Shown piece by piece: positions 1 to 64,000 of a stretch of DNA of 64,000 nucleotides. The notes beneath the pieces are model-generated. The model did no database searches. It worked only from the letters and a program-made list of their open reading frames with translations, and was not told where the DNA came from. This DNA comes from Pseudobutyrivibrio sp. Its GTDB lineage: Bacteria > Bacillota > Clostridia > Lachnospirales > Lachnospiraceae. The stretch covers positions 1 through 64,000 of the forward strand of contig JAFYYR010000003.1 in assembly GCA_017557435.1 (NCBI GenBank). The letters are read 5' to 3'. The stretch's first letter is position 1; each line of letters opens with the position of its first letter. Made by a program: the position numbers and the translations under genes.

Positions 1-5
1 CAAAA

Positions 6-368
6 CTAAACGATTTCTTTGCGCTCTTTGAGCTCTGAAATCGGATGTTTAGCTACAATGGTAAAACCACTCATTAGTAAGCGATACTGTTCTGGTGAAA
101 TGGCTAGAGCCTCAGATTCAGTTCTAGGCCAGGCGAAAGCACCAACTTCAAGTCTCTTATAAAGAAGGAGAAAACCATCGCCTTCCCAGATGAGACCTTT
201 TATCTTGGTTGCTTTTCTTCCGCAGAACAAAAACAGGGTATCCTTATCAAAAGGATCCAAGTTGAATCGCAGCTTTACGAATGAAGCCAGTCCATCAATA
301 CCTTGTCGAAGGTCAGTATAACCTGTAGCGATGTAAACCTTTTTAAAACTGGTTGTGTCATTGAGCAT
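6..368 (-). CDS. tnpB: IS66 accessory protein TnpB (IS66 Orf2 family)
   Basis: This 120-residue protein matches the IS66 Orf2/TnpB family in length and in its typical pattern: an early YTDLRQGIDGL, then LFLFCGRKATKIKGLIW, GDGFLLLYKRLE and a C-terminal AISPEQYRLLMSG. TnpB is needed for IS66 transposition but its biochemical role is not established. It overlaps the end of the tnpA gene upstream by a few bases, as in other IS66 elements, so the two are probably translationally coupled. The copy looks intact. It is clearly different in sequence from the TnpB at 1355-1702, so the two elements are not recent duplicates. Confidence 0.93.
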   Translation of the reverse strand: MLNDTTSFKKVYIATGYTDLRQGIDGLASFVKLRFNLDPFDKDTLFLFCGRKATKIKGLIWEGDGFLLLYKRLEVGAFAWPRTESEALAISPEQYRLLMSGFTIVAKHPISELKERKEIV

Positions 369-738
369 GGCTTATTGCTCCTATCAGTTTTAGTAGGAAG
401 GCCTCTGAAATATCTTCCGATATTTCTATCCTCGCATTGCCAAAAATGATTGACGCTACACCATGTGTTACAGGCTTTGATGTAAGAACTGGAGCTGGTA
501 ATTCAACAAAAGCAGGTTCACTCACAACCATTTGGTTCGAGGTTTCTGAACTCTGAATTTGTCCAGCATAGTAATCTTGCACACGTCGCAAGTGATCATA
601 AAAGGTTGGTGGTTTTATATTGTGAATGGCACACCATTCACAAACTGTCATATCTTTGGGTCTGGCATTGAAGTCTTTAACTTCTTCAACCCATTGTTGA
701 TAGCGCATCTGTCTTTTTAAGGCAGCTGAATTTTTCAT
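358..738 (-). CDS. tnpA: IS66 accessory protein TnpA (helix-turn-helix)
   Basis: The 126-residue product begins MKNSAALKRQMRYQQWVEEV and carries the small N-terminal helix-turn-helix with the CAIHNIKPPTFYDHLRRVQ recognition segment seen in IS66 TnpA proteins. A hydrophobic ISEAFLLKLIGA segment is near the C-terminus. The frame is open up to 894, but the start at 738 is chosen because a strong GGAGGAAC ribosome site lies just before it (742-749), while upstream codons lack one. The role in transposition is presumed to be DNA binding or regulation. It is divergent from the TnpA at 975-1358. Confidence 0.88.
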   Translation of the reverse strand: MKNSAALKRQMRYQQWVEEVKDFNARPKDMTVCEWCAIHNIKPPTFYDHLRRVQDYYAGQIQSSETSNQMVVSEPAFVELPAPVLTSKPVTHGVASIIFGNARIEISEDISEAFLLKLIGAISHAQ

Positions 739-836
739 ATGAGTTCCTCCTGTTGTTCGTTTTTTATGACTTGTATGAGAACTATGCCCATAGTTTCCAT
801 ACAATCCATAGTTGTTATACAGAATTATCTCAAATC

Positions 837-861
837 GTAAGCGCTTAGTATTCCACCGTCG
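837..861 (+). repeat. IS66 left terminal inverted repeat
   Basis: The first 16 bases, GTAAGCGCTTAGTATT, match the inverted right end exactly, and 22 of 25 bases match overall. The GTAAGCG start is typical of IS66-family ends. The internal TAAGCGCTTA is itself a palindrome, so it may serve the adjoining element as well. Confidence 0.9.
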
Positions 862-900
862 TGACTGACAGCGGCACTTTTGAAATAATAACAACTAAAT

Positions 901-923
901 ATATGGAGCATTTCACTCCATAT
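901..923 (+). repeat. Subterminal palindromic repeat, left copy
   Basis: ATATGGAG-CATTTCA-CTCCATAT is a perfect 8-bp-stem hairpin 64-86 bases inside the left end. Its first 21 bases match the inverted copy at 3418-3438 at 20 positions. It lies upstream of tnpA. A second, imperfect hairpin, GTGGAGTG-TTT-CACTACAC, follows at 941-959. Confidence 0.85.
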
Positions 924-974
924 CGAATAGGATATTCAAAGTGGAGTGTTTCACTACACATGGAGGTTGTTATT

Positions 975-1358
975 ATGCGAAGCAAATTTACTAAGCAACA
1001 AAAGTTTGACATGGTAATGGAATGTCGCAACAGCGGCTTATCCGATTACATGTGGTGCAAGAAGCACGATATCCAAAGCAGCACCTTTTATAGTTGGGTG
1101 AAACAGTTAAAACGAGATGGAGCTAATGTTCCTGAAAGAACATATGCCGAAGATTACCATCTTGATTCAAAACCAGATATCGTGAAACTTGAAATTGTCG
1201 ATGAACTTCCTGCTGAAAAGCCACCAGTGGTTCAGCAGCTTCCATCAAACAATTGTGCCATCGAAATAACTATAGGACAGGCATCGATAAAAGTTTTCAA
1301 TGATGTTAATCCAAAGCTATTATCTCAGGTTATGACCTGCCTGGGAGGTTGCATATGA
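975..1358 (+). CDS. tnpA: IS66 accessory protein TnpA (helix-turn-helix)
   Basis: The 127-residue product starts MRSKFTKQQKFDMVMECRNSG and has the IS66 TnpA helix-turn-helix, with WCKKHDIQSSTFYSWVKQLK as the recognition part. The C-terminus has the family pattern IEITIGQASIKVFNDV. The frame is open from 861, but the ATG at 975 is preceded by TGGAGG (961-966) at a good distance, so this start is preferred. It overlaps tnpB by four bases (ATGA), indicating coupled translation. It is probably a DNA-binding accessory factor for transposition. Confidence 0.9.
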   Translation: MRSKFTKQQKFDMVMECRNSGLSDYMWCKKHDIQSSTFYSWVKQLKRDGANVPERTYAEDYHLDSKPDIVKLEIVDELPAEKPPVVQQLPSNNCAIEITIGQASIKVFNDVNPKLLSQVMTCLGGCI

Positions 1359-1702
1359 TTGGTGATATCTCCATGGCAGATAACATATATATCATCTGTG
1401 GTTACTCAGATATGCGCAAGTCCATAGATGGACTGTGTGCCGTAATTAAGGATCTGCTCGAACTCGATGCAGAAAATACCACATCGCTTTACCTCTTCTG
1501 CGGTAAGCGTAATGACAGGATAAAAGCACTGTATCATGAAAAAGATGGTTTTGTGCTTTTATATAAAAGGCTCGATTACAAGCTTGGTAAATACAAATGG
1601 CCACGTAATAAAAACGAGGTCAAAACCATTACCTGGCGACAGTTTGACTGGCTAATGTCTGGTCTGGATATCGAGCAACCAAAGACAATGAAAAGTGCCT
1701 AA
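1355..1702 (+). CDS. tnpB: IS66 accessory protein TnpB (IS66 Orf2 family)
   Basis: This 115-residue IS66 Orf2 protein has the family landmarks YIICGYSDMRKSIDGL, SLYLFCGKRNDRIKALYHE, DGFVLLYKRLD and a C-terminal WRQFDWLMSGL. The ATG at 1355 overlaps the tnpA stop (ATGA) and has GGGAGG (1343-1348) six bases upstream; an upstream in-frame TTG is less likely. It is intact and typical in length. Its exact function in IS66 transposition is unknown. Confidence 0.93.
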   Translation: MIGDISMADNIYIICGYSDMRKSIDGLCAVIKDLLELDAENTTSLYLFCGKRNDRIKALYHEKDGFVLLYKRLDYKLGKYKWPRNKNEVKTITWRQFDWLMSGLDIEQPKTMKSA

Positions 1703-1732
1703 AAGCCTTGATTTTACTGGGTTTTTACCCCT

Positions 1733-1746
1733 AAATCTGGTATAAT
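1733..1746 (+). promoter_or_regulatory. Possible extended -10 promoter for tnpC
   Basis: The sequence TCTGGTATAATAA has a TGnTATAAT extended -10 about 35 bases before the tnpC start. No convincing -35 hexamer is seen at standard spacing, so this is only a candidate. Confidence 0.35.
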
Positions 1747-1779
1747 AAATGTATCAGAAAAAGGAGTTTTAACAGGTAA

Positions 1780-2376
1780 ATGTCAGGTGCAAATGATATC
1801 CAACTCAGGGATCTGAGGGATACAATTTTACAACTGAATAATACAATCAACACTCAGACATCGCTTATTATGTCGCTTCAAAAGTCTATCGATGAGCGTA
1901 ATGCCAGGATTGATGAAAAGGACCAGGTTATAGCAAATCTTCAGGCACAGCGTGATTATCTTAAGAATAAGCTGTTTGGTTCTACCAGTGAGATTCGTAA
2001 AAACGATATCCCTGGTCAGCTCAGTCTCTTTGATGCAGCTGATGAAGATGATAAGCCTGCCATTCCAATTGAGCCTGAGATTATCGAGGTTAAAGCTCAC
2101 ATTCGTGAACGTAAGCCAAAGGCTACCTATGATGAAATCTTTGAAAATATCAAGACCACACAGGTTCCTGTTGATGAACTTCCAGAGGAAGAACGTAAAT
2201 GCCCTGAATGCTGTAGTGTAATGGTTCCTATTGGAACAAAGGTAGTTCGTACTGAGGTAATCTATCACAAGCCTAGCTTGGAGAGAATTGAATACGTGGC
2301 CAGGACGTACTGTTGTCCTAACTCCGAAAAGGAAGCAGAAACTTACTTTGCCTATGATAAATGTAAAGCGCATTGA
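1780..2376 (+). pseudogene. tnpC: IS66 transposase TnpC, N-terminal part (frameshifted)
   Basis: This frame encodes about 198 residues: a leucine-rich coiled coil (about residues 10-65), the LKNKLFGSTSEI segment typical of IS66 transposases, an acidic linker, and the start of the zinc-ribbon domain with CPEC. It stops at 2376, where intact homologues run on into the catalytic domain; the continuation is in another frame from 2373. The local sequence fits loss of one base around 2365-2372. The second zinc-ribbon pair reads CCPNS, so an expected cysteine is replaced by serine, another sign of decay. AAGGAG at 1761-1766 is a distant ribosome site. Confidence 0.85.
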
Positions 2377-3416
2377 TTGAAGGTAGTTATGTTTCTTCAG
2401 GCCTTGCAGCACATGTGATGTATTACAAGTATGTCATGGCTTGTCCGCTATACAGGCAGGAACAGGATTTCTTGCATCTCGGTGCCAAGATTAGCAGAGC
2501 TACCATGGCGAACTGGATTATTGCCTGCTCACAGGATTACATGGTTCACATGTACGATTATCTTCATCGAAAGCTATGCGAGAGGATGTTCCTCATGGCT
2601 GATGAAACTCCTATCCAGGTTTTAAAAGAACCTGAACGAAGACCACAGTCGAAATCCTATGTATGGGTATTTCGAACTGGCGAAGACCGAGGAGTTCCAA
2701 TAATCCTTTTCAACTATGCACCAACAAGAAAAGGTGCCAATGCGGCAGACTTCTTGAAGGATGCTCCCGAAGGATATTTCCTTATGACTGATGGCTACAA
2801 AGGCTACAATAAAGTACCTGATGCCAATCGATGTGCCTGCTGGGCACACATCAGAAGGTATTGGCTTAGAGCCATTCCTAAAGGTCATGAAACGGATTAC
2901 ACTCATCCAGCGGTACAAGGACTTCTATACTGCGATAAGCTGTTTAGTTATGAAAGAACCTATAAAGAGAAGGGACTTTCAATTAAACAGATTTATAAGC
3001 GTCGTCTCAAGGATCAAGAGCCTGTGATAGATGCTTTCTTGGCGTGGCTTGATGGACTTACACCTAAGACTGGCGATAGTATAATCAAAGCGATTAACTA
3101 TACCAACGGATGCCGACCATACCTGAAGAACTATCTTAAGGATGGAGCTTGTAGCCTTAGCAATAATCTAAGTGAAAATGCAATCCGTCCTGTTGTAATG
3201 GGCAGGAAGAATTGGTTATTTAGTGATAGCCAGGATGGTGCTAATGCCAGCATGGTAATCTACTCACTGATTGAAACTGCAAAGGCTAACGACATAGATC
3301 CTGAAAAATATCTCGAGTATCTTCTCGAGTGTCGTCCGAGTGCTGATTCGTCAGACGAGGAACTAGAGCAGTTAGCTCCATGGAGCAAAGCTACTCGAGA
3401 AACATGCGCTATATAA
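2373..3416 (+). pseudogene. tnpC: IS66 transposase TnpC, catalytic C-terminal part
   Basis: This 347-codon frame carries the DDE transposase domain of IS66. The likely catalytic residues are Asp77 (MADETPIQ), Asp140 (LMTDGYKGYN) and Glu268 (NNLSENAIRP), followed by the IS66 C-terminal RKNWLFSDS region. It begins exactly where the upstream tnpC frame ends. There is no good ribosome site or ATG (only TTG), so it is best read as the second half of one broken gene. A -1 ribosomal frameshift would restore a continuous product, but no canonical slippery heptamer is seen. The catalytic half itself is not otherwise damaged. Confidence 0.88.
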
Positions 3417-3417
3417 A

Positions 3418-3438
3418 ATGGAGTAAAATGCTCCATAT
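3418..3438 (-). repeat. Subterminal palindromic repeat, right copy
   Basis: ATGGAGTAAAATGCTCCATAT lies 66-86 bases inside the right end, just after the tnpC stop. Its reverse complement matches 20 of 21 bases of the left copy at 901-921. Each copy is also a hairpin by itself. Confidence 0.85.
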
Positions 3439-3449
3439 GTTGAATGTCT

Positions 3450-3470
3450 GGCATCCGAAAGGATGCCTTT
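3450..3470 (+). terminator. Terminator after tnpC
   Basis: GGCATCC-GAAA-GGATGCC followed by TTTATT forms a perfect 7-bp stem with a GNRA-type loop and a short T-run. It is placed to end the IS66 transcript before the right terminal repeat. Confidence 0.7.
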
Positions 3471-3479
3471 ATTCATACC

Positions 3480-3504
3480 CTACGGGGTAATACTAAGCGC
3501 TTAC
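3480..3504 (-). repeat. IS66 right terminal inverted repeat
   Basis: Read inward from 3504 it gives GTAAGCGCTTAGTATT, identical over 16 bases to the left end at 837 and matching 22 of 25 bases overall. Confidence 0.9.
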
Positions 3505-3538
3505 ATTATAAATAGATTTTGAAGGGAGGTAAAACATA

Positions 3539-3748
3539 ATGAACACTCTATCCACAATCACAAACATCATGAAAGACGGTAAGGAATACACAATCGAAGA
3601 ATTATCCCAAATTACAGGCCTTAATGAATTTGAAATAGGAAGGTGTTTGGAAGATCATCCTCTAAAATTCATTCATAATGGTTATGTACTTAACCCATCA
3701 TGTCCATCCCGCCATGGAACCTACTATAAACTCAGCCACATACTTTAA
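3539..3748 (+). CDS. Small hypothetical protein, possible winged-helix fold
   Basis: I do not recognise this 69-residue protein. It has a good ribosome site (GGGAGGT, 3524-3530) and an ATG at normal spacing, so it is likely translated. The sequence KEYTIEELSQITGLNEFEIG resembles the helix-turn-helix part of small winged-helix proteins, and the rest could form a wing. It is the only non-IS gene in the window on the plus strand. The IS66 end is 34 bases upstream, so its native promoter has probably been displaced and any expression would come from the element or its end. It faces the fsa gene convergently across the hairpin at 3758-3779. Confidence 0.6.
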   Translation: MNTLSTITNIMKDGKEYTIEELSQITGLNEFEIGRCLEDHPLKFIHNGYVLNPSCPSRHGTYYKLSHIL

Positions 3749-3751
3749 TAT

Positions 3752-3779
3752 AAAAAAGCTAGCGGCGCCAGCCGCTAGC
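3752..3779 (-). terminator. Intrinsic terminator after fsa
   Basis: GCTAGCGGC-GCCA-GCCGCTAGC (3758-3779) is a perfect 9-bp stem with a 4-base loop. On the minus strand it is followed by TTTTTT (3757-3752), so it ends the leftward fsa transcript. It also lies just past the plus-strand ORF at 3539-3748. Confidence 0.88.
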
Positions 3780-3796
3780 ACTCATCCCATTATATC

Positions 3797-4453
3797 CTAC
3801 TCCCCAAACACAGCTAAATAATCCTTCTGGAATCGCTCGATGCCAGCATCTGTAAGTGGATGCTTAGCCATCGCCTCAATGACTGAGTATGGAACTGTAG
3901 CAATATCAGCTCCAGCAAGTGCGCAGTCATGTACATGAATTGGATTACGAACAGATGCTGCAATTATCTCTGTCTCATAACCATAAATATCAAAAATATC
4001 TGCAATATCACGTATAAGTTCTATTCCTGGCATGTTAATGTCGTCTAATCTTCCGAGGAATGGTGAAACATATGTTGCTCCAGCGTTTGCTGCAAGAAGA
4101 GCCTGATTAGCTGAGAAAATAAGAGTTACGTTAGTCTTTATTCCTTCAGCTGAAAGAACCTTTACAGCCTTAAGTCCTTCAAGAGTCATAGGAATCTTAA
4201 CAATCATGTTAGGATGAAGAGCAGCTATTTCACGACCTTCCTTAATCATGCCCTCTGCGTCAACTGTAGTTGCCTTTACCTCTCCTGAAATAGGACCATC
4301 TACTATAGATGCAATTTTCTTAAGAATCTCCTCTTGGCTACGGCCACCTTCCTTGGCAATGAGTGAAGGATTTGTAGTTACTCCACAAATAACTCCAAGG
4401 TCATTCGCTTTTCTGATATCCTCAATTTTTCCAGTGTCTACAAATAATTTCAT
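3797..4453 (-). CDS. fsa: Small transaldolase / fructose-6-phosphate aldolase
   Basis: The 218-residue protein is a member of the small (TalC/FSA-type) transaldolase family, a cytosolic class I aldolase acting on sugar phosphates. The family landmarks are [16 protein letters not shown] at the start, [12 protein letters not shown], the Schiff-base lysine in [24 protein letters not shown], and [11 protein letters not shown]. The length fits the short subfamily. The start at 4453 is chosen because AAGGAGA lies eight bases upstream; twelve extra upstream codons lack support. It forms its own unit with terminators on both sides. Sequence alone does not decide between true transaldolase and fructose-6-phosphate aldolase. 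The link to the glycan locus may be only positional. Confidence 0.92.
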
Positions 4454-4483
4454 AAGTATATTCTCCTTTATTGACTTTACACA

Positions 4484-4500
4484 TATCATTACAAATGATA
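4484..4500 (-). promoter_or_regulatory. Perfect inverted repeat upstream of fsa, possible operator
   Basis: TATCATT-ACA-AATGATA is a perfect 7-bp inverted repeat about 30 bases upstream of the fsa start. It has no T-run, so it looks more like a protein-binding site than a terminator. No clear -35/-10 pair could be assigned next to it. Confidence 0.35.
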
Positions 4501-4545
4501 CTATTATTGCATACTAAATATGTTCAGATGCGTTAAGCATCATCC

Positions 4546-4578
4546 AAAAAGCAACCCAGTTTTCTGAGTTGCTTTTTG
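4546..4578 (-). terminator. Intrinsic terminator after rfbG
   Basis: AAAAAGCAAC ... GTTGCTTTTT forms a stem with A/T-runs on both sides, 15 bases past the rfbG stop, and can terminate leftward transcription (and could work in both directions). Confidence 0.8.
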
Positions 4579-4592
4579 TTTATCAATATCTT

Positions 4593-5696
4593 CTATGCTA
4601 GAAACTCTTTTATCTGCTTATCCATTACATCACTGACATTTACTCCAGTAAGGTAAGCCACAGACCACTCTACAATCTTTTCCATTGTAGTCTCTACATT
4701 CCATACTGGGTTCCAGCCGAATGTGCTCTTAAGCTTGCTGCAGTCAAGCTTGAGGAAATTAGCCTCGTGTGGGCCACCGTCATGCTTATTCACCCAGATA
4801 GCCTTATTAAGTTCAGAAGCGCCTGCCTCGACAGCTGCATTCCACTTATCACAGAAAAGCTGAACAAGCTCACCTGTAGTCCAGCAATCGCTGTCGTTTG
4901 GTCCTACATTATAGCTGCTAGCAAAAGACTTGTCCTTGTACTGAGCCTCAGCCACCATAAGATATGCCATAACTGGCTCAAGCACGTGCTCATAAGGGCG
5001 TGTAGAATATGGATTTCTCACTACGATTTCCTGTCCAGCTGACACCGCACGGATGCAGTCAGGAATGATTCTATCATTAGCAAAATCTCCTCCACCAATA
5101 ACATTACCGGCACGGCAAGTAGAAACTGCTGGAGAATCACATCCATAAAGCTTCTGATATTCCTCATCTGTAAAGAAAGAATTCTTGTAGCTGCTAGTTA
5201 CAAGCTCTGAGCATGACTTGGAATTAGAGTATGGATCAAATCCATTGAGCTCCTCGTTCTCGCGATATCCCCACTGCCACTCCTTGTTCAGGTAAACCTT
5301 GTCAGTGGTAACATTTACAAATGAACGCACGCTAGGTGTACGGCGAACAGCCTCGCAAATATTTACAGTACCCATTACATTCGTCTCGTAAGTATAAACT
5401 GGGTCCTTGTATGAATCACGCACGATTGGCTGGGCAGCCATGTGAATTACTATCTCAGGCTTAACCGATTCGAACACATCTAAAAGATGCTTCAAATCTC
5501 TGATATCTCCCTCAACAGAATTCATCTGAGATGCAAGGCCAAGCATATCAAAAAGGCTAGGGTCTGTAGGCGCAGCCAACGCATAACCAGTCACATCAGC
5601 TCCCGCATTAATAAGTGCCTTACACATCCACGAGCCCTTGAAACCTGTATGGCCTGTGATAAGTATTTTCTTTCCTTTATAAAAATCTAAGTTCAC
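4593..5696 (-). CDS. rfbG: CDP-glucose 4,6-dehydratase
   Basis: This 367-residue extended short-chain dehydrogenase converts CDP-glucose to CDP-4-keto-6-deoxyglucose, the second step toward CDP-3,6-dideoxyhexoses. It has the NAD-binding TGHTGFKG (14-21), the catalytic TTDK (130-133) and YSNSK (Tyr156, Lys160), plus RfbG-specific stretches such as MAAQPIVRDSY and STRPYEHVLEP. The start is GTG with CGGAGG eight bases upstream. Its partners rfbF and rfbH lie 45 kb away at 49868-52068, whereas these three genes are usually adjacent. It is its own transcription unit here, with a hairpin upstream (5743-5772) and a terminator downstream. Its GC content is clearly above that of the neighbouring 5.9-41 kb block. 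Confidence 0.95.
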   Translation of the reverse strand: MNLDFYKGKKILITGHTGFKGSWMCKALINAGADVTGYALAAPTDPSLFDMLGLASQMNSVEGDIRDLKHLLDVFESVKPEIVIHMAAQPIVRDSYKDPVYTYETNVMGTVNICEAVRRTPSVRSFVNVTTDKVYLNKEWQWGYRENEELNGFDPYSNSKSCSELVTSSYKNSFFTDEEYQKLYGCDSPAVSTCRAGNVIGGGDFANDRIIPDCIRAVSAGQEIVVRNPYSTRPYEHVLEPVMAYLMVAEAQYKDKSFASSYNVGPNDSDCWTTGELVQLFCDKWNAAVEAGASELNKAIWVNKHDGGPHEANFLKLDCSKLKSTFGWNPVWNVETTMEKIVEWSVAYLTGVNVSDVMDKQIKEFLA

Positions 5697-5742
5697 AACA
5701 ATTGCCTCCGTTTTATATCATATTAATATACACTATTTACCG

Positions 5743-5772
5743 TAAAATGCTGTGGTCTCAAACCACAGCATT
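5743..5772 (-). terminator. Hairpin terminator ending the 46-kb operon
   Basis: AATGCTGTGGT-CTCAA-ACCACAGCATT (5746-5772) is a perfect 11-bp stem, followed on the minus strand by TTTTA. It is the first terminator-like structure I can find downstream of the last operon gene (5881). The T-run is short, so leakage into rfbG is possible. The rest of 5710-5880 is AT-rich without an ORF, and no convincing rfbG promoter was found there. Confidence 0.7.
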
Positions 5773-5880
5773 CATTATACACCAATACTATTTTAAATAA
5801 ACCTTTTTATTTACATTAGTACTCTAGGTTTAGGCTCTCTACTCAAAGCAATCCCTAACACCCTATCATTAATCTTATCT

Positions 5881-8481
5881 CTACTCGTTCGTAACGGAAA
5901 CAAAATAATTAGGATCAAATATCCAATAACACATTTTTCTCTCACTCAGTAGATTGCTATTATTTACATCTACATGAGTATTCATCTTTTCTAATGAGTT
6001 GTCGTCCAATTTATGCTTTAAAGGACTATTACTATCATAACTATTAATGATAATTCCAGTATCTTTACAGTTAGCTATGTCATACGAAATATTTGATTTG
6101 CTATTTACAAACGCCGCACTATTTTCGATAATACCATAGTTATAAACTGCTAACGAACCTGTACAGTATCCCAACAATTGCCCATTAACATAGCAATTAG
6201 AAATCAATCCATTTTCAGTGACTTTATAGGCTAATGCACCTGCATATTCACCCGCTATATTACAATTATGAAGATTCAGGTTTATAACTTCTCCATCAAG
6301 TACCCCAAACAAGCCCATATCCTCATCATGATCAGACATAGAATAATAATTACTCAACGAATATCCATTACCATCATATACTCCAGAAAATTTAGCATCT
6401 CGCTCAGACCAACCTACTGGATCCACCGATGTTAGTCCATCGAATTCTATATCTTTCGTTTGAACAAAAAATGCTCCCGAGAAACTCTCTCCTGCATTAG
6501 TTGCCTTTACTAAATATTGAAAATCTTCTACGCTGCTAATCTCATATGGTGATTTTTCAGTACCTTTACCCTCAAAATGATATTTTGTACTATACGTTTT
6601 ATTAGTGTACCCACCGTAGATAATAGCTATACAGCAGAGCATTGCTATATTTATTACTATATCCGCCTTGAATAATATCTTTTCTTCTCTAGAAATCTTT
6701 TGAATAATAACACCTGCAATTATTCTAATAACCATCGAAATTACTATAAAATACAATAATATTGACGAAAATGACAATGGCATTTCAAGTTTGGTTTGGT
6801 CTATATACTTATCCACCCATTTCATATACGGCAAGCAAAGCGGCATCACCATCAAACATAATGAGGCCAAATCTTTTTTAGCTATGGATTCCGAATCTTT
6901 CAATGCAGCAAAAATAGCTGGATAGAATAGGACAAGCACATAAGTAAATGAAAATGCTGGATACCAAGCACAAGCTGCCGCTAATAAAAATAATGTTTCC
7001 CATTCTTTCTTTGAAAAATATGCCGTCACAAGCAATATCACAGTGATGATAGCTAACAAAACTCCTGAAGAAGGAATCTTTACTCCCATTATTAGATTTA
7101 TCATCAATCTAAGATTCTCTAGGCTGAGATTCTGCCCAACTCCCTGTCTAGTCATGACGGTTCCAGCTGCGCTAAGACCATCTAAAAACTCTTTAACAGT
7201 GTTAAAACCATCAAATGCAAAGAATGGCAATATGAACATCAAAAAACCTATTATTGCGAGATGTATGGTTTCTTTATATCTCTTCTTTTTAAGTGTTAAT
7301 AATCCAAATAAAGCCGGATATACTTTTATACTTGCTGCAAATGCGAGAGCAAAATAGGCTAAGTAACGTTTCTTCTTATCGTCCGAATCATAATGCAAGC
7401 AATAATATAATAAAAATATAAATGCTATTAATAAGATATTACCTCTCTGAAGTGTAAATAGCACTGGTCCCGAAAGCAAAAGAATTAGGACATTTAATTT
7501 ACTATTCTCGTTTCCAAGTGCCTTTCCGAACATTATGGCAAGCAAATAAAGAGCCACAACAACAATCACGCAGAACACAAACATCGCAATTGAGTTTTCT
7601 CTTAAAACTAAACCTGGTTCTATTGCCTGGATATCAATAGGTAAATAAATGTGTACTATTCTCAGTAATAAAAAACACATCGCAGGATAACTAGCCTTCA
7701 AATAATATGGATCTGGATTATTTAATAGCGCAAGCATATTAAAATGATCCATAAAACAATCCACAGAATTAGGGAAGAAATATGTACCCCAATAATACCC
7801 ATTTGTTAGGAAATTTACTGCAAAGAATATAAACTCTCCCAATAGTAAAACTAAAATGAATTTTTGCGTTATATTATGTGAAAATCTTCTTTTTATCAGT
7901 AATAGAACCAAGACTATTACCGCCGTAAATAATATTCCAAATAAGCAAGCAAAACATAAAAGCTTTATATTCAAACAGGTAGCACTATTGTATAATTTTA
8001 TACTTTCAATCTTAATTGTTTTTTCCAGATTTCTCTCAAATTTCAGTTTGACTCTACATGTATCCCCTGGAAGCTTTACCTTTATATTACCATCAACATC
8101 TCTAATATATTTGTATGAATAGTTCTTACCACTTCCTACATTTGAATAATAAACTTTCAGTGCAAGATGATCGTTTCCCATATTATCAACTGAAAGCTCC
8201 AAGCTATTTACGTGATCATTCAATGGCAAACTTATATATGCATTTGAATTATTTCTATAGTATTCATTACCATCCACAATGTAGCCTGTTGAAAAGAAAG
8301 AGCTAGAATCCTTATAATCTTCAACAAGTATGTCAGTTTTTCCATAAGAAAAAGTCCCTGCAAAAATCCACTCCAACAATATTATTGCAGCAACAATTAC
8401 TCCCAACACTACAATCTTCCAGTTACTGACCACCATGTGTAATAATTCTTTCAACTCTTCGTAAATAACTTTTGTCTTCAA
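5881..8481 (-). CDS. GT87-like polytopic glycosyltransferase with C-terminal GLUG domain
   Basis: This large membrane protein (about 866 residues) has an N-terminal membrane helix, an extracytoplasmic beta-rich segment to about residue 175, then about ten membrane segments resembling GT87/DUF2029 polyprenyl-phosphate-sugar transferases (note TLQRGNILLIAFIFLLYY and AASIKVYPALFGLL). After the last membrane helix an extracytoplasmic region of about 200 residues begins GKGTEKSPYEISSVEDFQYL and contains GLUG-type beta-solenoid repeats (GVYDGNGYSLSNYY, GLFGVLDGEVINLNLHNC, GLISNCYVNG). It probably adds a sugar to a glycan outside the membrane. TTG at 8481 is preferred as the start because AGGCAGGA precedes it; a TTG at 8499 is possible. 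It is last in the long operon. The same GLUG domain is N-terminal in 9671-12466. Confidence 0.8.
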   Translation of the reverse strand: MKTKVIYEELKELLHMVVSNWKIVVLGVIVAAIILLEWIFAGTFSYGKTDILVEDYKDSSSFFSTGYIVDGNEYYRNNSNAYISLPLNDHVNSLELSVDNMGNDHLALKVYYSNVGSGKNYSYKYIRDVDGNIKVKLPGDTCRVKLKFERNLEKTIKIESIKLYNSATCLNIKLLCFACLFGILFTAVIVLVLLLIKRRFSHNITQKFILVLLLGEFIFFAVNFLTNGYYWGTYFFPNSVDCFMDHFNMLALLNNPDPYYLKASYPAMCFLLLRIVHIYLPIDIQAIEPGLVLRENSIAMFVFCVIVVVALYLLAIMFGKALGNENSKLNVLILLLSGPVLFTLQRGNILLIAFIFLLYYCLHYDSDDKKKRYLAYFALAFAASIKVYPALFGLLTLKKKRYKETIHLAIIGFLMFILPFFAFDGFNTVKEFLDGLSAAGTVMTRQGVGQNLSLENLRLMINLIMGVKIPSSGVLLAIITVILLVTAYFSKKEWETLFLLAAACAWYPAFSFTYVLVLFYPAIFAALKDSESIAKKDLASLCLMVMPLCLPYMKWVDKYIDQTKLEMPLSFSSILLYFIVISMVIRIIAGVIIQKISREEKILFKADIVINIAMLCCIAIIYGGYTNKTYSTKYHFEGKGTEKSPYEISSVEDFQYLVKATNAGESFSGAFFVQTKDIEFDGLTSVDPVGWSERDAKFSGVYDGNGYSLSNYYSMSDHDEDMGLFGVLDGEVINLNLHNCNIAGEYAGALAYKVTENGLISNCYVNGQLLGYCTGSLAVYNYGIIENSAAFVNSKSNISYDIANCKDTGIIINSYDSNSPLKHKLDDNSLEKMNTHVDVNNSNLLSERKMCYWIFDPNYFVSVTNE

Positions 8482-8532
8482 AATAAATCCTGCCTTCAAT
8501 TACTTTCTATTAACATAATTAACTAACAATCC

Positions 8533-9633
8533 TCAATCGCAAGTTATATTATTTATTTTATTAAGACACGTTTTATAAACACGTCCTTTTTTTATAAGAA
8601 TGCTTAAAATCATAAGTATTATAGATACTATTAGCGCAAACAATATCCCAACATATTTTTCTGGTATATTTCCTGAATACTTTAATAAATATACCAATTC
8701 AGCTGGATGCTGTACCCATATAAAATGTCCAAAAAACAATGCACCACTATACTTGCCTAAGGCAACTGCTACTTTATTATCAACTAATAAATTGCGAATC
8801 AAAGAAACCTCACTCAATGTAAGCATTATTCCTACAAATAGCAGAAATACTGCCTGTTCATCGAAAATGCTATTCTCACCAGAATAAATATGCATATGAT
8901 AAATTGCAATTATATAGCATGCCACTTCTAGTACGGTTAAAAACACCAATGAACCTTTTCCAAATTGTTTTTCTTTTATATCGCTTGAAAGCTCATATGC
9001 AAAACATCCTAACGATATCATTGCTATACTACGCATGTTTCCGGTATTAAATACGCCCCACAAATACTCTGCTGGAACATTTAATGTGCCATAATTATGA
9101 ATAATAGTTCCCATTAGAAACAATGCCAGAATTGGAGCAATTAATCTACAATACACAGTATAATGTCTTCTTATTATTGGATAAATTATAATAATACCAA
9201 AATACATAGATGACAAGTACCATACTATTCCAGATACGCTAGCTACAGGCATTCCTAAACTCTGCACAAACAAGAAATCATTTACTACATGTCTAAAGAA
9301 ATTATATGATTGCGCATTTATATAGCCTATATTATAAAAAAAGACTAGTCCGATGATTGTCGAAATGAATAACTCTGGTAATATAGAGATAATTCGCTTC
9401 ATTAGATATTTATATGTATGCTTAACTGTAATATCTATTTTTTCTACTTGTTTATTCTCTTCTATATATTTCTTACAGCTTTTTGCCATAAAGGCTCCTG
9501 TAATCATATAAAAGAATTCAACACTCAGAAATCCCCCTGTCATAGCCAATAATCCTTCTACCATCGAATGATGAAGAACAATGACTATTGCAAACACAAA
9601 TCTTAATAATTCAATATTTCCTGCCCTTTTCAA
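8533..9633 (-). CDS. Acyltransferase 3 family membrane protein (O-acyltransferase)
   Basis: This 366-residue integral membrane protein has about ten helices. The start NIELLRFVFAIVIVLHHS, with a His-His-Ser near the end of helix 1, and the following GGFLSVEFFYMITGAFMAKS are hallmarks of the acyltransferase 3 (OafA/YrhL-type) family, which moves acetyl or other acyl groups onto sugars of surface glycans. The start is TTG with GGGAGG (9642-9647) eight bases before it; no ATG alternative fits the helix. It lies between the two GLUG-bearing glycosyltransferases. The acyl donor and target sugar cannot be told from sequence. Confidence 0.88.
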   Translation of the reverse strand: MKRAGNIELLRFVFAIVIVLHHSMVEGLLAMTGGFLSVEFFYMITGAFMAKSCKKYIEENKQVEKIDITVKHTYKYLMKRIISILPELFISTIIGLVFFYNIGYINAQSYNFFRHVVNDFLFVQSLGMPVASVSGIVWYLSSMYFGIIIIYPIIRRHYTVYCRLIAPILALFLMGTIIHNYGTLNVPAEYLWGVFNTGNMRSIAMISLGCFAYELSSDIKEKQFGKGSLVFLTVLEVACYIIAIYHMHIYSGENSIFDEQAVFLLFVGIMLTLSEVSLIRNLLVDNKVAVALGKYSGALFFGHFIWVQHPAELVYLLKYSGNIPEKYVGILFALIVSIILMILSILIKKGRVYKTCLNKINNITCD

Positions 9634-9670
9634 TTAAAATCCTCCCATATTTTTTTATTTTCAGCTATTT

Positions 9671-12466
9671 TTATAACCTTGACACATGAAATACATACAT
9701 AGCCCCATTTAAATTTTTGTATTCTTTTGAGTCGACCACATTGTATCCCATATGCTTTAAACTATCAATTGATGAGGAAATCGTATCAACACGGCTAGGT
9801 GCAATTACATAAAAATCATCCTCTAGATTCTCAACCATGTTGTTTTGTAAATCCACACTTATCAAATAGCTACTATTTAATATATATGCATTATCATCTT
9901 GTTTATAGGTGAACTTCTCTTCTTCGGAATCCCAAAAAAAAGGATACTGCTGACCACTTAATAATAATTCATATTCCATTACGTCTAAAACATATAATTT
10001 AGTATATTCATCCGGTTTTATATCTTTTAGCATTTTTGAAATTAATGAATTGTAATAGTTATACTGAGTATTGTATACACATATGTCACTGACACTGCCA
10101 AATCCCAAACCATAATCTAATCCTAGATTCATTGATGGTCTAGTATCATTTTTTAAGCATAGCCTGTATAGCCTATTTCCTCCAGTTTCAAGATATGAAT
10201 TCATCAAGAAAATCGATGGGTCGATTGTAAAATAGGTTTGAACCAACATCAATGCTCCCACGCCACCAGCCAATATACATGCTTTTTTTACACCATTAAC
10301 TATGCATTGTACACTAAATGCTAATAATACTACAAATCCAGCATTTAATATAGCCGTATATCTAGGACACTCCGCATCACCTTGATATGCTAATAACATG
10401 GCAATCACAACCATCATCGAGCCAAATACGCCTGCATATATCCCAATAGATTCCTCATTTATAATTTCATAAATATAAACTTTTTTACAACAAATCCTTA
10501 CTACTGCAATTATAAATATTAATAAAAATAGCCAACGTAATCCCCAAACACAGCTCTGACATACTGTATTTAAATACGAATAAATATTTCTAGGCTCAAA
10601 TAGACCAGCCCCACCGGTTCCATAGAAATTTTGTATTCTAACTGCGCCAGCAATTTTATTTTTAAATAAATATAATAGAGCAGGCGAAATCCATAACAAT
10701 ACTTTTTCCCACTGCCACCACTTTACAACTCCAGTAAAAAATTTCTTTTTATATTGTAGCAATAATTGTGCTGCAGTAGCAAAAACTAGGAATGCAACAT
10801 AAAATACGAGCCCTGTATCCTTAGTAAATATTAAAATAAACCCACTAAAAGCAATCAAATAGTCATTATCTATAAAATATGAATATAATAACCACACTGC
10901 AAAGTAGGCCAAATAATTATCCATACTAAAATAAGTAAACATCCCCATCTGGTAAGGACAGAAAACAAGTACTCCACTAAGAACTGCGCATACTGCATCA
11001 TTGAGATTTGTGAGTCTTATAAGCAATTTGTATAGGAAATAATAAGACGCAATCACAATTATAAGCGTTCCAACATATATTCCAGTCATCTGCCCTGGCC
11101 AGATTAACTCAAACGGCTCAATTATAAGCGCAATGCCCTGTATCCATTTCCAACAAACAAAAGCGCCAGCAAAAGTAAATAAATCAAAACCAAACAACTC
11201 TCTCGATTGAGAAAAACTACCATAGTATAAAGCAGCATCATATCGCGGAACAGTATCGAATTGTCCTGCCGCAGAAATCACTATTATTACTAATATGAGA
11301 ATAAATGGAATTGATACCTTTATATTCTTAATAGTATATTTAATCTTTTTATAGTCTTTATAGATAAAGAAAAAGCACAATCCATTTATCAATAACAAAT
11401 ACAGTATTTTGCCAAACGAAAAATCAATACTTGGCAACAACAGAGCTGATATATCAGAGAATACTGTTAAAATCAAAGTAATAACAACACCTGCAGTAAT
11501 TGACACCTCTGATAATTTCCCTCTTTTCAAAGCAATCACACCGATTATTAGTAGTAAAATAATTGGTGCCAAATATACATTTATAAAAAATAAAGCTCGT
11601 TCAACTAACCCTATATCATCTGTATATAATACCTGCAATCCACTATTATCGTCTGGAATAATAAACCATTTTTTCAGCTCAACACCATGGCGATTTCCGT
11701 AGAGTATTTGTGATAATGCAAAGTACACACTTGAATTCTTTTTTACTTCTTCATAAAAAAACTCTTTTTCAACATGCTTAGATGCTGCTGGAACTATGTT
11801 TTTTACACATAATTCTCTGGTAGAAAAACAATGGTAAATCTGAGTACCATTATAACTGTATAACATTCCCTTAGCGTCTTCCTTGGACATATCTACATAG
11901 CTAATGCAATTGACTATTTCACCACCATCAAAATTAACCGCTATACCGGCACAACCGTCACCATTAATAGTTCCAGTAACATAACAATTAATAATTGCAG
12001 GATACTCTTCCCCTTTAGATGTAGTATTATGCACAAAAGCAGCTGCACTAGTTGCTTCTATATCCACATTTGTCAATCCCAGATTTGCTATAACTCCATC
12101 AAAGTTTTCAAACAGTGCAAAACCATTATAATCTTCACCATTATTCAAACCATCTATTATATGCCCATATCCATCATAAATTCCCTTAAAAACAAATAAA
12201 TGCTCATTGTCATATATACCAATCGGAACCCATGGCTCGCTCAAATAGATATTCTCAGTCTGTCTAAAATAAACATCCTCATAGGTCTCTCCAGAATTGA
12301 CATTATCTCGAAGCAACATTAAGTCATCTACTGACTCTATAAGATAGGGAGACGAATTTGTTCCGTCTCCCTCCCAATTATCATTTTCTTTTGCATTAAC
12401 CGTATTAATAGAAATAAATAACCCCACTAATATTAAAAGAGCATATATAATATTTTTTCTATTCAT
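9671..12466 (-). CDS. Polytopic GT-C-like glycosyltransferase with N-terminal GLUG domain
   Basis: The 931-residue product begins with a signal peptide (hydrophobic residues 6-22, likely cleavage after NTVNA), then an extracytoplasmic region of about 200 residues with GLUG-type repeats (WEGDGTNSSPYLIESVDDL, GIYDGYGHIIDGL, GVIANLGLTNVDI, AIINCYVTGTINGDGCAG). From about residue 290 there are 11-13 membrane helices resembling GT-C (PMT/GT39-like) transferases, followed by a soluble tail of about 170 residues. The ATG has GAGGGT upstream. It is probably an extracytoplasmic sugar transferase. The GLUG domain is clearly related to the C-terminal one of 5881-8481, so the domain sits at opposite ends of two different membrane cores. 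Confidence 0.78.
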   Translation of the reverse strand: MNRKNIIYALLILVGLFISINTVNAKENDNWEGDGTNSSPYLIESVDDLMLLRDNVNSGETYEDVYFRQTENIYLSEPWVPIGIYDNEHLFVFKGIYDGYGHIIDGLNNGEDYNGFALFENFDGVIANLGLTNVDIEATSAAAFVHNTTSKGEEYPAIINCYVTGTINGDGCAGIAVNFDGGEIVNCISYVDMSKEDAKGMLYSYNGTQIYHCFSTRELCVKNIVPAASKHVEKEFFYEEVKKNSSVYFALSQILYGNRHGVELKKWFIIPDDNSGLQVLYTDDIGLVERALFFINVYLAPIILLLIIGVIALKRGKLSEVSITAGVVITLILTVFSDISALLLPSIDFSFGKILYLLLINGLCFFFIYKDYKKIKYTIKNIKVSIPFILILVIIVISAAGQFDTVPRYDAALYYGSFSQSRELFGFDLFTFAGAFVCWKWIQGIALIIEPFELIWPGQMTGIYVGTLIIVIASYYFLYKLLIRLTNLNDAVCAVLSGVLVFCPYQMGMFTYFSMDNYLAYFAVWLLYSYFIDNDYLIAFSGFILIFTKDTGLVFYVAFLVFATAAQLLLQYKKKFFTGVVKWWQWEKVLLWISPALLYLFKNKIAGAVRIQNFYGTGGAGLFEPRNIYSYLNTVCQSCVWGLRWLFLLIFIIAVVRICCKKVYIYEIINEESIGIYAGVFGSMMVVIAMLLAYQGDAECPRYTAILNAGFVVLLAFSVQCIVNGVKKACILAGGVGALMLVQTYFTIDPSIFLMNSYLETGGNRLYRLCLKNDTRPSMNLGLDYGLGFGSVSDICVYNTQYNYYNSLISKMLKDIKPDEYTKLYVLDVMEYELLLSGQQYPFFWDSEEEKFTYKQDDNAYILNSSYLISVDLQNNMVENLEDDFYVIAPSRVDTISSSIDSLKHMGYNVVDSKEYKNLNGAMYVFHVSRL

Positions 12467-12512
12467 TAAATTACCCTCAAGAAAATATATTTTGATGATT
12501 ATACATCTTTAC

Positions 12513-13943
12513 CTAGTTAAATACTATAAACTGTCCATTCTTCTTATACAATACGAATAGCCAAATCATAGCAATACTTTCAGAAATCACACCAATTAAT
12601 AGTCTTATTATAATAGATTCCAAATACATATGCATCAAGGCTGTTATTCCCAACACTAGCAATACAACTAAAAATACAAATAAACCATCCACCAGTCTGA
12701 TTTTAAGCACAAAATTAACGATAATAGCATGAAACACTAATAACGCCGCATAACTAACAACAGTTGAAAAAGCTGCAAAATAATATCCATACTTTTCCAA
12801 ATAGAAAAGATTCAATCCTATATTTATAATGGCTGCCATAATAGTTCCCGAAGAAATCAATGCTGTTTTTCTATAGAAGAACTCTACATTTACATATAAT
12901 GTATATGTGAAATTTAAAAATGTAGCAAAAACTATCCACAAAATAATCTTTGTTCCATCCCAATATTCTCTTGAGCCTATTACTTTAACGATTTCTGGTG
13001 AAACGGCCAAAACCGGAAAAACGGCCAAGCAATACAATAGCAAATACATTTTCTGAGCTTTTCTAACCCGCTGGTATTCCTCCACTTGCAATTGCCTAAA
13101 CAACCACGGACCAAACACCTGATTCAACGCTTCTGAAACCACTTGAATCATCATTCCTAGAGTATAAGACAAACTATATATACCACTCGCTGATGATGAT
13201 ACTATCCTTTCTATCATTAACTTATCTGAACTTGCTAGTAATAGGTGAGATAAATTATGTGGAATAAGCGGTACTCCAAACTTCAAAAAATATCTATTAT
13301 ATTCTTTTTTGAAAGTCATAGAGCCTCTACGTATATAACCGACGTAGACTATAGCGCCACATATAGCTGTCGGAATTGTTGCTCCCAAAACTCGTCCCAA
13401 TACATGAGCATGGCTAAAAAAAACTTTTATAAATACCACAGACATCACCAGGTTAAGAACCGCTACTGTTACTGTCATTCGCATATTCTTTTTGTATTCA
13501 TAAAAGAAATTATAATCTGCCGAACGATAGGACATTAGAAATATCCCATAGCTGTATAATAACATTATATTTACTAGCCATCGCTCAAGCCTAAACACCC
13601 CATGGAGATATCCAAATAAAATATTTATAACAGCTACAATTATTGCTGCTGCTATTGAAGTCATAAGAATACCAGAACACAAAAAACCATCTTCGTCATC
13701 TGAATGATCCAAACGACCTTTCCCAACTGTTCCATGAAAATCTAATCCTAACACAACTGTAAATATATTTACATACGTCATAAAAACCTCAACACGTCCA
13801 TATTCCGAAGAATTAAGAATTCTCGAAAAAATAGGTACTGAGATGAGATTTATTGCTCGAGTTAATATCGTTGCTAAAAGCGACATTGAACCTACTTTAA
13901 ATATTTTATTTTGAAAAATTTTTTTAAACTTTTTTTCTATCAT
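12513..13943 (-). CDS. Wzx-like oligosaccharide/polysaccharide flippase
   Basis: This 476-residue protein has 12-14 predicted membrane helices and the start typical of the polysaccharide-synthesis MOP superfamily (MSLLATILTRAINLISVPIF, followed by SRILNSSEYG). Such proteins move undecaprenyl-linked glycans across the membrane. The early helix pair and the FGVPLIPHNLSHLLLASSDK region fit Wzx/RfbX. A basic N-terminal stretch (KKFKKIFQNKIFK) is cytoplasmic. The ATG at 13943 lacks a strong ribosome site, and it lies 17 bases after the previous gene, so translation may depend on coupling. It is the only flippase in the window and may serve the whole operon; substrate unknown. Confidence 0.88.
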   Translation of the reverse strand: MIEKKFKKIFQNKIFKVGSMSLLATILTRAINLISVPIFSRILNSSEYGRVEVFMTYVNIFTVVLGLDFHGTVGKGRLDHSDDEDGFLCSGILMTSIAAAIIVAVINILFGYLHGVFRLERWLVNIMLLYSYGIFLMSYRSADYNFFYEYKKNMRMTVTVAVLNLVMSVVFIKVFFSHAHVLGRVLGATIPTAICGAIVYVGYIRRGSMTFKKEYNRYFLKFGVPLIPHNLSHLLLASSDKLMIERIVSSSASGIYSLSYTLGMMIQVVSEALNQVFGPWLFRQLQVEEYQRVRKAQKMYLLLYCLAVFPVLAVSPEIVKVIGSREYWDGTKIILWIVFATFLNFTYTLYVNVEFFYRKTALISSGTIMAAIINIGLNLFYLEKYGYYFAAFSTVVSYAALLVFHAIIVNFVLKIRLVDGLFVFLVVLLVLGITALMHMYLESIIIRLLIGVISESIAMIWLFVLYKKNGQFIVFN

Positions 13944-13960
13944 ATAATGTCTGTTATCTA

Positions 13961-14575
13961 TTATATCTTCACGGCTGGCACTCCTATATAAGTCCCACTT
14001 TCGATAATATCTTTTACAACTACCGCACCAGCCCCAATCATAACATCACGGGTAATATTTATATTATTAATAACAGTTGCTCCTATTCCTACCCAAGTAT
14101 TATCGCCAACAGTTACTGTACCAGCTGTGTGAGCGGCCACTGAAATATGAACGAAATCTCCAATAATATTATCATGGTCAACAGAAGCAGAAGTGTTAAT
14201 AATACATCCTCTACCGATAGTAGAACCAGAATTAATAACTGCACCAGCCATAACAGCTGTCCCTATACCTATTTTTACATCATGAGCAATCACTGCGTTG
14301 GGATGAATCAAAGAAACTACATTATAATTGCTCTCCTCTAGTCTCTTTTGCATACGAGCTCTAACTACAGCATTCCCTATTCCAACAATGATATCATATT
14401 CATCAGAGTCAAAACCAAATACATTTTCAAAAGTACCAATAACTGCATACTCCCCTACAGCTGTAATACTAGTATCATCATCAATAAAACTAATTTCTCT
14501 ATATCCATTTTTCAATGCAATATCCGCTAATACTTTTCCGTGCCCACTAGCACCAATGATTAACAGTTTATTCAT
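13961..14575 (-). CDS. pglD: Sugar N-acetyltransferase, NeuD/PglD family
   Basis: The 204-residue protein has an N-terminal nucleotide-sugar-binding Rossmann-like half (LLIIGASGHGKVLADIAL, IVGIGNAVVRARMQKRL) and a C-terminal left-handed beta helix of hexapeptide repeats. The catalytic histidine is in SASVDHDNIIG, followed by HISVAAHTAGTVTVGDNTWV. PglD acetylates C4 of UDP-4-amino-4,6-dideoxy-GlcNAc, which is the expected job here because the PglE-like aminotransferase, PglF-like dehydratase and NeuC/NeuB/NeuA genes follow. A sialic acid O-acetyltransferase (NeuD) role is the main alternative. GGGAG precedes the ATG. Confidence 0.85.
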   Translation of the reverse strand: MNKLLIIGASGHGKVLADIALKNGYREISFIDDDTSITAVGEYAVIGTFENVFGFDSDEYDIIVGIGNAVVRARMQKRLEESNYNVVSLIHPNAVIAHDVKIGIGTAVMAGAVINSGSTIGRGCIINTSASVDHDNIIGDFVHISVAAHTAGTVTVGDNTWVGIGATVINNINITRDVMIGAGAVVVKDIIESGTYIGVPAVKI

Positions 14576-14614
14576 CTATATCTCCCAATAATCATAGTGT
14601 ATAAATATGCTTAT

Positions 14615-15913
14615 CTATTCAAAACAAGCCTTAACCACCTCAATAATCCTATCTTGCTGTTCTGGAGTCATCTTATTATCACTTGGTAAGCAAAGCCCTC
14701 TTTCAAAGATGTCCATTCCCATATCTAACGGTGCCCCATCTTTTCCAAGTAGACCCCCATCAATATACGCATTAGTAACTGCCCTTCCATTACCCTCACG
14801 AGTAATAAATGGATTAAGTCTGTAAATAGGTTGCATATGCATAGGTTTCCATATTGGACGTCCCTCAGCATTTATCGAAGCTATAGCATCTAATATTTCT
14901 GTAGGACAACTCTTACCACTTTCTGGAACAAATAGTACATCCTGCTCTCCTCGAACCTGCTTACACATAGCATCTGCATCAATAATCAAGCATGAAAGCC
15001 AGTAGTTAGGATTAGAATTTTGCAAATCCATAGGATTCATTTTAACTGGAAGATCCTTAAATCCTTCTTTATAACGCTCATATATAGCCTTCTTTTGAGC
15101 AATATGCTCATCCAGGAATGGATACTGGCCTCGTACAACACCAGCAATTACATTGCTCATTCGATAGTTATAGCCTAATTCTTCATGCTGATACCATGGA
15201 GCGGCCTCTCTTGCCTGAGTCGACCACTTGCGAACCTTTTCTGCTGCCGACTTACTATTTGTGAGGAAACAACCACCCGCTGAACCAGTAATAATTTTAT
15301 TGCCATTGAAAGAAATAGTGTTATATGCACCAAATGAACCAGTCTGCTTGCTCTTATAGGTAGCACCTAATGATTCAGCAGCATCCTCTATCAATATAGC
15401 ACCATGCGCTTTTATAATTTTGTTTATTTCATCTATTTTTCCAGGTGTACCGTATAAATGTGCACATACAACCACTTTAACTTCTGGATAAATTTCAAAA
15501 GCTTTCTCCAAAGCAACCGGATCCATATTCCATGTATCAGGTTCTGTATCAATAAATACAGGTATTCCCCCTTCATAGACAATAGGATTGACAGTTGCAT
15601 CAAATGTCATATCTGTACAAAAAACCCTATGTCCTTCTAGGGCCCCATGTCCCACCATTGGCATGCCATAGGCATCTATGCCTGCCAATTTCATAGACAA
15701 ATGAAGAGATGCAGTGCCCGCTGAAAGTGCTACAGCATATTTAACTTCACTTTTTTCTGCAGCTATACGCTCAACTTCGTTTATATTTGCCCCAACTGTG
15801 GACATCCAATTTGTATCATAGGCTTCTTGAACATACTTTATCTCATCTCCATGCATTGTAGGAGAAGATAGATACATTTTATTAGTAAACTTTGGAAATT
15901 CTTTTGTAAACAT
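14615..15913 (-). CDS. pglE: PLP-dependent nucleotide-sugar aminotransferase (DegT/DnrJ/EryC1, PglE-like)
   Basis: The 432-residue enzyme is a DegT/DnrJ/EryC1/StrS aminotransferase. Visible landmarks are SAGTASLHLSMKLAG, the PLP-binding ILIEDAAESLGATY, and the Schiff-base Lys206 in SFNGNKIITG. With the dehydratase next to it, it should convert UDP-2-acetamido-4-keto-2,4,6-trideoxyglucose to the 4-amino sugar with glutamate as donor. It is longer than PglE by some 45 residues, with extra sequence around GMPMVGHGALEGH. The start MFTKEF is followed by a normal N-terminus. The place in the operon supports a legionaminic acid route rather than a stand-alone bacillosamine route. Confidence 0.87.
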   Translation of the reverse strand: MFTKEFPKFTNKMYLSSPTMHGDEIKYVQEAYDTNWMSTVGANINEVERIAAEKSEVKYAVALSAGTASLHLSMKLAGIDAYGMPMVGHGALEGHRVFCTDMTFDATVNPIVYEGGIPVFIDTEPDTWNMDPVALEKAFEIYPEVKVVVCAHLYGTPGKIDEINKIIKAHGAILIEDAAESLGATYKSKQTGSFGAYNTISFNGNKIITGSAGGCFLTNSKSAAEKVRKWSTQAREAAPWYQHEELGYNYRMSNVIAGVVRGQYPFLDEHIAQKKAIYERYKEGFKDLPVKMNPMDLQNSNPNYWLSCLIIDADAMCKQVRGEQDVLFVPESGKSCPTEILDAIASINAEGRPIWKPMHMQPIYRLNPFITREGNGRAVTNAYIDGGLLGKDGAPLDMGMDIFERGLCLPSDNKMTPEQQDRIIEVVKACFE

Positions 15914-15946
15914 TTTTGACTAACAACTTTTCCTTTCGTAATCTTA

Positions 15947-17884
15947 TTAGCCTGTATATGTGCTAACGGTTTCTCTAATCATCTGAACAACTTCTTCAGC
16001 CTTATTATCGTATGCTAAAGTCATGAGTTCTTTCAATTGATTTAAAAATACATCCGTATCAAATTCAATAGGTTTAGCCACATGAATAAGATGATTCTCC
16101 GTCTCCTTTAATCCCTCTTCACTCATTAGCTTTTCCTCATAGAGCTTTTCTCCAGGCCTAAGTCCTATATACTGTATTTCGATATCAATATCTGGTCTTA
16201 ATCCAGCTAACTCAACCATATTTCTAGCTAAATCAAGAATTTTAACTGGTTCACCCATATCTAGGACATATATTTCTCCACCAGTAGCATTAGCTCCAGC
16301 TTTCAAAACCAAACTAACGGCCTCTGGAATAGTCATGAAGTATCTTATAATATCCTTGTGTGTTAACGTAATTGGCCCACCCTGGGCAATCTGCTTTTTA
16401 AATAAAGGAACAACTGAACCATTAGAGCCTAATACATTTCCAAAACGAACAGCTACATACTCGGTATGTCCCTCTCCAGAATTAATCTTTGACATATCTG
16501 ACACATCAATATCAAATTTGTGCATAGCCAATTCTGGCAATTCATTCTCGCGATTATTTCGAACCATATAGTCAAATGACTGGATAATCATTTCGCATAT
16601 ACGTTTTGTTGCTCCCATTACGTTAGTTGGATTAACCGCTTTATCCGTACTAATAAGCACAAATTTATCACATCCATATTTCATAGCAGCATAAGCTGTC
16701 TTATATGTACCCACTGCATTATTTTTTATAGCCTCACACGGACTATCCTCCATAAGTGGAACATGCTTATGCGCTGCTGCGTGGTAACATATATCTGGTC
16801 GATAGGTTTCAAAAACCGATTCTATACGTTTAGAATCTCTTACCGAACCAATCAGCGTAACAAAATTCAAATATGGATAATTACGTCTCAGTTCAAGTTG
16901 AATATCATATGCATTATTCTCATATACATCAAAAATAATCAGCTGCTTAGGCTGATATTTTACAATCTGACGGCACAGCTCTGAACCGATTGAGCCACCG
17001 CCTCCAGTGACTAACACTACTTTATCTCTAAGCTGTGCTGCAACATCTTCTTGATTAAGCTTGATAGGATCACGGCCTAAAACTTCTTCAATGGTAATAT
17101 TCTGCAAGTTACCAGCACTTATTACACCTGCTTTTTCGGCATAAATATTAGGTAGCTGTTTGATAGGACAATTTGTCTCCTTACAGATGTTAATGATATC
17201 TCTTTTTTCACTAGGAGATAGTTTCGCAATAGCTATATATATTTCCTTTATGTTATAGTTTTCAGCTGCATATAAAATCTTATCACGACCGCCAATCACC
17301 TCTACTCCGTCAATATAGCGCCCCCATTTTTCCGAATCATCGTCTATAATTGCAACTACTTTGGCAGACATATGAGAATTGCCATTTACATAGTTAACAT
17401 CTCGAAGAATCATTCTTCCAGCAGAACCAGCACCAATTAGGAGAACATTTTTATCTGCTGCACCAACAGTATGAGCATCTTTAAATATATTAAAAAATCT
17501 ATTTGCGAATCTGATTATTACACCAAATATAAACTGAAATAGTGCGCCAAATACAAAATATGAAACTGGCATACGATATATAAATGCTGTCATAATTATC
17601 GCATTAAGAATCATCGCAGATAATGTAGCCCACACCATTTTTTCTATTTCATAAACACTAGCAAATTTCCATATACTTCTATACAGTCCAAAAAAGGCAT
17701 AAATGATTACTACTAAAACAGCATATGGAATTATTTCTATTAGATAATATTTGATATAGTCCGATGGAATCATCGAAAACTTGCAGTCAAATCTAATCCA
17801 CAATGCTCCAAAATATGAAATAATTATTGAAAAAATGTCAAACACAATCATTTTCCAATGCTTCATCTTATTAATAAGTTGCAT
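15947..17884 (-). CDS. pglF: Membrane UDP-GlcNAc 4,6-dehydratase (PglF/CapD/FlaA1 family)
   Basis: The 645-residue protein has four N-terminal membrane helices (to about 130), a CoA-binding-like Rossmann segment (VLLIGAGSAGRMILRD, about 147) and a C-terminal extended SDR domain with VLVTGGGGSIGSELC (about 292) and the PglF-type active site in STDKAVNPTNVMGATKR, where methionine replaces the usual tyrosine. It makes UDP-4-keto-6-deoxy-GlcNAc, the first committed step toward bacillosamine and legionaminic acid. Length and layout fit PglF, WbpM and CapD. An AGTGGG site stands about ten bases before the ATG. Confidence 0.92.
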   Translation of the reverse strand: MQLINKMKHWKMIVFDIFSIIISYFGALWIRFDCKFSMIPSDYIKYYLIEIIPYAVLVVIIYAFFGLYRSIWKFASVYEIEKMVWATLSAMILNAIIMTAFIYRMPVSYFVFGALFQFIFGVIIRFANRFFNIFKDAHTVGAADKNVLLIGAGSAGRMILRDVNYVNGNSHMSAKVVAIIDDDSEKWGRYIDGVEVIGGRDKILYAAENYNIKEIYIAIAKLSPSEKRDIINICKETNCPIKQLPNIYAEKAGVISAGNLQNITIEEVLGRDPIKLNQEDVAAQLRDKVVLVTGGGGSIGSELCRQIVKYQPKQLIIFDVYENNAYDIQLELRRNYPYLNFVTLIGSVRDSKRIESVFETYRPDICYHAAAHKHVPLMEDSPCEAIKNNAVGTYKTAYAAMKYGCDKFVLISTDKAVNPTNVMGATKRICEMIIQSFDYMVRNNRENELPELAMHKFDIDVSDMSKINSGEGHTEYVAVRFGNVLGSNGSVVPLFKKQIAQGGPITLTHKDIIRYFMTIPEAVSLVLKAGANATGGEIYVLDMGEPVKILDLARNMVELAGLRPDIDIEIQYIGLRPGEKLYEEKLMSEEGLKETENHLIHVAKPIEFDTDVFLNQLKELMTLAYDNKAEEVVQMIRETVSTYTG

Positions 17885-17902
17885 AAGTATTAGCCCACTT
17901 TC

Positions 17903-19057
17903 TTATAATAAAAACTTCAAATCATAGAATTCTTTTATACACGAAGCACCATTTGAAAGAATAATCTTAGTTCGTTCGTAGTATTCTTCGGCCGCTTGTG
18001 TTTTATAATATGGGTTAAAAAAAGACTTTTTTTCTTTATTCTGTTCTATCGCCCAACCCATAGCATCATATATTTCATCATATTTACATTCAATGTCTTT
18101 AACACTTGCAGCTCGTTCTCTTCCCTTTTGTCTATCACCTATGTTAATAGTATATGTGTCAAGAGATGGAGCTTCTATTATTCCTGATGATGAATTACCA
18201 ATTATCGCAATCGCATTTTTCATCATATATAAATAACTATCTACATCTACATTTTCTATATACATAGTGTTCGCATTCGAATCACAGAATTCAATAAACA
18301 TGTCACGTATAATCTTAGAACCTGTATCTGCGTTGCTGCCCATCAGCACAACATTATAATCATCTATATATTGTTCTATAGCTTTTAAAATTTCCTGTGC
18401 TTGTGCACCTGCACTAACTCCCGTAAGCGTCTCCGGATGGAAGACAACCAGAAAATATTTATCCGCTGGTAAATTCTTTATTTCCTCACGTACTACTTCT
18501 TCTCTAATATCTCTGCAATTTTCTGCACCTAATGCCCCTAGGTAAAATACCCTCTCTGGTGATTCCCCTAATTGAATAACTCTATTTCGGTACTTAAGTG
18601 TACTAGTGAAATGATAGGTACTCATCTTGGTAATTGAGTGTCTTATAAACTCATCATAATTCCCATAGGTAACCTCTCCACCGTGAAGGTGCAGTATTGG
18701 TATCCTATTCATAGCAGCAGCTATAGCTACGGCCATCATTTCAAATCTATCGCCAAGAATTATAAGCAAATCATACTTATTGCACGAAAAATATTCCCCA
18801 TACTTTTTCAATGCAATAGACATACTATTTATTACACCTACATTGTCATTCTCTGACAACTTGATATCTGCAGTAAAAGCAATATTAAATCCATCATTCT
18901 TTATAATATCAATAGATTTACCATATTTATCCTCTAAATGTGAGCCAGTGACAAGAATATCTAACTCTATATCAGAATCATCATTTAATTTTGATAAATA
19001 TCTAGTAACTATACCATAATCTGCTCTCGAACCTGTAGCATAGGCAACTTTATACAT
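17903..19057 (-). CDS. neuC: UDP-N-acetylglucosamine-type 2-epimerase, hydrolysing (NeuC/LegG)
   Basis: The roughly 384-residue enzyme has the NeuC landmarks YATGSRADYGIV at the start, LHLHGGEVTYGNYDE, and NSSSGIIEAPSL followed by NIGDRQKGRERA near the end. This family removes UDP while inverting C2. With PglF/E/D-like genes beside it, the substrate is expected to be UDP-N,N'-diacetylbacillosamine, giving 2,4-diacetamido-2,4,6-trideoxymannose; plain UDP-GlcNAc (true sialic acid) is the alternative. The start is placed at 19057, directly after the neuB stop (19062), rather than at an upstream ATG inside neuB. Coupled translation with neuB is likely. Confidence 0.92.
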   Translation of the reverse strand: MYKVAYATGSRADYGIVTRYLSKLNDDSDIELDILVTGSHLEDKYGKSIDIIKNDGFNIAFTADIKLSENDNVGVINSMSIALKKYGEYFSCNKYDLLIILGDRFEMMAVAIAAAMNRIPILHLHGGEVTYGNYDEFIRHSITKMSTYHFTSTLKYRNRVIQLGESPERVFYLGALGAENCRDIREEVVREEIKNLPADKYFLVVFHPETLTGVSAGAQAQEILKAIEQYIDDYNVVLMGSNADTGSKIIRDMFIEFCDSNANTMYIENVDVDSYLYMMKNAIAIIGNSSSGIIEAPSLDTYTINIGDRQKGRERAASVKDIECKYDEIYDAMGWAIEQNKEKKSFFNPYYKTQAAEEYYERTKIILSNGASCIKEFYDLKFLL

Positions 19058-19061
19058 AACA

Positions 19062-20081
19062 TCACCATTCCCCATCGTGTTTTATTATATCATTCTCATT
19101 ATAATCTCTATCAGATACTTTACCTATTATATCATGCCATCTCATAGGACTAATTCCATTTCCGGGTCTCTTACATGTTAAATTATCTTCCGAAAACAAC
19201 TCGCCCTTTTTTATTGATTTGGATGCCACAATTGATTTTCTGGCAACATTTTTATTCTGTAATTCAGAATCCGTAACCCTCTTCATTCTATTACCAAGCA
19301 TCTTTTCAACACGCCTAATATTTACACAAAGTGTTTGCAGCTCATCCGGCGTAATAGACGCCTTATGATCAGGACCCGGCATATTCTTGTCTAATGTGAA
19401 ATGCTTTTCAATAAAAGTTGCTCCCATTCCAACCGCAGCGATAGCAGCAATACAATCTTCAGAATGATCTGATAACCCAACCTTCCATTTTGGAAATTGC
19501 TCTTTCAATGTTTCCAATACAAGTAGATTCATATCCTCGTCCATTGTAGGATATTGTGTGTTACATTGAAGAATAGTGAATTTTGTATTTCTACTTTTTT
19601 CAAGTACTGAAACAGCTGCGGAAATCTCGTCCATAGTAGACATTCCCGTAGAAAGTATTATTTCCTTATTATTACATTCACTAGATGCTATTTTTTCTAG
19701 CAAAGGTAGATTTGTTATTTCACCTGATGGTATTTTCCATATATACTGTCCAATAGAAACCAAATAATCGACAGAATCACTATCAAAAGGAGTTGCAAAT
19801 ATCTCTATACCAATTTTCTTAGCATAGCTATTCAGTTCATTGTATTCTTTATCACTCAGTTCAAGCTTTTTTAACATACTAAATTGAGAATCTTCAACCA
19901 CTTTTTGTTTCTGATACTCCGCCATCTCCGCATCTGGACATACAAGTTTTTCAGCCTTGAATAGTTGAAACTTTGCATAATCAGCTCCTGCTTCCTTGGC
20001 CTTAATTAATAGTTCCTTAGCTATATTTACATCACCATTATGATTGCATCCAATTTCTGCAACTATGCATATATGTTCCAA
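19062..20081 (-). CDS. neuB: Nonulosonic acid synthase (NeuB/LegI family)
   Basis: The 339-residue enzyme condenses phosphoenolpyruvate with an N-acyl-mannosamine-type sugar. It has the TIM-barrel landmarks AEIGCNHNGDVNIAKELL, ADYAKFQLF, ILSTGMSTMDEI, LQCNTQYPT, LSDHSEDCIAA, FIEKHFTLD and GPDHKASITPDEL, then a C-terminal SAF (antifreeze-like) domain with CKRPGNGISPM. With the gene set around it, legionaminic acid synthase is more likely than Neu5Ac synthase. The start is TTG with AAAGGA seven bases upstream. A second, divergent paralogue is at 30547-31578. Confidence 0.93.
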   Translation of the reverse strand: MEHICIVAEIGCNHNGDVNIAKELLIKAKEAGADYAKFQLFKAEKLVCPDAEMAEYQKQKVVEDSQFSMLKKLELSDKEYNELNSYAKKIGIEIFATPFDSDSVDYLVSIGQYIWKIPSGEITNLPLLEKIASSECNNKEIILSTGMSTMDEISAAVSVLEKSRNTKFTILQCNTQYPTMDEDMNLLVLETLKEQFPKWKVGLSDHSEDCIAAIAAVGMGATFIEKHFTLDKNMPGPDHKASITPDELQTLCVNIRRVEKMLGNRMKRVTDSELQNKNVARKSIVASKSIKKGELFSEDNLTCKRPGNGISPMRWHDIIGKVSDRDYNENDIIKHDGEW

Positions 20082-20120
20082 TACATTATCCTTTCAATCC
20101 AACAAAAAAATTGGTAATCT

Positions 20121-20864
20121 TTATATATTATCTCTTATTTCAGCAAACTCCGAATTATTCCTATATAAATAATCAGCAATTACTTCTAACAACTCAAAAT
20201 CATTCTCATGATCTAAATCTAAGATTCCAGTATCGTACATCTCAATTACTTCACAGTATCCATCGAGTACACCTTTCCCAGATTTTAAATACTCTGGAGA
20301 ATATGCATACAATGATGCATTCATATCAAAAATTTCTGGAGCCTGTTGACGTGCAGTGTAGTTTGAATCAATAACCTTTTTAACGCCTTTTTCAGTCCTC
20401 ATAACTTGATTAAAGTAAGGATTTCGTCTAGAGGTTGTTACTGATGTAGTTACATCTGGTCTCGATTCTATATGCTTTCTAACTAAATTTTCTATATCTT
20501 CAACTTTTCTAAGTGGAGAAGTAATATCAAGATCAACTACAAAATCGTACTTAGTCTGCTTGCGCTCTTCCATAATTTCAAGACAATTTGAAATCACATC
20601 AATTTTACCCACAGCATCCCCTGCAAGAGACAACTTTCGATTAATTGTGTCAACATCTCTAATTCCACTATGAGTCATCATGCTAAGAAGCTCTTCACTA
20701 TCTGAATTGATAACAATATCGTATTCAACATTATTTCTTTTCAAAAATAAATCAATTGCTGACAATGAATAATATGGTAATGGTTTTCCGACAAAATCTC
20801 GAATATTTTTATTTTTTATTCCCTTAGAACCCGCTCTTCCACATATGGTAAATAGAATTTTCAT
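20121..20864 (-). CDS. neuA: CMP-nonulosonate cytidylyltransferase (NeuA/LegF family)
   Basis: The 247-residue protein activates the nine-carbon sugar acid with CTP. It starts with the family motif ICGRAGSKGIKNKNIRDF, followed by PLPYYSLSAIDLF, the metal-binding VVDLDITSPLRKVEDI and the TTSRRNPYFN region. The start at 20864 is supported by GGAGG five bases before it; a second in-frame ATG four codons upstream overlaps that site. It is the last enzyme of the presumed CMP-legionaminic acid set and is followed in the operon by neuB and neuC. Confidence 0.92.
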   Translation of the reverse strand: MKILFTICGRAGSKGIKNKNIRDFVGKPLPYYSLSAIDLFLKRNNVEYDIVINSDSEELLSMMTHSGIRDVDTINRKLSLAGDAVGKIDVISNCLEIMEERKQTKYDFVVDLDITSPLRKVEDIENLVRKHIESRPDVTTSVTTSRRNPYFNQVMRTEKGVKKVIDSNYTARQQAPEIFDMNASLYAYSPEYLKSGKGVLDGYCEVIEMYDTGILDLDHENDFELLEVIADYLYRNNSEFAEIRDNI

Positions 20865-20878
20865 GTATGCCTCCATAC

Positions 20879-21817
20879 TTATATTATTACTCCTTGAGTT
20901 AACTGCAAGACCCTTATTCCATGGTATATATTATTGTATTCATCTGCTTTTCCAGATATCACATCTAAAAAGTAATCCAGTTCTCGCTTCTGATAAATAT
21001 CCCTATCTGATTCAAATTCCAGCAGTTTTCCTGATTTAAGAAACCTAACACTTCCACCAATTAAATCTCCTACCATTGTTTCATCATCAGTAAATACCTC
21101 AATCTGTCTAATTGGCTGTCTTCCAAAATAATCTAAATGCAATTCTGTAATAATACCATTTGCATACCTTGCTATGTAAATAGCATAATCATCACTATCA
21201 ATTTCAAGCTTCGAAGTTTTTCCAATAAACGATTTAATGTCTACGGGCATACCAAATAAATAAGCTAAATAGTCCCATTCATGAATCAAATCTATCGATA
21301 CTCCGCCGCCCAAATCCTTGTGTGCGCTATAGGTCGTTCTATAATCAATTCCCGGTCTCCAGTCCGGTAAATAGCTTGATGATATACACCTAACCGAATT
21401 CACTTTACTAATATCAATATTTTCCTTTAAGAATTGAATTACATTTGTATATCTTAGTGGGCATGCAACATAATATACAGAATCATCTCGTAATTCTAAT
21501 TGTTTGATGGTGTCTATAGTGTCTAATGAAGTTACTGGCTTTTCAATAAAAAAATGCCTAGCATAGTTATGCAATTCTATAAGCGCTTGCGCATGATATT
21601 CTGTAGGATTTGTTAAAAAAATTACATCATAGTCGCTCGGCATTTCACTTGTTGAAAAATAAATATTAGAAACACCTTCTATTTTTTCTAACTCATTACT
21701 ACTTTTTCTTCTTAATGCATCTATTGTTATATCTATATTTCTATCATTACAAACTTCTAATAGATTCCTAATATGTCTTCTAGCTATAGAACCTATACCA
21801 ACAAAACAGACCTTCAT
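20879..21817 (-). CDS. Gfo/Idh/MocA-family oxidoreductase
   Basis: The 312-residue NAD(P)-dependent protein has the N-terminal Rossmann motif CFVGIGSIARRHIRNLL and the family lysine in FIEKPV (about residue 95), then the C-terminal alpha/beta substrate domain with GGGVSIDLIHEWDYL. The family oxidises or reduces sugar hydroxyls or keto groups. Its position directly before neuA and after a related oxidoreductase suggests it modifies the nonulosonate or its precursor, as oxidoreductases do in some flagellin glycosylation loci; the exact reaction is unknown. GAGGTAA precedes the ATG. Confidence 0.85.
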   Translation of the reverse strand: MKVCFVGIGSIARRHIRNLLEVCNDRNIDITIDALRRKSSNELEKIEGVSNIYFSTSEMPSDYDVIFLTNPTEYHAQALIELHNYARHFFIEKPVTSLDTIDTIKQLELRDDSVYYVACPLRYTNVIQFLKENIDISKVNSVRCISSSYLPDWRPGIDYRTTYSAHKDLGGGVSIDLIHEWDYLAYLFGMPVDIKSFIGKTSKLEIDSDDYAIYIARYANGIITELHLDYFGRQPIRQIEVFTDDETMVGDLIGGSVRFLKSGKLLEFESDRDIYQKRELDYFLDVISGKADEYNNIYHGIRVLQLTQGVII

Positions 21818-21823
21818 ACTATA

Positions 21824-22807
21824 TTACCTCGATTCTATTTCATCAATCATTGATAGAATCTTATAATCCTCTTCAAATGTGTGACGCGCTGCATCTCGTC
21901 CATTAATCATATCTATAAATGTTTCAAGCTCATTCTTATACGCATTCTCTATAACAAAAGCCGCATACCCCTCTTGCTTATCCACATTATCTGTATATAA
22001 ATTTATATTTTCATCTACTTTTTTTTCATAATTATATACATTTAATCCAGAAGGAGTTCCATCCCATGTTAAATAAAGATTTTCGCCATAGATTTCTAGA
22101 TTTCTTACCGCTTTTCTTGAAACTACATCTACAGCCAAAATCCCCTTGTTTCCATTCTTATGTTTAATTAATAACAAATAATTATCATTGTATTGAACAG
22201 ATAATCCAGTGTTTTTGCTTGATAAAACTTCGTAGGACTCTATATCTCCGAATACTTTTATTATCCATGGTAATTCTATCGCAAATAATTCTCTACAACC
22301 ATTTGTCTTTTTCTCTCCCACAAAATAGTTATTAATAGACTCCCAAGGATGCCAATCTGGCAAATACTGTCCCACGTGGTAATTATAGTTCAAATTATCT
22401 TTGTTCGTAGATACCTTCTGATATATATAATCTATTTCTGAACGATATAAAAATGTCGAAGACAAGAATAATACTTTATTCTTGTCTTTTGCTAACATTA
22501 TATTCCCATCATACATATCATTAATCAGATTTATTTCAGTAAAAACATTAGCCCCTGCTTTTAACGATTTCTTTATAATATTTCCATGCGATAAAGGCGA
22601 TGTAGAAACTATTACCCCGTCTGGTTTATAATTATCTAAAACAATATCCAAATCTGAAGCAGTTTTTATAGCCAACTCCTTTTCTGCTTGTATACATCTT
22701 TCCGAATTGCTATCAACACCAATTATCTCATATGCATCCGAAATCTGTTTTAATAAACGTATCCTACGTCTTCCCATTGATCCGAGACCTACAACAACAA
22801 ATCTCAT
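21824..22807 (-). CDS. Gfo/Idh/MocA-like oxidoreductase (divergent)
   Basis: The 327-residue protein starts MRFVVVGLGSMGRRRIRLL, a clear Gfo/Idh/MocA Rossmann motif. In place of the usual EKP catalytic motif it has FTEINLINDM at the equivalent place (about residue 92), so the lysine is missing. This may mean an altered or lost redox activity, or a different substrate. The tail carries HTFEEDYKILSMIDEI, like sugar dehydrogenases of this family. It is separated by 6 bases from the downstream paralogue (20879-21817), so the two may work as a pair. Confidence 0.8.
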   Translation of the reverse strand: MRFVVVGLGSMGRRRIRLLKQISDAYEIIGVDSNSERCIQAEKELAIKTASDLDIVLDNYKPDGVIVSTSPLSHGNIIKKSLKAGANVFTEINLINDMYDGNIMLAKDKNKVLFLSSTFLYRSEIDYIYQKVSTNKDNLNYNYHVGQYLPDWHPWESINNYFVGEKKTNGCRELFAIELPWIIKVFGDIESYEVLSSKNTGLSVQYNDNYLLLIKHKNGNKGILAVDVVSRKAVRNLEIYGENLYLTWDGTPSGLNVYNYEKKVDENINLYTDNVDKQEGYAAFVIENAYKNELETFIDMINGRDAARHTFEEDYKILSMIDEIESR

Positions 22808-22821
22808 ACACCTTTTTCTCC

Positions 22822-23793
22822 CTACACATTTTTATAATTTGAACTTTTAGGTGGAAAATCATTACAATCAAATCGAGGTAATACAAACTTTCCGTCTACA
22901 CCAACTTCAGCTATTCTTGGTTCTACTTTCATTCCAAGCTTACAACCCTTGGATTCTATGTATGAAATTACTGAATCACTATAATTTCCATAAGGATAAT
23001 TTAACACCCAATTATCTTTTTCAATAAATTCATCCATCACATCTAATGCTTTATCTATATCTTCGTGCAATTTCTTTTCAGATAGATTTGCTAGCCAGTA
23101 GTGATCATATCCATGTAAAGCAATATACATTCCATTGTCCTGCATCAAACGAATCTGATCACGATTCATATATAGTTCTCTTGCAAATTTATCTTCTTCA
23201 ATACCAACATATTTTTCAAATAATTTGCTAGATATCTGATTGCGTAGCTTCTCATCAATTGCCGTTTGAAGAATCCTCTTTACAAATATAGTCTCCTTTG
23301 TATCAAAACGATTAGCCACAGCATATTTTTCTATTAGCTCGTCATTTGACTGTACTACATGCCCCTCTGCACGCAATCTATCTAGTTCAACAAGAACATC
23401 ATCCATTAGTTCTTTATCATTACTAGCTGATGCAAGAGTAAAGTGTATTTTATTTACATCCAAAAGAACATTTTCAGTAAAAGTCTTTCCTGGAATAAAA
23501 AAAGAGCCTTGGAATCCATATTGTTTTAACAATGGCATCGCAACAGTATAGTTATCAATATACCCATCATCAAACGTCAATAGCAATGCATTTTCTGGAA
23601 GATTAGCTTCTTTCCCCTCCGGCAAATTCCATGCTTCAATTGCTTGTTCCATGGTAATCACATTGAAATTTTCTTTAAAAAAATCTAGCTGTTTTTTTAA
23701 TAAGGAATAATCCATTCCTTTTATTTCTGGATATCTACTATTTTTCAAATCACGTGTGTAATGGTACATTACGATGTATAGCTTATTGCTCAT
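22822..23793 (-). CDS. Polysaccharide deacetylase (NodB/CE4 family)
   Basis: The 323-residue protein contains the CE4 landmarks: YIVMYHYTRD at the start, the metal-binding LLLTFDDGYIDNY (about residue 73), the HGYDHYWL histidines, and NYPYGNYSDSV near the C-terminus. CE4 enzymes remove N-acetyl groups from amino sugars. No signal peptide or membrane helix is visible, so it seems to act in the cytoplasm, perhaps on a precursor. AAGGGGAT precedes the ATG. Next to the GNAT-like gene it may open an amino group that is then re-acylated (inference). Confidence 0.87.
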   Translation of the reverse strand: MSNKLYIVMYHYTRDLKNSRYPEIKGMDYSLLKKQLDFFKENFNVITMEQAIEAWNLPEGKEANLPENALLLTFDDGYIDNYTVAMPLLKQYGFQGSFFIPGKTFTENVLLDVNKIHFTLASASNDKELMDDVLVELDRLRAEGHVVQSNDELIEKYAVANRFDTKETIFVKRILQTAIDEKLRNQISSKLFEKYVGIEEDKFARELYMNRDQIRLMQDNGMYIALHGYDHYWLANLSEKKLHEDIDKALDVMDEFIEKDNWVLNYPYGNYSDSVISYIESKGCKLGMKVEPRIAEVGVDGKFVLPRFDCNDFPPKSSNYKNV

Positions 23794-23821
23794 TCTTTAT
23801 CCCCTTTTATTTATGCTTTTC

Positions 23822-24871
23822 TTATTCTCTAGGTACTCGATTGGGTCTATCTTGATCTCCATCAGCCTTAAAAATAACTACATCTCCATTGTTCTGATAA
23901 TAGTTTTTAATATTAGCTTTTACAAAAGGCTCAAAATAATGTGGAATAATTGTCTTACCGTCAGGATTCAATTTATTAAAGCCCGCTTGCTGTATATTGT
24001 AGTTAGATAAATCTGAAACCATTAAATCCACATATTCATACTTTTCAGATTTAAGTAAATCATGTAAAGCTCTTCCAATTTTCTCTAGATAAACTAAATC
24101 ACCTCTATAATCTACTATTCTTAATATCTTAGAAACACCAATCGTAATTTCTCTGCCAAATATAACACCAACTGTTTTATTATCAAAATCATTGATTAAC
24201 CATTTACGATATGTATAGTATGGATGCTCAAAATATCGTTTATTTATAAACTCAGGTGATTTAATTGACATATGTTCATTTTTTTCATTTAAATCATATG
24301 AATTAGATAAATCTCCAAAAGAAGAAATCTCTTTCAATATATACGGATACTCATAGAAATCATCAATATAATCATCAAAACAAGGTGCGGCAATCGTATT
24401 ATCCAACTCTAGATTAAGTATATAGTACTGCTCCATATATCCCACTTTATGTTTAAATACTTTTTGAAAAATAGGTAAAATAGTGTTTGGATTTGTACCA
24501 GAAGCAAAGTTTACTTTTTCTCCCACAAGCGCAACTTGTCTTCGCATCAATTCTATACCTGCCATAGGCATAACATCATTTGCTCTTATTTTAGTAATGG
24601 CGGTAGAAATGTGTAAACATGCTTTATTATTCGAATATGGTATAAAACCTATCAATCCCACAATTTGACCATCTTTTTCTGTCATTAATACTACGTTTAT
24701 TGTGCTATCATCGCCATATTCTTGACATCCATATTGCCAAATAAATAGTTTTCTATCATTTGCCAGTATATGATTTTCTCCCCATTCGGCCCGTATGAAG
24801 TCCATTATATCTGAGACATCATCTATTGTTGCAATTCTATAATCATATCTCGTATCATATCTATTTCCCAT
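23822..24871 (-). CDS. GNAT-like acyltransferase
   Basis: The 349-residue protein has an N-terminal GNAT-type domain (RIATIDDVSDIMDFIRAEW, then VVLMTEKDGQIVGLIGFIPY and KIRANDVMPMAGIELMRR in the acetyl-CoA-binding region), followed by a longer C-terminal part that looks like a second GNAT-fold copy. Proteins of this size occur in surface-glycan loci and are often annotated only as GNAT family. The acyl donor could be acetyl-CoA or an acyl-ACP, as an ACP cassette lies upstream in the operon. The substrate is unknown. CGGGA precedes the ATG. Confidence 0.65.
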   Translation of the reverse strand: MGNRYDTRYDYRIATIDDVSDIMDFIRAEWGENHILANDRKLFIWQYGCQEYGDDSTINVVLMTEKDGQIVGLIGFIPYSNNKACLHISTAITKIRANDVMPMAGIELMRRQVALVGEKVNFASGTNPNTILPIFQKVFKHKVGYMEQYYILNLELDNTIAAPCFDDYIDDFYEYPYILKEISSFGDLSNSYDLNEKNEHMSIKSPEFINKRYFEHPYYTYRKWLINDFDNKTVGVIFGREITIGVSKILRIVDYRGDLVYLEKIGRALHDLLKSEKYEYVDLMVSDLSNYNIQQAGFNKLNPDGKTIIPHYFEPFVKANIKNYYQNNGDVVIFKADGDQDRPNRVPRE

Positions 24872-24889
24872 ATTATTATCCCGACCACA

Positions 24890-25861
24890 CTATCCGTTTA
24901 AACTATTTATTGTATCTCTAATCATATTTACAGCATCAAAAAAACCTCTATATTCTTCAGGCGCCCATTTTTCTCTAATTCTTTGTTGTACCCCTGCTGG
25001 TCCAACAACTGATGGAACTGAAAGTGCAACATCTCTACACCCATGTTCTCCCTTCAATTCTGAACACACAGATGCAATAGTGGGTCTTTGATTAACGATT
25101 GCATCAGCCAATTGGCAAACACATGTAGCTATTCCAAAATGAGTTCTTCCTTTTTCGACTATAATCTCAGAGCCCATTTTCTTCGTTCTATCTGCCAATT
25201 CATGCATAATTTCTTCATTCCACTCAATTCCAACATCCGAACAATATTCATCAATTGGAATTCCTCCTACTGTCACGTGACTCCACACGGGTACTTGACT
25301 ATCTCCATGTTCACCTACAACATAGCCATTTACAACTCCTGTACTAAGTTCTAAATAATCTGCAATAGTTCTGACAAATCGAGATGAGTCTAAAATATTA
25401 CCTGACCCAAAAACCATACCATCTGGTAAACCAAACCACTGAATAGCTTTATATGTCAAAATATCTACAGGATTAGATATAATTAGTACCACGCCTCTCG
25501 TATAATACTCCTTAATAGCATCAACAACAGACCTCATAATCTTTATATTCTCATTAGTAAGATCTAATCTAGACTCTCCAGGTTTACGCCCTCGTCCAGC
25601 AGTAACTATTATCAAATCACAATCAGCGCAATCAGAATAATCCCCTGCGTACAAATCCGCAGTTCCCATTCCTGGAAGACCGTGTCGTATATCCTTAGCC
25701 TCTCCATCAGTTTTCTCCTGATTGATATCAATCATTACGATTTCACGAGCAACATCCTTTAAAGCTAGAGCATAGGCAATTGATGAGCCGACATAGCCTA
25801 TACCTATAATTGCGACCTTTCTATTTCCAATCGTATAGCCGGTTCTACTTTTGCTATTCAT
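24890..25861 (-). CDS. L-lactate/malate dehydrogenase family protein, malate-type specificity residue
   Basis: The roughly 323-residue enzyme belongs to the L-LDH/MDH family: IIGIGYVGSSIAYAL (NAD binding), Asp158 in NILDSSRF and the catalytic His185 in GEHGDSQVPVW. In the substrate loop TAGRGRKPGESR, Arg92 occupies the place of LDH Gln102, six residues before the conserved Arg; this change is known to switch LDH toward malate/oxaloacetate. So the substrate may be a 2-oxo-dicarboxylate or a related acid rather than pyruvate. The start at 25861 is seven bases after GGAG; an ATG directly before it is possible. Its place beside luxC-like and ACP genes suggests a biosynthetic role, not fermentation. 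Confidence 0.85.
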   Translation of the reverse strand: MNSKSRTGYTIGNRKVAIIGIGYVGSSIAYALALKDVAREIVMIDINQEKTDGEAKDIRHGLPGMGTADLYAGDYSDCADCDLIIVTAGRGRKPGESRLDLTNENIKIMRSVVDAIKEYYTRGVVLIISNPVDILTYKAIQWFGLPDGMVFGSGNILDSSRFVRTIADYLELSTGVVNGYVVGEHGDSQVPVWSHVTVGGIPIDEYCSDVGIEWNEEIMHELADRTKKMGSEIIVEKGRTHFGIATCVCQLADAIVNQRPTIASVCSELKGEHGCRDVALSVPSVVGPAGVQQRIREKWAPEEYRGFFDAVNMIRDTINSLNG

Positions 25862-25865
25862 CATA

Positions 25866-27071
25866 TCACTCCATAACAATCGTTCTAGTCAATAATGCCG
25901 GTAAATTATATCCATCCCATATCAAATCAAAATCCATTGTTTTACCAATTGGTACCACTCGATCTATACCTTTTACACCACTTATTAATAGTGGCAAAAA
26001 CATTTCTTTATCACCAATATATCCAAGTGTCTGGCACCTATTATCCTTACACAATGGCGCTATTGACATAATATCATCACAATCATATTCATAGAAATAC
26101 CCGCTGTTATCTCTATATTCCATCAGTTTTTCAGTCACATTCAAAACAGCAACCCTTACAATAAGATTATCTTTTCGCTCTAGTATTTTCACACCAAATT
26201 GTTCGGCTGCAGCCAAAAAAGCCTTAGTCAGCTTGTTCACTCCTTGGATAGACTGAAATGTATATTTTTTCTTGACCAATCTATATTCATTGTCCCAGAA
26301 TACTTTTTTAGCTTCTTGTTTTTGGGAGCCTGTCCAAACCACAATTCTAGGACTTGTACATGCATTCTGGTCTGTGAGAAAAGTATCGTTGTAAAAATCT
26401 TCCGCTACTCTCTCCTTATCCTCTATATCCATGTATCTATCAGAATCAATTACTGCTAATGAGTATCTGTCCGCAAAAGTTATCTCTCCAGCACGCGGTT
26501 GCAATGGTGATTTCCTCAACTCTGAAATTGTCTGATCTCCACCCCAAACAATTCTCACATCTGCTAATGAACTAAGTAAATCGTTTATATCCTTATCTCT
26601 ATCATAACGAATACATAAAACATATTGTCTCATCTCAGGATACTCTATTAAAGCTTTATTCAACGCATCTGTTATTATTCCGACTTGTGGAAATTCCTTT
26701 GATGGGACTCTAACTATATTCACATTTCCTGTTAATAATCCACTTACTAAACTGTATGCAAAATTGACTGGTACATTCGACGGTGCAATATGAAATGCAA
26801 CCCCCTTGCCTAACTTAATCTGCATTTCGTCGTTATATTTTCCATTTAATTTTACGATTGAACTCTTTCTAATCCAAAAAGCAAACGTAACAACATCTGA
26901 ATACATTCTCGAACGAGAATCCTTCATTATCTCTTTAGATGTATAATTTAAAAACTCAATAATAGAATTATCAAAAAGTTGCTTTGATGAAATATCAGAA
27001 ATACTATTTACAATTTCAGAGGTGCCAACTAGATAATTAATTCTATTTAATACATCAGAATTTAGTTGCAT
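25866..27071 (-). CDS. luxC: Acyl-CoA/acyl-protein reductase, LuxC family
   Basis: The roughly 401-residue protein is an aldehyde-dehydrogenase-fold fatty acyl reductase of the LuxC type: GKGVAFHIAPSNVPVNFAYS (cofactor-binding region), VWGGDQTISELRK, and the nucleophilic cysteine (about 240) in TDQNACTSPRIVVW. LuxC reduces an acyl group passed from LuxE to an aldehyde with NADPH. The LuxE-like gene is directly upstream and overlaps it. No luxAB is present, so this is a glycan-locus version. The start could be ATG 27071 or GTG 27080; GGGGG lies between typical spacings for the two. Confidence 0.88.
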   Translation of the reverse strand: MQLNSDVLNRINYLVGTSEIVNSISDISSKQLFDNSIIEFLNYTSKEIMKDSRSRMYSDVVTFAFWIRKSSIVKLNGKYNDEMQIKLGKGVAFHIAPSNVPVNFAYSLVSGLLTGNVNIVRVPSKEFPQVGIITDALNKALIEYPEMRQYVLCIRYDRDKDINDLLSSLADVRIVWGGDQTISELRKSPLQPRAGEITFADRYSLAVIDSDRYMDIEDKERVAEDFYNDTFLTDQNACTSPRIVVWTGSQKQEAKKVFWDNEYRLVKKKYTFQSIQGVNKLTKAFLAAAEQFGVKILERKDNLIVRVAVLNVTEKLMEYRDNSGYFYEYDCDDIMSIAPLCKDNRCQTLGYIGDKEMFLPLLISGVKGIDRVVPIGKTMDFDLIWDGYNLPALLTRTIVME

Positions 27072-28143
27072 ATGTGTCACTGCACCCCCTTATCTCAGCA
27101 TTTTTCAATCGACCATTTATTTTAAAATACTTTCCTTTTCTTCCACATGGGCAATCATCCTCCCCAAGAATAACACCTTCATCCTCTGTAAGAAGGCTAT
27201 GTCCTGGATAAGATTCAGGTATAACTGACACAACTTGAATTATTCCAGTCTCACCCATATCACATTCAGAGAAATCTATTGGTCTACGTGTTATTACATC
27301 AGAAAAGATAGATGCATGTAGATGGCCGCACTCACATTCCATGTATATACATCCTGTCTGCTCAACCATTCCATAATAATCGTAAATATGCTCTATTCCA
27401 CATACATCATTTAATCTCTTGTGAAACTCATCGTGACTAACAGCTTCAGAAATAAGCTTCTTCCAACCACCTCCATGAATAAGAATTCCATCTGAAAGAT
27501 CAAACGTAATGCCTCCATCTCTTAGTCTGACCAACTCTTTATAGAAGTGCTGCCAAATCATAAATGTAAAACCAAACATTAGTATCTTCTGTCCTTTATA
27601 TTTATCAAGGAATTCTCTTAGCCCATCGACATCCAATTTCATATTATCATCTAACGCATATATTTTTTTTGCGCCAAAAATAGAAAATCCTAAAATCCCT
27701 GCACCTCTAGCAGAAAACATAGCCCTATTTTTAACTACACTTGGACAATCAATAATTATCATTGGCATCCTACTTGAACCGGTAAAATCGGAAACTATTT
27801 TTACCATTGCCTTCTGTTGATTAGAAGAAGTCGTTTTATCAAGATATATCTTACTTACCGCTTGTCCCGTAGTCCCTGAAGAAGTCATAGTTTTTACAAC
27901 ATTTTCTTGTGAAATAGACTTCAACTCTAATTCTTTAAATAAACGCACAGGCAAAAAAGGTAAATCCTTATAAGAATTTACCTCTGTCTCATCAAAATTA
28001 AGAGCCTCAAGCATATTATTATATTCTTTACAATTTCTACGATGAAAAGCTGTCAGTTCTAATAACCTTTCTGTAAGCATCTTTTCCTTTTCTTTCGAAT
28101 CCAAAGAATATGGTGAAATATTTATAATATCATCAAAAGACAT
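27055..28143 (-). CDS. luxE: Acyl-protein synthetase, LuxE family
   Basis: The 362-residue protein is a LuxE-type acyl-activating enzyme of the adenylate-forming superfamily. It has FLPVRLFKELELKS, the phosphate-binding TSSGTTGQAVSKIYLDKTT, MIIIDCPSV, and EHIYDYYGMVEQTGCIYMEC, as well as a C-terminal Cys cluster (CPCGRKGKYFK). It activates a carboxylic acid as acyl-AMP and hands it to LuxC for reduction. GAGGA precedes the ATG. The gene overlaps luxC, and follows a type II thioesterase, as in the lux order of acid release, activation and reduction. Confidence 0.88.
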   Translation of the reverse strand: MSFDDIINISPYSLDSKEKEKMLTERLLELTAFHRRNCKEYNNMLEALNFDETEVNSYKDLPFLPVRLFKELELKSISQENVVKTMTSSGTTGQAVSKIYLDKTTSSNQQKAMVKIVSDFTGSSRMPMIIIDCPSVVKNRAMFSARGAGILGFSIFGAKKIYALDDNMKLDVDGLREFLDKYKGQKILMFGFTFMIWQHFYKELVRLRDGGITFDLSDGILIHGGGWKKLISEAVSHDEFHKRLNDVCGIEHIYDYYGMVEQTGCIYMECECGHLHASIFSDVITRRPIDFSECDMGETGIIQVVSVIPESYPGHSLLTEDEGVILGEDDCPCGRKGKYFKINGRLKNAEIRGCSDTYATKF

Positions 28144-28156
28144 ATTTGTATCCTCT

Positions 28157-28873
28157 TCAATCTTTTAGACTATCAAGTATTATACGAGCCATATCATTGT
28201 AATATTCTTTTATAAAAAAATGAGTGCCATTATATTTTACAAAATTACACTCTTTAACAAAAAAACGCTCCCACTCTTTCATTTCTTCAAACGGAGTATC
28301 TTCTTCTGAGTAAAAAACGGTTGCAGGAATATCTGACTCAACGTTAATTTTATCAAAGTTGTAATTGGCAATCATTTGGTAATCTGCTTTAAAAATTGAA
28401 AGATAGACTCTCCAAAAAATATTATTGTTTAATAGCTTTTCATCAACACCGCCAAAGTCTATAGTTCGTTTTTTTACCCAATCATCCAAGTCTACCTCTG
28501 GTATAGTCTTTAATGAATAAATAGACTTAGGTTGATGCGCAGAAATAAAAACTCTATTTGGTTTTTGTATATCATCTCTATTTAATATCTCTTTTATAAC
28601 ATCAAACAATGCGATGCTGCCCATACTATATCCCAACATAGAGTATTCTGCATCTTGATTGTTATCAAGAATCCTTTTTATTTGAGGAATAAAATCATTT
28701 GTTACCTCAGTAAAACTGCTGTAGAGTGGCTCCTTCATTCGAGTTCCATGACCTGAATACTCAAATTTTATAAACTCAATTCGATTTCCACATGCAGCTT
28801 CTAGCTCATTAAAAAAATCAGCTGTACCGCCAGCATATGGAAAACAAAATAACAACATTTTCTTATTGTTCAT
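28157..28873 (-). CDS. Type II thioesterase (alpha/beta hydrolase)
   Basis: The 238-residue protein is a GrsT/RifR-type external thioesterase: LLFCFPYAGGTADFFNEL at the start, FEYSGHGTRM, the nucleophile Ser83 in MLGYSMGSIALF, and a C-terminal histidine in YNGTHFFI. Such enzymes release or proofread acyl chains on carrier proteins. The neighbouring ACP and AMP-ligase make acyl-ACP the likely substrate. The released acid could then be taken up by LuxE/LuxC. The start at 28873 overlaps the ligase gene by eleven bases; a later ATG (28858) is possible. Confidence 0.87.
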   Translation of the reverse strand: MNNKKMLLFCFPYAGGTADFFNELEAACGNRIEFIKFEYSGHGTRMKEPLYSSFTEVTNDFIPQIKRILDNNQDAEYSMLGYSMGSIALFDVIKEILNRDDIQKPNRVFISAHQPKSIYSLKTIPEVDLDDWVKKRTIDFGGVDEKLLNNNIFWRVYLSIFKADYQMIANYNFDKINVESDIPATVFYSEEDTPFEEMKEWERFFVKECNFVKYNGTHFFIKEYYNDMARIILDSLKD

Positions 28874-30281
28874 AGTACTTTTCTAATTCCTTATATAATG
28901 TTTTGCCTGCATCATTCTTAGGAATTTCATCTATAACTATACATTTAAAAGCTGCTGGATTTAGTTTTGTTTTATTTATAACAAAGTTCCTAACCTCATC
29001 AGCAATTTCCTCATCAGTTACGAACAGATACAAATGATCATCTGTTCCTCCACTAGCAACTTCAATACTATATGCCCCCTTAATAAGACGATCTATCTCA
29101 TCAAGATTAACGCGATTGCCATATATCTTTAGAAATCTCTTCTTTCTTCCAACTATATAATAATAGCCATCACTATCAAATTGGGCCATATCTCCAGTTT
29201 CTAGGATGCCATTTCTTTCATCACCCTTAACTAAATCCTCGCCACATTCAGCATATCCAAGCGTTACATTTTTGCCTTCGTATACTAACTCTCCAGTCGT
29301 CAGAGGTTCAGTTATCTCATTACCATCAGCTCCAACAATCTTAAATTTACCGCCAGGAATTGGAATGCCCATTGAGCCCTTCTTTTCCACTGCTTTTTCC
29401 GGCGGCAAGTACCCCATTCGAGACGTTGCCTCTGATGCGCCATACATTACAACGAAATTCTTCCCCTGCTCTTTAGCATAAGCAGCAAATTTCTCGTGAA
29501 GCTCAGGAGTTATCTTCCCTCCGGCCTGAGTCATTGTCCTCAAGCTAGGTAGCTTCATTCGATAAAATCTCAACTTATCTAACATCTCATATGTATAAGG
29601 CACTCCTCCAAAGGATGTAGCCTCTTGATCTTTAAAAAAATTCCAAAACTCCTTTTGCATTAATCCTTTATCTGTTAGAAGAAGCGTAGCACCAACTAAA
29701 AAATGAGAATTAATAATCGATAGACCATATACATAATTCATTGGTAATGTTGTAATTGGTCTTTCCGTTGAATCTAATTTTAAATACTCTGCAATAGATT
29801 TAGCATTATCTAAAATATTAGTGTATGACTGTCGTACAAGTTTTGGCGAACCCGTAGAGCCAGATGTAGTAATGAGCAATCCAAGTTCATCATATAATGG
29901 GTAACTCTTCTTAAATCCTGTTTCTAATAAAACATAATCATATGCCTCATATTTTTCAGACATATTACTAAATTGATTCCTCTGATCCTTAGGCAACCAC
30001 AAGAACTCAGGTTTATATGCTTCTAGCAAAGTTGTCAATAGAATTTCTTCAAGATGACTATTTACCATTATTGGTACTATTCCGTTATTCACAAAAGAAC
30101 TATAACCTATAACGGAACCCACCTCATTTCTGCAAAGTGAGAAAACAAGGCATCTATGACCTATAACATCAGATAATTTTTTATTCTCGTTTTCCAAATC
30201 AGCATATGAAAGTTCATTTCCGAATTCATCAACAAGTGCTATATTCTTTTCATATCTACCCAGTTCCCAAATTTTGTTCAT
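28863..30281 (-). CDS. AMP-dependent acyl/amino-acid ligase loading the ACP
   Basis: The 472-residue adenylate-forming enzyme has the core motifs LLITTSGSTGSPKLVRQSYT, VMYGASEATSRMGYLPP, ETGDMAQFDSDGYYYIVGRK and the C-terminal catalytic lysine in IPKNDAGKTLYKEL. It is short and lacks its own carrier domain; the ACP gene immediately upstream overlaps its start by one base (TAATG). The expected job is to activate an acid with ATP and load it on that ACP. The substrate, fatty, hydroxy or amino acid, cannot be read from the sequence. It resembles the stand-alone ligases of flagellin and O-antigen acylation cassettes. Confidence 0.87.
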   Translation of the reverse strand: MNKIWELGRYEKNIALVDEFGNELSYADLENENKKLSDVIGHRCLVFSLCRNEVGSVIGYSSFVNNGIVPIMVNSHLEEILLTTLLEAYKPEFLWLPKDQRNQFSNMSEKYEAYDYVLLETGFKKSYPLYDELGLLITTSGSTGSPKLVRQSYTNILDNAKSIAEYLKLDSTERPITTLPMNYVYGLSIINSHFLVGATLLLTDKGLMQKEFWNFFKDQEATSFGGVPYTYEMLDKLRFYRMKLPSLRTMTQAGGKITPELHEKFAAYAKEQGKNFVVMYGASEATSRMGYLPPEKAVEKKGSMGIPIPGGKFKIVGADGNEITEPLTTGELVYEGKNVTLGYAECGEDLVKGDERNGILETGDMAQFDSDGYYYIVGRKKRFLKIYGNRVNLDEIDRLIKGAYSIEVASGGTDDHLYLFVTDEEIADEVRNFVINKTKLNPAAFKCIVIDEIPKNDAGKTLYKELEKYYEQ

Positions 30282-30523
30282 TAGAATTCTACTCCATATT
30301 CTGATTTAGATAAAATTTCCTTGCCTTTTTCAAAAGAATTTAAATCAATTATATCATCTGTGTCCATCATAATATCAAACGCTTCCTCTAATGCAGAAAT
30401 CAATCCCATATGTCCTACGGAATCCCAAGCATCAATATCCTGATACTTAAGGCCTTGTGCCTCCTCTGCTGTAATCTCAAAAGTCTCTACAAACACATTT
30501 GTGTACTTTTCTAAATTTGTCAT
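30281..30523 (-). CDS. Acyl carrier protein
   Basis: The 80-residue acidic protein has the phosphopantetheine site Ser35 in DIDAWDSVGHMGLISAL. The helix-rich frame is typical of stand-alone ACPs. The start at 30523 follows GGAGG by eight bases; an upstream ATG lacks this. It overlaps the ligase gene by one base, which suggests equal or coupled production. It should carry the acyl group handled by the ligase, thioesterase and possibly the FabZ-like protein. The DSVGHM motif differs from the DSLxxV of fatty-acid AcpP, in favour of a dedicated pathway. A second ACP is at 57623-57862. Confidence 0.92.
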   Translation of the reverse strand: MTNLEKYTNVFVETFEITAEEAQGLKYQDIDAWDSVGHMGLISALEEAFDIMMDTDDIIDLNSFEKGKEILSKSEYGVEF

Positions 30524-30546
30524 TTTATAATCCTCCATTTTAAATA

Positions 30547-31578
30547 TTAATCTAATTGTTCCGGCATAATAACAGTATCCATCTCTATATCTGTCTTTGC
30601 TTTCCTGCCGATAACCAATTCCATTTTATTTGGTTCTATACCAGTGCCAGGTCTTTTAGCATATAAATCAGACGCCTTTATAATTTCGCCTGCTTTTATA
30701 TCTCTAGTTGAAACTATGCTTCTTCTCATATTCTTTCGCTGATCTAATTCTTGCTGAAGTATTTCACGTTCTTGTGTACCCAGTGCAATTTGAATATTGC
30801 GACATTTATTAACCAATTCATTAAACTCTGGGGGCTCTGTGGCCATCCCATTATCCATACCAACTTTTGACTTATCTAATGTAAGATGCTTTTCTATTAC
30901 TGCCGCGCCTAATGCGATAGCTGCAACTGCTGCCGCATCACCCTCTGTATGATCTGAAAAACCAATTGGGTATTTTTCGAATCTCTCACGTAAACCTATT
31001 ATATTATTGAGATTCACATTTGTAAGAATAGTTGGGTAAATCGAAACGCAATGTAAAATAACCATCTGCTCCACGCCACTTTCCCGTAGTACTTTTTCTG
31101 CCTCTTCAATTTCCTCAAATGTAGACATTCCTGTAGATAAAACTATTGGAACATTTTTCTTCCCAATGTATTGAAGAAATATAGGATTATTCAACTCCAT
31201 AGATGCAATTTTCACAAATGGAACATCACATTCATCCACAAGGAAATCCACCTCTTCCTCTGAATATGGTGTCGATGAAAAAGCAATTCCTTTTTCTTTG
31301 CAATAATCAGCCAGTTCTTTCAACTGTTCTGGAAGCATTGAAAACTTCTTGACAAATCTTTTTGAAATTGGATTTGCATCATAGTAAGTTTTTGAGTATA
31401 AAGACGCAACTGACCATGATTGAAATTTTACACAATCGCACCCTATTTCTACAGAAGCATCAATCATACGCTTGGCTATTTCAATATCTCCATTATGACT
31501 ACTATTAACCTCCGAAATAATATATGGTCTGCCATAATCAGATACAATTGTTCCGTCTCTAAAAACACATTTAGCCAT
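30547..31578 (-). CDS. NeuB-family synthase, divergent paralogue
   Basis: The 343-residue protein has the NeuB barrel (SEVNSSHNGDIEIAKRMID, CVKFQSW, VLSTGMSTFEEIEEAE, HCVSIYPT, GFSDHTEGDAA, VIEKHLTLD) and a C-terminal SAF domain (AKRPGTGIEPNKM). The substrate loop reads VGMDNGMATEPPEF where true sialic/legionaminic synthases have GPDHxxS, so it probably condenses phosphoenolpyruvate with a different aldehyde or sugar. It is four-gene-coupled: ThDP enzyme upstream, ACP and ligase downstream. GGAGG precedes the ATG. No second NeuA or NeuC gene is present. Confidence 0.87.
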   Translation of the reverse strand: MAKCVFRDGTIVSDYGRPYIISEVNSSHNGDIEIAKRMIDASVEIGCDCVKFQSWSVASLYSKTYYDANPISKRFVKKFSMLPEQLKELADYCKEKGIAFSSTPYSEEEVDFLVDECDVPFVKIASMELNNPIFLQYIGKKNVPIVLSTGMSTFEEIEEAEKVLRESGVEQMVILHCVSIYPTILTNVNLNNIIGLRERFEKYPIGFSDHTEGDAAAVAAIALGAAVIEKHLTLDKSKVGMDNGMATEPPEFNELVNKCRNIQIALGTQEREILQQELDQRKNMRRSIVSTRDIKAGEIIKASDLYAKRPGTGIEPNKMELVIGRKAKTDIEMDTVIMPEQLD

Positions 31579-31580
31579 AT

Positions 31581-33362
31581 TTATTCCTCCATCATTTCTA
31601 TTATCATTTCTTGTTCAATTATTTTTCTAGGAAGAAATGGTGATAGGTCTTCAATTGGTCTATGTACCAATTTACGCTTTTCATTAATTGTATAGGATTC
31701 ATGAAAATATTTTTGTTCTGGGGTGCACATTACTTCAATTATTTCTGCCCCGCCTTGTAACATAGTAGGTAACTCATTTAATAATTCAGTCCTGTCACTT
31801 ATTTTCTTATAACCGAAATCAAAACAGGTTGATATCTTATAAAAATCTGGCTGTGGCACTCCATCATCAGGGTCATTTCCTATTGTTCGTTTTCTAAAAA
31901 GATCCTTTTGTCTTTTTCGAATGACTGCATACATATTATTATTTATGACAATAATTTTTACCGGAATGTTCAAATTAGATATAATTTCAAGTTCCTGCAA
32001 ATTCATCATAATTGAGCCATCACCAACTATACATACTATATTCCTACGACCAGCCATATAGGCACCAATAATAGCAGGAATTGCATATCCCATTGCCCCT
32101 TGAGCTGCTGGAAACAAACAACGCTGACCTTCTTTATACTTTATTGCTGATGGAACTATTAACTCTTCAAAACCAGCATCTGTGATTACAGTTGCATCAT
32201 CAGGTATTATAGCACTTAACTCATTAATTAACGAATATAAATCATTACAGTTTTCGCTTATTAACTCTTTAATGAATTCTTCATTTTCAATAGCAAATAT
32301 CTTTTTCCAATGTATGCACTTTTGAGGCCATGCAACATCGTGAAGTTTTAATTGCATTAACAAAAGAGCTTCTAATACTTCCTTTGCATCTCCAATAATT
32401 AGGTCATCTATCTTTATTCCATCTTTCTTGTGCTCAGCTTCATCTATATCAATAGCAATTACTTTAGCATATCTAGCAAAGTTTTCTTTTACACCTGTAA
32501 GTTGGGAGCACATCTTGGTTCCAACCGCAAGAACCAAATCACTATTTTGGATAGCGATATTTCCCGAACGAGACCCTCCTAAACTACCAACAGTTCCAAT
32601 GGATAACTCATTTGATGTTCCATAAATATCAGAGCCCGCTTGAGAACAAACAGCTGGGATATTATATTTCTCAATTAATTCCTTTAATTGTTTTTTTGCT
32701 CCTCTAGCACCACCGCCAAACAAAACTATAGGTCTTTCAGCCTCATTTAATGCTTTGGATATTTTGTTTATATCGTTTTCATCAAACGACCTAGCTTTTT
32801 TCGATTCTATAAAGTGTTTTGCATCCGCTTCTTCAATGCGCATATTCTGAACATCTAAAGGCACATCTATCCAGATTGGACCTGGTCTACCTTCGCGTGC
32901 CATGTATATGGCCTTTTCAACTTCATATACTGCCGACTCTGCATCTTTCAACATTACTGCATATTTTGTTACCGACTTGACGACGCTTATTATATCTGCC
33001 TCTTGAGAGCCATATGTTCTAATATTAACGCCAGTATATCTTGTATTCTCATTTCTTGGATTATTTCCTGATATGAAAACAACTGGAAGGTTATCTTGAT
33101 ATGCACATAAACAAGCCGTAACAGCATTTGTTGCTGCACATCCAGTTGATACAAGACAAGCTGATACGCCTTCATTAACACTAGCATATGCCATTGCAGC
33201 GTATGAAGCCCCTTGTTCATGATATGTCGATACTGCTTCAATATTGCTATTTTTAGCCACAGCATCTGTAAGATACAATATACCTCTTCCCGTTATAAGA
33301 AATATATGCGCTGCACCAGCCTCATTTACTTTTCTAATTATATAATCCGCTACTCTTTCCAT
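31581..33362 (-). CDS. ThDP-dependent acetolactate-synthase-like enzyme (first copy)
   Basis: The 593-residue protein has the three-domain ThDP layout: N-terminal Pyr domain with the cofactor-activating Glu49 (STYHEQGASYAA), a central domain (PIVLFGGGARGAKKQL), and the C-terminal PP domain with GDGSIMMNLQELEII ... VINNN binding ThDP/Mg. Family members decarboxylate a 2-oxo acid and couple the product to an aldehyde or ketone. Housekeeping acetolactate synthase is unlikely given the position between FabZ-like and NeuB-like genes and the lack of a regulatory subunit. The two-base gap to the NeuB paralogue suggests linked function. A second copy is at 46392-48200. Confidence 0.85.
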   Translation of the reverse strand: MERVADYIIRKVNEAGAAHIFLITGRGILYLTDAVAKNSNIEAVSTYHEQGASYAAMAYASVNEGVSACLVSTGCAATNAVTACLCAYQDNLPVVFISGNNPRNENTRYTGVNIRTYGSQEADIISVVKSVTKYAVMLKDAESAVYEVEKAIYMAREGRPGPIWIDVPLDVQNMRIEEADAKHFIESKKARSFDENDINKISKALNEAERPIVLFGGGARGAKKQLKELIEKYNIPAVCSQAGSDIYGTSNELSIGTVGSLGGSRSGNIAIQNSDLVLAVGTKMCSQLTGVKENFARYAKVIAIDIDEAEHKKDGIKIDDLIIGDAKEVLEALLLMQLKLHDVAWPQKCIHWKKIFAIENEEFIKELISENCNDLYSLINELSAIIPDDATVITDAGFEELIVPSAIKYKEGQRCLFPAAQGAMGYAIPAIIGAYMAGRRNIVCIVGDGSIMMNLQELEIISNLNIPVKIIVINNNMYAVIRKRQKDLFRKRTIGNDPDDGVPQPDFYKISTCFDFGYKKISDRTELLNELPTMLQGGAEIIEVMCTPEQKYFHESYTINEKRKLVHRPIEDLSPFLPRKIIEQEMIIEMMEE

Positions 33363-33372
33363 GTTTACCTAC

Positions 33373-33864
33373 TTAATTATTCTTAGGCCTAAATGAACGC
33401 ATCACATCAGGAATGGCTATTGTAAGCTCTGCTTTGCATGCAACTTTACCATTTAAATAACCTATTGATTTACCTTTTGCTAAACCTCTCTTATAAGAGT
33501 CTAGCTCTGCCACTATATCAAGTCTATCTCCCGGAATAATTTTCTCTCTAAATTCTGTAGTTGTTTTAATAAATGCAGTCTTCATGCCCTCATTTCCCGG
33601 AATTGTAAGAAACGACATCAAAAACATTTGAGTCAGGGCTTCCATCTGAACAAATCCAGGGACATTTGGTTCATCTTCAAAATGTGCAGGAAAGAACCAT
33701 TCATTGTATGAAAAATTCTTATATCCTTTTGCACTTTTTCCAGCAATTGCCTCATCTACATAATCGATAAAAAGTAATGGATATCGATTTTGTTGAAATT
33801 TCTGAATTTCATATGCGTCTATATCAGTATATACTACCTCTTTATCCTTTTCTATTTTTTTCAT
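33373..33864 (-). CDS. FabZ/FabA-like hotdog dehydratase
   Basis: The 163-residue hotdog-fold protein has the beta-hydroxyacyl-ACP dehydratase pattern: YPLLFIDYVDEAIAGKSAKG, the catalytic His61 in WFFPAHFEDEPNVPGF and Glu75 in QMEALTQMFL. The family removes water from 3-hydroxyacyl-ACP. Here it lies in the same run as an ACP, ligase and thioesterase, so a substrate on that ACP is likely. It is divergent and longer than housekeeping FabZ, and there is no FabD/F/G gene alongside. AGGAGA precedes the ATG. Confidence 0.85.
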   Translation of the reverse strand: MKKIEKDKEVVYTDIDAYEIQKFQQNRYPLLFIDYVDEAIAGKSAKGYKNFSYNEWFFPAHFEDEPNVPGFVQMEALTQMFLMSFLTIPGNEGMKTAFIKTTTEFREKIIPGDRLDIVAELDSYKRGLAKGKSIGYLNGKVACKAELTIAIPDVMRSFRPKNN

Positions 33865-33887
33865 TATATAAATCTCCTATATTCTTA

Positions 33888-35960
33888 CTATAATAATTCC
33901 TTTGAATACACTTTATTCCCGTTTTTAATTACTATATAAGCTCTATCTTTCTCGTCGTAAAACGCAGGTAATTCATCACAAAAAGACAAGTTTGCTTTAA
34001 GTTGTCCGCTAGGCATTTTTTCATAATCTTGCAATACATAGTAGGCAAAATGCTCTCCAGTTTGTTCATCTACAATATCTAAATAGACATCTTGTGTAAA
34101 TATATTACTATCATAATTGATTATTGTTCCACTCAATAAAATATTGGAATTTTCAAGTTTTAAATCTAATTTATCTTTTATTCCATTCCATAGGTACTTA
34201 TTGTTATTTCCTTGAAAAACATCATATTCATCTGTATGTATTTTATATATTTTTTTCCCTTCATATGTCTTAACCAAAGTGAAACAAACATTTTTTCCAC
34301 TTCTGTCCTTATAATAATCCAAAGCTAATGCTAACATGTCATCTGTCGGACATATCAAATAAACATTTTCATTATTTATGGAATCAAGGTATATATCAGA
34401 AATACCTCTTTCTTCCAGCAACTTTTGTTTAGTAGGGGTTAAATATGTTGTTAGAAATATATTTTTTAAATATCCTCTTTCAACAAATGCTATTGCATCA
34501 TCTGAAACACACATTTCGTACGTTCCATAACCACCATTTTTTCCCGATGACGTCAATTGTATATATATATGTTCATCATCTTTTGCTGTTTCATTATAAA
34601 ACCGCCTGTTGTTCTCTATCATTCTTGTCGTTTCCTTCTTGTAAAAGAAACAATCGTCGCTATAATATTCATGAGAAATTCCAATTAAAACAATAAAGAC
34701 GGGAAGCCATAGCTTATTAAGCGAAATATCCTTAAAAATATTACCTTCATTTTCTAATAAAAACAAAAATCCAGCAATTGCTATAAGACACAACGCCACA
34801 TCTACTCTATGTCTAAGATATCTTCCCTGCCAAAACATATAATAGTTTAATAACAGCAAAATCAAAAACGAACTAATTGCACATATCACTACTCTTGTCC
34901 TTTTGGTCGCAAGTAAAACCAAAAATAGCATTATATATAATAGAAAAAAAACATCAATAGAAAAAAAACTCAACGGAAAAATCTTAAAAAAATCTTTTAT
35001 TAATGATATCTGAAACAATTTAAGATATTGCTTCCCTCGATTCCCTTTTAAACTATCTATAGAAATACCAACAGCCTTCTCTCTAACTGTCTGATTAGGA
35101 AACATGGGATCATTATTATTTGTATTCCAATATTCAATTTCTGATTTCGTGATTCCTAATTTTTCATATTCATTTGAATTTATATCATAATCTCCATATA
35201 ACAACTCATTATCATATACTTGCGCCCTAAACTTATCATTTTTATAAACTGTTTCCCACGAACTATCTATACCATAATAATGAGATGTCAGAAGCGTAAA
35301 AAATCGAAATATAACATAGGATGATATTATTAAAAATATAGGTTTGAGATTTATCTGTCTTCTATTGGATGAAACATATAATAAAATACTATCAATTATC
35401 CAGAATATAATAGCTACACTCACAATCATAATTAAATATTGTTGTCTCATGCTCATTGACAATATAAACAATACTACGCTAATTGTTTTGGCAAGCCACT
35501 TAGTGTGTATAGATATTATTCCAAAAACAGAAAGGACTCCTACTATCCCCGCTACCTTTGTAAAGGATACAGATATATAACACTCATATCCATACAAAAA
35601 TAATAATCCCCCAGTAATAACATTCCCAATATTCCCCCAGTTATATTCTTGAATTATATAGGTCATTATCACAAGTGAAACAAAAGACATGGTAATTTCA
35701 AGTACATATAACCATTGAATATTTGAACTAATTGCCATTAACAGTTTTAATACAATTGTAATTATATCTCCCATCCACATTAAATGGTTTTCTATTTCCC
35801 CTGAATATATACCATTAAATGTATACCACTGGACCATGTCATCCACGTACATTTGTGGCGAATATATAATCAAAAATCCACTTATTGTTATTAAATTAAC
35901 CAATATAGAAAACACCCATTTGTTTTCCTTATAATATGCCCAATTTATTCGTTTAATCAT
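33888..35960 (-). CDS. Polytopic membrane protein, probable GT-C-type glycosyltransferase
   Basis: The 690-residue protein has about 11-12 membrane helices followed by a C-terminal extracytoplasmic part of about 220 residues. After the first helix the loop YSPQMYVDDMVQWYTFNGIY carries acidic residues (VDDM) at the place where GT-C transferases keep their catalytic Asp. It is not close to a named family. The stretch LFLYGYECYISVSFTKVAGI also appears, in altered form (GYECYMYPSYMKSAI), in 42248-43885, so the two are paralogues. It probably transfers a polyprenyl-phosphate-linked sugar. AGGTAAG precedes the ATG, which overlaps the upstream gene's end. Confidence 0.65.
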   Translation of the reverse strand: MIKRINWAYYKENKWVFSILVNLITISGFLIIYSPQMYVDDMVQWYTFNGIYSGEIENHLMWMGDIITIVLKLLMAISSNIQWLYVLEITMSFVSLVIMTYIIQEYNWGNIGNVITGGLLFLYGYECYISVSFTKVAGIVGVLSVFGIISIHTKWLAKTISVVLFILSMSMRQQYLIMIVSVAIIFWIIDSILLYVSSNRRQINLKPIFLIISSYVIFRFFTLLTSHYYGIDSSWETVYKNDKFRAQVYDNELLYGDYDINSNEYEKLGITKSEIEYWNTNNNDPMFPNQTVREKAVGISIDSLKGNRGKQYLKLFQISLIKDFFKIFPLSFFSIDVFFLLYIMLFLVLLATKRTRVVICAISSFLILLLLNYYMFWQGRYLRHRVDVALCLIAIAGFLFLLENEGNIFKDISLNKLWLPVFIVLIGISHEYYSDDCFFYKKETTRMIENNRRFYNETAKDDEHIYIQLTSSGKNGGYGTYEMCVSDDAIAFVERGYLKNIFLTTYLTPTKQKLLEERGISDIYLDSINNENVYLICPTDDMLALALDYYKDRSGKNVCFTLVKTYEGKKIYKIHTDEYDVFQGNNNKYLWNGIKDKLDLKLENSNILLSGTIINYDSNIFTQDVYLDIVDEQTGEHFAYYVLQDYEKMPSGQLKANLSFCDELPAFYDEKDRAYIVIKNGNKVYSKELL

Positions 35961-37113
35961 TCTTACCTATATCAATTATATTATTACTATTTAAACCTAT
36001 TACTTTCATTGCGAACTCAATATGCTCTTGTGAATAATGGTCATTCGATAAAGAACTATCAAATAAAACTTTATAATTAATTTCGCTCGGCAATGACGAA
36101 ATCAGTGTTGAAGGCCACATAAAATATATCATTTTCGTTTTAATACTACTTATAAATATCTCAGCTGGAATGTTTGATGCAATTTTCACACACTTAATCT
36201 TGTTCGAAAATGTATAGTTTTCATTATCCCTATGATGCTTTTTTAAACATATTTCTCCATTCAAATGTTTTTTAGAAATATAATCACATATGTTTTTGGA
36301 TATATCATTTTTTACTTTATATTCGAACACAATTGGTGAGGTAAACAATATCGCATCATACTCCTCTTTCATATTTTCAATACCAAAGGTTTTCTTTATT
36401 AAATTCGCAAATACTTTTTTATCTACTAAATTCATATCGTGCATTTTTCGAATTTCACGGTATTTTCTATACCGCAAATCATCCGGCCGAGCTGAATAGT
36501 TAATGCAATTATACAGTGGTTTAAAATCATATTCTATTGTCACATCAGCATAACCCATCCTAGATAAAATAAAACCAGCCAATTCAAGCTCTAATCCTTC
36601 TCGACGAATCGCATCCATCCTAGGATATCTTCTATGTTCCACATACGATCTAGCACCATCTTCAATTAAAGAAATATTTTTTTCCCCAGATAATGAAACT
36701 ATCATTCCATTAAAAATTGTTCCTTGATAAACTGTAACGATATTATTGTATTGGTCAATATTAATTACTTCCTTGATTTTCTTCTTTGATAACAAGGTTT
36801 GTTTTCTTATTAAAAAATATGCAAAAAAACTTAAGAATTCTTTAATCTTCTTAAATAAACTACTATCTATCAAAGCATCTTGGTAAATATAAACATCCTT
36901 AAATATTCCTGAACTTTTTGCACATTCCTCTATTTTTACAGTCCAATTACCATTTTCGCTGTTCTTTCCAGCTGGAAGAGCTAATAAATCCCATTCAAAT
37001 TCAGAGCCATACGCTAAATATATCCATAAAAAATCATACAGCGTTTTAGGAGAACTCAAAACAGCTAAATATCTTTCTTTATTTGTATTTATTGGAAATT
37101 CTTTTTTGTCCAT
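35953..37113 (-). CDS. Sialyltransferase-like / polysialyltransferase-fold glycosyltransferase
   Basis: The roughly 386-residue protein resembles the GT52/GT38 group of bacterial sialyltransferases and polysialyltransferases: YLAVLSSPKTLYDFLWIYL at the start, VYQGTIFNGMIV, the ISLIEDGARSYVEHR motif (family Glu/Asp-Asp-Gly), a basic KKHHRDNE motif like the family's KxHPR, and MWPSTLISSLP. With a CMP-nonulosonate pathway in the same operon it is the best candidate to transfer the legionaminic-type sugar. The match is by motif only. The start at 37113 (AGGA upstream, after the previous stop) is chosen over one inside the neighbouring gene. Confidence 0.6.
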   Translation of the reverse strand: MDKKEFPINTNKERYLAVLSSPKTLYDFLWIYLAYGSEFEWDLLALPAGKNSENGNWTVKIEECAKSSGIFKDVYIYQDALIDSSLFKKIKEFLSFFAYFLIRKQTLLSKKKIKEVINIDQYNNIVTVYQGTIFNGMIVSLSGEKNISLIEDGARSYVEHRRYPRMDAIRREGLELELAGFILSRMGYADVTIEYDFKPLYNCINYSARPDDLRYRKYREIRKMHDMNLVDKKVFANLIKKTFGIENMKEEYDAILFTSPIVFEYKVKNDISKNICDYISKKHLNGEICLKKHHRDNENYTFSNKIKCVKIASNIPAEIFISSIKTKMIYFMWPSTLISSLPSEINYKVLFDSSLSNDHYSQEHIEFAMKVIGLNSNNIIDIGKND

Positions 37114-37117
37114 ATAA

Positions 37118-38320
37118 TTAATTCCTATTGCTATTCTCACCAGTTTTAACAATCATTTTTGCTAAACTATCTTTATTCCTAATCAGCTCCCTCATCTCTC
37201 TAACAACGTCAAACTCATAAAACAAATACTTAACTCTTTGATTAAGATAATCCTCAATCTCATCTCCAACTTTAAGCATCTCAATTTCTTTATAAACATG
37301 AGTACTTAATTCTTCATTAACCGAATAATCTAATAACGTACCATTCTGCTCAGCCATTATTCCATAATGACCATAGCCTTTATCTGATGGTTCGCCAATC
37401 TTCATTCCATCGTAACCCATGTCCAATGCTGTTCTAATATATGCTTCATTCCATGGAAATCCTGTAATCTTTTCAAGAAGACATGTAAACTGATTTCCAA
37501 ATATTCTACGCATACCTTCGATGATATACGGCTGATTATCTTTTACAATATACTGTAGGCAAAATATACCATCCTCAAGGTTTAAATCAGCAGCCATATT
37601 TTCTATTATTGAAACCAGTTGATCTTGGTAATTCTCTATACCTTCTGCTGGTAAGGTTTCAGCTTGAATCAAATATGGATTGACATAAGAATAGCAGTCG
37701 CAAGAATTTACACTTACTACTTTACCATCAATAATGTATGTATCAATCGACTGCTGCTTTCCTTCAATATATGGTTCAATAACTATATGCTTATCTCTTG
37801 ATTTTTCAAAAGCTATATCTATCGCTTTCTCTGCCTCATTAGCATTAAATGCCTTGTGGATTCCTTTTCCGCCAGTCAAATCATTCGCTTTTACGATAAT
37901 TGGATATTCACAGCCTTCCACATAATCATAGGCTTTTTCTTTGTCAAAAAATGAAATAGTCTTTGGCGATGGAATATTATGCTTTTCACAGTACTCTTTA
38001 AAGCTAGCCTTGTGGTGGATAAGCATTGCATTTTCGTATGTATCATGACCTTTCCATCCCATCTGCTCTGCAACATAAGCAGCTGTAATTACACCAAAAT
38101 CATTTGCGCAGGATACTATACCCTCTATTCCATTATCTCTTACAAGTTGCAATACTGCTTCTTTGTCTGAATAATCACACGGAATATATTCATCAGCATA
38201 TTTGTGTCCAATTAGTTCTGGAGCATTACCCGTAGTAACTACATATAGCCCCATTTCTTTAGCTTTTTCTATAATAGGTTGCTCGCAAAAACTACCATTA
38301 AGAATCAGAATCTTCTTCAT
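37118..38320 (-). CDS. ATP-grasp carboxylate-amine ligase
   Basis: The 400-residue protein has the ATP-grasp fold: an N-terminal Rossmann-like part (ILILNGSFCEQPIIEKAKEM), the ATP-binding PIIVKANDLTGGKGIHKA, IVIEPYIEGKQQSIDTYII and the metal site in PYIIEGMRRIFGNQF. The family joins a carboxylate to an amine with ATP. In a glycan operon with amino sugars it could form an amide between an amino or hydroxy acid and a sugar, or make a small peptide-like substituent. The exact substrates are unknown. Its start is inside the end of the upstream GT2 gene, so translation is coupled. Confidence 0.83.
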   Translation of the reverse strand: MKKILILNGSFCEQPIIEKAKEMGLYVVTTGNAPELIGHKYADEYIPCDYSDKEAVLQLVRDNGIEGIVSCANDFGVITAAYVAEQMGWKGHDTYENAMLIHHKASFKEYCEKHNIPSPKTISFFDKEKAYDYVEGCEYPIIVKANDLTGGKGIHKAFNANEAEKAIDIAFEKSRDKHIVIEPYIEGKQQSIDTYIIDGKVVSVNSCDCYSYVNPYLIQAETLPAEGIENYQDQLVSIIENMAADLNLEDGIFCLQYIVKDNQPYIIEGMRRIFGNQFTCLLEKITGFPWNEAYIRTALDMGYDGMKIGEPSDKGYGHYGIMAEQNGTLLDYSVNEELSTHVYKEIEMLKVGDEIEDYLNQRVKYLFYEFDVVREMRELIRNKDSLAKMIVKTGENSNRN

Positions 38321-39254
38321 TGATATTTATCTCTTCCTTTACTACAAACTGTGGTGCATTATTAATACTAATGTACATTCTACCAATGTATTCACCGAGT
38401 AATCCAAGCACTAGCATGATGATTCCAAACATAAACATCATTACAGTCATCATGGATGCATATCCCATTGGCATATCCGGATTAGCTATCTTTTTAACTA
38501 TAATTACCACTGCAGTTAAAAATCCTGCGAATGATGATATCATTCCAAGATATGTTGCGAGTCTAAGAGGCTTTTCTGAAAAAGCAGTAAAGCCATTCAT
38601 CCAAAGCCCTATTAGCTTCCTTAATGTATAACCGCTATCACCTGTTATACGTCTACCTCTTTCAATATCAACATTTGCCATATTCTTTGTCACTCTAAGA
38701 ATCAATCCATGAACAAATGGATATGGGTTATCATATTTCACAACTTCTTTTATAATAAAGCTTCTAAATGTATAGAAACTATTTAACTGGATATCCTTTG
38801 GTCTGCCTACAAGTATGCGAGACATTGCAAAACTTATTTTAGATCCAATAGCTCTAATAATTCCTCTCTTGTCCTCCTCGTATCTAGCGGAAACAAGATC
38901 ATACCCCCCATCCATCATTTCATCAATAAGTTTAAACATCTCTTCTGGCGGTGTTTCTCCATCATCATCTAGGCAAACAACTATATCCCCCTGTATATAA
39001 TGAAATCCTGCCATTAAGGCTCCATGCTGTCCAAAATTACGAGAAAGCGATATTACTTTTACTTTTCTATTATTAGAAGCAACTTCTCTTAATTTTTCTA
39101 ATGTATTATCCGGAGAATAATCATTAACACATATTATTTCATAATCATATCTTCCATCATCTATTATTGTCTTTTCAACTCTATCAACCACTCCAGCTAT
39201 TGTCTCTTCACTACGATAACAAGGAATGACTACAGAAATCATTTCTCTTTTCAT
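38298..39254 (-). CDS. GT2 polyprenyl-phosphate glycosyltransferase (GtrB/ArnC/DPM1-like)
   Basis: The 318-residue enzyme has a GT-A domain (ISVVIPCYRSEETIAGVVD, CVNDYSPDNTLEKL, SLSRNFGQHGALMAGF, VCLDDDGETPPEE) and two C-terminal membrane helices. This layout is typical of enzymes that load a sugar on undecaprenyl phosphate on the cytoplasmic side for use by GT-C transferases outside. Several GT-C-like proteins in the operon are possible users. GGGAA precedes the ATG. The sugar is unknown. Confidence 0.9.
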   Translation of the reverse strand: MKREMISVVIPCYRSEETIAGVVDRVEKTIIDDGRYDYEIICVNDYSPDNTLEKLREVASNNRKVKVISLSRNFGQHGALMAGFHYIQGDIVVCLDDDGETPPEEMFKLIDEMMDGGYDLVSARYEEDKRGIIRAIGSKISFAMSRILVGRPKDIQLNSFYTFRSFIIKEVVKYDNPYPFVHGLILRVTKNMANVDIERGRRITGDSGYTLRKLIGLWMNGFTAFSEKPLRLATYLGMISSFAGFLTAVVIIVKKIANPDMPMGYASMMTVMMFMFGIIMLVLGLLGEYIGRMYISINNAPQFVVKEEININEEDSDS

Positions 39255-39269
39255 ATATATTCCCTATTT

Positions 39270-40160
39270 TTATTTTTCTCTAAAATAATCAGCCAACTCT
39301 TTTATAGCTTCATCGATATTTACTTTTGGTTCATAACCTATTTCTTTTTTTATCTTTTCTAATGATACATCCCAGACTCTATTTTCCTCTTTATCTTCTT
39401 TACCATTAAATTGAATCTCTGACTTTGAACCTGTTACTTGTATAATCTCTTCAGCTAAATCCTTATTAGATAATATATTATGACTTGAGAGATTATAAAC
39501 TCCCTGAGCATTTTCATTAGTAATAGCCAAATAGAGCGCTTGAGCTATATCCTTTACATGAATATATGTCTGTTTCCTGCCACCTTTGCCAGCTAAGACA
39601 ATAGGTTTGTTATTTACAGCGTTCTCAACAAAAACGGAGAAGATTGTCTTGGAATTCATACCTATTCCAACAGGTGCAGAAATTCTAAAACTTGATGTTC
39701 TAAGACCAAACATGTCTGTTGCATATTCCGCCAACATTTCTTCCATAACTTTTGTTACATGGTAAACTGTATATGGCCTCAAAGGATGATTTTCAGTAAT
39801 TGGATGCTCAATAGGCGCACCTATAACTGGTAGGCTAGATAATTCCGTAAATACTTTCACATTGTATTTGGTGCAGAACTTTAATATCCTCTCCGTACCA
39901 ACACAATTATGCATTATCACTTCAGTTGTATATGGTTCTCTACGCATGTCAGCAGCTAGATGAACTACTGCATCTATACTCTCATTTGCAAATACCTCTT
40001 CTACTTCTGGCGTACACATGTCACAACTATAATATTTATCAGTATGTGCCTTGCTCTGTTCACTCCGTCCTAGACCAATTATAAAAAAATCCTTTTCTTT
40101 TAAATAATCACATACATGATATCCAATAAATCCATTTGAACCCGTTACTAATACATTCAT
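39270..40160 (-). CDS. NAD-dependent epimerase/dehydratase (extended SDR)
   Basis: The 296-residue protein starts MNVLVTGSNGFIGYHVCDYL (NAD binding) and has the active-site motif YTVYHVTKVMEEML (Tyr-x-x-x-Lys), a VHLAADMRREPY segment and a C-terminal SDR substrate part. It acts on a nucleotide sugar. It may be a 4-keto reductase or an epimerase; the neighbouring genes (WecE-like aminotransferase, acyltransferase, GT2) suggest a deoxy or amino sugar. It overlaps the acyltransferase gene upstream by four bases. The exact activity cannot be read from sequence. Confidence 0.85.
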   Translation of the reverse strand: MNVLVTGSNGFIGYHVCDYLKEKDFFIIGLGRSEQSKAHTDKYYSCDMCTPEVEEVFANESIDAVVHLAADMRREPYTTEVIMHNCVGTERILKFCTKYNVKVFTELSSLPVIGAPIEHPITENHPLRPYTVYHVTKVMEEMLAEYATDMFGLRTSSFRISAPVGIGMNSKTIFSVFVENAVNNKPIVLAGKGGRKQTYIHVKDIAQALYLAITNENAQGVYNLSSHNILSNKDLAEEIIQVTGSKSEIQFNGKEDKEENRVWDVSLEKIKKEIGYEPKVNIDEAIKELADYFREK

Positions 40161-41086
40161 TTTCTTCTTTTCCCTACTTTATATAAAATCTTGTCATACA
40201 AATAGTGAAGCAAAACACCGCCGAACAAAGCTACCACCCAAAATACAATTATAGCTAAAGGATATTTCAATTTATTTAAAACTGGTATCACTGTAATTTG
40301 TACTAAATATATCTCAAGAGTGCTAGATGCTATTAAATTTATAATTTTTGGAATAGTCCAATCAGAATATTTTTCATTTATAGAAAGTGCCCAAACAAGA
40401 ACACTAATTCCAAATATTGTCATTCCAAAATGAATTAAAAACTGCCACTCAAAATATCTATTCAGTACTTTTATATTATAGTATTCGAAGAACCATATAA
40501 TAAACCCAAATCCACCTGTTAAAACGCACCACGCAGGATTAGGATATTTTATCTTGTCGATAGTTCTCTTCACCAATCCCCCCATAAGCATGATAATAAA
40601 ATAAAAATACACTTTAAAGAAGGATAACCCACCAAGTTCAACAAAAAAAGTATCCTTATCTGACATCATATATATACAAATATAAAACAATATATGTAAT
40701 AAAATTCCTATTACATAACCGTTATTGCATCTATCTACATAATAAAACGGAACATAATAGATGAGTATGGCTATAACAAACCAAAATCTTGTAATATGAT
40801 AATATGCTGAATATTGATATATACCATATGTAATAAGAGATATTATAGTCATCAATATAGTCAGGGGCAGTAATCTATTCCACCTTCTAAGAAGCCACGA
40901 TCTAATATTTGAAGTTACTCCTCCCAACAAAAATCCAGATACTGCGAAAAAAATAGCATTTCCCCATCCACCACCTAATTTGAACAATGGATTCAAGTAC
41001 ATACAATGACTATTTGTAATAAAAATACAAGCAAAAAACTTTATTAAATCTATAAAATTATTACGTTGGTTATCACTATTACTCAT
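40157..41086 (-). CDS. Acyltransferase 3 family membrane protein
   Basis: The 309-residue integral membrane protein has about ten helices. NFIDLIKFFACIFITNSHC at the start, with a histidine at the end of helix 1 (Ser-His instead of the more usual His-His/His-Ser), and NAIFFAVSGFLLGG following, place it in the acyltransferase 3 family. It likely O- or N-acetylates a sugar of the glycan outside or at the membrane. It is the second member in the operon (compare 8533-9633). Overlap at both ends with neighbouring genes indicates coupled translation. Confidence 0.83.
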   Translation of the reverse strand: MSNSDNQRNNFIDLIKFFACIFITNSHCMYLNPLFKLGGGWGNAIFFAVSGFLLGGVTSNIRSWLLRRWNRLLPLTILMTIISLITYGIYQYSAYYHITRFWFVIAILIYYVPFYYVDRCNNGYVIGILLHILFYICIYMMSDKDTFFVELGGLSFFKVYFYFIIMLMGGLVKRTIDKIKYPNPAWCVLTGGFGFIIWFFEYYNIKVLNRYFEWQFLIHFGMTIFGISVLVWALSINEKYSDWTIPKIINLIASSTLEIYLVQITVIPVLNKLKYPLAIIVFWVVALFGGVLLHYLYDKILYKVGKRRK

Positions 41087-41087
41087 G

Positions 41088-42224
41088 CTACTTCTTATTA
41101 TAAAACTCTTTCACCTTCTCACAAACATAATCTACTTCATCTTGCTTTAATCCATAATACATAGGAAGTCTTACTATACGTTCACTTTCTGTAGTAGTAC
41201 GTCTATCCTCGCCATTAAATCTGCCTAGCTTTTTGCCTGCAACAGAAGAATGAAGTGGTACATAATGGAATACAGCACCTATTCCATTAGACTTCAGGAA
41301 GTTGATTAGTTCTGTTCTCTCATCTAAATCCTTAGCCTTTATATAAAACATATGGGCATTATGAGTACAGTCTTCAGGAATATATGGTAGGAATATCTTC
41401 TCCTCACGTTGTAGTGATTCTAACTGCTCATAATAGGATTCCCAAGATCTCATTCTATCTGCAGTTATTTCCTCTGCCATCTCAAGTTGTGCCCATAAAT
41501 ACGCTGCATTTAACTCACTTGGTAAATATGATGAGCCTGCAGCCTGCCATGAATACTTATCAACCTCACCTCTAAAAAACTGGCTACGGTTAGTACCCTT
41601 TTCGCGAATAATCTCTGCTCTAAGTACATTGCCATCATCCTTAATAAGTAGAGCTCCACCTTCACCCATAGAGAAATTTTTAGTCTCATGGAAACTAAAG
41701 CAGCCATAATCACCTATTGTACCTAATGCCTTGCCCTTGTATGTGCTCATGATTCCCTGTGCTGCATCCTCAATAACATATAAATTATTTCTCCTGGCTA
41801 TATCCATTATCTCATCCATGTTACAAGCTACACCTGCATAGTGGACTGGGACAATCGCTTTTGTTTTAGGAGTGATAGCATCTTCTATCAATTTCTCATT
41901 TATATTCATAGTCTTACGACGAATATCTACAAATACTACTTTTGCACCACGAAGAACGAATGCATCTGCTGTAGACACAAAAGTATATGATGGCATAATA
42001 ACCTCATCTCCTGGCTGTATCTCTGCAAGAAGAGCCGCCATCTCTGTAGCATGTGTACATGATGTAGTAAGAAGAGCCTTCTCTGTTCCAGTCTTCTCTT
42101 CAAGCCATTTGCTACATTTTTTTGTGTATTCTCCATCACCACAAATCTTGTGCTTTTTTATTGCGTCCATAATATAGTCTTGCTCTTTTCCCACATATGG
42201 AGGCACATTAAAATTGATATTCAT
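41088..42224 (-). CDS. wecE: dTDP-4-amino-4,6-dideoxygalactose transaminase
   Basis: The 378-residue PLP enzyme closely fits WecE/RffA: start INFNVPPYVGKEQDYIMDAI, KALLTTSCTHATEMAALL, MPSYTFVSTADAFVLRGA, PVHYAGVACNMDEI, and the Schiff-base Lys182 in FSFHETKNFSMGEGGAL. It converts dTDP-4-keto-6-deoxyglucose to dTDP-Fuc4N using glutamate. The rmlA/rmlB genes that would supply the substrate are not in the window. The gene is richer in GC than the membrane-protein genes around it. GGGAAAAGGG precedes the ATG. Confidence 0.93.
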   Translation of the reverse strand: MNINFNVPPYVGKEQDYIMDAIKKHKICGDGEYTKKCSKWLEEKTGTEKALLTTSCTHATEMAALLAEIQPGDEVIMPSYTFVSTADAFVLRGAKVVFVDIRRKTMNINEKLIEDAITPKTKAIVPVHYAGVACNMDEIMDIARRNNLYVIEDAAQGIMSTYKGKALGTIGDYGCFSFHETKNFSMGEGGALLIKDDGNVLRAEIIREKGTNRSQFFRGEVDKYSWQAAGSSYLPSELNAAYLWAQLEMAEEITADRMRSWESYYEQLESLQREEKIFLPYIPEDCTHNAHMFYIKAKDLDERTELINFLKSNGIGAVFHYVPLHSSVAGKKLGRFNGEDRRTTTESERIVRLPMYYGLKQDEVDYVCEKVKEFYNKK

Positions 42225-42247
42225 ATATTTTCCCTTTTCCCAATGTA

Positions 42248-43885
42248 TTATTCAATAATCTTGTAATTGTCTAGATTCAATTCTCCATCTCCTAAATACA
42301 ATACTGTACCAGGAACACAGTCAAAATACTGGACCAGATTATATTGAGGAAATATACAACAATTGCCATTCATAGTAATTATCCTATCATCCGCGCTCAC
42401 TTTCGCGTCATATGGTGTATAAATACTATAGCTTTTTAGCATGGAATTAATATTTAATACTTCTGTTTTATCCTCTCTAACAGTAGATTCAATCCATTCC
42501 TGAATAGTACTGCTAGGATTAGTAGTAACAATATGATTACTAAAATTGTTGTATAACACCACCCCTAATACCATAAGATATACTACAAATTCTTTTGGAG
42601 ATATATCTATACTATCATCCGAATTGGATAATATCCAATATATTACAGGTAAAAAAGCTATCATCTGAGCTACTCGATTATCCCAAGCATAGTTAAAATA
42701 TAATATTCCATAACTTATTAAAATATAAATAATCGAAAGAATTATTATGATTTCTTTTTGCTTTTTATCCTTACTGATATTAAAGGTATATATAGCTATA
42801 ATAAATAGATATAAATAGCCCACTTTGATTGTTCGAATTGGAACCGTCCTAAAAAACTCCAGCAAATGCTCTCCGTTAAAACTAATTTTCTCATCCGCTA
42901 ATACTTTTAAAAAGGAAAGGCTTTCTTTTGATCTATTTTTTACTAAGTATTCGTCTCCAGAATACATATATTTGTACTGATTAGCATTAATACCTAGTTC
43001 TTCATCAAATTTTTCTGAATACTTTGGATACCCAAATACTGTAAGCTTTTCTATATCCCCTCTATACTCTAAAATTAATTCTCCTTCTTCTCCATCTTTA
43101 GTATATACATATCTGTCTGCCCCGTAAAACACGAGTACCACTAATAAACTAGCAACTATTCCAATTGTAGGGGCTAATAATTCCTTGCTACACTTCTTAT
43201 TTATAAGTAGCTGAAGAGCGGATATAACTATTCCACATATTAGACCTATTATCATACTTTTAATAGAAAGTAAGCCAGCTATAAATAGCCCTATACTAGG
43301 TATTAAATAATATAAAATATCCTTCTCTCTTCTATATATATGTAGTGCTGCTACTGTCATGGCAAAAGCACATATAATTGCACTTTTCATATAGGAAGGA
43401 TACATATAGCACTCGTAGCCTACAAAAATATTGAATACAACTGTTGTTATCTGCTTTATTCTCCCATGATTATCAAACAATATCAAATAATTAAGCGCAC
43501 TTATAGAAATAAAGGCCAATAAAACCACAAACCAAGTATACCATGCTACACTTGGCACCAGTTTTATCAAGCCTTTTATTATTCTCATTAAAAACATATT
43601 GGAAAACGCCACATGAGATGTAGGTGATGTATCCGTAACATTGCATAACAATGCTTGCATCACTACATCTGTATTATACTCATATCTTCCATATGCAATT
43701 AAATTCAATACTAAATAAACACAAATATTAAAAAACAAAGATAGCCCCTTTGGTGTATGAAGCATCTTTTTTCCATTAGATAATAGATTAAAAATTTTAT
43801 CACCAAACGAACTATCAAAGTCTTTTATTTTAATCGCGTATTCTTTTTTACGTAGTCTCTTCAAAAACTCCATGCCCCATCTCAT
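42248..43885 (-). CDS. Polytopic membrane protein, probable GT-C-type glycosyltransferase
   Basis: The 545-residue protein has a basic cytoplasmic N-terminus, about eleven membrane helices and a short extracytoplasmic tail. The first external loop (YGRYEYNTDVVMQALL) has an acidic residue where GT-C enzymes place the catalytic Asp. IFVGYECYMYPSYMKSAII is a variant of the stretch found in 33888-35960, marking the two as paralogues. It probably uses a polyprenyl-phosphate sugar, which the GT2 protein directly upstream could supply. The start overlaps that gene's stop by one base, and no strong ribosome site is seen. Confidence 0.65.
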   Translation of the reverse strand: MRWGMEFLKRLRKKEYAIKIKDFDSSFGDKIFNLLSNGKKMLHTPKGLSLFFNICVYLVLNLIAYGRYEYNTDVVMQALLCNVTDTSPTSHVAFSNMFLMRIIKGLIKLVPSVAWYTWFVVLLAFISISALNYLILFDNHGRIKQITTVVFNIFVGYECYMYPSYMKSAIICAFAMTVAALHIYRREKDILYYLIPSIGLFIAGLLSIKSMIIGLICGIVISALQLLINKKCSKELLAPTIGIVASLLVVLVFYGADRYVYTKDGEEGELILEYRGDIEKLTVFGYPKYSEKFDEELGINANQYKYMYSGDEYLVKNRSKESLSFLKVLADEKISFNGEHLLEFFRTVPIRTIKVGYLYLFIIAIYTFNISKDKKQKEIIIILSIIYILISYGILYFNYAWDNRVAQMIAFLPVIYWILSNSDDSIDISPKEFVVYLMVLGVVLYNNFSNHIVTTNPSSTIQEWIESTVREDKTEVLNINSMLKSYSIYTPYDAKVSADDRIITMNGNCCIFPQYNLVQYFDCVPGTVLYLGDGELNLDNYKIIE

Positions 43886-44826
43886 TAATCAAAATTAATC
43901 CGCTTCTCTTCTACCACTATAGGTCTATTTATAGTTCTAGTATTAATATTAAGGATATACTCACCCATAAGTCCCATAAAGGTAAGCTGTATTGCCCCAA
44001 GTAAAAACATACCTATTACCATAGGCGCGTTACCGGCTGCAAAATCATTCCAATGTGTAAGCTTAAGCACAAGATAAACTATCGCAACAATAACATCGAT
44101 TATCCCTACAATAAAACCAATCCATGTCATCATTCTAAGTCCTACTTTTGTATAGCTTGTAAAGCTAAGCATTGCTGCATCGTATAATGTGTAGAAGTTA
44201 TTATGTGTAACTCCTGCTCTACGCTGAGGCTGCTCATACTCTACCACCTTGAGATTAAATCCCTCTCCATACTCTGCCACAATACCTCTGATAAATGGAA
44301 GCGGATCCTTTAACTCTCTAAGAAGCATAACAAATGATTTGTCATATAATCCAAATCCTGTAAAATGCTCTATCATGCGCACTGAAGACATCTTCTTAAT
44401 AGTTTTATAATACACGGTGCGAAGGAAATATACAAATCCATTTTCCTTACTTGTAGCCTTCACACCACTGACGATTTTATGGCCCTGCTCCCACTCATGT
44501 ACAAACACAGGAATCATCTCTACAGGATCCTGGAAGTCAGCACATACAGGGATAACGCAATCTCCATCCAGCTCGCATATGCCATGGAATGGTGAATTGA
44601 ACTGTCCAAAGTTTGTTACGTTAAAAATAGCCTTGTGCTTTTTATTATTTGCACAAACCTGTTCTATCAGCTCTCTAGTTCTATCTGTAGAAGCATTGTC
44701 CACATAGCAAATCTCATAATCATAGTTAGAAAGCTGCTCCTTGATTATATTCTCACAAGCTTCACCTATCTGAACAATATTCTCTTCCTCGTTAAAACAA
44801 GGAATCATTATACTTATCTTTTTCAT
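43885..44826 (-). CDS. GT2 polyprenyl-phosphate glycosyltransferase
   Basis: The roughly 313-residue protein has a GT-A domain (ISIMIPCFNEEENIVQIGE, CYVDNASTDRTRELIEQV, NFGQFNSPFHGICEL, VCADFQDPVEMI) and two C-terminal membrane helices ending in a short basic tail. It should load a sugar on a polyprenyl phosphate. The start at 44826 is supported by GAGGA six bases upstream and directly follows the previous stop (44828). Position next to the GT-C-like gene at 42248 suggests that the two act in sequence. Confidence 0.9.
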   Translation of the reverse strand: MKKISIMIPCFNEEENIVQIGEACENIIKEQLSNYDYEICYVDNASTDRTRELIEQVCANNKKHKAIFNVTNFGQFNSPFHGICELDGDCVIPVCADFQDPVEMIPVFVHEWEQGHKIVSGVKATSKENGFVYFLRTVYYKTIKKMSSVRMIEHFTGFGLYDKSFVMLLRELKDPLPFIRGIVAEYGEGFNLKVVEYEQPQRRAGVTHNNFYTLYDAAMLSFTSYTKVGLRMMTWIGFIVGIIDVIVAIVYLVLKLTHWNDFAAGNAPMVIGMFLLGAIQLTFMGLMGEYILNINTRTINRPIVVEEKRINFD

Positions 44827-44827
44827 G

Positions 44828-45727
44828 TTAATCCTCATAAAAATATCTATTGTTAACAAAAGCCTCTATGCCATCTTCAAAGCTAATCTCTGGCGCCCAA
44901 CCTGTGTGACTTTTAATCTTGCTCACATCTGGCTGCAAAGAAATAAATGGATTTACTCTATCTCCAAATTTTACCTCTGAATGGGAACTAAGCTCCTTTT
45001 TTGCTCTATCTATAAACTGGCTTAATGGTGCATATTGACCGTGAGCTATGTTATAAATCTCTCCATCATGCCCCTTCGCTCCTAAAGCCGCTATAGCTTT
45101 AGCTGCATCTACTACATGTAAGTAATCCCAATTTTGCTCACAGCTACTAAGACTCACAGGCTCATCTGCTTTCATCTTTGTAAGTACATCAGGAAGCATC
45201 CTACCAGCTGGCTCATAATCACCATATAAACTAAAGATACGTCCCCATATCCACTGAAGTCCTAGCTGCTCAGCTCTGCGTTTTGTAAGATAAAGCGCTG
45301 CCACTTTTGCGGCACCATACGCATTAATAGGTCTAGGCATTAAATCCTCTGTAATAAGGCCATCACATACGCCATATTCTGCCTGCGAGCCTATACCTAC
45401 AAATCTCTTACATCCTGCATTGGCTGCTGCCTCAACTGCTTTTATAGTGTAGTCTATGTTAGCGTTCTGACCCTCGAAATCATCTCTACCGCCAAACCAT
45501 GCCAAGTGATAGAACACATCACACTGACATAAAATCCTATCAGCTATCTTATCGAAATCAGCACAATCTAGCTCTACAAGATGCAAGTCACCCTGCACAT
45601 CATAAAATCTATCATTGTGCGAAGAACCAGGACGAAGAATTGCATATACTTCATGCCCCTGTTTTAATAACTCTCTTGTTAAACTATATCCTGCAAATCC
45701 AGCAGCTCCAGTAACTATTACTCTCAT
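44828..45727 (-). CDS. NAD-dependent epimerase/reductase (extended SDR)
   Basis: The 299-residue protein has VIVTGAAGFAGYSLTRELL (NAD binding), FYHLAWFGGRDDFEG, the active-site PINAYGAAKVAALYLT (Tyr-x-x-x-Lys), and a substrate domain. It resembles reductases and epimerases of deoxysugar pathways. It follows rfbF, rfbH, aldolase, ThDP enzyme and HAD genes without breaks, so it is a candidate for the reductase that finishes a branched or dideoxy sugar made by that group, similar in role to YerF. That role is inferred from position. Confidence 0.83.
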   Translation of the reverse strand: MRVIVTGAAGFAGYSLTRELLKQGHEVYAILRPGSSHNDRFYDVQGDLHLVELDCADFDKIADRILCQCDVFYHLAWFGGRDDFEGQNANIDYTIKAVEAAANAGCKRFVGIGSQAEYGVCDGLITEDLMPRPINAYGAAKVAALYLTKRRAEQLGLQWIWGRIFSLYGDYEPAGRMLPDVLTKMKADEPVSLSSCEQNWDYLHVVDAAKAIAALGAKGHDGEIYNIAHGQYAPLSQFIDRAKKELSSHSEVKFGDRVNPFISLQPDVSKIKSHTGWAPEISFEDGIEAFVNNRYFYED

Positions 45728-45729
45728 AT

Positions 45730-46392
45730 TTATTTAAAATCCCAATTAATTAATCTATCCTGTAGTTCTGAAACAGTATCTACTGATACTACATCACTAT
45801 ATTCACCATCTTCCAGTGAGCCCTGGCCCCATGTCACAAATATGCATGGTATCTGAGCATTCTTTGCTGTATTCACATCACTCATGCCATCACCTACATA
45901 GATAGCTTGAGATACATCCTCGCCGCACTCATCACAAATCATATTTACACCATAAGCATCTGGCTTAGATGGTCTAGTTTCCAAATATCCTACTACGGAG
46001 TCAAACATATCCACAGGGAATATTTTTTCATTTAATTGATCAACTAGCACCTGTCCCTTGTTCGTGTTGATAGCTAGCTTCCACCCCTGATTCTTAAGGG
46101 TATATAGCATATCCATTACTCCTGGGTATGGCTTAGTGTTTTCCTTTTCACTAGTACTATATATGCTACGATAGGTTGTTTTTACCTTATCTATATTTTC
46201 TTCCGAAATACAGTTTTGAGGAAGCATCCTCGAAACGACTGTCTCGAGATTGCCTCCTACAAATCCATCGTAAGCTTTTATTGGATGTTCTGGAAATCCA
46301 TTCTCCTTTAGTGCCCTATTAAAAGATAAGGCCACATCAGTTATTGTGTCTACTATGGTTCCATCAAAATCAAATATTGCTACTTTATTCAT
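45730..46392 (-). CDS. HAD-superfamily hydrolase (phosphoglycolate-phosphatase-like)
   Basis: The 220-residue protein has the HAD motifs: Asp8/Asp10 in VAIFDFDGTIVDT, the Thr in LAINTNKGQ, the Lys in ETRPSKPDAYG, and VGDGMSDVNTAKNA. It is likely a small-molecule phosphatase in the cytoplasm. Its neighbours on either side, a ThDP enzyme and an SDR, suggest the removal of a phosphate in the building of an unusual sugar, or a repair role. AGGTATA lies upstream, with a one-base overlap to the ThDP gene. Confidence 0.88.
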   Translation of the reverse strand: MNKVAIFDFDGTIVDTITDVALSFNRALKENGFPEHPIKAYDGFVGGNLETVVSRMLPQNCISEENIDKVKTTYRSIYSTSEKENTKPYPGVMDMLYTLKNQGWKLAINTNKGQVLVDQLNEKIFPVDMFDSVVGYLETRPSKPDAYGVNMICDECGEDVSQAIYVGDGMSDVNTAKNAQIPCIFVTWGQGSLEDGEYSDVVSVDTVSELQDRLINWDFK

Positions 46393-48200
46393 TATTTTAT
46401 ATACCTATTAGATTCGTATTCATCTCTAGGAAGGAATGGGAACATGTCGTCCATAGATGGAGATACAATACTTCCATCTGGCATTACCTTACTAGAAAGC
46501 TTAGGAACAAAGTTCTGATCTGGGTCTACTACTACATTGATAAGAACTGGTCCCTCTGCAGCCAAAGCTTCTTCGATTGTATTTCTTACATCAGGCTCGT
46601 TGTTAACCTCGAAATACTTGAATCTAAACGCCTCAGCTAATTTATCAAACTCAGGGAAGCTAACACCTGTCTCTGGATCAAGTCCAATAAGAGGTGGCTT
46701 AAATAAGTTTCTTTGAGTCTGTCTAATTGAATGATATCCATTATTATTAAGAACAAATAATTTTACATTAAGATTGTTGTGTGCAATAGTAGCAAGCTCC
46801 TGAACATTCATCATAAGGCTGCCATCACCATCTACACATACTACTCTTCCATTATTGTCCTCTCTAGCAATAGCTGCACCAAGAGCTGCTGGCATTCCAT
46901 AACCCATGGCTGCGCAACCAGCATTAGTAAACATTCTCTGGCCCTGCTTGATTTTAGCACCAGAGAAGCACATTACACATGCACTACCATTACCAAGTGT
47001 AAGCACATCCTTCTCATCCATACAATCAAACAATGTATCAACAAATACGTATGGATTTAGAAGCTCATCCTTTGAGTTATGGTGATACTCTGGTAAGCAA
47101 GCTGGATACTTTTCTACCATCATACGGCACCACTTTATCCAATCCTCATGCTCTGCATTTGGTGTGTAATCCATCTCCATCATGCGTCTAAGGAATAGAT
47201 TAACATCTGTACAAATAGGCATATCAGGAATGAATGTAGGCTTCTTAAGCTCCTGATCATCTATATCAACCATAATCTTATAAGCATTCTTCGCAAAGTC
47301 GTGCTTATTATATGTAATTGTTCTAATGCTCATTCTGCTTCCAAGTACAAGCAATAGATCACAATTCTGTACTATGAAACTGCTACCTCTAGTACCCTCT
47401 CTACTAGGAGAACCAGCATAAAGCGGATTATCATATGCAACTAAATCACCTGAGTTCCATGCAACAGCAACTGGAATCTGAAGCTTCTTAGCAAAATCGA
47501 GTAAAAGCTGATCAGAATCAGAAAGTCTCACACCATATCCTGCAAAAATAAGAGGAGCCTTAGCCTTTGAGATTTTGTCTAAGATGTCCTTAAGCTGCTC
47601 ATCTGAAACATCAGAAATTTTAACCTCAAGTCCCTCTGCTTCAGCATCAAAATGCTTAAGCTCAAGACCGTCAATTTTCGCGCCCTGTACATCAAGAGGT
47701 ATATCAAGCCAAACTGGACCCTTTCTGCCATTATTAGCTAAGTACCATGCCTTTTCGAGATGATATGCTATCTCTGCAGGCTCTGTAATCATAACAGCAT
47801 ACTTTGTCATGTTTGATACAGAGTTGATAATATCAAACTCCTGATCACCAAGCTGTCTAAGATTTAATTCTGGGACAGACCATAGTGTAGTCTCTCTCTT
47901 AACCTGACCTGAAAGAACAAACATAGGGATAGAATCTAACCATCCACCCATAACACCTGTTATAGCATTGGTTCCACCAGGACCACTAGTAACACATACA
48001 CTAGCTATCTTACCTGTTACTCTAGTGTATGCCTCAGCTGCAACCGAGCACCCCTGCTCGTTGTGATTAAAGATATTCTTAATCTCTGCCTTGTGTCCAA
48101 GAGCATCATCAAGCTGCATAGCACCGCCACCGGTAACCATGAAATTATGAGTAACACCCTTTTCTACGAGAAAATCTGCAATATAATCTACTACTCTCAT
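46392..48200 (-). CDS. ThDP-dependent acetolactate-synthase-like enzyme (second copy, YerE-like context)
   Basis: The 602-residue protein has the ThDP enzyme layout: Glu48 in IFNHNEQGCSVAAEAYTR, central domain APLIFAGYGVRLSDSDQ, and GDGSLMMNVQELATI ... VLNNNGYHSIRQ for ThDP/Mg. In the yersiniose pathway the related YerE couples an acetaldehyde unit from pyruvate to C4 of a CDP-4-keto-3,6-dideoxyhexose. Here rfbF and rfbH lie two genes upstream, so the same kind of chain-branching reaction is plausible. A separate DRE-TIM aldolase sits directly upstream. AGGAG lies about 12 bases before the ATG. Related to, but clearly different from, the copy at 31581-33362. Confidence 0.85.
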   Translation of the reverse strand: MRVVDYIADFLVEKGVTHNFMVTGGGAMQLDDALGHKAEIKNIFNHNEQGCSVAAEAYTRVTGKIASVCVTSGPGGTNAITGVMGGWLDSIPMFVLSGQVKRETTLWSVPELNLRQLGDQEFDIINSVSNMTKYAVMITEPAEIAYHLEKAWYLANNGRKGPVWLDIPLDVQGAKIDGLELKHFDAEAEGLEVKISDVSDEQLKDILDKISKAKAPLIFAGYGVRLSDSDQLLLDFAKKLQIPVAVAWNSGDLVAYDNPLYAGSPSREGTRGSSFIVQNCDLLLVLGSRMSIRTITYNKHDFAKNAYKIMVDIDDQELKKPTFIPDMPICTDVNLFLRRMMEMDYTPNAEHEDWIKWCRMMVEKYPACLPEYHHNSKDELLNPYVFVDTLFDCMDEKDVLTLGNGSACVMCFSGAKIKQGQRMFTNAGCAAMGYGMPAALGAAIAREDNNGRVVCVDGDGSLMMNVQELATIAHNNLNVKLFVLNNNGYHSIRQTQRNLFKPPLIGLDPETGVSFPEFDKLAEAFRFKYFEVNNEPDVRNTIEEALAAEGPVLINVVVDPDQNFVPKLSSKVMPDGSIVSPSMDDMFPFLPRDEYESNRYIK

Positions 48201-48223
48201 CTGTCCAAACTGCTCCTATCTAA

Positions 48224-49852
48224 TTAAAATGCCGCGTCGTGGCTATCTTCCACATCCATATAATGTGAATATGTAACGAAATCAATATTCATATCTGAAT
48301 ATGTCTCCGTGATAACTTCTCTAATATGTTTGTTAAGCTGTCTAGCCTCTGCCTTTACAAAAGAGTATTCCATCTTTGGATTGAAATAGTTATCTTCCTT
48401 ATCAGAATAACCGTCTAATCCGGCACATGCTACATCCTTAACGCCACAAGTATTGAGTACCTTGAGCAACATAAGGAAAGAATTATCAACGATATGCTCG
48501 TACTTTTCTAATAACTTTTCTCTTGTGAATGTAAACTCAAATTCACCGCCTCTTGCTGTGACATTGCTAGTACCAATAATCTTAGTATCTTTATTCTTTA
48601 TCTCCAGCAAATCATCTGACATATCCTTATATCTATTTGACTTAGATACAAATACATAATCAGGTGCATAGGCTCCTGGAATATAATTGATAGAAATAAT
48701 AACTGGCTTTTTCTCTTCAATATATTTATCAACCTGCTTTGACTGAAGTTGGATATTTTTGCCAGGACCAACTAAAAGTACATTCTTACCCTTTAAAGTA
48801 GCTGCAAGCTTTTCGTAATCTTTTGAATCATCAAGTACTGTGCTTTCATATTCTTTATAAAGCTCTTCAGCAACAGCCTTGTCGTATAAAAGCTTTGTAT
48901 CTTCAGGCTCAATCTTTGCGAGCAAATCATTAATCGCTGAGATAGAAAGACTTGGCTTATCCTGCATCTGCTGAACATAGTTAGGATGCACTCTATTGTA
49001 TGCTGAAAGATAGAAGTACATCTTGTAGCCCCAAGGAGTCTTCTTATAGAAATCAAGTACACACTCATCAATACCCTCGAGCATTGCATTGATATTGTAT
49101 GACTTACCATACTTCTGATTCATGTACATTCCCACAAGCTCGATAGGTGCATTACCAGCACTCTTACCCATACCAAAGAGAGTACCATCAACGAGGATAT
49201 CTCTATTAGACTCTCTATCAAGGAATGTACGACTATTAGCATACGCAAGCTGGAAATTGTTGTGAGCATGGAATCCGATAGCCACAGACTCATCAACATG
49301 TGAATCAAGCATCTCATAGTAGTGAGTGAGCTTCTCTGGATCGAGAAGTCCGTATGTATCTACAATACCTACTGCAAATGGCTTAATCTCATTTACAAGA
49401 CCGATAAGCTCCATGAGCTCCTCGTCATTGTAACTTGTGATAGATACAAGCTGTGAACATACCTTGTATCCAAGCTTTTTAAGCTCTGCACAAAAAGCCA
49501 TAGCCTCGTGCATAATATGCTTCTTAAAGATAACTCGTATACCATCAAGAATGCTCTCTTCGCATGGCTGAATATTATCTAATCCGCATGTACCATAGTC
49601 AATCATACCGATGACCATTGGTGGGCGTTTCTTGATGCCACCATAGATTTTCTCGATAGACGCTGTGTCTGGGAAAATACTTCTATTGATATCAAATGGT
49701 CTTCTCTCATCGATAAATCCCACTTCGATGATATCAACCCCTGCATCAGCTACTCGCTCAAAAATCGCGCAAATATTGTCATGTCCAAACTCCCAATCAT
49801 TAACATATCCACCATCTCTAAGTGTACAATCAAGTAACTTTATATTTCGCAT
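48224..49852 (-). CDS. DRE-TIM metallolyase / aldolase with extra C-terminal domain
   Basis: The 542-residue protein begins with an HMGL-type barrel (about 1-290): LLDCTLRDGGYVNDWEF with the metal-binding Asp and Arg, IEVGFIDERRPFD, GIVDTYGLLDP and the FHAHNNFQLAYANS metal histidines, as in 4-hydroxy-2-oxovalerate aldolase. About 230 further residues form a second domain (LKGKNVLLVGPGKNIQLQ) that looks Rossmann-like. The combination is known from glycan loci but its reaction is not established to my knowledge. It may cleave or make a 2-oxo acid used by the ThDP enzyme next to it. TTAGGAG precedes the ATG. Confidence 0.83.
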   Translation of the reverse strand: MRNIKLLDCTLRDGGYVNDWEFGHDNICAIFERVADAGVDIIEVGFIDERRPFDINRSIFPDTASIEKIYGGIKKRPPMVIGMIDYGTCGLDNIQPCEESILDGIRVIFKKHIMHEAMAFCAELKKLGYKVCSQLVSITSYNDEELMELIGLVNEIKPFAVGIVDTYGLLDPEKLTHYYEMLDSHVDESVAIGFHAHNNFQLAYANSRTFLDRESNRDILVDGTLFGMGKSAGNAPIELVGMYMNQKYGKSYNINAMLEGIDECVLDFYKKTPWGYKMYFYLSAYNRVHPNYVQQMQDKPSLSISAINDLLAKIEPEDTKLLYDKAVAEELYKEYESTVLDDSKDYEKLAATLKGKNVLLVGPGKNIQLQSKQVDKYIEEKKPVIISINYIPGAYAPDYVFVSKSNRYKDMSDDLLEIKNKDTKIIGTSNVTARGGEFEFTFTREKLLEKYEHIVDNSFLMLLKVLNTCGVKDVACAGLDGYSDKEDNYFNPKMEYSFVKAEARQLNKHIREVITETYSDMNIDFVTYSHYMDVEDSHDAAF

Positions 49853-49867
49853 TTTAAAAACTCCTAA

Positions 49868-51226
49868 CTACTGATTAACAGCCTCTGTAATAACCTGTGC
49901 CATGTAATCAATCATCTCATCTGTCATTCCTGGATATACACCAACCCAGAAAGTATTGTTCATGATGTACTCTGTATTCTCAAGCTCGCCAACAACACGG
50001 TAAGCATCTGTATCACGAATCTGGTCAAAGCATGGGTGCTTGATAAGATTTCCAGAGAATAGGAGTCTAGTCTGAACATTGTGATCCTCGATATACTTTG
50101 TAACATCATTTCTCTTTACACCAGACTCTGGCTTAACAGAAATAAGGAAACCAAACCAGCTAGGCTCAGAATTCTCTGCTGGAGTTGGAAGGATGAGCTT
50201 GTCAGCTGCTGAGCTCTTAGCAAGAGCATCATGAAGTCTAGCCCAATTATGACGACGTCTCTCAATGAAGCTTGGGAACTTCTTAAGCTGCTCTACGCCT
50301 ACTGCTGCCTGTAAATCTGTAACCTTAAGGTTGTATCCAAAATGACTGTATACATACTTGTGATCATATCCCTGTGGAAGCTGACCATACTGACCATCAT
50401 ATCTGTGACCGCAGAAATTATCCTGACCAGATGGGCAGATGCAATCACGTCCCCAGTCACGATATGAAAGGATAAGTCTATGAAGCTGAGGGTTGTTAGT
50501 ATAAACGCAACCTCCCTCACCCATTGTCATGTGGTGTGGTGGGTAGAATGATGATGTACCAATATCTCCCCATGTACCAGAGAATCTAGTCTCGCCATCG
50601 ATTGTGTACTTAGTTCCAAGAGCATCGCAGTTATCCTCTACAAGCCATAAATTGTGCTTGTCACAGAATGCCTTTACTGCCTTTAAATCGAAAGGATTAC
50701 CAAGTGTATGTGCAATCATAACAGCCTTAGTCTTTGGGCTAAGTGCTGCCTCAAGCTTAGTAACGTCAATATTGTACTGAGGTACTGTAACATCTACAAA
50801 TACAGGAACTGCACCATACTGAATCATAGGTGTAACTGTAGTAGGGAATCCTGCTGCAACAGTGATGACCTCATCACCGCGCTTAATCTGTCTATCTCCA
50901 AGCTCTGGAGCTGTAAGTGTCATAAATGCAATAAGGTTTGCAGATGAACCTGAGTTCACAAGGTGTGCAAACTTTACACCAATCCACTGTGCGAACTCCT
51001 TCTCAAACTGATCTGAAAAACGACCTGTTGTAAGCCAGAAATCAAGCATAGCATCTGTGAGAGACTGCATCTCCTTCTCGTCGTATACACGGCTTGCATA
51101 GCTAATTCTATCGCCTGGCTTAAAGTTTTCTTTTGACTCCTTTGGAGCCTTAAAATCATGATAAAAATCTGCTACAAGAGTCTTAATCTGCTCTCTAGCT
51201 TCCTCTTCATTCTTCCAATTTGACAT
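49868..51226 (-). CDS. rfbH: CDP-4-keto-6-deoxyglucose 3-dehydrase (E1)
   Basis: The 452-residue enzyme uses PMP and a [2Fe-2S] cluster to remove the C3 hydroxyl. The usual PLP lysine is replaced by histidine (His231-His232 in SFYPPHHMTMGEGGC), the key mark of RfbH/E1. Likely cluster cysteines are Cys200, 262, 264 and 272 (DCICPSGQDNFCGH). It works between RfbG (4593-5696) and a reductase to give CDP-3,6-dideoxyhexoses. The E3 partner reductase (RfbI/AscD) is not in the window. GAGGA precedes the ATG. Confidence 0.96.
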   Translation of the reverse strand: MSNWKNEEEAREQIKTLVADFYHDFKAPKESKENFKPGDRISYASRVYDEKEMQSLTDAMLDFWLTTGRFSDQFEKEFAQWIGVKFAHLVNSGSSANLIAFMTLTAPELGDRQIKRGDEVITVAAGFPTTVTPMIQYGAVPVFVDVTVPQYNIDVTKLEAALSPKTKAVMIAHTLGNPFDLKAVKAFCDKHNLWLVEDNCDALGTKYTIDGETRFSGTWGDIGTSSFYPPHHMTMGEGGCVYTNNPQLHRLILSYRDWGRDCICPSGQDNFCGHRYDGQYGQLPQGYDHKYVYSHFGYNLKVTDLQAAVGVEQLKKFPSFIERRRHNWARLHDALAKSSAADKLILPTPAENSEPSWFGFLISVKPESGVKRNDVTKYIEDHNVQTRLLFSGNLIKHPCFDQIRDTDAYRVVGELENTEYIMNNTFWVGVYPGMTDEMIDYMAQVITEAVNQ

Positions 51227-51291
51227 AAATATTCCTCATTTCAAATTTATAAATCTATTTTATGATTATACCACCATTCTTGTTGGCATTT

Positions 51292-52068
51292 TTACCATTT
51301 CTTCCATGGAGCTTTGCCATTTGCTAACATCTCATCCAACTTTTCCATCTCGTGCTTGGTATCCATGCACTGCCAGAAACCGTCATAAGTGTAGCTCATA
51401 AGCTCTCCCTGAGCAGCAAGCTTCTCAAGAGGCTCCCTCTCAAATACAGTCTCATCACCATCAATATAATCAAATATCTCAGGTTGAAGCACCATATAAC
51501 CTGCATTAATAGGCACTCCATCGGAGGCTCTCTTCTCTCTAAATCTCTTAACAGCATTATCACCGCCAATATCAAGAACACCCTTAGACTGGTCCTGACG
51601 AACTGCTGTAAGAGTCGCAATTTTGCCATGGGACTTATGAAACTCTACAAGCTCATTAATATTAACATCGCAAACGCCATCACCGTAAGTCATTAAAAAT
51701 GGCTCATCTCCAATGTATTTCTGGATGCGCTTAATACGACCTCCAGTCATAGTCTTAAGTCCTGTATCAACTACAGTTACCTTCCATTTATCAAGGTACT
51801 GATCGTGAACAATAATATTTCTCTCACCATTTGTATAATCAAATGTAATATCACTATTATGAAGGAAATAGTCTGCAAACCATTCCTTAATGACATGCTG
51901 CATATAGCCAGCACAAATAACAAATTCATTGTATCCGTAGTATGAATACTCTTTCATGATGTGCCATAAAATAGGCTTACCACCAATCTCAATCATTGGC
52001 TTAGGCTTATACTGTGATTCTTCTGAGATTCGAGTTCCGAATCCACCTGCTAAAATTACTACTTTCAA
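51292..52068 (-). CDS. rfbF: Glucose-1-phosphate cytidylyltransferase
   Basis: The 258-residue nucleotidyltransferase makes CDP-glucose from CTP and glucose-1-phosphate. It has VVILAGGFGTRISEESQY and KPKPMIEIGGKPILWHIMK at the start, then MTYGDGVCDVNI and the product-binding GYMVLQPEIFDYI. The length and the EFVICAGYMQHVIKEWF segment match RfbF. The start is TTG with AAGG eight bases upstream, one base pattern that may limit translation of the first gene. It is the first gene of the 46-kb operon and has a leader of about 190 bases containing a hairpin with T-run. Confidence 0.96.
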   Translation of the reverse strand: MKVVILAGGFGTRISEESQYKPKPMIEIGGKPILWHIMKEYSYYGYNEFVICAGYMQHVIKEWFADYFLHNSDITFDYTNGERNIIVHDQYLDKWKVTVVDTGLKTMTGGRIKRIQKYIGDEPFLMTYGDGVCDVNINELVEFHKSHGKIATLTAVRQDQSKGVLDIGGDNAVKRFREKRASDGVPINAGYMVLQPEIFDYIDGDETVFEREPLEKLAAQGELMSYTYDGFWQCMDTKHEMEKLDEMLANGKAPWKKW

Positions 52069-52180
52069 TATTCTACCTTCTTTCCACCGTTTCTAGGCTC
52101 CAACGTATTATTGTAACTGAATGCCTCTATCATTTCAAATATGATTAATCAAGCATTCTCCACACCCATTTCTCCTCAAC

Positions 52181-52258
52181 AAAAAAACAACTAGTGCCTA
52201 ACAGGTATATGAGAGCATATCGCTATAATTTTTAACCTGTGTAAACAGTCACTAGCTG
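52181..52258 (-). promoter_or_regulatory. Leader hairpin with T-run: attenuator or antitermination element
   Basis: On the minus strand, CAGCTAGTG (52258-52250) pairs with CACTAGTTG (52196-52188) and is followed directly by TTTTTTT (52187-52181), a terminator form. Inside lie a second stem, ACAGGT with ACCTGT (52240-52235 and 52206-52201), and an apical hairpin ATATG-CTCT-CATAT. The inferred transcript start is near 52258, so the structure occupies the first ~70 bases of the message, about 120 bases before rfbF. Such a leader could stop transcription unless a factor (for example a LoaP/NusG-type antiterminator) or a ligand intervenes. No known riboswitch consensus was recognised. Confidence 0.6.
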
Positions 52259-52264
52259 TAGGTA

Positions 52265-52293
52265 ATTATATGTAATTATAATAATAGTTGCAA
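52265..52293 (-). promoter_or_regulatory. Sigma70-type promoter of the rfbF operon
   Basis: On the minus strand TTGCAA (52293-52288), a 17-base spacer, then TATAAT (52270-52265). The -10 is a perfect consensus and the -35 has four of six consensus bases. It lies in the 257-base gap between rfbF and the PsiE-like gene, and it points leftward. The -35 sits in a short GCAACTCAACTTGC inverted repeat. Confidence 0.7.
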
Positions 52294-52325
52294 GTTGAGT
52301 TGCACGCAATCAAACAGTAGTATTA

Positions 52326-52724
52326 TTACTCTTCCTCTTCGAAATCATGTTCACAGAACAAAAACTTTCTACTAGCCAGTAATATAGCTATTGAAATAAT
52401 ACTAATCAGTGCATACACTGGCTTCTCATGGCCTACCACAAGCCCTCTTGCTATAGCAAATATAAGCACCTCTACAATAGTGTTCATAGAGTGCTTTATA
52501 AGCATGCGGACAAACTCAACTACGATGACCACATTAAATGCAACAATAAGTATGTCATCCATGTAGTCGCCCAGTGGCATATCTGCAAATGCAATTACGT
52601 GTAAAAATAATTGCACGCAGCCATAGGCTACGCCTATAAATAGGATGGCTGCCACTATCTTCTCCAGTCGTCCTGGAAGCTTTATTAATTCTGTGTGAAA
52701 TCTTTCTCTTAATGATTTGTTCAT
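52326..52724 (-). CDS. PsiE-like membrane protein
   Basis: The 132-residue protein has four membrane helices (about 22-42, 55-72, 80-95, 103-120) and an acidic tail (HDFEEEE). The pattern IVAAILFIGVAYG with VIVVEFVRMLIKH matches the phosphate-starvation-inducible PsiE family, of unknown function. AAAGGAGA precedes the ATG. It is ten bases from the flavin reductase-rubredoxin gene and probably co-transcribed. It does not seem to belong to the glycan pathway. Confidence 0.75.
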   Translation of the reverse strand: MNKSLRERFHTELIKLPGRLEKIVAAILFIGVAYGCVQLFLHVIAFADMPLGDYMDDILIVAFNVVIVVEFVRMLIKHSMNTIVEVLIFAIARGLVVGHEKPVYALISIISIAILLASRKFLFCEHDFEEEE

Positions 52725-52734
52725 TAAATCTCCT

Positions 52735-53373
52735 TTATCTTACAATCTTTTCAAAATCAGCCTTTGGATGCTTGCATATAGGACAGATGAAATCATCTGG
52801 CAGCTCTTCTCCTACCCACTCATATCCGCATATACGGCAGCGCCAAATAGTCTCGCCCTTAGGAGTGGTACCTACTGCCTCTGGCTTTGGCTTGATATTA
52901 TCCTGATAATAGCTATATGTACATGAAGGAACTGATGTAAGGACTTCCATTGCTGTAGGCTCACAGATGAATAATGAATGAGAACCTAAATCAACTGTAT
53001 CTTTTACTTTCAATGAAAAATAAGCGTTTGTCCCAGCTGTAATGTAAGGCACCCCATTCTCAGCTGTCTTGTAATTAGCTGCAGGATAATCTGCGAACTT
53101 ATCTACATCTCTACCTGACTGGAATCCAAAATACTTAAACAAATCAAAGCTTGCCTCTTCGCTGATTACTGAAACATTACACACACCAGTGGCCTTTACC
53201 ATATCATGAGTGTAATTAACCTTGTTAATAGCCACTGTGATGGTATTAGGCTCAGATGCAGCCTGAATAGCCGTGTTAATAATACAGCCGTTAATCTTAG
53301 ACCCCTGAACTGCTGTACATACAAACAATCCATAAGATAACTTAAACATTGCCTTTGTGTCCATTGTTCCCAT
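52735..53373 (-). CDS. Flavin reductase-like protein fused to rubredoxin
   Basis: The roughly 212-residue protein has an FMN-binding flavin-reductase-like domain (KLSYGLFVCTAVQGSKING, about 8-160) and a C-terminal rubredoxin domain with two CxxC iron ligands in WRCRICGYEWVGEELP and FICPICKHPKADF. Such fusions are common in anaerobes for oxygen or peroxide defence and electron transfer. The start at 53373 is seven bases after GGAGG; the ATG at 53379 is too close to that site. It lies between two glycan operons but looks unrelated to them. Confidence 0.92.
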   Translation of the reverse strand: MGTMDTKAMFKLSYGLFVCTAVQGSKINGCIINTAIQAASEPNTITVAINKVNYTHDMVKATGVCNVSVISEEASFDLFKYFGFQSGRDVDKFADYPAANYKTAENGVPYITAGTNAYFSLKVKDTVDLGSHSLFICEPTAMEVLTSVPSCTYSYYQDNIKPKPEAVGTTPKGETIWRCRICGYEWVGEELPDDFICPICKHPKADFEKIVR

Positions 53374-53487
53374 AATCATACCTCCTTGATTGTTATACTC
53401 TTATCTTAGATACAGTATAACAAATATAAATTATCCTTCTATATTTTTTTCTAATAATCCTTTTTGTTATCTGACTCTCTATCTAAT

Positions 53488-53514
53488 AAAAAGGACTGAC
53501 CCTCTGGTCAGTCC
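53488..53514 (-). terminator. Intrinsic terminator of the 53.5-64 kb operon
   Basis: GGACTGACC-CTCT-GGTCAGTCC (53493-53514) is a perfect 9-bp stem with a 4-base loop, followed on the minus strand by TTTTTATT. It ends the leftward transcript 19 bases past the stop of the LtaS-like gene. The remaining gap up to 53380 is AT-rich and must hold the promoter of the flavin reductase gene; no strong hexamers were assigned. Confidence 0.9.
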
Positions 53515-53532
53515 AAATATAAATTTAAATAT

Positions 53533-55827
53533 TTATTTCAACGAATACTTATCCCCGTACATCCTATCGTACTGTAGCATCCACATACTAGAAAGCACCT
53601 GCTTTTGCTCGTCAGTGAGTTCTATCATCTCATCTGTCTCTGGGTTTATGCAGATGTTGCCGGATACCATAGTAGGTACATCAGCTGTAGCTACATAGTT
53701 CATATATGGGTCTGTTGCCATGCCTAGCTGCTGAAGGAACATAGGTGTAAATCTATATGCTGGCACATCTGCACCAAATTCAAATTCTGCACCATAATTG
53801 TTCCAAACTAAAATAGGTGTCTGGTACTCCTGGATTATCTCCTCAGTGGATGTTGGATTTACTCCAAAATATCTAAGAGCTGGGCAATGATCTCCCCAGA
53901 ATACGATAATCACATGGTTATCAACTGCCGAGAAGTACTCAAGAAGTGCTCTAAGTTCTTCCATAGAGGCAGCCTCTAGGTTCAAATAGTTCTTTAATTC
54001 CCTGTTCTCAGGAATATCGGTATTCATATCTATCTCAACACCACCATGGAATGAGTAGCTATAAGCGCCATGATTCTGAGTTGTGACTACATGGGCAAAG
54101 TATGGCTTTGATATATCTCGATTATTATAATCATTAATCAACGAGATATATGCATACAAATCATTAGCCCACTGACCTGTCATATATTCCTCAGGTGTCT
54201 CTCCAAGCTCTTCTGAGAAAATCATCCTGTCAAATCCCAAATTACCATAGGCCGTTCTTCTATCGTAGAACTCGCCTGTATTAGTATGCAGACCAACCGT
54301 CTCATATCCTATGTCATTCATAATGCTCACTAGAGATGTCTCACCTGCTGAAATCTGGTTGTTAAGTGGGAATCCACCTGTGTTAGAGTGACGATAGCCT
54401 GTGAGCATCTCATACTCTACATTTAATGTGCCACCACCAGCCTGAGGGCTGACTAAATCTCCTACATAAAAGTCCTCATCTAGCTCGTGGAGATAGTTGA
54501 GAGGATCTGCATTCCACTTGCAATCATATATCTTAGACATATCGTAAAGAGATTCGCACTGGATATAGATAATATCAGGCTTCTCACCATCAAAAGCTGA
54601 TGCGCCTATACCATTATCAGCAATAAATGTCTGAACATAATCCTCAGAATATCCATCAGGAGCCTGCACCTCCCTAGGAAGTGCCTTCATAGTTCCTACA
54701 AAATAGCCATTGCTAGTGTAGTATTCCTGAAGATTAAGTACTACTGTTTCGCCCTCTTTTTTTACAATAAAATCATCTAGATTATTCAAATATAATCCAA
54801 ATGACAACATGGAAGCTCCAAGGACTGCAAGTCTGATATATAGATTTGATGTCACCGACTTTTTCCATAGTAATAATGCTAAAAGAATAGAAACCACCAA
54901 TGATATCCAAAACAATTTTGGAATCACAATATTATATCCACCAACGACCTTTGCAGCCTCTCCAGCCATCTGTAGCTGAGAGAATGTAAATGCCTCCCCA
55001 CGCATTTCGTAGTAGTTATATCCAACCAGAGAGAACACACCTGTTAAAAGTACTCCAAGTGGAATATATATAGAATAAAGCTTAACAGCCATTAACACGA
55101 TTATATTTAGTAATGCAAGGCCAACTAAATTAGCAAGTACATAGTAGCCTGCTCTTTCCTTTGCAAGGAATGAGAAGACTTCTGCATCAAATAGCGTATT
55201 GCCATTATAAAGAGCCTCAACAAATAGATACTGAAATATAATAAATCCAACAACTGCTACAGCTTCAAGTATTTTGCAAATGACTTTTGCTGCCTTTTTC
55301 TCACGCCAAATATATAAAGCAAATGCAATAGCTGTAGCCACAGCAATGCCTACAAATACTTTTAAATAGTCTACAAAAGCATTTACTTTTGTAATAGCTA
55401 CTCTAGATACTGACGCCTTACCCTCACCCTGGTAGAATACTCTTACCTCAAAATCCTTTATTGGCTCATCTAAAGTAATTTTTATTTTCTTACCCGGCTC
55501 AAATACACCCTGGCCATATACCTTATCATAATTGGCTGAGAAGAAATCATAGGTATTCTCCTCTGATTTGTTGGAACCATAAATTACGATATTATATTCG
55601 CCTTTTGAGAGATATACCGCATGTCCGTATATTATTGAACCTGCTGCACCCTCCTCATCTACAGTTACAGTATCTTTTGCCAATTCAAACTCTGTCTGGC
55701 ACTCTGCTGCTGAATAAATAATCTTTCCAAATAAATACTGGTAGCTAGCATAGGCTAACATTCCAACGAAAATTGCTACCCAAATATACTTCTTAAAACT
55801 ACTGAACTTCTCTGCTAAGGATTTCAT
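53533..55827 (-). CDS. LtaS-type phosphoglycerol transferase / sulfatase-fold membrane enzyme
   Basis: The 764-residue protein has an N-terminal helix, an extracytoplasmic beta-rich segment (about 40-145), four or five more helices, and a C-terminal alkaline-phosphatase/sulfatase domain: IIYIQCESLYDMSKIY (metal Glu), QAGGGTLNVEYEMLTG (nucleophile Thr), VVTTQNHGAYSY and VIIVFWGDHCPALRYF (metal Asp/His). It resembles lipoteichoic acid synthase and transfers phosphoglycerol or a similar phospho group to a glycan outside the cell. The extra N-terminal external segment is not found in LtaS. It overlaps the fkbH-like gene by 29 bases. Confidence 0.88.
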   Translation of the reverse strand: MKSLAEKFSSFKKYIWVAIFVGMLAYASYQYLFGKIIYSAAECQTEFELAKDTVTVDEEGAAGSIIYGHAVYLSKGEYNIVIYGSNKSEENTYDFFSANYDKVYGQGVFEPGKKIKITLDEPIKDFEVRVFYQGEGKASVSRVAITKVNAFVDYLKVFVGIAVATAIAFALYIWREKKAAKVICKILEAVAVVGFIIFQYLFVEALYNGNTLFDAEVFSFLAKERAGYYVLANLVGLALLNIIVLMAVKLYSIYIPLGVLLTGVFSLVGYNYYEMRGEAFTFSQLQMAGEAAKVVGGYNIVIPKLFWISLVVSILLALLLWKKSVTSNLYIRLAVLGASMLSFGLYLNNLDDFIVKKEGETVVLNLQEYYTSNGYFVGTMKALPREVQAPDGYSEDYVQTFIADNGIGASAFDGEKPDIIYIQCESLYDMSKIYDCKWNADPLNYLHELDEDFYVGDLVSPQAGGGTLNVEYEMLTGYRHSNTGGFPLNNQISAGETSLVSIMNDIGYETVGLHTNTGEFYDRRTAYGNLGFDRMIFSEELGETPEEYMTGQWANDLYAYISLINDYNNRDISKPYFAHVVTTQNHGAYSYSFHGGVEIDMNTDIPENRELKNYLNLEAASMEELRALLEYFSAVDNHVIIVFWGDHCPALRYFGVNPTSTEEIIQEYQTPILVWNNYGAEFEFGADVPAYRFTPMFLQQLGMATDPYMNYVATADVPTMVSGNICINPETDEMIELTDEQKQVLSSMWMLQYDRMYGDKYSLK

Positions 55828-57598
55828 TTTCTATATAACTCACTTTCTCACTATAATCCCCAACATTTAACTCCCATATTCTATTTCCAGCCTCATCTTC
55901 GCCAGTCAGTTTGAATCCATAATCTCCGTAGAATTCCTTTACCATGCCATTCTTTGGAGTTGGATAATAATGCCCTACTATTTTGCAAACGCCCCTTGCT
56001 TTTGCTTTTAATACCAGCTCATTCATCATCAGGTCTTCCATGCCGCGCTTAAGTACTCGACAACTCATGAGCCATAACTTAATGTCTAAAACTTTCTCAG
56101 CCTCGTCTTGAATCTCACCTGCCACTACAGTGACAATTCCATTGTCTGCAAACTTGTCCACAAGACGACCAGCCATGCATATATAGTCATCTGACTCTTC
56201 CATAGCTCTGATATCGTCCTCACTACATCTGAGGGTTGTAAGATTAAACTGATTTGATTTATTTGTCAACTGTGACACTCGCTGCACGATAATTGGCTCA
56301 AATCCTGTGATGGTAGCCTTCATCTCAAGGCTCTTAAGATACTCGCTGTAATCTGCAAATGCAGCCTTGGCCTTTGAAGCCTCAGCCTTAGCATGATACA
56401 TATCTGTCTTTTTCATATCCTCAGCTGATAGATTAGTAACCTCAAAATATCCGCTGTGGTCTAGCAGCTTAATATAGTTTTCTGCTCCATCCATAGCAGG
56501 AACTGCTACTCCAGGAAGCTGAGCTGATACAATCTCTCGCTCTGCAGGATTATCGTCCGCAAGTACGAAGCTATCGACGCCAAGTGTCAGTTCAGATGCC
56601 ATTTGCTCCAGATTTCTATCCTTTGGCTCCCAGTTTGCCTTAATATCTACAAAATCATCTGGGCGAAGAACCCCATCTGGATGATTAAGACCTGCCAGAG
56701 CATTTGCCTCTTCATTTTTAGAATCTACTGCAAGCACCGCACCTATATCCTTAAGATTCTTGCAGTACTGCTGAAACTCAGCATATACCTGTCCCTGTGG
56801 AACCTCTGGTCCGATTTTGATTCCCTCTACGCCATCATCACCTACGATGCCGCCCCAGAGAGTATTATCAAGATCAAGGGCTAGCACCTTCTTATTGCGT
56901 CCGTAGATAGACTTGATAATGAAGGCTACCGACTGAGCAATATATGGAATGGCATCCATATTTATGCACTTGTACATGTTCCAGTATTTGGCATCGTTCC
57001 ACTGAGAAATACCAAAATCAGCTGCTAGATAATCTATATCATTGATATAGAATCCTGTGTGCCCATCGGCATACTGATAAAACTTCTGATTCAATCGTGA
57101 AACGTAATTAGCCCTGCCTCTATAGTCCCACACATCTCGATTACCCATGAGCCTATAGTTTGGTCGCTCGAAATTGTTCTGGATAATAGGACAGTTGAAT
57201 TTCTCTGATAGCCTCTGCCACATTCCTTCAAATCGCTGATACTCGGCCTCAAGCATATCATCAACTTGTGTTTTATCCATGTTCATCTGTGGAAAATCAA
57301 TTATATTTCTCCAATTGGTGTGGATAAATATAATATCAGGCTCAAATCCATCTAGCTCTGGAGAGCCAAACATGGCATCCTCCCAGTATTTTCCATACTC
57401 TGACTGATAGAAATCTGCCTTTATTCCATAAGACAACAAAAACAGTTCCAGCTGGTCAACCACCTCGTTTGTGGTGGAACCACCCAGAACTGCTATCTTC
57501 TTTTCTATAAGATTAGGCTGCTCTAAAAGGGTACGCCTTATAGAGGCCTTCTTCCTTCTCAGTGTTTTTACGTCTATCGGATAATTAAAACAATCCAT
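55799..57598 (-). CDS. FkbH-like HAD-IIIC protein (glyceryl-ACP formation)
   Basis: The 599-residue protein has an N-terminal SGNH-like region (KIAVLGGSTTNEVVDQL, about 1-225), a HAD-IIIC domain with Asp242/Asp244/Thr246 in LALDLDNTLWGGIVGDDG, and a C-terminal GNAT-like part (QRVSQLTNKSNQFNLTT). FkbH proteins move a glyceryl unit from 1,3-bisphosphoglycerate to an ACP. The ACP gene lies directly upstream (57623-57862), with an AAC(3)-like transferase before it, so a glyceryl group is probably made here and put on a sugar. AAAGGGTG precedes the ATG. Confidence 0.92.
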   Translation of the reverse strand: MDCFNYPIDVKTLRRKKASIRRTLLEQPNLIEKKIAVLGGSTTNEVVDQLELFLLSYGIKADFYQSEYGKYWEDAMFGSPELDGFEPDIIFIHTNWRNIIDFPQMNMDKTQVDDMLEAEYQRFEGMWQRLSEKFNCPIIQNNFERPNYRLMGNRDVWDYRGRANYVSRLNQKFYQYADGHTGFYINDIDYLAADFGISQWNDAKYWNMYKCINMDAIPYIAQSVAFIIKSIYGRNKKVLALDLDNTLWGGIVGDDGVEGIKIGPEVPQGQVYAEFQQYCKNLKDIGAVLAVDSKNEEANALAGLNHPDGVLRPDDFVDIKANWEPKDRNLEQMASELTLGVDSFVLADDNPAEREIVSAQLPGVAVPAMDGAENYIKLLDHSGYFEVTNLSAEDMKKTDMYHAKAEASKAKAAFADYSEYLKSLEMKATITGFEPIIVQRVSQLTNKSNQFNLTTLRCSEDDIRAMEESDDYICMAGRLVDKFADNGIVTVVAGEIQDEAEKVLDIKLWLMSCRVLKRGMEDLMMNELVLKAKARGVCKIVGHYYPTPKNGMVKEFYGDYGFKLTGEDEAGNRIWELNVGDYSEKVSYIENEILSREVQ

Positions 57599-57622
57599 AA
57601 TCTACACCCTTTATTTAAAAAA

Positions 57623-57862
57623 TTAGCAGTGTGCTAAGACTACATCTACCATGCTGCCTACATTTTTAAGACCTGCAGCCTCATCCATACTAAACTGGAA
57701 TCCAAACTCATCCTCTACCATCTCGATAAGGTTCATCTGCATCAGCGAATCCCAATCAGCAATATCATTTGCAGTAGTTGCATCACTTACCTCGATACTC
57801 TCATCATCAAACGCGTCTCTAAAAATCTCGTTTATCTTTACTAATACTTCTTCTCTAGTCAT
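57623..57862 (-). CDS. Acyl carrier protein (partner of FkbH-like protein)
   Basis: The 79-residue acidic protein has the phosphopantetheine site Ser39 in IADWDSLMQMNLIEM. AAGGAG precedes the ATG. It is 24 bases upstream of the fkbH-like gene, the normal pairing for glyceryl-ACP synthesis. Its sequence differs clearly from the ACP at 30281-30523, so the window has two dedicated carrier proteins for two pathways. Confidence 0.93.
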   Translation of the reverse strand: MTREEVLVKINEIFRDAFDDESIEVSDATTANDIADWDSLMQMNLIEMVEDEFGFQFSMDEAAGLKNVGSMVDVVLAHC

Positions 57863-57903
57863 TTTATCTCCTTAATGCGGGAAGACACAGCCATTTATAA
57901 TGA

Positions 57904-58758
57904 CTAAGCAAGTCCTCCCAGTTCAAACGGAATGGTCTTTTCCTTACTCCAATCCAGCTCATAGTTTTCAAAAGATAGAGTATTGGCTCCGTTATTATTT
58001 TTCATGTCATTATACAATAGGGGATATGCTTTTGCCAAATCACAGTATGTGAGGGTCAATCCATGACTCTCAGCCCCTGCTGCAACCCCATTTTCAATAA
58101 GCCACTCGTTAGTAATGCTGATCTCCTGCATCACATTTAAGTCCCGGACATACATGCTGTAGCAACGAGTCTCTGTCACACCATTCTTATCAGTGTAGCT
58201 ACCAAAGAAATACTTTGGATGGCGATATGGAACATCCGCACACTGCTCAACATAGTGTCCAAATGTGATGCCCTGATGTGCCTGAATATCAAAGAATAGC
58301 TGCTTGCCATCATTGTCTCTAAGGAAAGTAAATGGACCTGCATCACCCCAGGCATCCTGATTGTTCATAGCCGCAAGCCTATGGGCATATTTACCCCAGA
58401 CTAAAAACGAATACATAGGATGCTTTGTACGGATGAAATCCTCTCTATTCTTTAGAATCCAGTTATTAAGTGCTCCTACCTCGCCCTTAGTACTGCGGAT
58501 ATCAAATCCATTGCCTCTGCAAAAGTCCCATGAGAAAACAGGGAATAACAGAGTACCCTCTGGGCCAACCATCTCTTGTAACGTATTTACGAATTTATTT
58601 AAAAACTCATCACGCTGCTTTATCTTAACATCACACTCTGTCTTAGCTAGATACAAAAGACCCGTGATATCAGATGCCACATATACTGTGTCACCTGAAG
58701 CCACGCCTATTTCATTAAGTTTTACCTTTATATCATTAAGAAGTTCTTTATCTGTCAT
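57904..58758 (-). CDS. AAC(3)-family N-acyltransferase (glycan type)
   Basis: The 284-residue protein matches the aminoglycoside 3-N-acetyltransferase family: GVASGDTVYVASDITGLLYL, GTLLFPVFSWDF, KGEVGALNNWIL, RTKHPMYSFLVWGKYAHRL and AWGDAGPFTFL. In glycan loci such proteins transfer acyl groups to amino sugars. Given the ACP and FkbH-like genes next to it, glyceryl-ACP is a likely donor (inference). Nothing indicates antibiotic resistance. CGAGGA precedes the ATG. Confidence 0.85.
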   Translation of the reverse strand: MTDKELLNDIKVKLNEIGVASGDTVYVASDITGLLYLAKTECDVKIKQRDEFLNKFVNTLQEMVGPEGTLLFPVFSWDFCRGNGFDIRSTKGEVGALNNWILKNREDFIRTKHPMYSFLVWGKYAHRLAAMNNQDAWGDAGPFTFLRDNDGKQLFFDIQAHQGITFGHYVEQCADVPYRHPKYFFGSYTDKNGVTETRCYSMYVRDLNVMQEISITNEWLIENGVAAGAESHGLTLTYCDLAKAYPLLYNDMKNNNGANTLSFENYELDWSKEKTIPFELGGLA

Positions 58759-58773
58759 TATATCCTCGACTAA

Positions 58774-60075
58774 TTACAATATCTTTATCAGTCCATTGGC
58801 ATAGAGCTTGTCCACTATCTCAGTAAGCTCCTTTACCGGAACTCCTGTAATCTCTGAGATGCCAATCAAATCATTGCGACCATCTGCATAGGTCATAAAA
58901 TACATCATAGCCATAACAGCATCATAGCTTCCCTTTTTACTAACTGTAGGGAATAGGCCTCGCTTGCCAAGCTGTGGCTCACATGGCTGAGTCATAACGT
59001 ATATACGATTGTACTCAAGGGCATCTACCACCTGAGTCATCACATCATAGCCACCCTGGAACCCCTCTGGGCTAACAAGTGTCATATCATCAGCACTAGT
59101 GTGGTACTCTGGATACTCGCCAAACTTGCTACGGCAGAAGCATACCACAGGAAGGTCCACTCCTGCTGAGTTGTACTGTCTCTCATCAGAGCCTCTCTTT
59201 AAGAAGCTATAGTCGCTGTATTTGCCATCGGTGTGGCTCTTTAATACATTTGAAAGTACTCTATCGGCAAGTGTGTCTGCGTACTTGCTATGTACAATAG
59301 AATAGTCTCTGTCATCACCTACACATGAGATATTAAATCCAGCCACAATGTGCTCCTTCATATGCTGCAAATGGTCTCCTGTAGCAAGATATGTAATAGC
59401 ACCGATTGTCTCTGGAATGATGATAAATCTATATGTGTAGTGGCGCTTCTTAAGTGACTTCACGTACTTAATCAGCTCACACATAAGTACAGGTCCTGAG
59501 ACCTCGTTATTTGCCATAGATGGATGGCAGTCGTATGTGGAGAAGAAAATCTCCTCATCGCTCTCACCTGGAAGCACTAGCTCACCGTAGGTAAGATTGC
59601 CATCAAAAAGCTCTGAATCTATGTACATGTGGTACCTGCCAGGTGCTAGACTATCTAGCTGCTTCTGGCTCATACAAAATCCAAATCGCTCCTTATAGTA
59701 GCTAGTAACATAAGGCACAATATCTGGCTGGTCTGGCAGTGTAAACACATGCTCCTTAAGCTCATCCAAGTCCACCCACTCATCAACAGGTGTAGAATAG
59801 CCCATCACATGAAGATTGCTCACAGCCATATCCACGATACGATTGCCTGCCTCATCCTCGATGTAGGCCTCTCTAATAGCCCATTCCTTTGGCACAGTCC
59901 AGTCGAAAACTTCTGTACCGCTAGCTACATTTTTTATTTCAAATCCGACTCCATCAGCCTCAGCTATCCTATCGCTACACATCTTAAGTGTCTGGCGAAC
60001 GCCCTCACCTGTAATGCTTCGATTAATAGGAAAAAGCTCTGCTGCAAAATCGTACATCTTCTGTCCAACTGTCAT
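58774..60075 (-). CDS. DUF4910-type M28 aminopeptidase-like protein
   Basis: The 433-residue protein has a zinc-peptidase (M28-like) layout typical of DUF4910: FPINRSITGEGVRQTLKM near the start, a beta-rich insert, STYDCHPSMANNEVSGP (metal His/Asp), RFIIIPETIGAI, and EYHTSADDMTLVS, then a winged-helix-like C-terminus. Members occur in glycan gene clusters, where they may hydrolyse an amide on an amino sugar instead of a peptide. Position beside an AAC(3)-like acyltransferase fits acyl exchange on a sugar amine; that is an inference. The ATG directly follows the GT2 stop. Confidence 0.85.
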   Translation of the reverse strand: MTVGQKMYDFAAELFPINRSITGEGVRQTLKMCSDRIAEADGVGFEIKNVASGTEVFDWTVPKEWAIREAYIEDEAGNRIVDMAVSNLHVMGYSTPVDEWVDLDELKEHVFTLPDQPDIVPYVTSYYKERFGFCMSQKQLDSLAPGRYHMYIDSELFDGNLTYGELVLPGESDEEIFFSTYDCHPSMANNEVSGPVLMCELIKYVKSLKKRHYTYRFIIIPETIGAITYLATGDHLQHMKEHIVAGFNISCVGDDRDYSIVHSKYADTLADRVLSNVLKSHTDGKYSDYSFLKRGSDERQYNSAGVDLPVVCFCRSKFGEYPEYHTSADDMTLVSPEGFQGGYDVMTQVVDALEYNRIYVMTQPCEPQLGKRGLFPTVSKKGSYDAVMAMMYFMTYADGRNDLIGISEITGVPVKELTEIVDKLYANGLIKIL

Positions 60076-60077
60076 TG

Positions 60078-61004
60078 TTACTCTTCTTCCTGAACAAGAT
60101 AAATAGGTCTCTTTTTAGTCTCAAGATAAGTCTTGGCCAAATACTGTCCCAAAACTCCTACGCAAAGAAGCTGGATACCTGAAACTAAAAGAATAATACA
60201 AACCATAGATGGCCAACCGCTAGTAGGGTCACCTAAAATTAACGTCTTTACGATAATTACAAGAATAAATATAAATGCCACAAGGCACATGATTACACCG
60301 AAAACTGATGCCATAATAAGTGGTGCAGTAGAGAAAGCTACTATACCATCAATTGCATAGATGAAAAGCTTCCAGAAAGACCACTTAGTCTCTCCAGCCA
60401 CACGCTCTACATTTTCAAATTCAAGCCACTTGCTCTTAAATCCTACCCAGCCAAAGATACCCTTGCTGAATCTGTTGTACTCGCCCATAGCAAGTATGGC
60501 ATCTACAACCTTTCTAGTCATCATCTGATAATCGCGGGCTCCATCTACGATATCTGCACTAGAGATTTTATTCATAAGCTTGTAGAACTTTCTAGCGAAC
60601 CAAGAACGAATAGGTGGCTCGCCCTTTCTATCTACACGACGTGTAGCCACACGCTCGTACTCACCAGACTCAATATATGAAAGCATCTCTGGAAGCATAG
60701 CAGGTGGATCCTGTAAATCAACATCCATGATTACTACATAATCTCCTGTGGACTTCTCGAGGCCTGCATATATACCCGCCTCCTTGCCAAAGTTCCTTGA
60801 GAATGATACATAGTGCACTCTCTCATCCCTAGCATGAAGTCCTCTAAGCACATCAAGTGTGCCATCCTTAGAACCGTCATCTACAAAGATAAACTCAAGC
60901 TCTACAGATGAAAGCTTGTCCTCCATACCATGAACTGTATCATAAAAAATAGGTGCTGCCTCCTGCTCATTGTAGCAAGGAACAACAATAGATAGTTTTT
61001 TCAC
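60078..61004 (-). CDS. GT2 polyprenyl-phosphate glycosyltransferase (GtrB/DPM1-like)
   Basis: The 308-residue protein has the GT-A domain (LSIVVPCYNEQEAAPIFYD, FVDDGSKDGTLDVLRG, SFSRNFGKEAGIYAGLE, VIMDVDLQDPPAML) and two C-terminal membrane helices, ending in an acidic tail. It is close to the GtrB/YkoT type that makes undecaprenyl-phosphate glucose. The GtrII-like gene directly upstream supports a GtrB-GtrII pair that decorates a surface polymer with glucose. The start is GTG with an AGGT site about ten bases before it. Confidence 0.93.
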   Translation of the reverse strand: MKKLSIVVPCYNEQEAAPIFYDTVHGMEDKLSSVELEFIFVDDGSKDGTLDVLRGLHARDERVHYVSFSRNFGKEAGIYAGLEKSTGDYVVIMDVDLQDPPAMLPEMLSYIESGEYERVATRRVDRKGEPPIRSWFARKFYKLMNKISSADIVDGARDYQMMTRKVVDAILAMGEYNRFSKGIFGWVGFKSKWLEFENVERVAGETKWSFWKLFIYAIDGIVAFSTAPLIMASVFGVIMCLVAFIFILVIIVKTLILGDPTSGWPSMVCIILLVSGIQLLCVGVLGQYLAKTYLETKKRPIYLVQEEE

Positions 61005-61043
61005 TTTAATATGTACCTACCTTTATTTAATCAATAACTAATA

Positions 61044-62660
61044 TTACTCACCAAATTTGACAATCAACTTGCCATCAACCACTGCTATACTACCATAATC
61101 TGGGTATGTTGGCATAGCCTGAACTGATTCATCCTCTGCAAGAGTCCCATCATCTACCACTACTTTTTCATTGCCGAATCCGCAGTGCTCCTGCATAAAT
61201 CTAATAGCGCTTCCATAGGTAACTAAATCAGAATAAACTGGGAATTTCTCAATTTTAATTGCATCAAGCTCCTCATTGTCATCTACCACAACAAATGTGC
61301 CATCTGTATTTTTATCGAAATCCACAAATACGATTTCCATATCATCATCAAATCCCTGGCAGGACTTAATATTAGCAGCAAGCTGTGTGAAGTAGGATGT
61401 AGCCTGTCGCTCTGCGATATCAGCCTTGAGATATGCTGCATTGTCTAAATAGATATATGAAACCGTAATTACGAATATTGCAATGAGCTGTAGCCATGCT
61501 ATGAGTCTAGTTCCCTTTGATAGAACAGACTGCTTGAAATCATCAAAATCAATTGACTCAATTAAAATTACTGGAAGTATAAGCACAAAGGCTGTGCCAT
61601 AAACCATAAGGCTATCTACAAAATAGTCATCACTTGTAGATAGTATATACATCACATTCATGCCAACTGGAAGAAGTGCAGCTCCTACAATAGCCGAAAG
61701 CTTCACTCCAATTCCCACATTTTTCTTAACAATCAATACAAAAATGTGAATAACCGTAGCTAAAATCACACAAAGTGTTAATAACCTAAGATACTTAAGT
61801 CCATTAACTCCAGCGTAGCTTCCTACGAAAAACTCTCTGATACACTGAGCTAATCTGGCTGGGAACAGAGAAAGGTCATAGCCCTTACCCATGCCCTTGT
61901 AATCCATGGTGTCTATTCCCTTAAGCTTCTTGAAGATAGCAGCTAGCGCTGCCCAAATACCAAGTCCCACACCAAGTGTAGCTAAGTATGTAAATCCATT
62001 TTTTGCATAATCTCCTACTGCATCTATCCTATCAGTTAAAACATCCTGAAGTAACTTAATCAATACAATAGAAATTGTTACAGCAAAAAATGCCTGATAC
62101 ATGCTGAGTGATAATGCAAGTACTATAGCAGAAACCAGCACTCTAAGAACTAATCTAGCAGCTCCCTCATATTTGTCAAAAGCTGTCTCCGACACTATTA
62201 TCTCTGCAGCCTTAATAGATAATAATAGACCTAAGAAGTAAGGCCATGATGTAAACATAAATGAAAAGATACTAGGTACTACCGGATATACAATCATGAT
62301 TGCCCCGATAATTACTGCACTTACTTTTGATTTAATATCAAAAATTCGCACCACAGTGCTAGCAGAAAGTGCTATAAAAATCATAGATAAAATGCCATTG
62401 AACACTGGCACCGCAAATGTCCTAGTGGTAAATATCTGCAAATCATAGATAATGCCAAGTCCCCATCTGCCTAGCTCGTAGGTAGCACCTAACGAGAAAA
62501 GACATGCTGTATTGTCATGGTAGGATATCCTGTTGAAAATGATATAGCCATGGGCTATCAGTCCGATAACCATAACAGCAACAAAAGCCCACTGCTGAAG
62601 TGGGCTAAATCTCTCTTTTATTTTCTTAAATGCCTTTTCAATATCTGTAAATATACTCAA
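61044..62660 (-). CDS. GtrII-like glucosyltransferase domain membrane protein
   Basis: The 538-residue protein has about eleven membrane helices and a C-terminal extracytoplasmic tail. After helix 1 comes NRISYHDNTACLFSLGATYELGRW, the region typical of the GtrII/GtrV glucosyltransferase domain, with acidic and histidine residues at the expected catalytic loop. It likely moves glucose (or another hexose) from a polyprenyl phosphate made by the GT2 protein at 60078-61004. The start is TTG with GGAGG six bases before it. Confidence 0.87.
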   Translation of the reverse strand: MSIFTDIEKAFKKIKERFSPLQQWAFVAVMVIGLIAHGYIIFNRISYHDNTACLFSLGATYELGRWGLGIIYDLQIFTTRTFAVPVFNGILSMIFIALSASTVVRIFDIKSKVSAVIIGAIMIVYPVVPSIFSFMFTSWPYFLGLLLSIKAAEIIVSETAFDKYEGAARLVLRVLVSAIVLALSLSMYQAFFAVTISIVLIKLLQDVLTDRIDAVGDYAKNGFTYLATLGVGLGIWAALAAIFKKLKGIDTMDYKGMGKGYDLSLFPARLAQCIREFFVGSYAGVNGLKYLRLLTLCVILATVIHIFVLIVKKNVGIGVKLSAIVGAALLPVGMNVMYILSTSDDYFVDSLMVYGTAFVLILPVILIESIDFDDFKQSVLSKGTRLIAWLQLIAIFVITVSYIYLDNAAYLKADIAERQATSYFTQLAANIKSCQGFDDDMEIVFVDFDKNTDGTFVVVDDNEELDAIKIEKFPVYSDLVTYGSAIRFMQEHCGFGNEKVVVDDGTLAEDESVQAMPTYPDYGSIAVVDGKLIVKFGE

Positions 62661-62691
62661 ATCAATCCTCCGGATTATTACTATCTACATT

Positions 62692-64000
62692 TTATCTCAA
62701 AACAACTATAACATAATCATCATATTCTATAAAATCATCCTGATTGTCAGCACAATCATTATTGTAATAATCTACAACTCTATCGTACTCTTCATTAGTA
62801 TCAGTGATATTAATATCATATCCATAATGAGCAAACAGCTTTTGTGTAGCCCAGTTATGAGTATTGTATGCGTTAACAGACCAGGTGAGCACATCACCAT
62901 CTGTTACAGTCTCTTTTTTATAGAACCTGCCTGCCTCAACAACAGCAGGATCATATCCATAGACATTCACATCGCACCAATTGAGAAATCTATATCCTGC
63001 CTCTCCCTTACGAATGTGTAGGTAGTCCTGCTCGTCCATTGAGCGGCTAAATTCCCCTACAAATACACTCTTTTTTTCGCTAAGGTCATAATTGTTCTGA
63101 AGATAATTTCCAATCTCATTGACCTTATCTGCACATCTATCACACATATTGTATTCAAATACAAATAGCTGGCTAATCTCTCTGGCAGAACCATATAATA
63201 TAATTCCAGCTAAAATCACAGCCACAACTCTGCCTATTTTCCATTTTGAAATCAACACGAGTAAGATAAACACAGAAAATGCCACCAGCACAACAATAGA
63301 CTGACTCATTCTGTATAGCTGCATAACCCCCAGAAGAAAGCTAATAGAAAACTGACCTATCACAACTAATAATCCAAGTACTATTGGCCAAAAATCCCTG
63401 TTCTTCCAAGAGATGATTCCACAAATAACAATTAATGCAACTACTGCAAATAAGAACAAAGTAATAGGAAAATATCCTGCACCATAAAACAGGAAATTAC
63501 TCATTAGCTGGTTCTTAAGAGTGGCACCTATCTCACCAGCCCTGTCACTAAACTGCCAACCAATCATACCACCACTGGTCTGATATACATCAAGACCCAT
63601 AATAGCACAGAGAATCTTAGTAATGATGCTTCTCAGCACCATTGCGATAGCTGTCACCAAAACAATAGTGACAACCCATATACCTTCTGATTTAACCTGT
63701 ATCTTCTCTCCTGAAAATGCTTTAAGCAGTACAAGTATTACTCCAATTGTAATAATCACAATAGAAAATGATTCATAGCAGCAAATTGCCAGTACCATGA
63801 GAACAAGTGCAAAAACATCCCTTGGCAACTGAGCTTTAAGTCCTTCTCCCTTTACACTATACATAAGGTAAATAGCAATAGCCGATAGCAAAAATGCAAC
63901 GCCCATACCATTATGCATATAATAAATAAATACCTCTCCATTCATAGGATATACAAGCATCAGAGATGTAAACACTGCATATATCCAGCTAGGTATTCTA
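62692..64000 (-). CDS. Polytopic membrane protein, probable glycosyltransferase (5' end outside window)
   Basis: The frame is open to the right edge of the window, so the N-terminus is missing; at least 435 residues are present. There are nine or ten membrane helices (for example GVAFLLSAIAIYLMYS and DVFALVLMVLAICCYESFSI) followed by an extracytoplasmic domain of about 160 residues (RCADKVNEIGNYLQNNY ... YDDYVIVVLR). The layout resembles the GtrII-like protein just downstream (hydrophobic core, acidic external tail), and it may be a second hexosyltransferase. No family could be named with certainty. Confidence 0.7.
   Translation of the reverse strand, partial: RIPSWIYAVFTSLMLVYPMNGEVFIYYMHNGMGVAFLLSAIAIYLMYSVKGEGLKAQLPRDVFALVLMVLAICCYESFSIVIITIGVILVLLKAFSGEKIQVKSEGIWVVTIVLVTAIAMVLRSIITKILCAIMGLDVYQTSGGMIGWQFSDRAGEIGATLKNQLMSNFLFYGAGYFPITLFLFAVVALIVICGIISWKNRDFWPIVLGLLVVIGQFSISFLLGVMQLYRMSQSIVVLVAFSVFILLVLISKWKIGRVVAVILAGIILYGSAREISQLFVFEYNMCDRCADKVNEIGNYLQNNYDLSEKKSVFVGEFSRSMDEQDYLHIRKGEAGYRFLNWCDVNVYGYDPAVVEAGRFYKKETVTDGDVLTWSVNAYNTHNWATQKLFAHYGYDINITDTNEEYDRVVDYYNNDCADNQDDFIEYDDYVIVVLR

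Follow-up and report, generated by a model that had tools for sequence, protein, structure and literature searches.

Nine open reading frames in the ORF list, all on the minus strand between positions 24890 and 33864, form a cassette in the analysed window, the whole stretch of 64,000 nucleotides from Pseudobutyrivibrio sp. They encode LDH-, LuxC-, LuxE-, thioesterase-, AMP-ligase-, acyl carrier protein (ACP)-, NeuB-, ThDP- and FabZ-like proteins (Table 1). The genes are tightly packed, with distances between neighbours of -26 (overlap) to +13 bases, and eight of the nine proteins exceed the Pfam gathering score, the ACP being the exception. The cassette is embedded in a minus-strand gene run that extends unbroken between about 3.8 kb and the right end of the window and whose annotated genes, excluding the last three (60078-63975), are largely glycan genes. 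The original observation of these nine consecutive gene families within a glycan operon is thus confirmed by the ORFs, the Pfam matches and the active-site residues. Neither a CMP-transferase nor a 2-epimerase is encoded in the nine-gene block, and Pfam searches of the nine proteins revealed neither an SDR nor an alcohol dehydrogenase. The cassette is flanked by a gene for a tandem-GNAT-fold acyltransferase; a polysaccharide deacetylase-like gene lies next to it and is often its companion, as in loci L046, L057 and L064.

Table 1. Genes of the cassette, its flank and the CDP-sugar genes in the window (scores in bits, against the model cut-off where two are given).
Feature	Position	Strand	Basis
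CDP-glucose 4,6-dehydratase	4593..5696	-	TIGR02622 426 vs 278
Polysaccharide deacetylase-like	22822..23793	-	PF01522
Tandem-GNAT-fold acyltransferase, possible final acyl transfer	23822..24871	-	
LDH/MDH-family 2-hydroxyacid dehydrogenase	24890..25879	-	PF00056/PF02866; TIGR01771
LuxC-type acyl reductase	25866..27080	-	PF05893 95 bits
LuxE-type acyl-protein synthetase	27055..28143	-	PF04443 190 bits
Type II-like thioesterase	28157..28873	-	PF00975 84 bits
AMP-forming acid ligase	28863..30281	-	PF00501 129 bits
Acyl carrier protein	30281..30538	-	NCBIfam ACP, below cut-off; DSxxH Ser
NeuB2, PEP-condensing enzyme, variant acceptor motif DNxMA	30547..31578	-	PF03102 252 bits + SAF
YerE/JanthE-type ThDP carboligase	31581..33362	-	three ThDP Pfam domains; PDB 8rph; tree
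FabZ-like 3-hydroxyacyl-ACP dehydratase	33373..33864	-	PF07977 55 bits; FabZ model below cut-off
Second YerE/JanthE-type ThDP enzyme (THDP2)	46392..48200	-	best PDB match 8rph 396 bits; tree
HMGL-type, 4-hydroxy-2-oxovalerate-aldolase-like	48224..49852	-	PF00682; putative aldolase 3dxi as best PDB match, followed by 4-hydroxy-2-oxovalerate aldolases
RfbH, 3-deoxygenation of CDP-4-keto-6-deoxyglucose	49868..51226	-	NF011936 715 vs 423
Glucose-1-phosphate cytidylyltransferase	51292..52068	-	TIGR02623 356 vs 300

The LuxC- and LuxE-type proteins exceed their Pfam cut-offs, and the catalytic Cys of LuxC and the C-terminal acyl Cys of LuxE are each kept in 86/86 aligned sequences. These residue counts and those for the ligase, thioesterase, FabZ-like and ThDP proteins include the window and refer to motifs that we take to mark the active sites. 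LuxE enzymes adenylate a free acid and hold the acyl group on their Cys, from which LuxC reduces it to the aldehyde. The long-chain enzymes of bioluminescence were rejected as counterparts, because the NCBIfam equivalogs reached 44.5 of the required 750 bits for LuxC and 72.6 of 550 for LuxE. The ligase P-loop and Lys are conserved in 75/75 sequences, the thioesterase Ser and His in 42/42 and the phosphopantetheine Ser (DSxxH) of the ACP in 73/73, again counting the window; the ACP itself scores below the cut-off in Pfam (E 0.027) and NCBIfam (E 4.7e-5). In the FabZ-like protein, the active-site His is found in 21/23 and the Glu in 23/23 sequences; the window copy has both and scores 91 bits vs a FabZ equivalog cut-off of 113. 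The LDH-family protein passes the L-lactate dehydrogenase equivalog TIGR01771 (313 vs 304 bits) and does not reach the PRK00066 subfamily (313 vs 339 bits). All 16 sequences, including that of the window, have an Arg where classical LDH carries Gln102. We do not claim the malate specificity that this Arg might imply, because the same residue occurs in PDB 1y6j, deposited as an L-lactate dehydrogenase, and because the L-LDH model is passed. Since its score exceeds the equivalog cut-off, the enzyme may simply make lactate.

NeuB2 is a member of the NeuB family (PF03102, SAF domain, metal His pair, PEP Lys), and its catalytic and metal residues, according to the site list that we assume for this family, are intact. 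NeuB enzymes normally synthesize nonulosonates. NeuB2 shares the PEP and metal residues of NeuB, LegI and PseI but has a shorter N74 loop and the motif DNxMA, in place of the DHKxS or DSKFS of the nonulosonate synthases. DNxMA occurs in 16/16 distinct cassette copies and 0/9 others, a count that is not fully independent because the cassette copies were chosen by similarity to the window NeuB2 (L054, with NeuB2 in two pieces, and L045, a partial match, were left out; L046 and its repeats L082 and L115 were counted once). Scores stay below the NeuB (324 vs 400 bits) and PseI (272 vs 340 bits) equivalogs, and motif and context speak against NeuB2 being another synthase of sialic or legionaminic acid. 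A NeuB match in another genome (G313, 44-46% identity) is a synthase of that type, with CMP-transferase and PglD neighbours and the motif DHKVS. If the building-block reading set out below is correct, these proteins would form a NeuB subfamily whose unusual acceptor can be predicted from a single motif. The acceptor of NeuB2 might still be a sugar, since E25, Q55, D247 and R314, which we take to be sugar-contacting residues of NeuB, are retained.

The best PDB match of the ThDP enzyme is JanthE (8rph, 345 bits; AHAS 225). In the phylogenetic tree, it falls on the side of the characterised JanthE and apart from AHAS/IlvB (split 100/100), although the tree program flagged JanthE and AHAS I for their long branches; four short loci (L081-L084), duplicates of the window or of larger loci, were omitted. 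This grouping predicts a YerE-like carboligase. An acetolactate synthase was rejected (327 vs an equivalog cut-off of 538; outside the IlvB clade). The catalytic Glu is kept in 14/14 sequences, but the cassette enzyme differs from JanthE at all five reported pocket residues, in a numbering anchored by the single offset that fits all five.

To find related loci, the best 80 of 196 relatives of LuxE (69-84% identity) were used as a LuxE-bait set, consisting partly of MAG fragments; 53 "wide" loci extend at least 8 kb upstream and at least 5 kb downstream of LuxE. Among these best 80 loci, the core of ACP, ligase, LuxE and LuxC is present in 69, mostly without NeuB2 and ThDP; six loci combine eight or more of the nine families, and three of these six have all nine. 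Loci L038, L014 and L017, from Acetatifactor or Lachnoclostridium isolates, pair the core with SDR and transketolase genes and lack NeuB2. The thioesterase was found in 41 of the 80, and several cassettes carry tandem copies of FabZ. Counted within LuxE loci alone, SDRs occur in 52/80, a split transketolase occupies the slot of the C-C-bond-forming enzyme in 31-33 of 80, and acyltransferase genes are found in 33/53 wide loci by a loose criterion (PglD matches of 24% identity or more at any place in the locus). A WecD-like identity of a 17-locus acyltransferase cluster was not accepted, as the three members tested stayed below the cut-off (E 1.5e-8 to 0.004). NeuB2, ThDP, an HMGL-like aldolase or the split transketolase is present in 39/53 wide loci. 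The C-C slot of the module is modular, and carbon extension appears optional, because 14/53 wide loci lack a C-C enzyme on the same strand (in L027 the transketolase lies on the other strand). The ThDP enzyme was used as bait in draws of 391, 397 and 398 genomes (draws at class, family and phylum level share genomes), and the four closest of eight non-own matches (E<=1e-110) all lie in LuxE cassettes; three of these genomes were already in the LuxE set, so that only G772, whose contig ends before LuxC, is new (by their shared gene coordinates or identical rows, G265 is the genome of L046, G058 that of L044 and G135 that of L071). Both baits thus bear out the predicted co-occurrence, and the pairing of an acid-to-aldehyde step with C-C-bond-forming enzymes emerges as a recurring module of glycan loci.

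The original prediction treated NeuB2 and the ThDP enzyme as alternatives, whereas the loci suggest that they may act in series. NeuB2 (7) or HMGL (3) genes accompany the ThDP clade in 10/12 LuxE loci vs 8/68 loci without it (p=1.4e-6), and in 8/10 vs 8/64 (p=3e-5) once six near-duplicates, removed for this test only, are dropped. Both families are expected to make 4-hydroxy-2-oxo acids. NeuB2 and ThDP genes are adjacent in 9/9 cassettes that have both (the window and L111 included). We tentatively read the cassette as a modular line that converts an acid to an aldehyde and then to a carbon-extended building block for the surface glycan, with a probability of roughly 0.43. The LDH-family enzyme would provide a small 2-hydroxy acid. 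As expected from their families, LuxE would adenylate the free acid and bind it to its Cys, and LuxC would reduce it to the aldehyde, which NeuB2 could condense with PEP to a 4-hydroxy-2-oxo acid. The ThDP enzyme would then decarboxylate this acid and link the resulting acyl anion with another carbonyl compound. Finally, the ligase would load the finished acid onto the ACP, FabZ and the thioesterase might trim or edit it, and an acyltransferase, for which the tandem-GNAT protein is a candidate, would move the acyl group onto an amino sugar. Points against this reading are the retained putative sugar-contacting residues of NeuB2, the differing pocket of the ThDP enzyme, the possible lactate product of the LDH-family enzyme, the wide loci that have no same-strand C-C enzyme, and G615, a clade member found with the ThDP bait in a CDP-sugar cluster that lacks LuxE/LuxC.

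The order proposed originally was linear, from ligase and ACP through FabZ and thioesterase release to LuxE, LuxC and extension by NeuB2 or ThDP. It has a parallel in the LuxD-LuxE-LuxC order of bioluminescence and would fit the tandem FabZ copies. However, all seven LuxE-bait loci with double LuxE/LuxC pairs have a single ligase. This, together with the limited occurrence of the thioesterase, indicates that LuxE probably uses free acids, and the linear order now seems unlikely. Ligase and ACP may instead represent a late step; the frequent acyltransferase genes, if the loose criterion holds, also suggest acyl-ACP as a late intermediate. Alternatively, two or three short, unrelated pathways could lie side by side by chance: one for a hydroxyacyl decoration (ACP, ligase, LuxE, LuxC, thioesterase and FabZ), one for a second nonulosonic acid made by NeuB2, and one for acetolactate-type chemistry of the ThDP enzyme. 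The many core loci without NeuB2 and ThDP and the usual chemistry of NeuB would agree with this, but the invariable adjacency of the two genes, the divergent NeuB2 motif and the position of the ThDP enzyme outside the AHAS group make it rather improbable. Equally doubtful is a ketosynthase-free carbon-chain assembly line, in which each round would comprise reduction by LuxE/LuxC, addition of three carbons from PEP by NeuB2 and loss of one carbon by ThDP-dependent decarboxylation or ligation; FabZ and SDR would tailor ACP-bound intermediates, and loci with two LuxE/LuxC pairs would run two rounds. A search of the 80 LuxE loci with the host FabF detected no ketosynthase-like sequence. Hints of cispentacin genes were dismissed (AmcH 76 bits vs a cut-off of 370, AmcE 22 vs 140).

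A further explanation, somewhat unlikely in our view, is a donor line for branched sugars. Here, the ThDP enzyme would add the decarboxylated 4-hydroxy-2-oxo acid from NeuB2 to CDP-4-keto-3,6-dideoxyglucose or another keto sugar, in a reaction like that of ErwE for erwiniose, and ACP, ligase and FabZ would supply the starting acyl group. The enzyme groups with YerE-like proteins, and the gene set for CDP-4-keto-3,6-dideoxyglucose is complete in the window and above the curated cut-offs. In the class draw, RfbH was found in 10/16 distinct genomes with the ThDP clade vs 34/379 others (p=5e-7), and four of these ten genomes (G265, G615 and those of L064 and L078) have no ThDP match above 300 bits other than the clade member. 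L078 joins the cassette and CDP-sugar genes in one locus, and the sister enzyme L113 is located in a CDP-sugar cluster. However, six of the 16 genomes lack RfbH, including the 99% complete G058, and the association weakens to 4/10 (p=0.01) when those RfbH-positive genomes that encode another YerE-like enzyme (six) are removed, RfbH-negative ones with such an enzyme staying in. Linked CDP-deoxysugar genes are usual for YerE-like carboligases but not known to define them, and such second enzymes confound the genome count. The window already contains THDP2 and an HMGL gene beside RfbH for the same job, and in G265 an HMGL gene (L046) neighbours a further, distant ThDP enzyme. Moreover, Y297 and K567 of JanthE are kept in three THDP2 rows, but both are lost in the cassette enzyme.

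If the building-block reading is correct, bacteria swap C-C modules (NeuB, ThDP, aldolase, transketolase) behind a shared core and thereby diversify their surface sugars. The module would then also be a physiological source of hydroxylated 2-oxo acids for YerE-like enzymes such as ErwE, and what the ACP-LuxE-LuxC genes do in the islands for flagellin and polysaccharides would become directly testable.

The nine-gene combination was originally regarded as unfamiliar. This stands for the full set, for which no paper was found in the open-licence PMC literature, but not for the core of ACP, ligase, LuxE and LuxC, which has been published for flagellin islands (PMC7874193, PMC4875605); the extension by NeuB2 and ThDP appears to be new. 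The islands of Aeromonas group II and Enterobacteriaceae encode ACP, 3-oxoacyl-ACP reductase, AMP-synthetase, LuxE and LuxC, and thus share with the cassette the core families and the setting in glycan islands; the gene after luxC encodes a glycosyltransferase of the GT2 type, like GT2a in some loci here (PMC7874193, PMC4875605). In both papers, "acetolactate" and "ilvB" do not occur, FabZ is reported for one strain (PMC4875605), the NeuB relative pseI belongs to the pseudaminic acid set, and a liposugar is merely guessed as the function of the core. The tetronate pathway of V. cholerae O1 resembles the cassette in its described make-up, and an O1-type pathway was rejected for the cassette, which has no alcohol dehydrogenase or SDR; SDRs do occur in many related loci. 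The O1 pathway comprises a carrier protein, a ligase, a LuxC-like reductase, an alcohol dehydrogenase and an acyltransferase, and we know of no NeuB2, ThDP or FabZ partner in it. Common to both would be a ligase, putatively aided by a carrier protein, that activates a small hydroxy acid for the acylation of an amino sugar (PMC12208996, PMC3441752). Split transketolases have been proposed for the branched sugars of miharamycin and amipurimycin, with a keto sugar as proposed acceptor (PMC12247030); absent from the window cassette, a like type fills the C-C slot of the LuxE loci mentioned above. CDP keto sugars serve as substrates of YerE and ErwE, and no LuxE/LuxC supply line is named in the accessible text on these enzymes (PMC12247030, PMC12188165). 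JanthE accepts 4-hydroxy-2-oxovalerate and ErwE prefers 4-hydroxy-2-oxo acids (PMC12188165, PMC12247030), so that the donors of the group to which the cassette ThDP enzyme belongs are acids that NeuB2 could make.

All nine open reading frames of the original prediction were recovered on the minus strand by an ORF check of the window (G000:C14:1-64000; source assembly 2.84 Mb, 29 contigs), and profile searches agreed with the family proposed for each gene. The ACP is the weakest of the nine assignments, scoring under the Pfam and NCBIfam cut-offs; its serine is kept in all 73 sequences aligned. Adjacent cassette genes overlap or lie at most 13 bases apart, which fits one operon, and LuxC has one match in the source genome at E≤0.001.

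Features of the window and of two related loci
Coordinates	Feature	Reading
24890..33864 (-)	LDH, LuxC, LuxE, thioesterase, AMP-ligase, ACP, NeuB2, ThDP enzyme, FabZ-like	Nine-gene cassette
13961-21817	PglD, PglE, PglF, NeuC-, NeuB-, CMP-transferase-like genes	Apparent legionaminic-acid-type pathway, same operon as cassette
38298-39254; 41088-42224	GT2; WecE-type aminotransferase	Travel together with the LuxE core
46392-52068; 4593-5696	CDP-4-keto-3,6-dideoxyglucose genes, second YerE-like ThDP enzyme (THDP2), HMGL-type aldolase	Erwiniose-like branched-sugar set, possible twin of the cassette logic
52735-53379	Flavin-reductase protein with rubredoxin-like domain, upstream of cytidylyltransferase and RfbH genes	Could feed electrons to RfbH, replacing the usual reductase
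55799-60075	FkbH-like protein, ACP, AAC(3)-like acyltransferase, DUF4910 protein	Looks like a glyceroyl-ACP decoration set
L139:3179-15362 (Rhizobium anhuiense plasmid)	Split transketolase, acyltransferase, ACP-like, ligase, DegT, LuxE, LuxC, SDR, GMC oxidoreductase, FabZ; adjoins siderophore receptor	Cassette's modules in another phylum, perhaps in a small-molecule role
L138:5383-10771 (Deinococcus plasmid)	ACP-SDR-ligase-LuxE-LuxC-acetyltransferase	Minimal run in a glycan locus

With LuxE as bait and one genome per species, 196 relatives were obtained, and the loci of the best 80 (69-84% identity; judged by title, chiefly Clostridia, besides some from Treponema, Salinivirgaceae and Synergistaceae) were fetched and queried with the window proteins and three proteins of locus L002. 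Among these best 80 of 196, LuxC occurs in 79, the ligase in 78, the ACP in 69, an SDR in 52, the thioesterase in 41, a split transketolase in 31-33, LDH in 18, NeuB2 in 15, FabZ in 13, the ThDP enzyme in 12 and HMGL in three. ACP, ligase, LuxE and LuxC are found jointly in 69/80, and in 50 of the 53 wide loci, which extend at least 8 kb upstream and 5 kb downstream of LuxE. Six loci (L010, L051, L054, L058, L064 and L066) contain eight or more of the nine families, and L010, L054 and L058 contain all nine, the NeuB2 of L054 being split in two pieces. Eight of the 80 loci match LuxE with a single long ORF (median 780 aa); from about 10 kb in L036 the LuxE ORF continues into a LuxC-like part. 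The co-occurrence proposed for the cassette was recovered: the cassette is a real, conserved module, and probably a mobile one. Within the wide loci, the GT2 type accompanies the WecE-type aminotransferase in 10/10 cases (p=5e-8).

The C-C-bond slot of the cassette is modular. A same-strand NeuB2, ThDP, HMGL or transketolase gene is present in 39/53 wide loci of the best 80, where NeuB2 and transketolase tend not to share a locus (two loci have both, p=0.023). In the full 80, NeuB2 occurs with the ThDP gene in seven loci and without it in eight; NeuB2 or HMGL is found in 10/12 ThDP-positive vs 8/68 ThDP-negative loci (p=1.4e-6), or 8/10 vs 8/64 after removal of six near-duplicates (p=3e-5). 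For NeuB2 alone the association in wide loci is weaker (5/9 vs 8/44, p=0.03). The named solved relatives heading the list for the window HMGL protein are mostly 4-hydroxy-2-oxovalerate aldolases, so that, by family chemistry, both partners of the ThDP enzyme, NeuB2 and HMGL, would make 4-hydroxy-2-oxo acids. The proposed pathway (ACP loading, dehydratase, thioesterase, LuxE, LuxC, then extension by NeuB2 or the ThDP enzyme) is broadly plausible in its chemistry, but its steps probably follow a different order.

The NeuB2 copies were aligned to what we take to be the active-site residues of Neisseria NeuB. All 16 distinct cassette copies retain E25, K53, Q55, K129, S132, Y186, S213, H215, H236, D247 and R314; E134 is Asp in three, S154 is Ala in two, and N184 is replaced by Ser or Ala. 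The cassette copies have a gap at N74, and a DNxMA motif at the D247-type Asp is found in 16/16 of them and in 0/9 other NeuB sequences (two PDB enzymes, the window NeuB1, L032, L034, L036, L057, L075 and L143). Because copies were assigned by their resemblance to the window NeuB2, the motif comparison is not entirely independent of that assignment. At position 288, 7/8 ThDP-linked copies have Asn (L064 has Lys), and 8/8 copies without ThDP have Lys or Arg. Together, these features suggest an acceptor different from that of other NeuB enzymes, and perhaps two among the cassettes. The presumed sugar-contact residues are retained, so the acceptor may still be a sugar.

The closest solved relative of the cassette ThDP enzyme is 8rph (345 bits, full length; E. 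coli acetolactate synthase I, 225 bits), named as JanthE in PMC12188165. In an unrooted tree of 61 rows (56 different), whose flagged long branches include JanthE and AHAS I, a 100/100 branch has JanthE and 46 rows, including both window ThDP enzymes, on one side; on the other stand IlvB/AHAS together with five distant rows that represent three enzymes, of which L109 sits in a CDP-sugar cluster. Nineteen rows make up the cassette clade (99/98), and the window or LuxE loci account for 17 of these (100/99). Yet all five JanthE pocket residues examined in PMC12188165 differ in the window enzyme. Among the 16 clade rows printed, K567 is absent, Y297 occurs in L062 only and V121 in L072, L112 and L113; the three THDP2 rows printed retain Y297 and K567. 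Judged from its sequence, the cassette enzyme is of the YerE-like class, with substrates that probably differ from those of JanthE. According to PMC12247030 and PMC12188165, ErwE uses 4-hydroxy-2-oxo acids in preference to pyruvate, and JanthE takes 4-hydroxy-2-oxovalerate with benzaldehyde as acceptor.

A serious rival explanation is that the cassette ThDP enzyme forms a branched sugar by acting on a keto sugar of the CDP-4-keto-3,6-dideoxyglucose type. The gene set for this sugar is present in the window and scores above curated cut-offs, and RfbH is present in 10/16 distinct genomes that carry a member of the cassette ThDP clade vs 34/379 other class-draw genomes (37/382 less three shared genomes; p=5e-7). 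However, six of the ten RfbH-positive genomes carry a second YerE-like enzyme, and without them the association falls to 4/10 (p=0.01); in the stretches fetched from the genomes of L010, L066, L064 and G772, the RfbH genes have no adjoining ThDP gene.

As an independent bait, the ThDP enzyme was searched against draws of 391 class, 397 family and 398 phylum genomes that overlap one another. Of the non-own matches, eight reached E≤1e-110, and the top four (G772, G265, G058 and G135) all lie within LuxE cassettes, three of these genomes being those of the LuxE-bait loci L046, L044 and L071; the G772 contig stops after LuxE. G615 has its match in a CDP-deoxysugar cluster that lacks LuxE/LuxC and G582 on a 4.7-kb contig, and the matches of G156 and G860, nearer THDP2, have CDP-sugar genes alongside. 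With NeuB2 as bait, three matches at E≤1e-80 were obtained in 371 class genomes: its own, G265 in a cassette and G313 in a nonulosonate-type locus.

Searches of open-licence PMC listed no paper whose title and abstract link LuxE/LuxC to NeuB plus ThDP or transketolase within a single pathway. Aeromonas group II islands carry ACP, SDR, AMP-synthetase, LuxE, LuxC and GT2 genes (PMC7874193), similar islands occur in Enterobacteriaceae (PMC4875605), and the function of their core has been guessed as fatty-acid or liposugar (PMC7874193, PMC4875605). The flagellin glycan of Aeromonas AH-3 bears a 102-Da moiety of undefined nature (PMC7874193); a dihydroxybutanoyl group would add 102.03 Da by arithmetic, and this match in mass is a lead only. 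The ACP/ligase/LuxE/LuxC core of the cassette is common to the Aeromonas and Enterobacteriaceae islands and already published (PMC7874193, PMC4875605).
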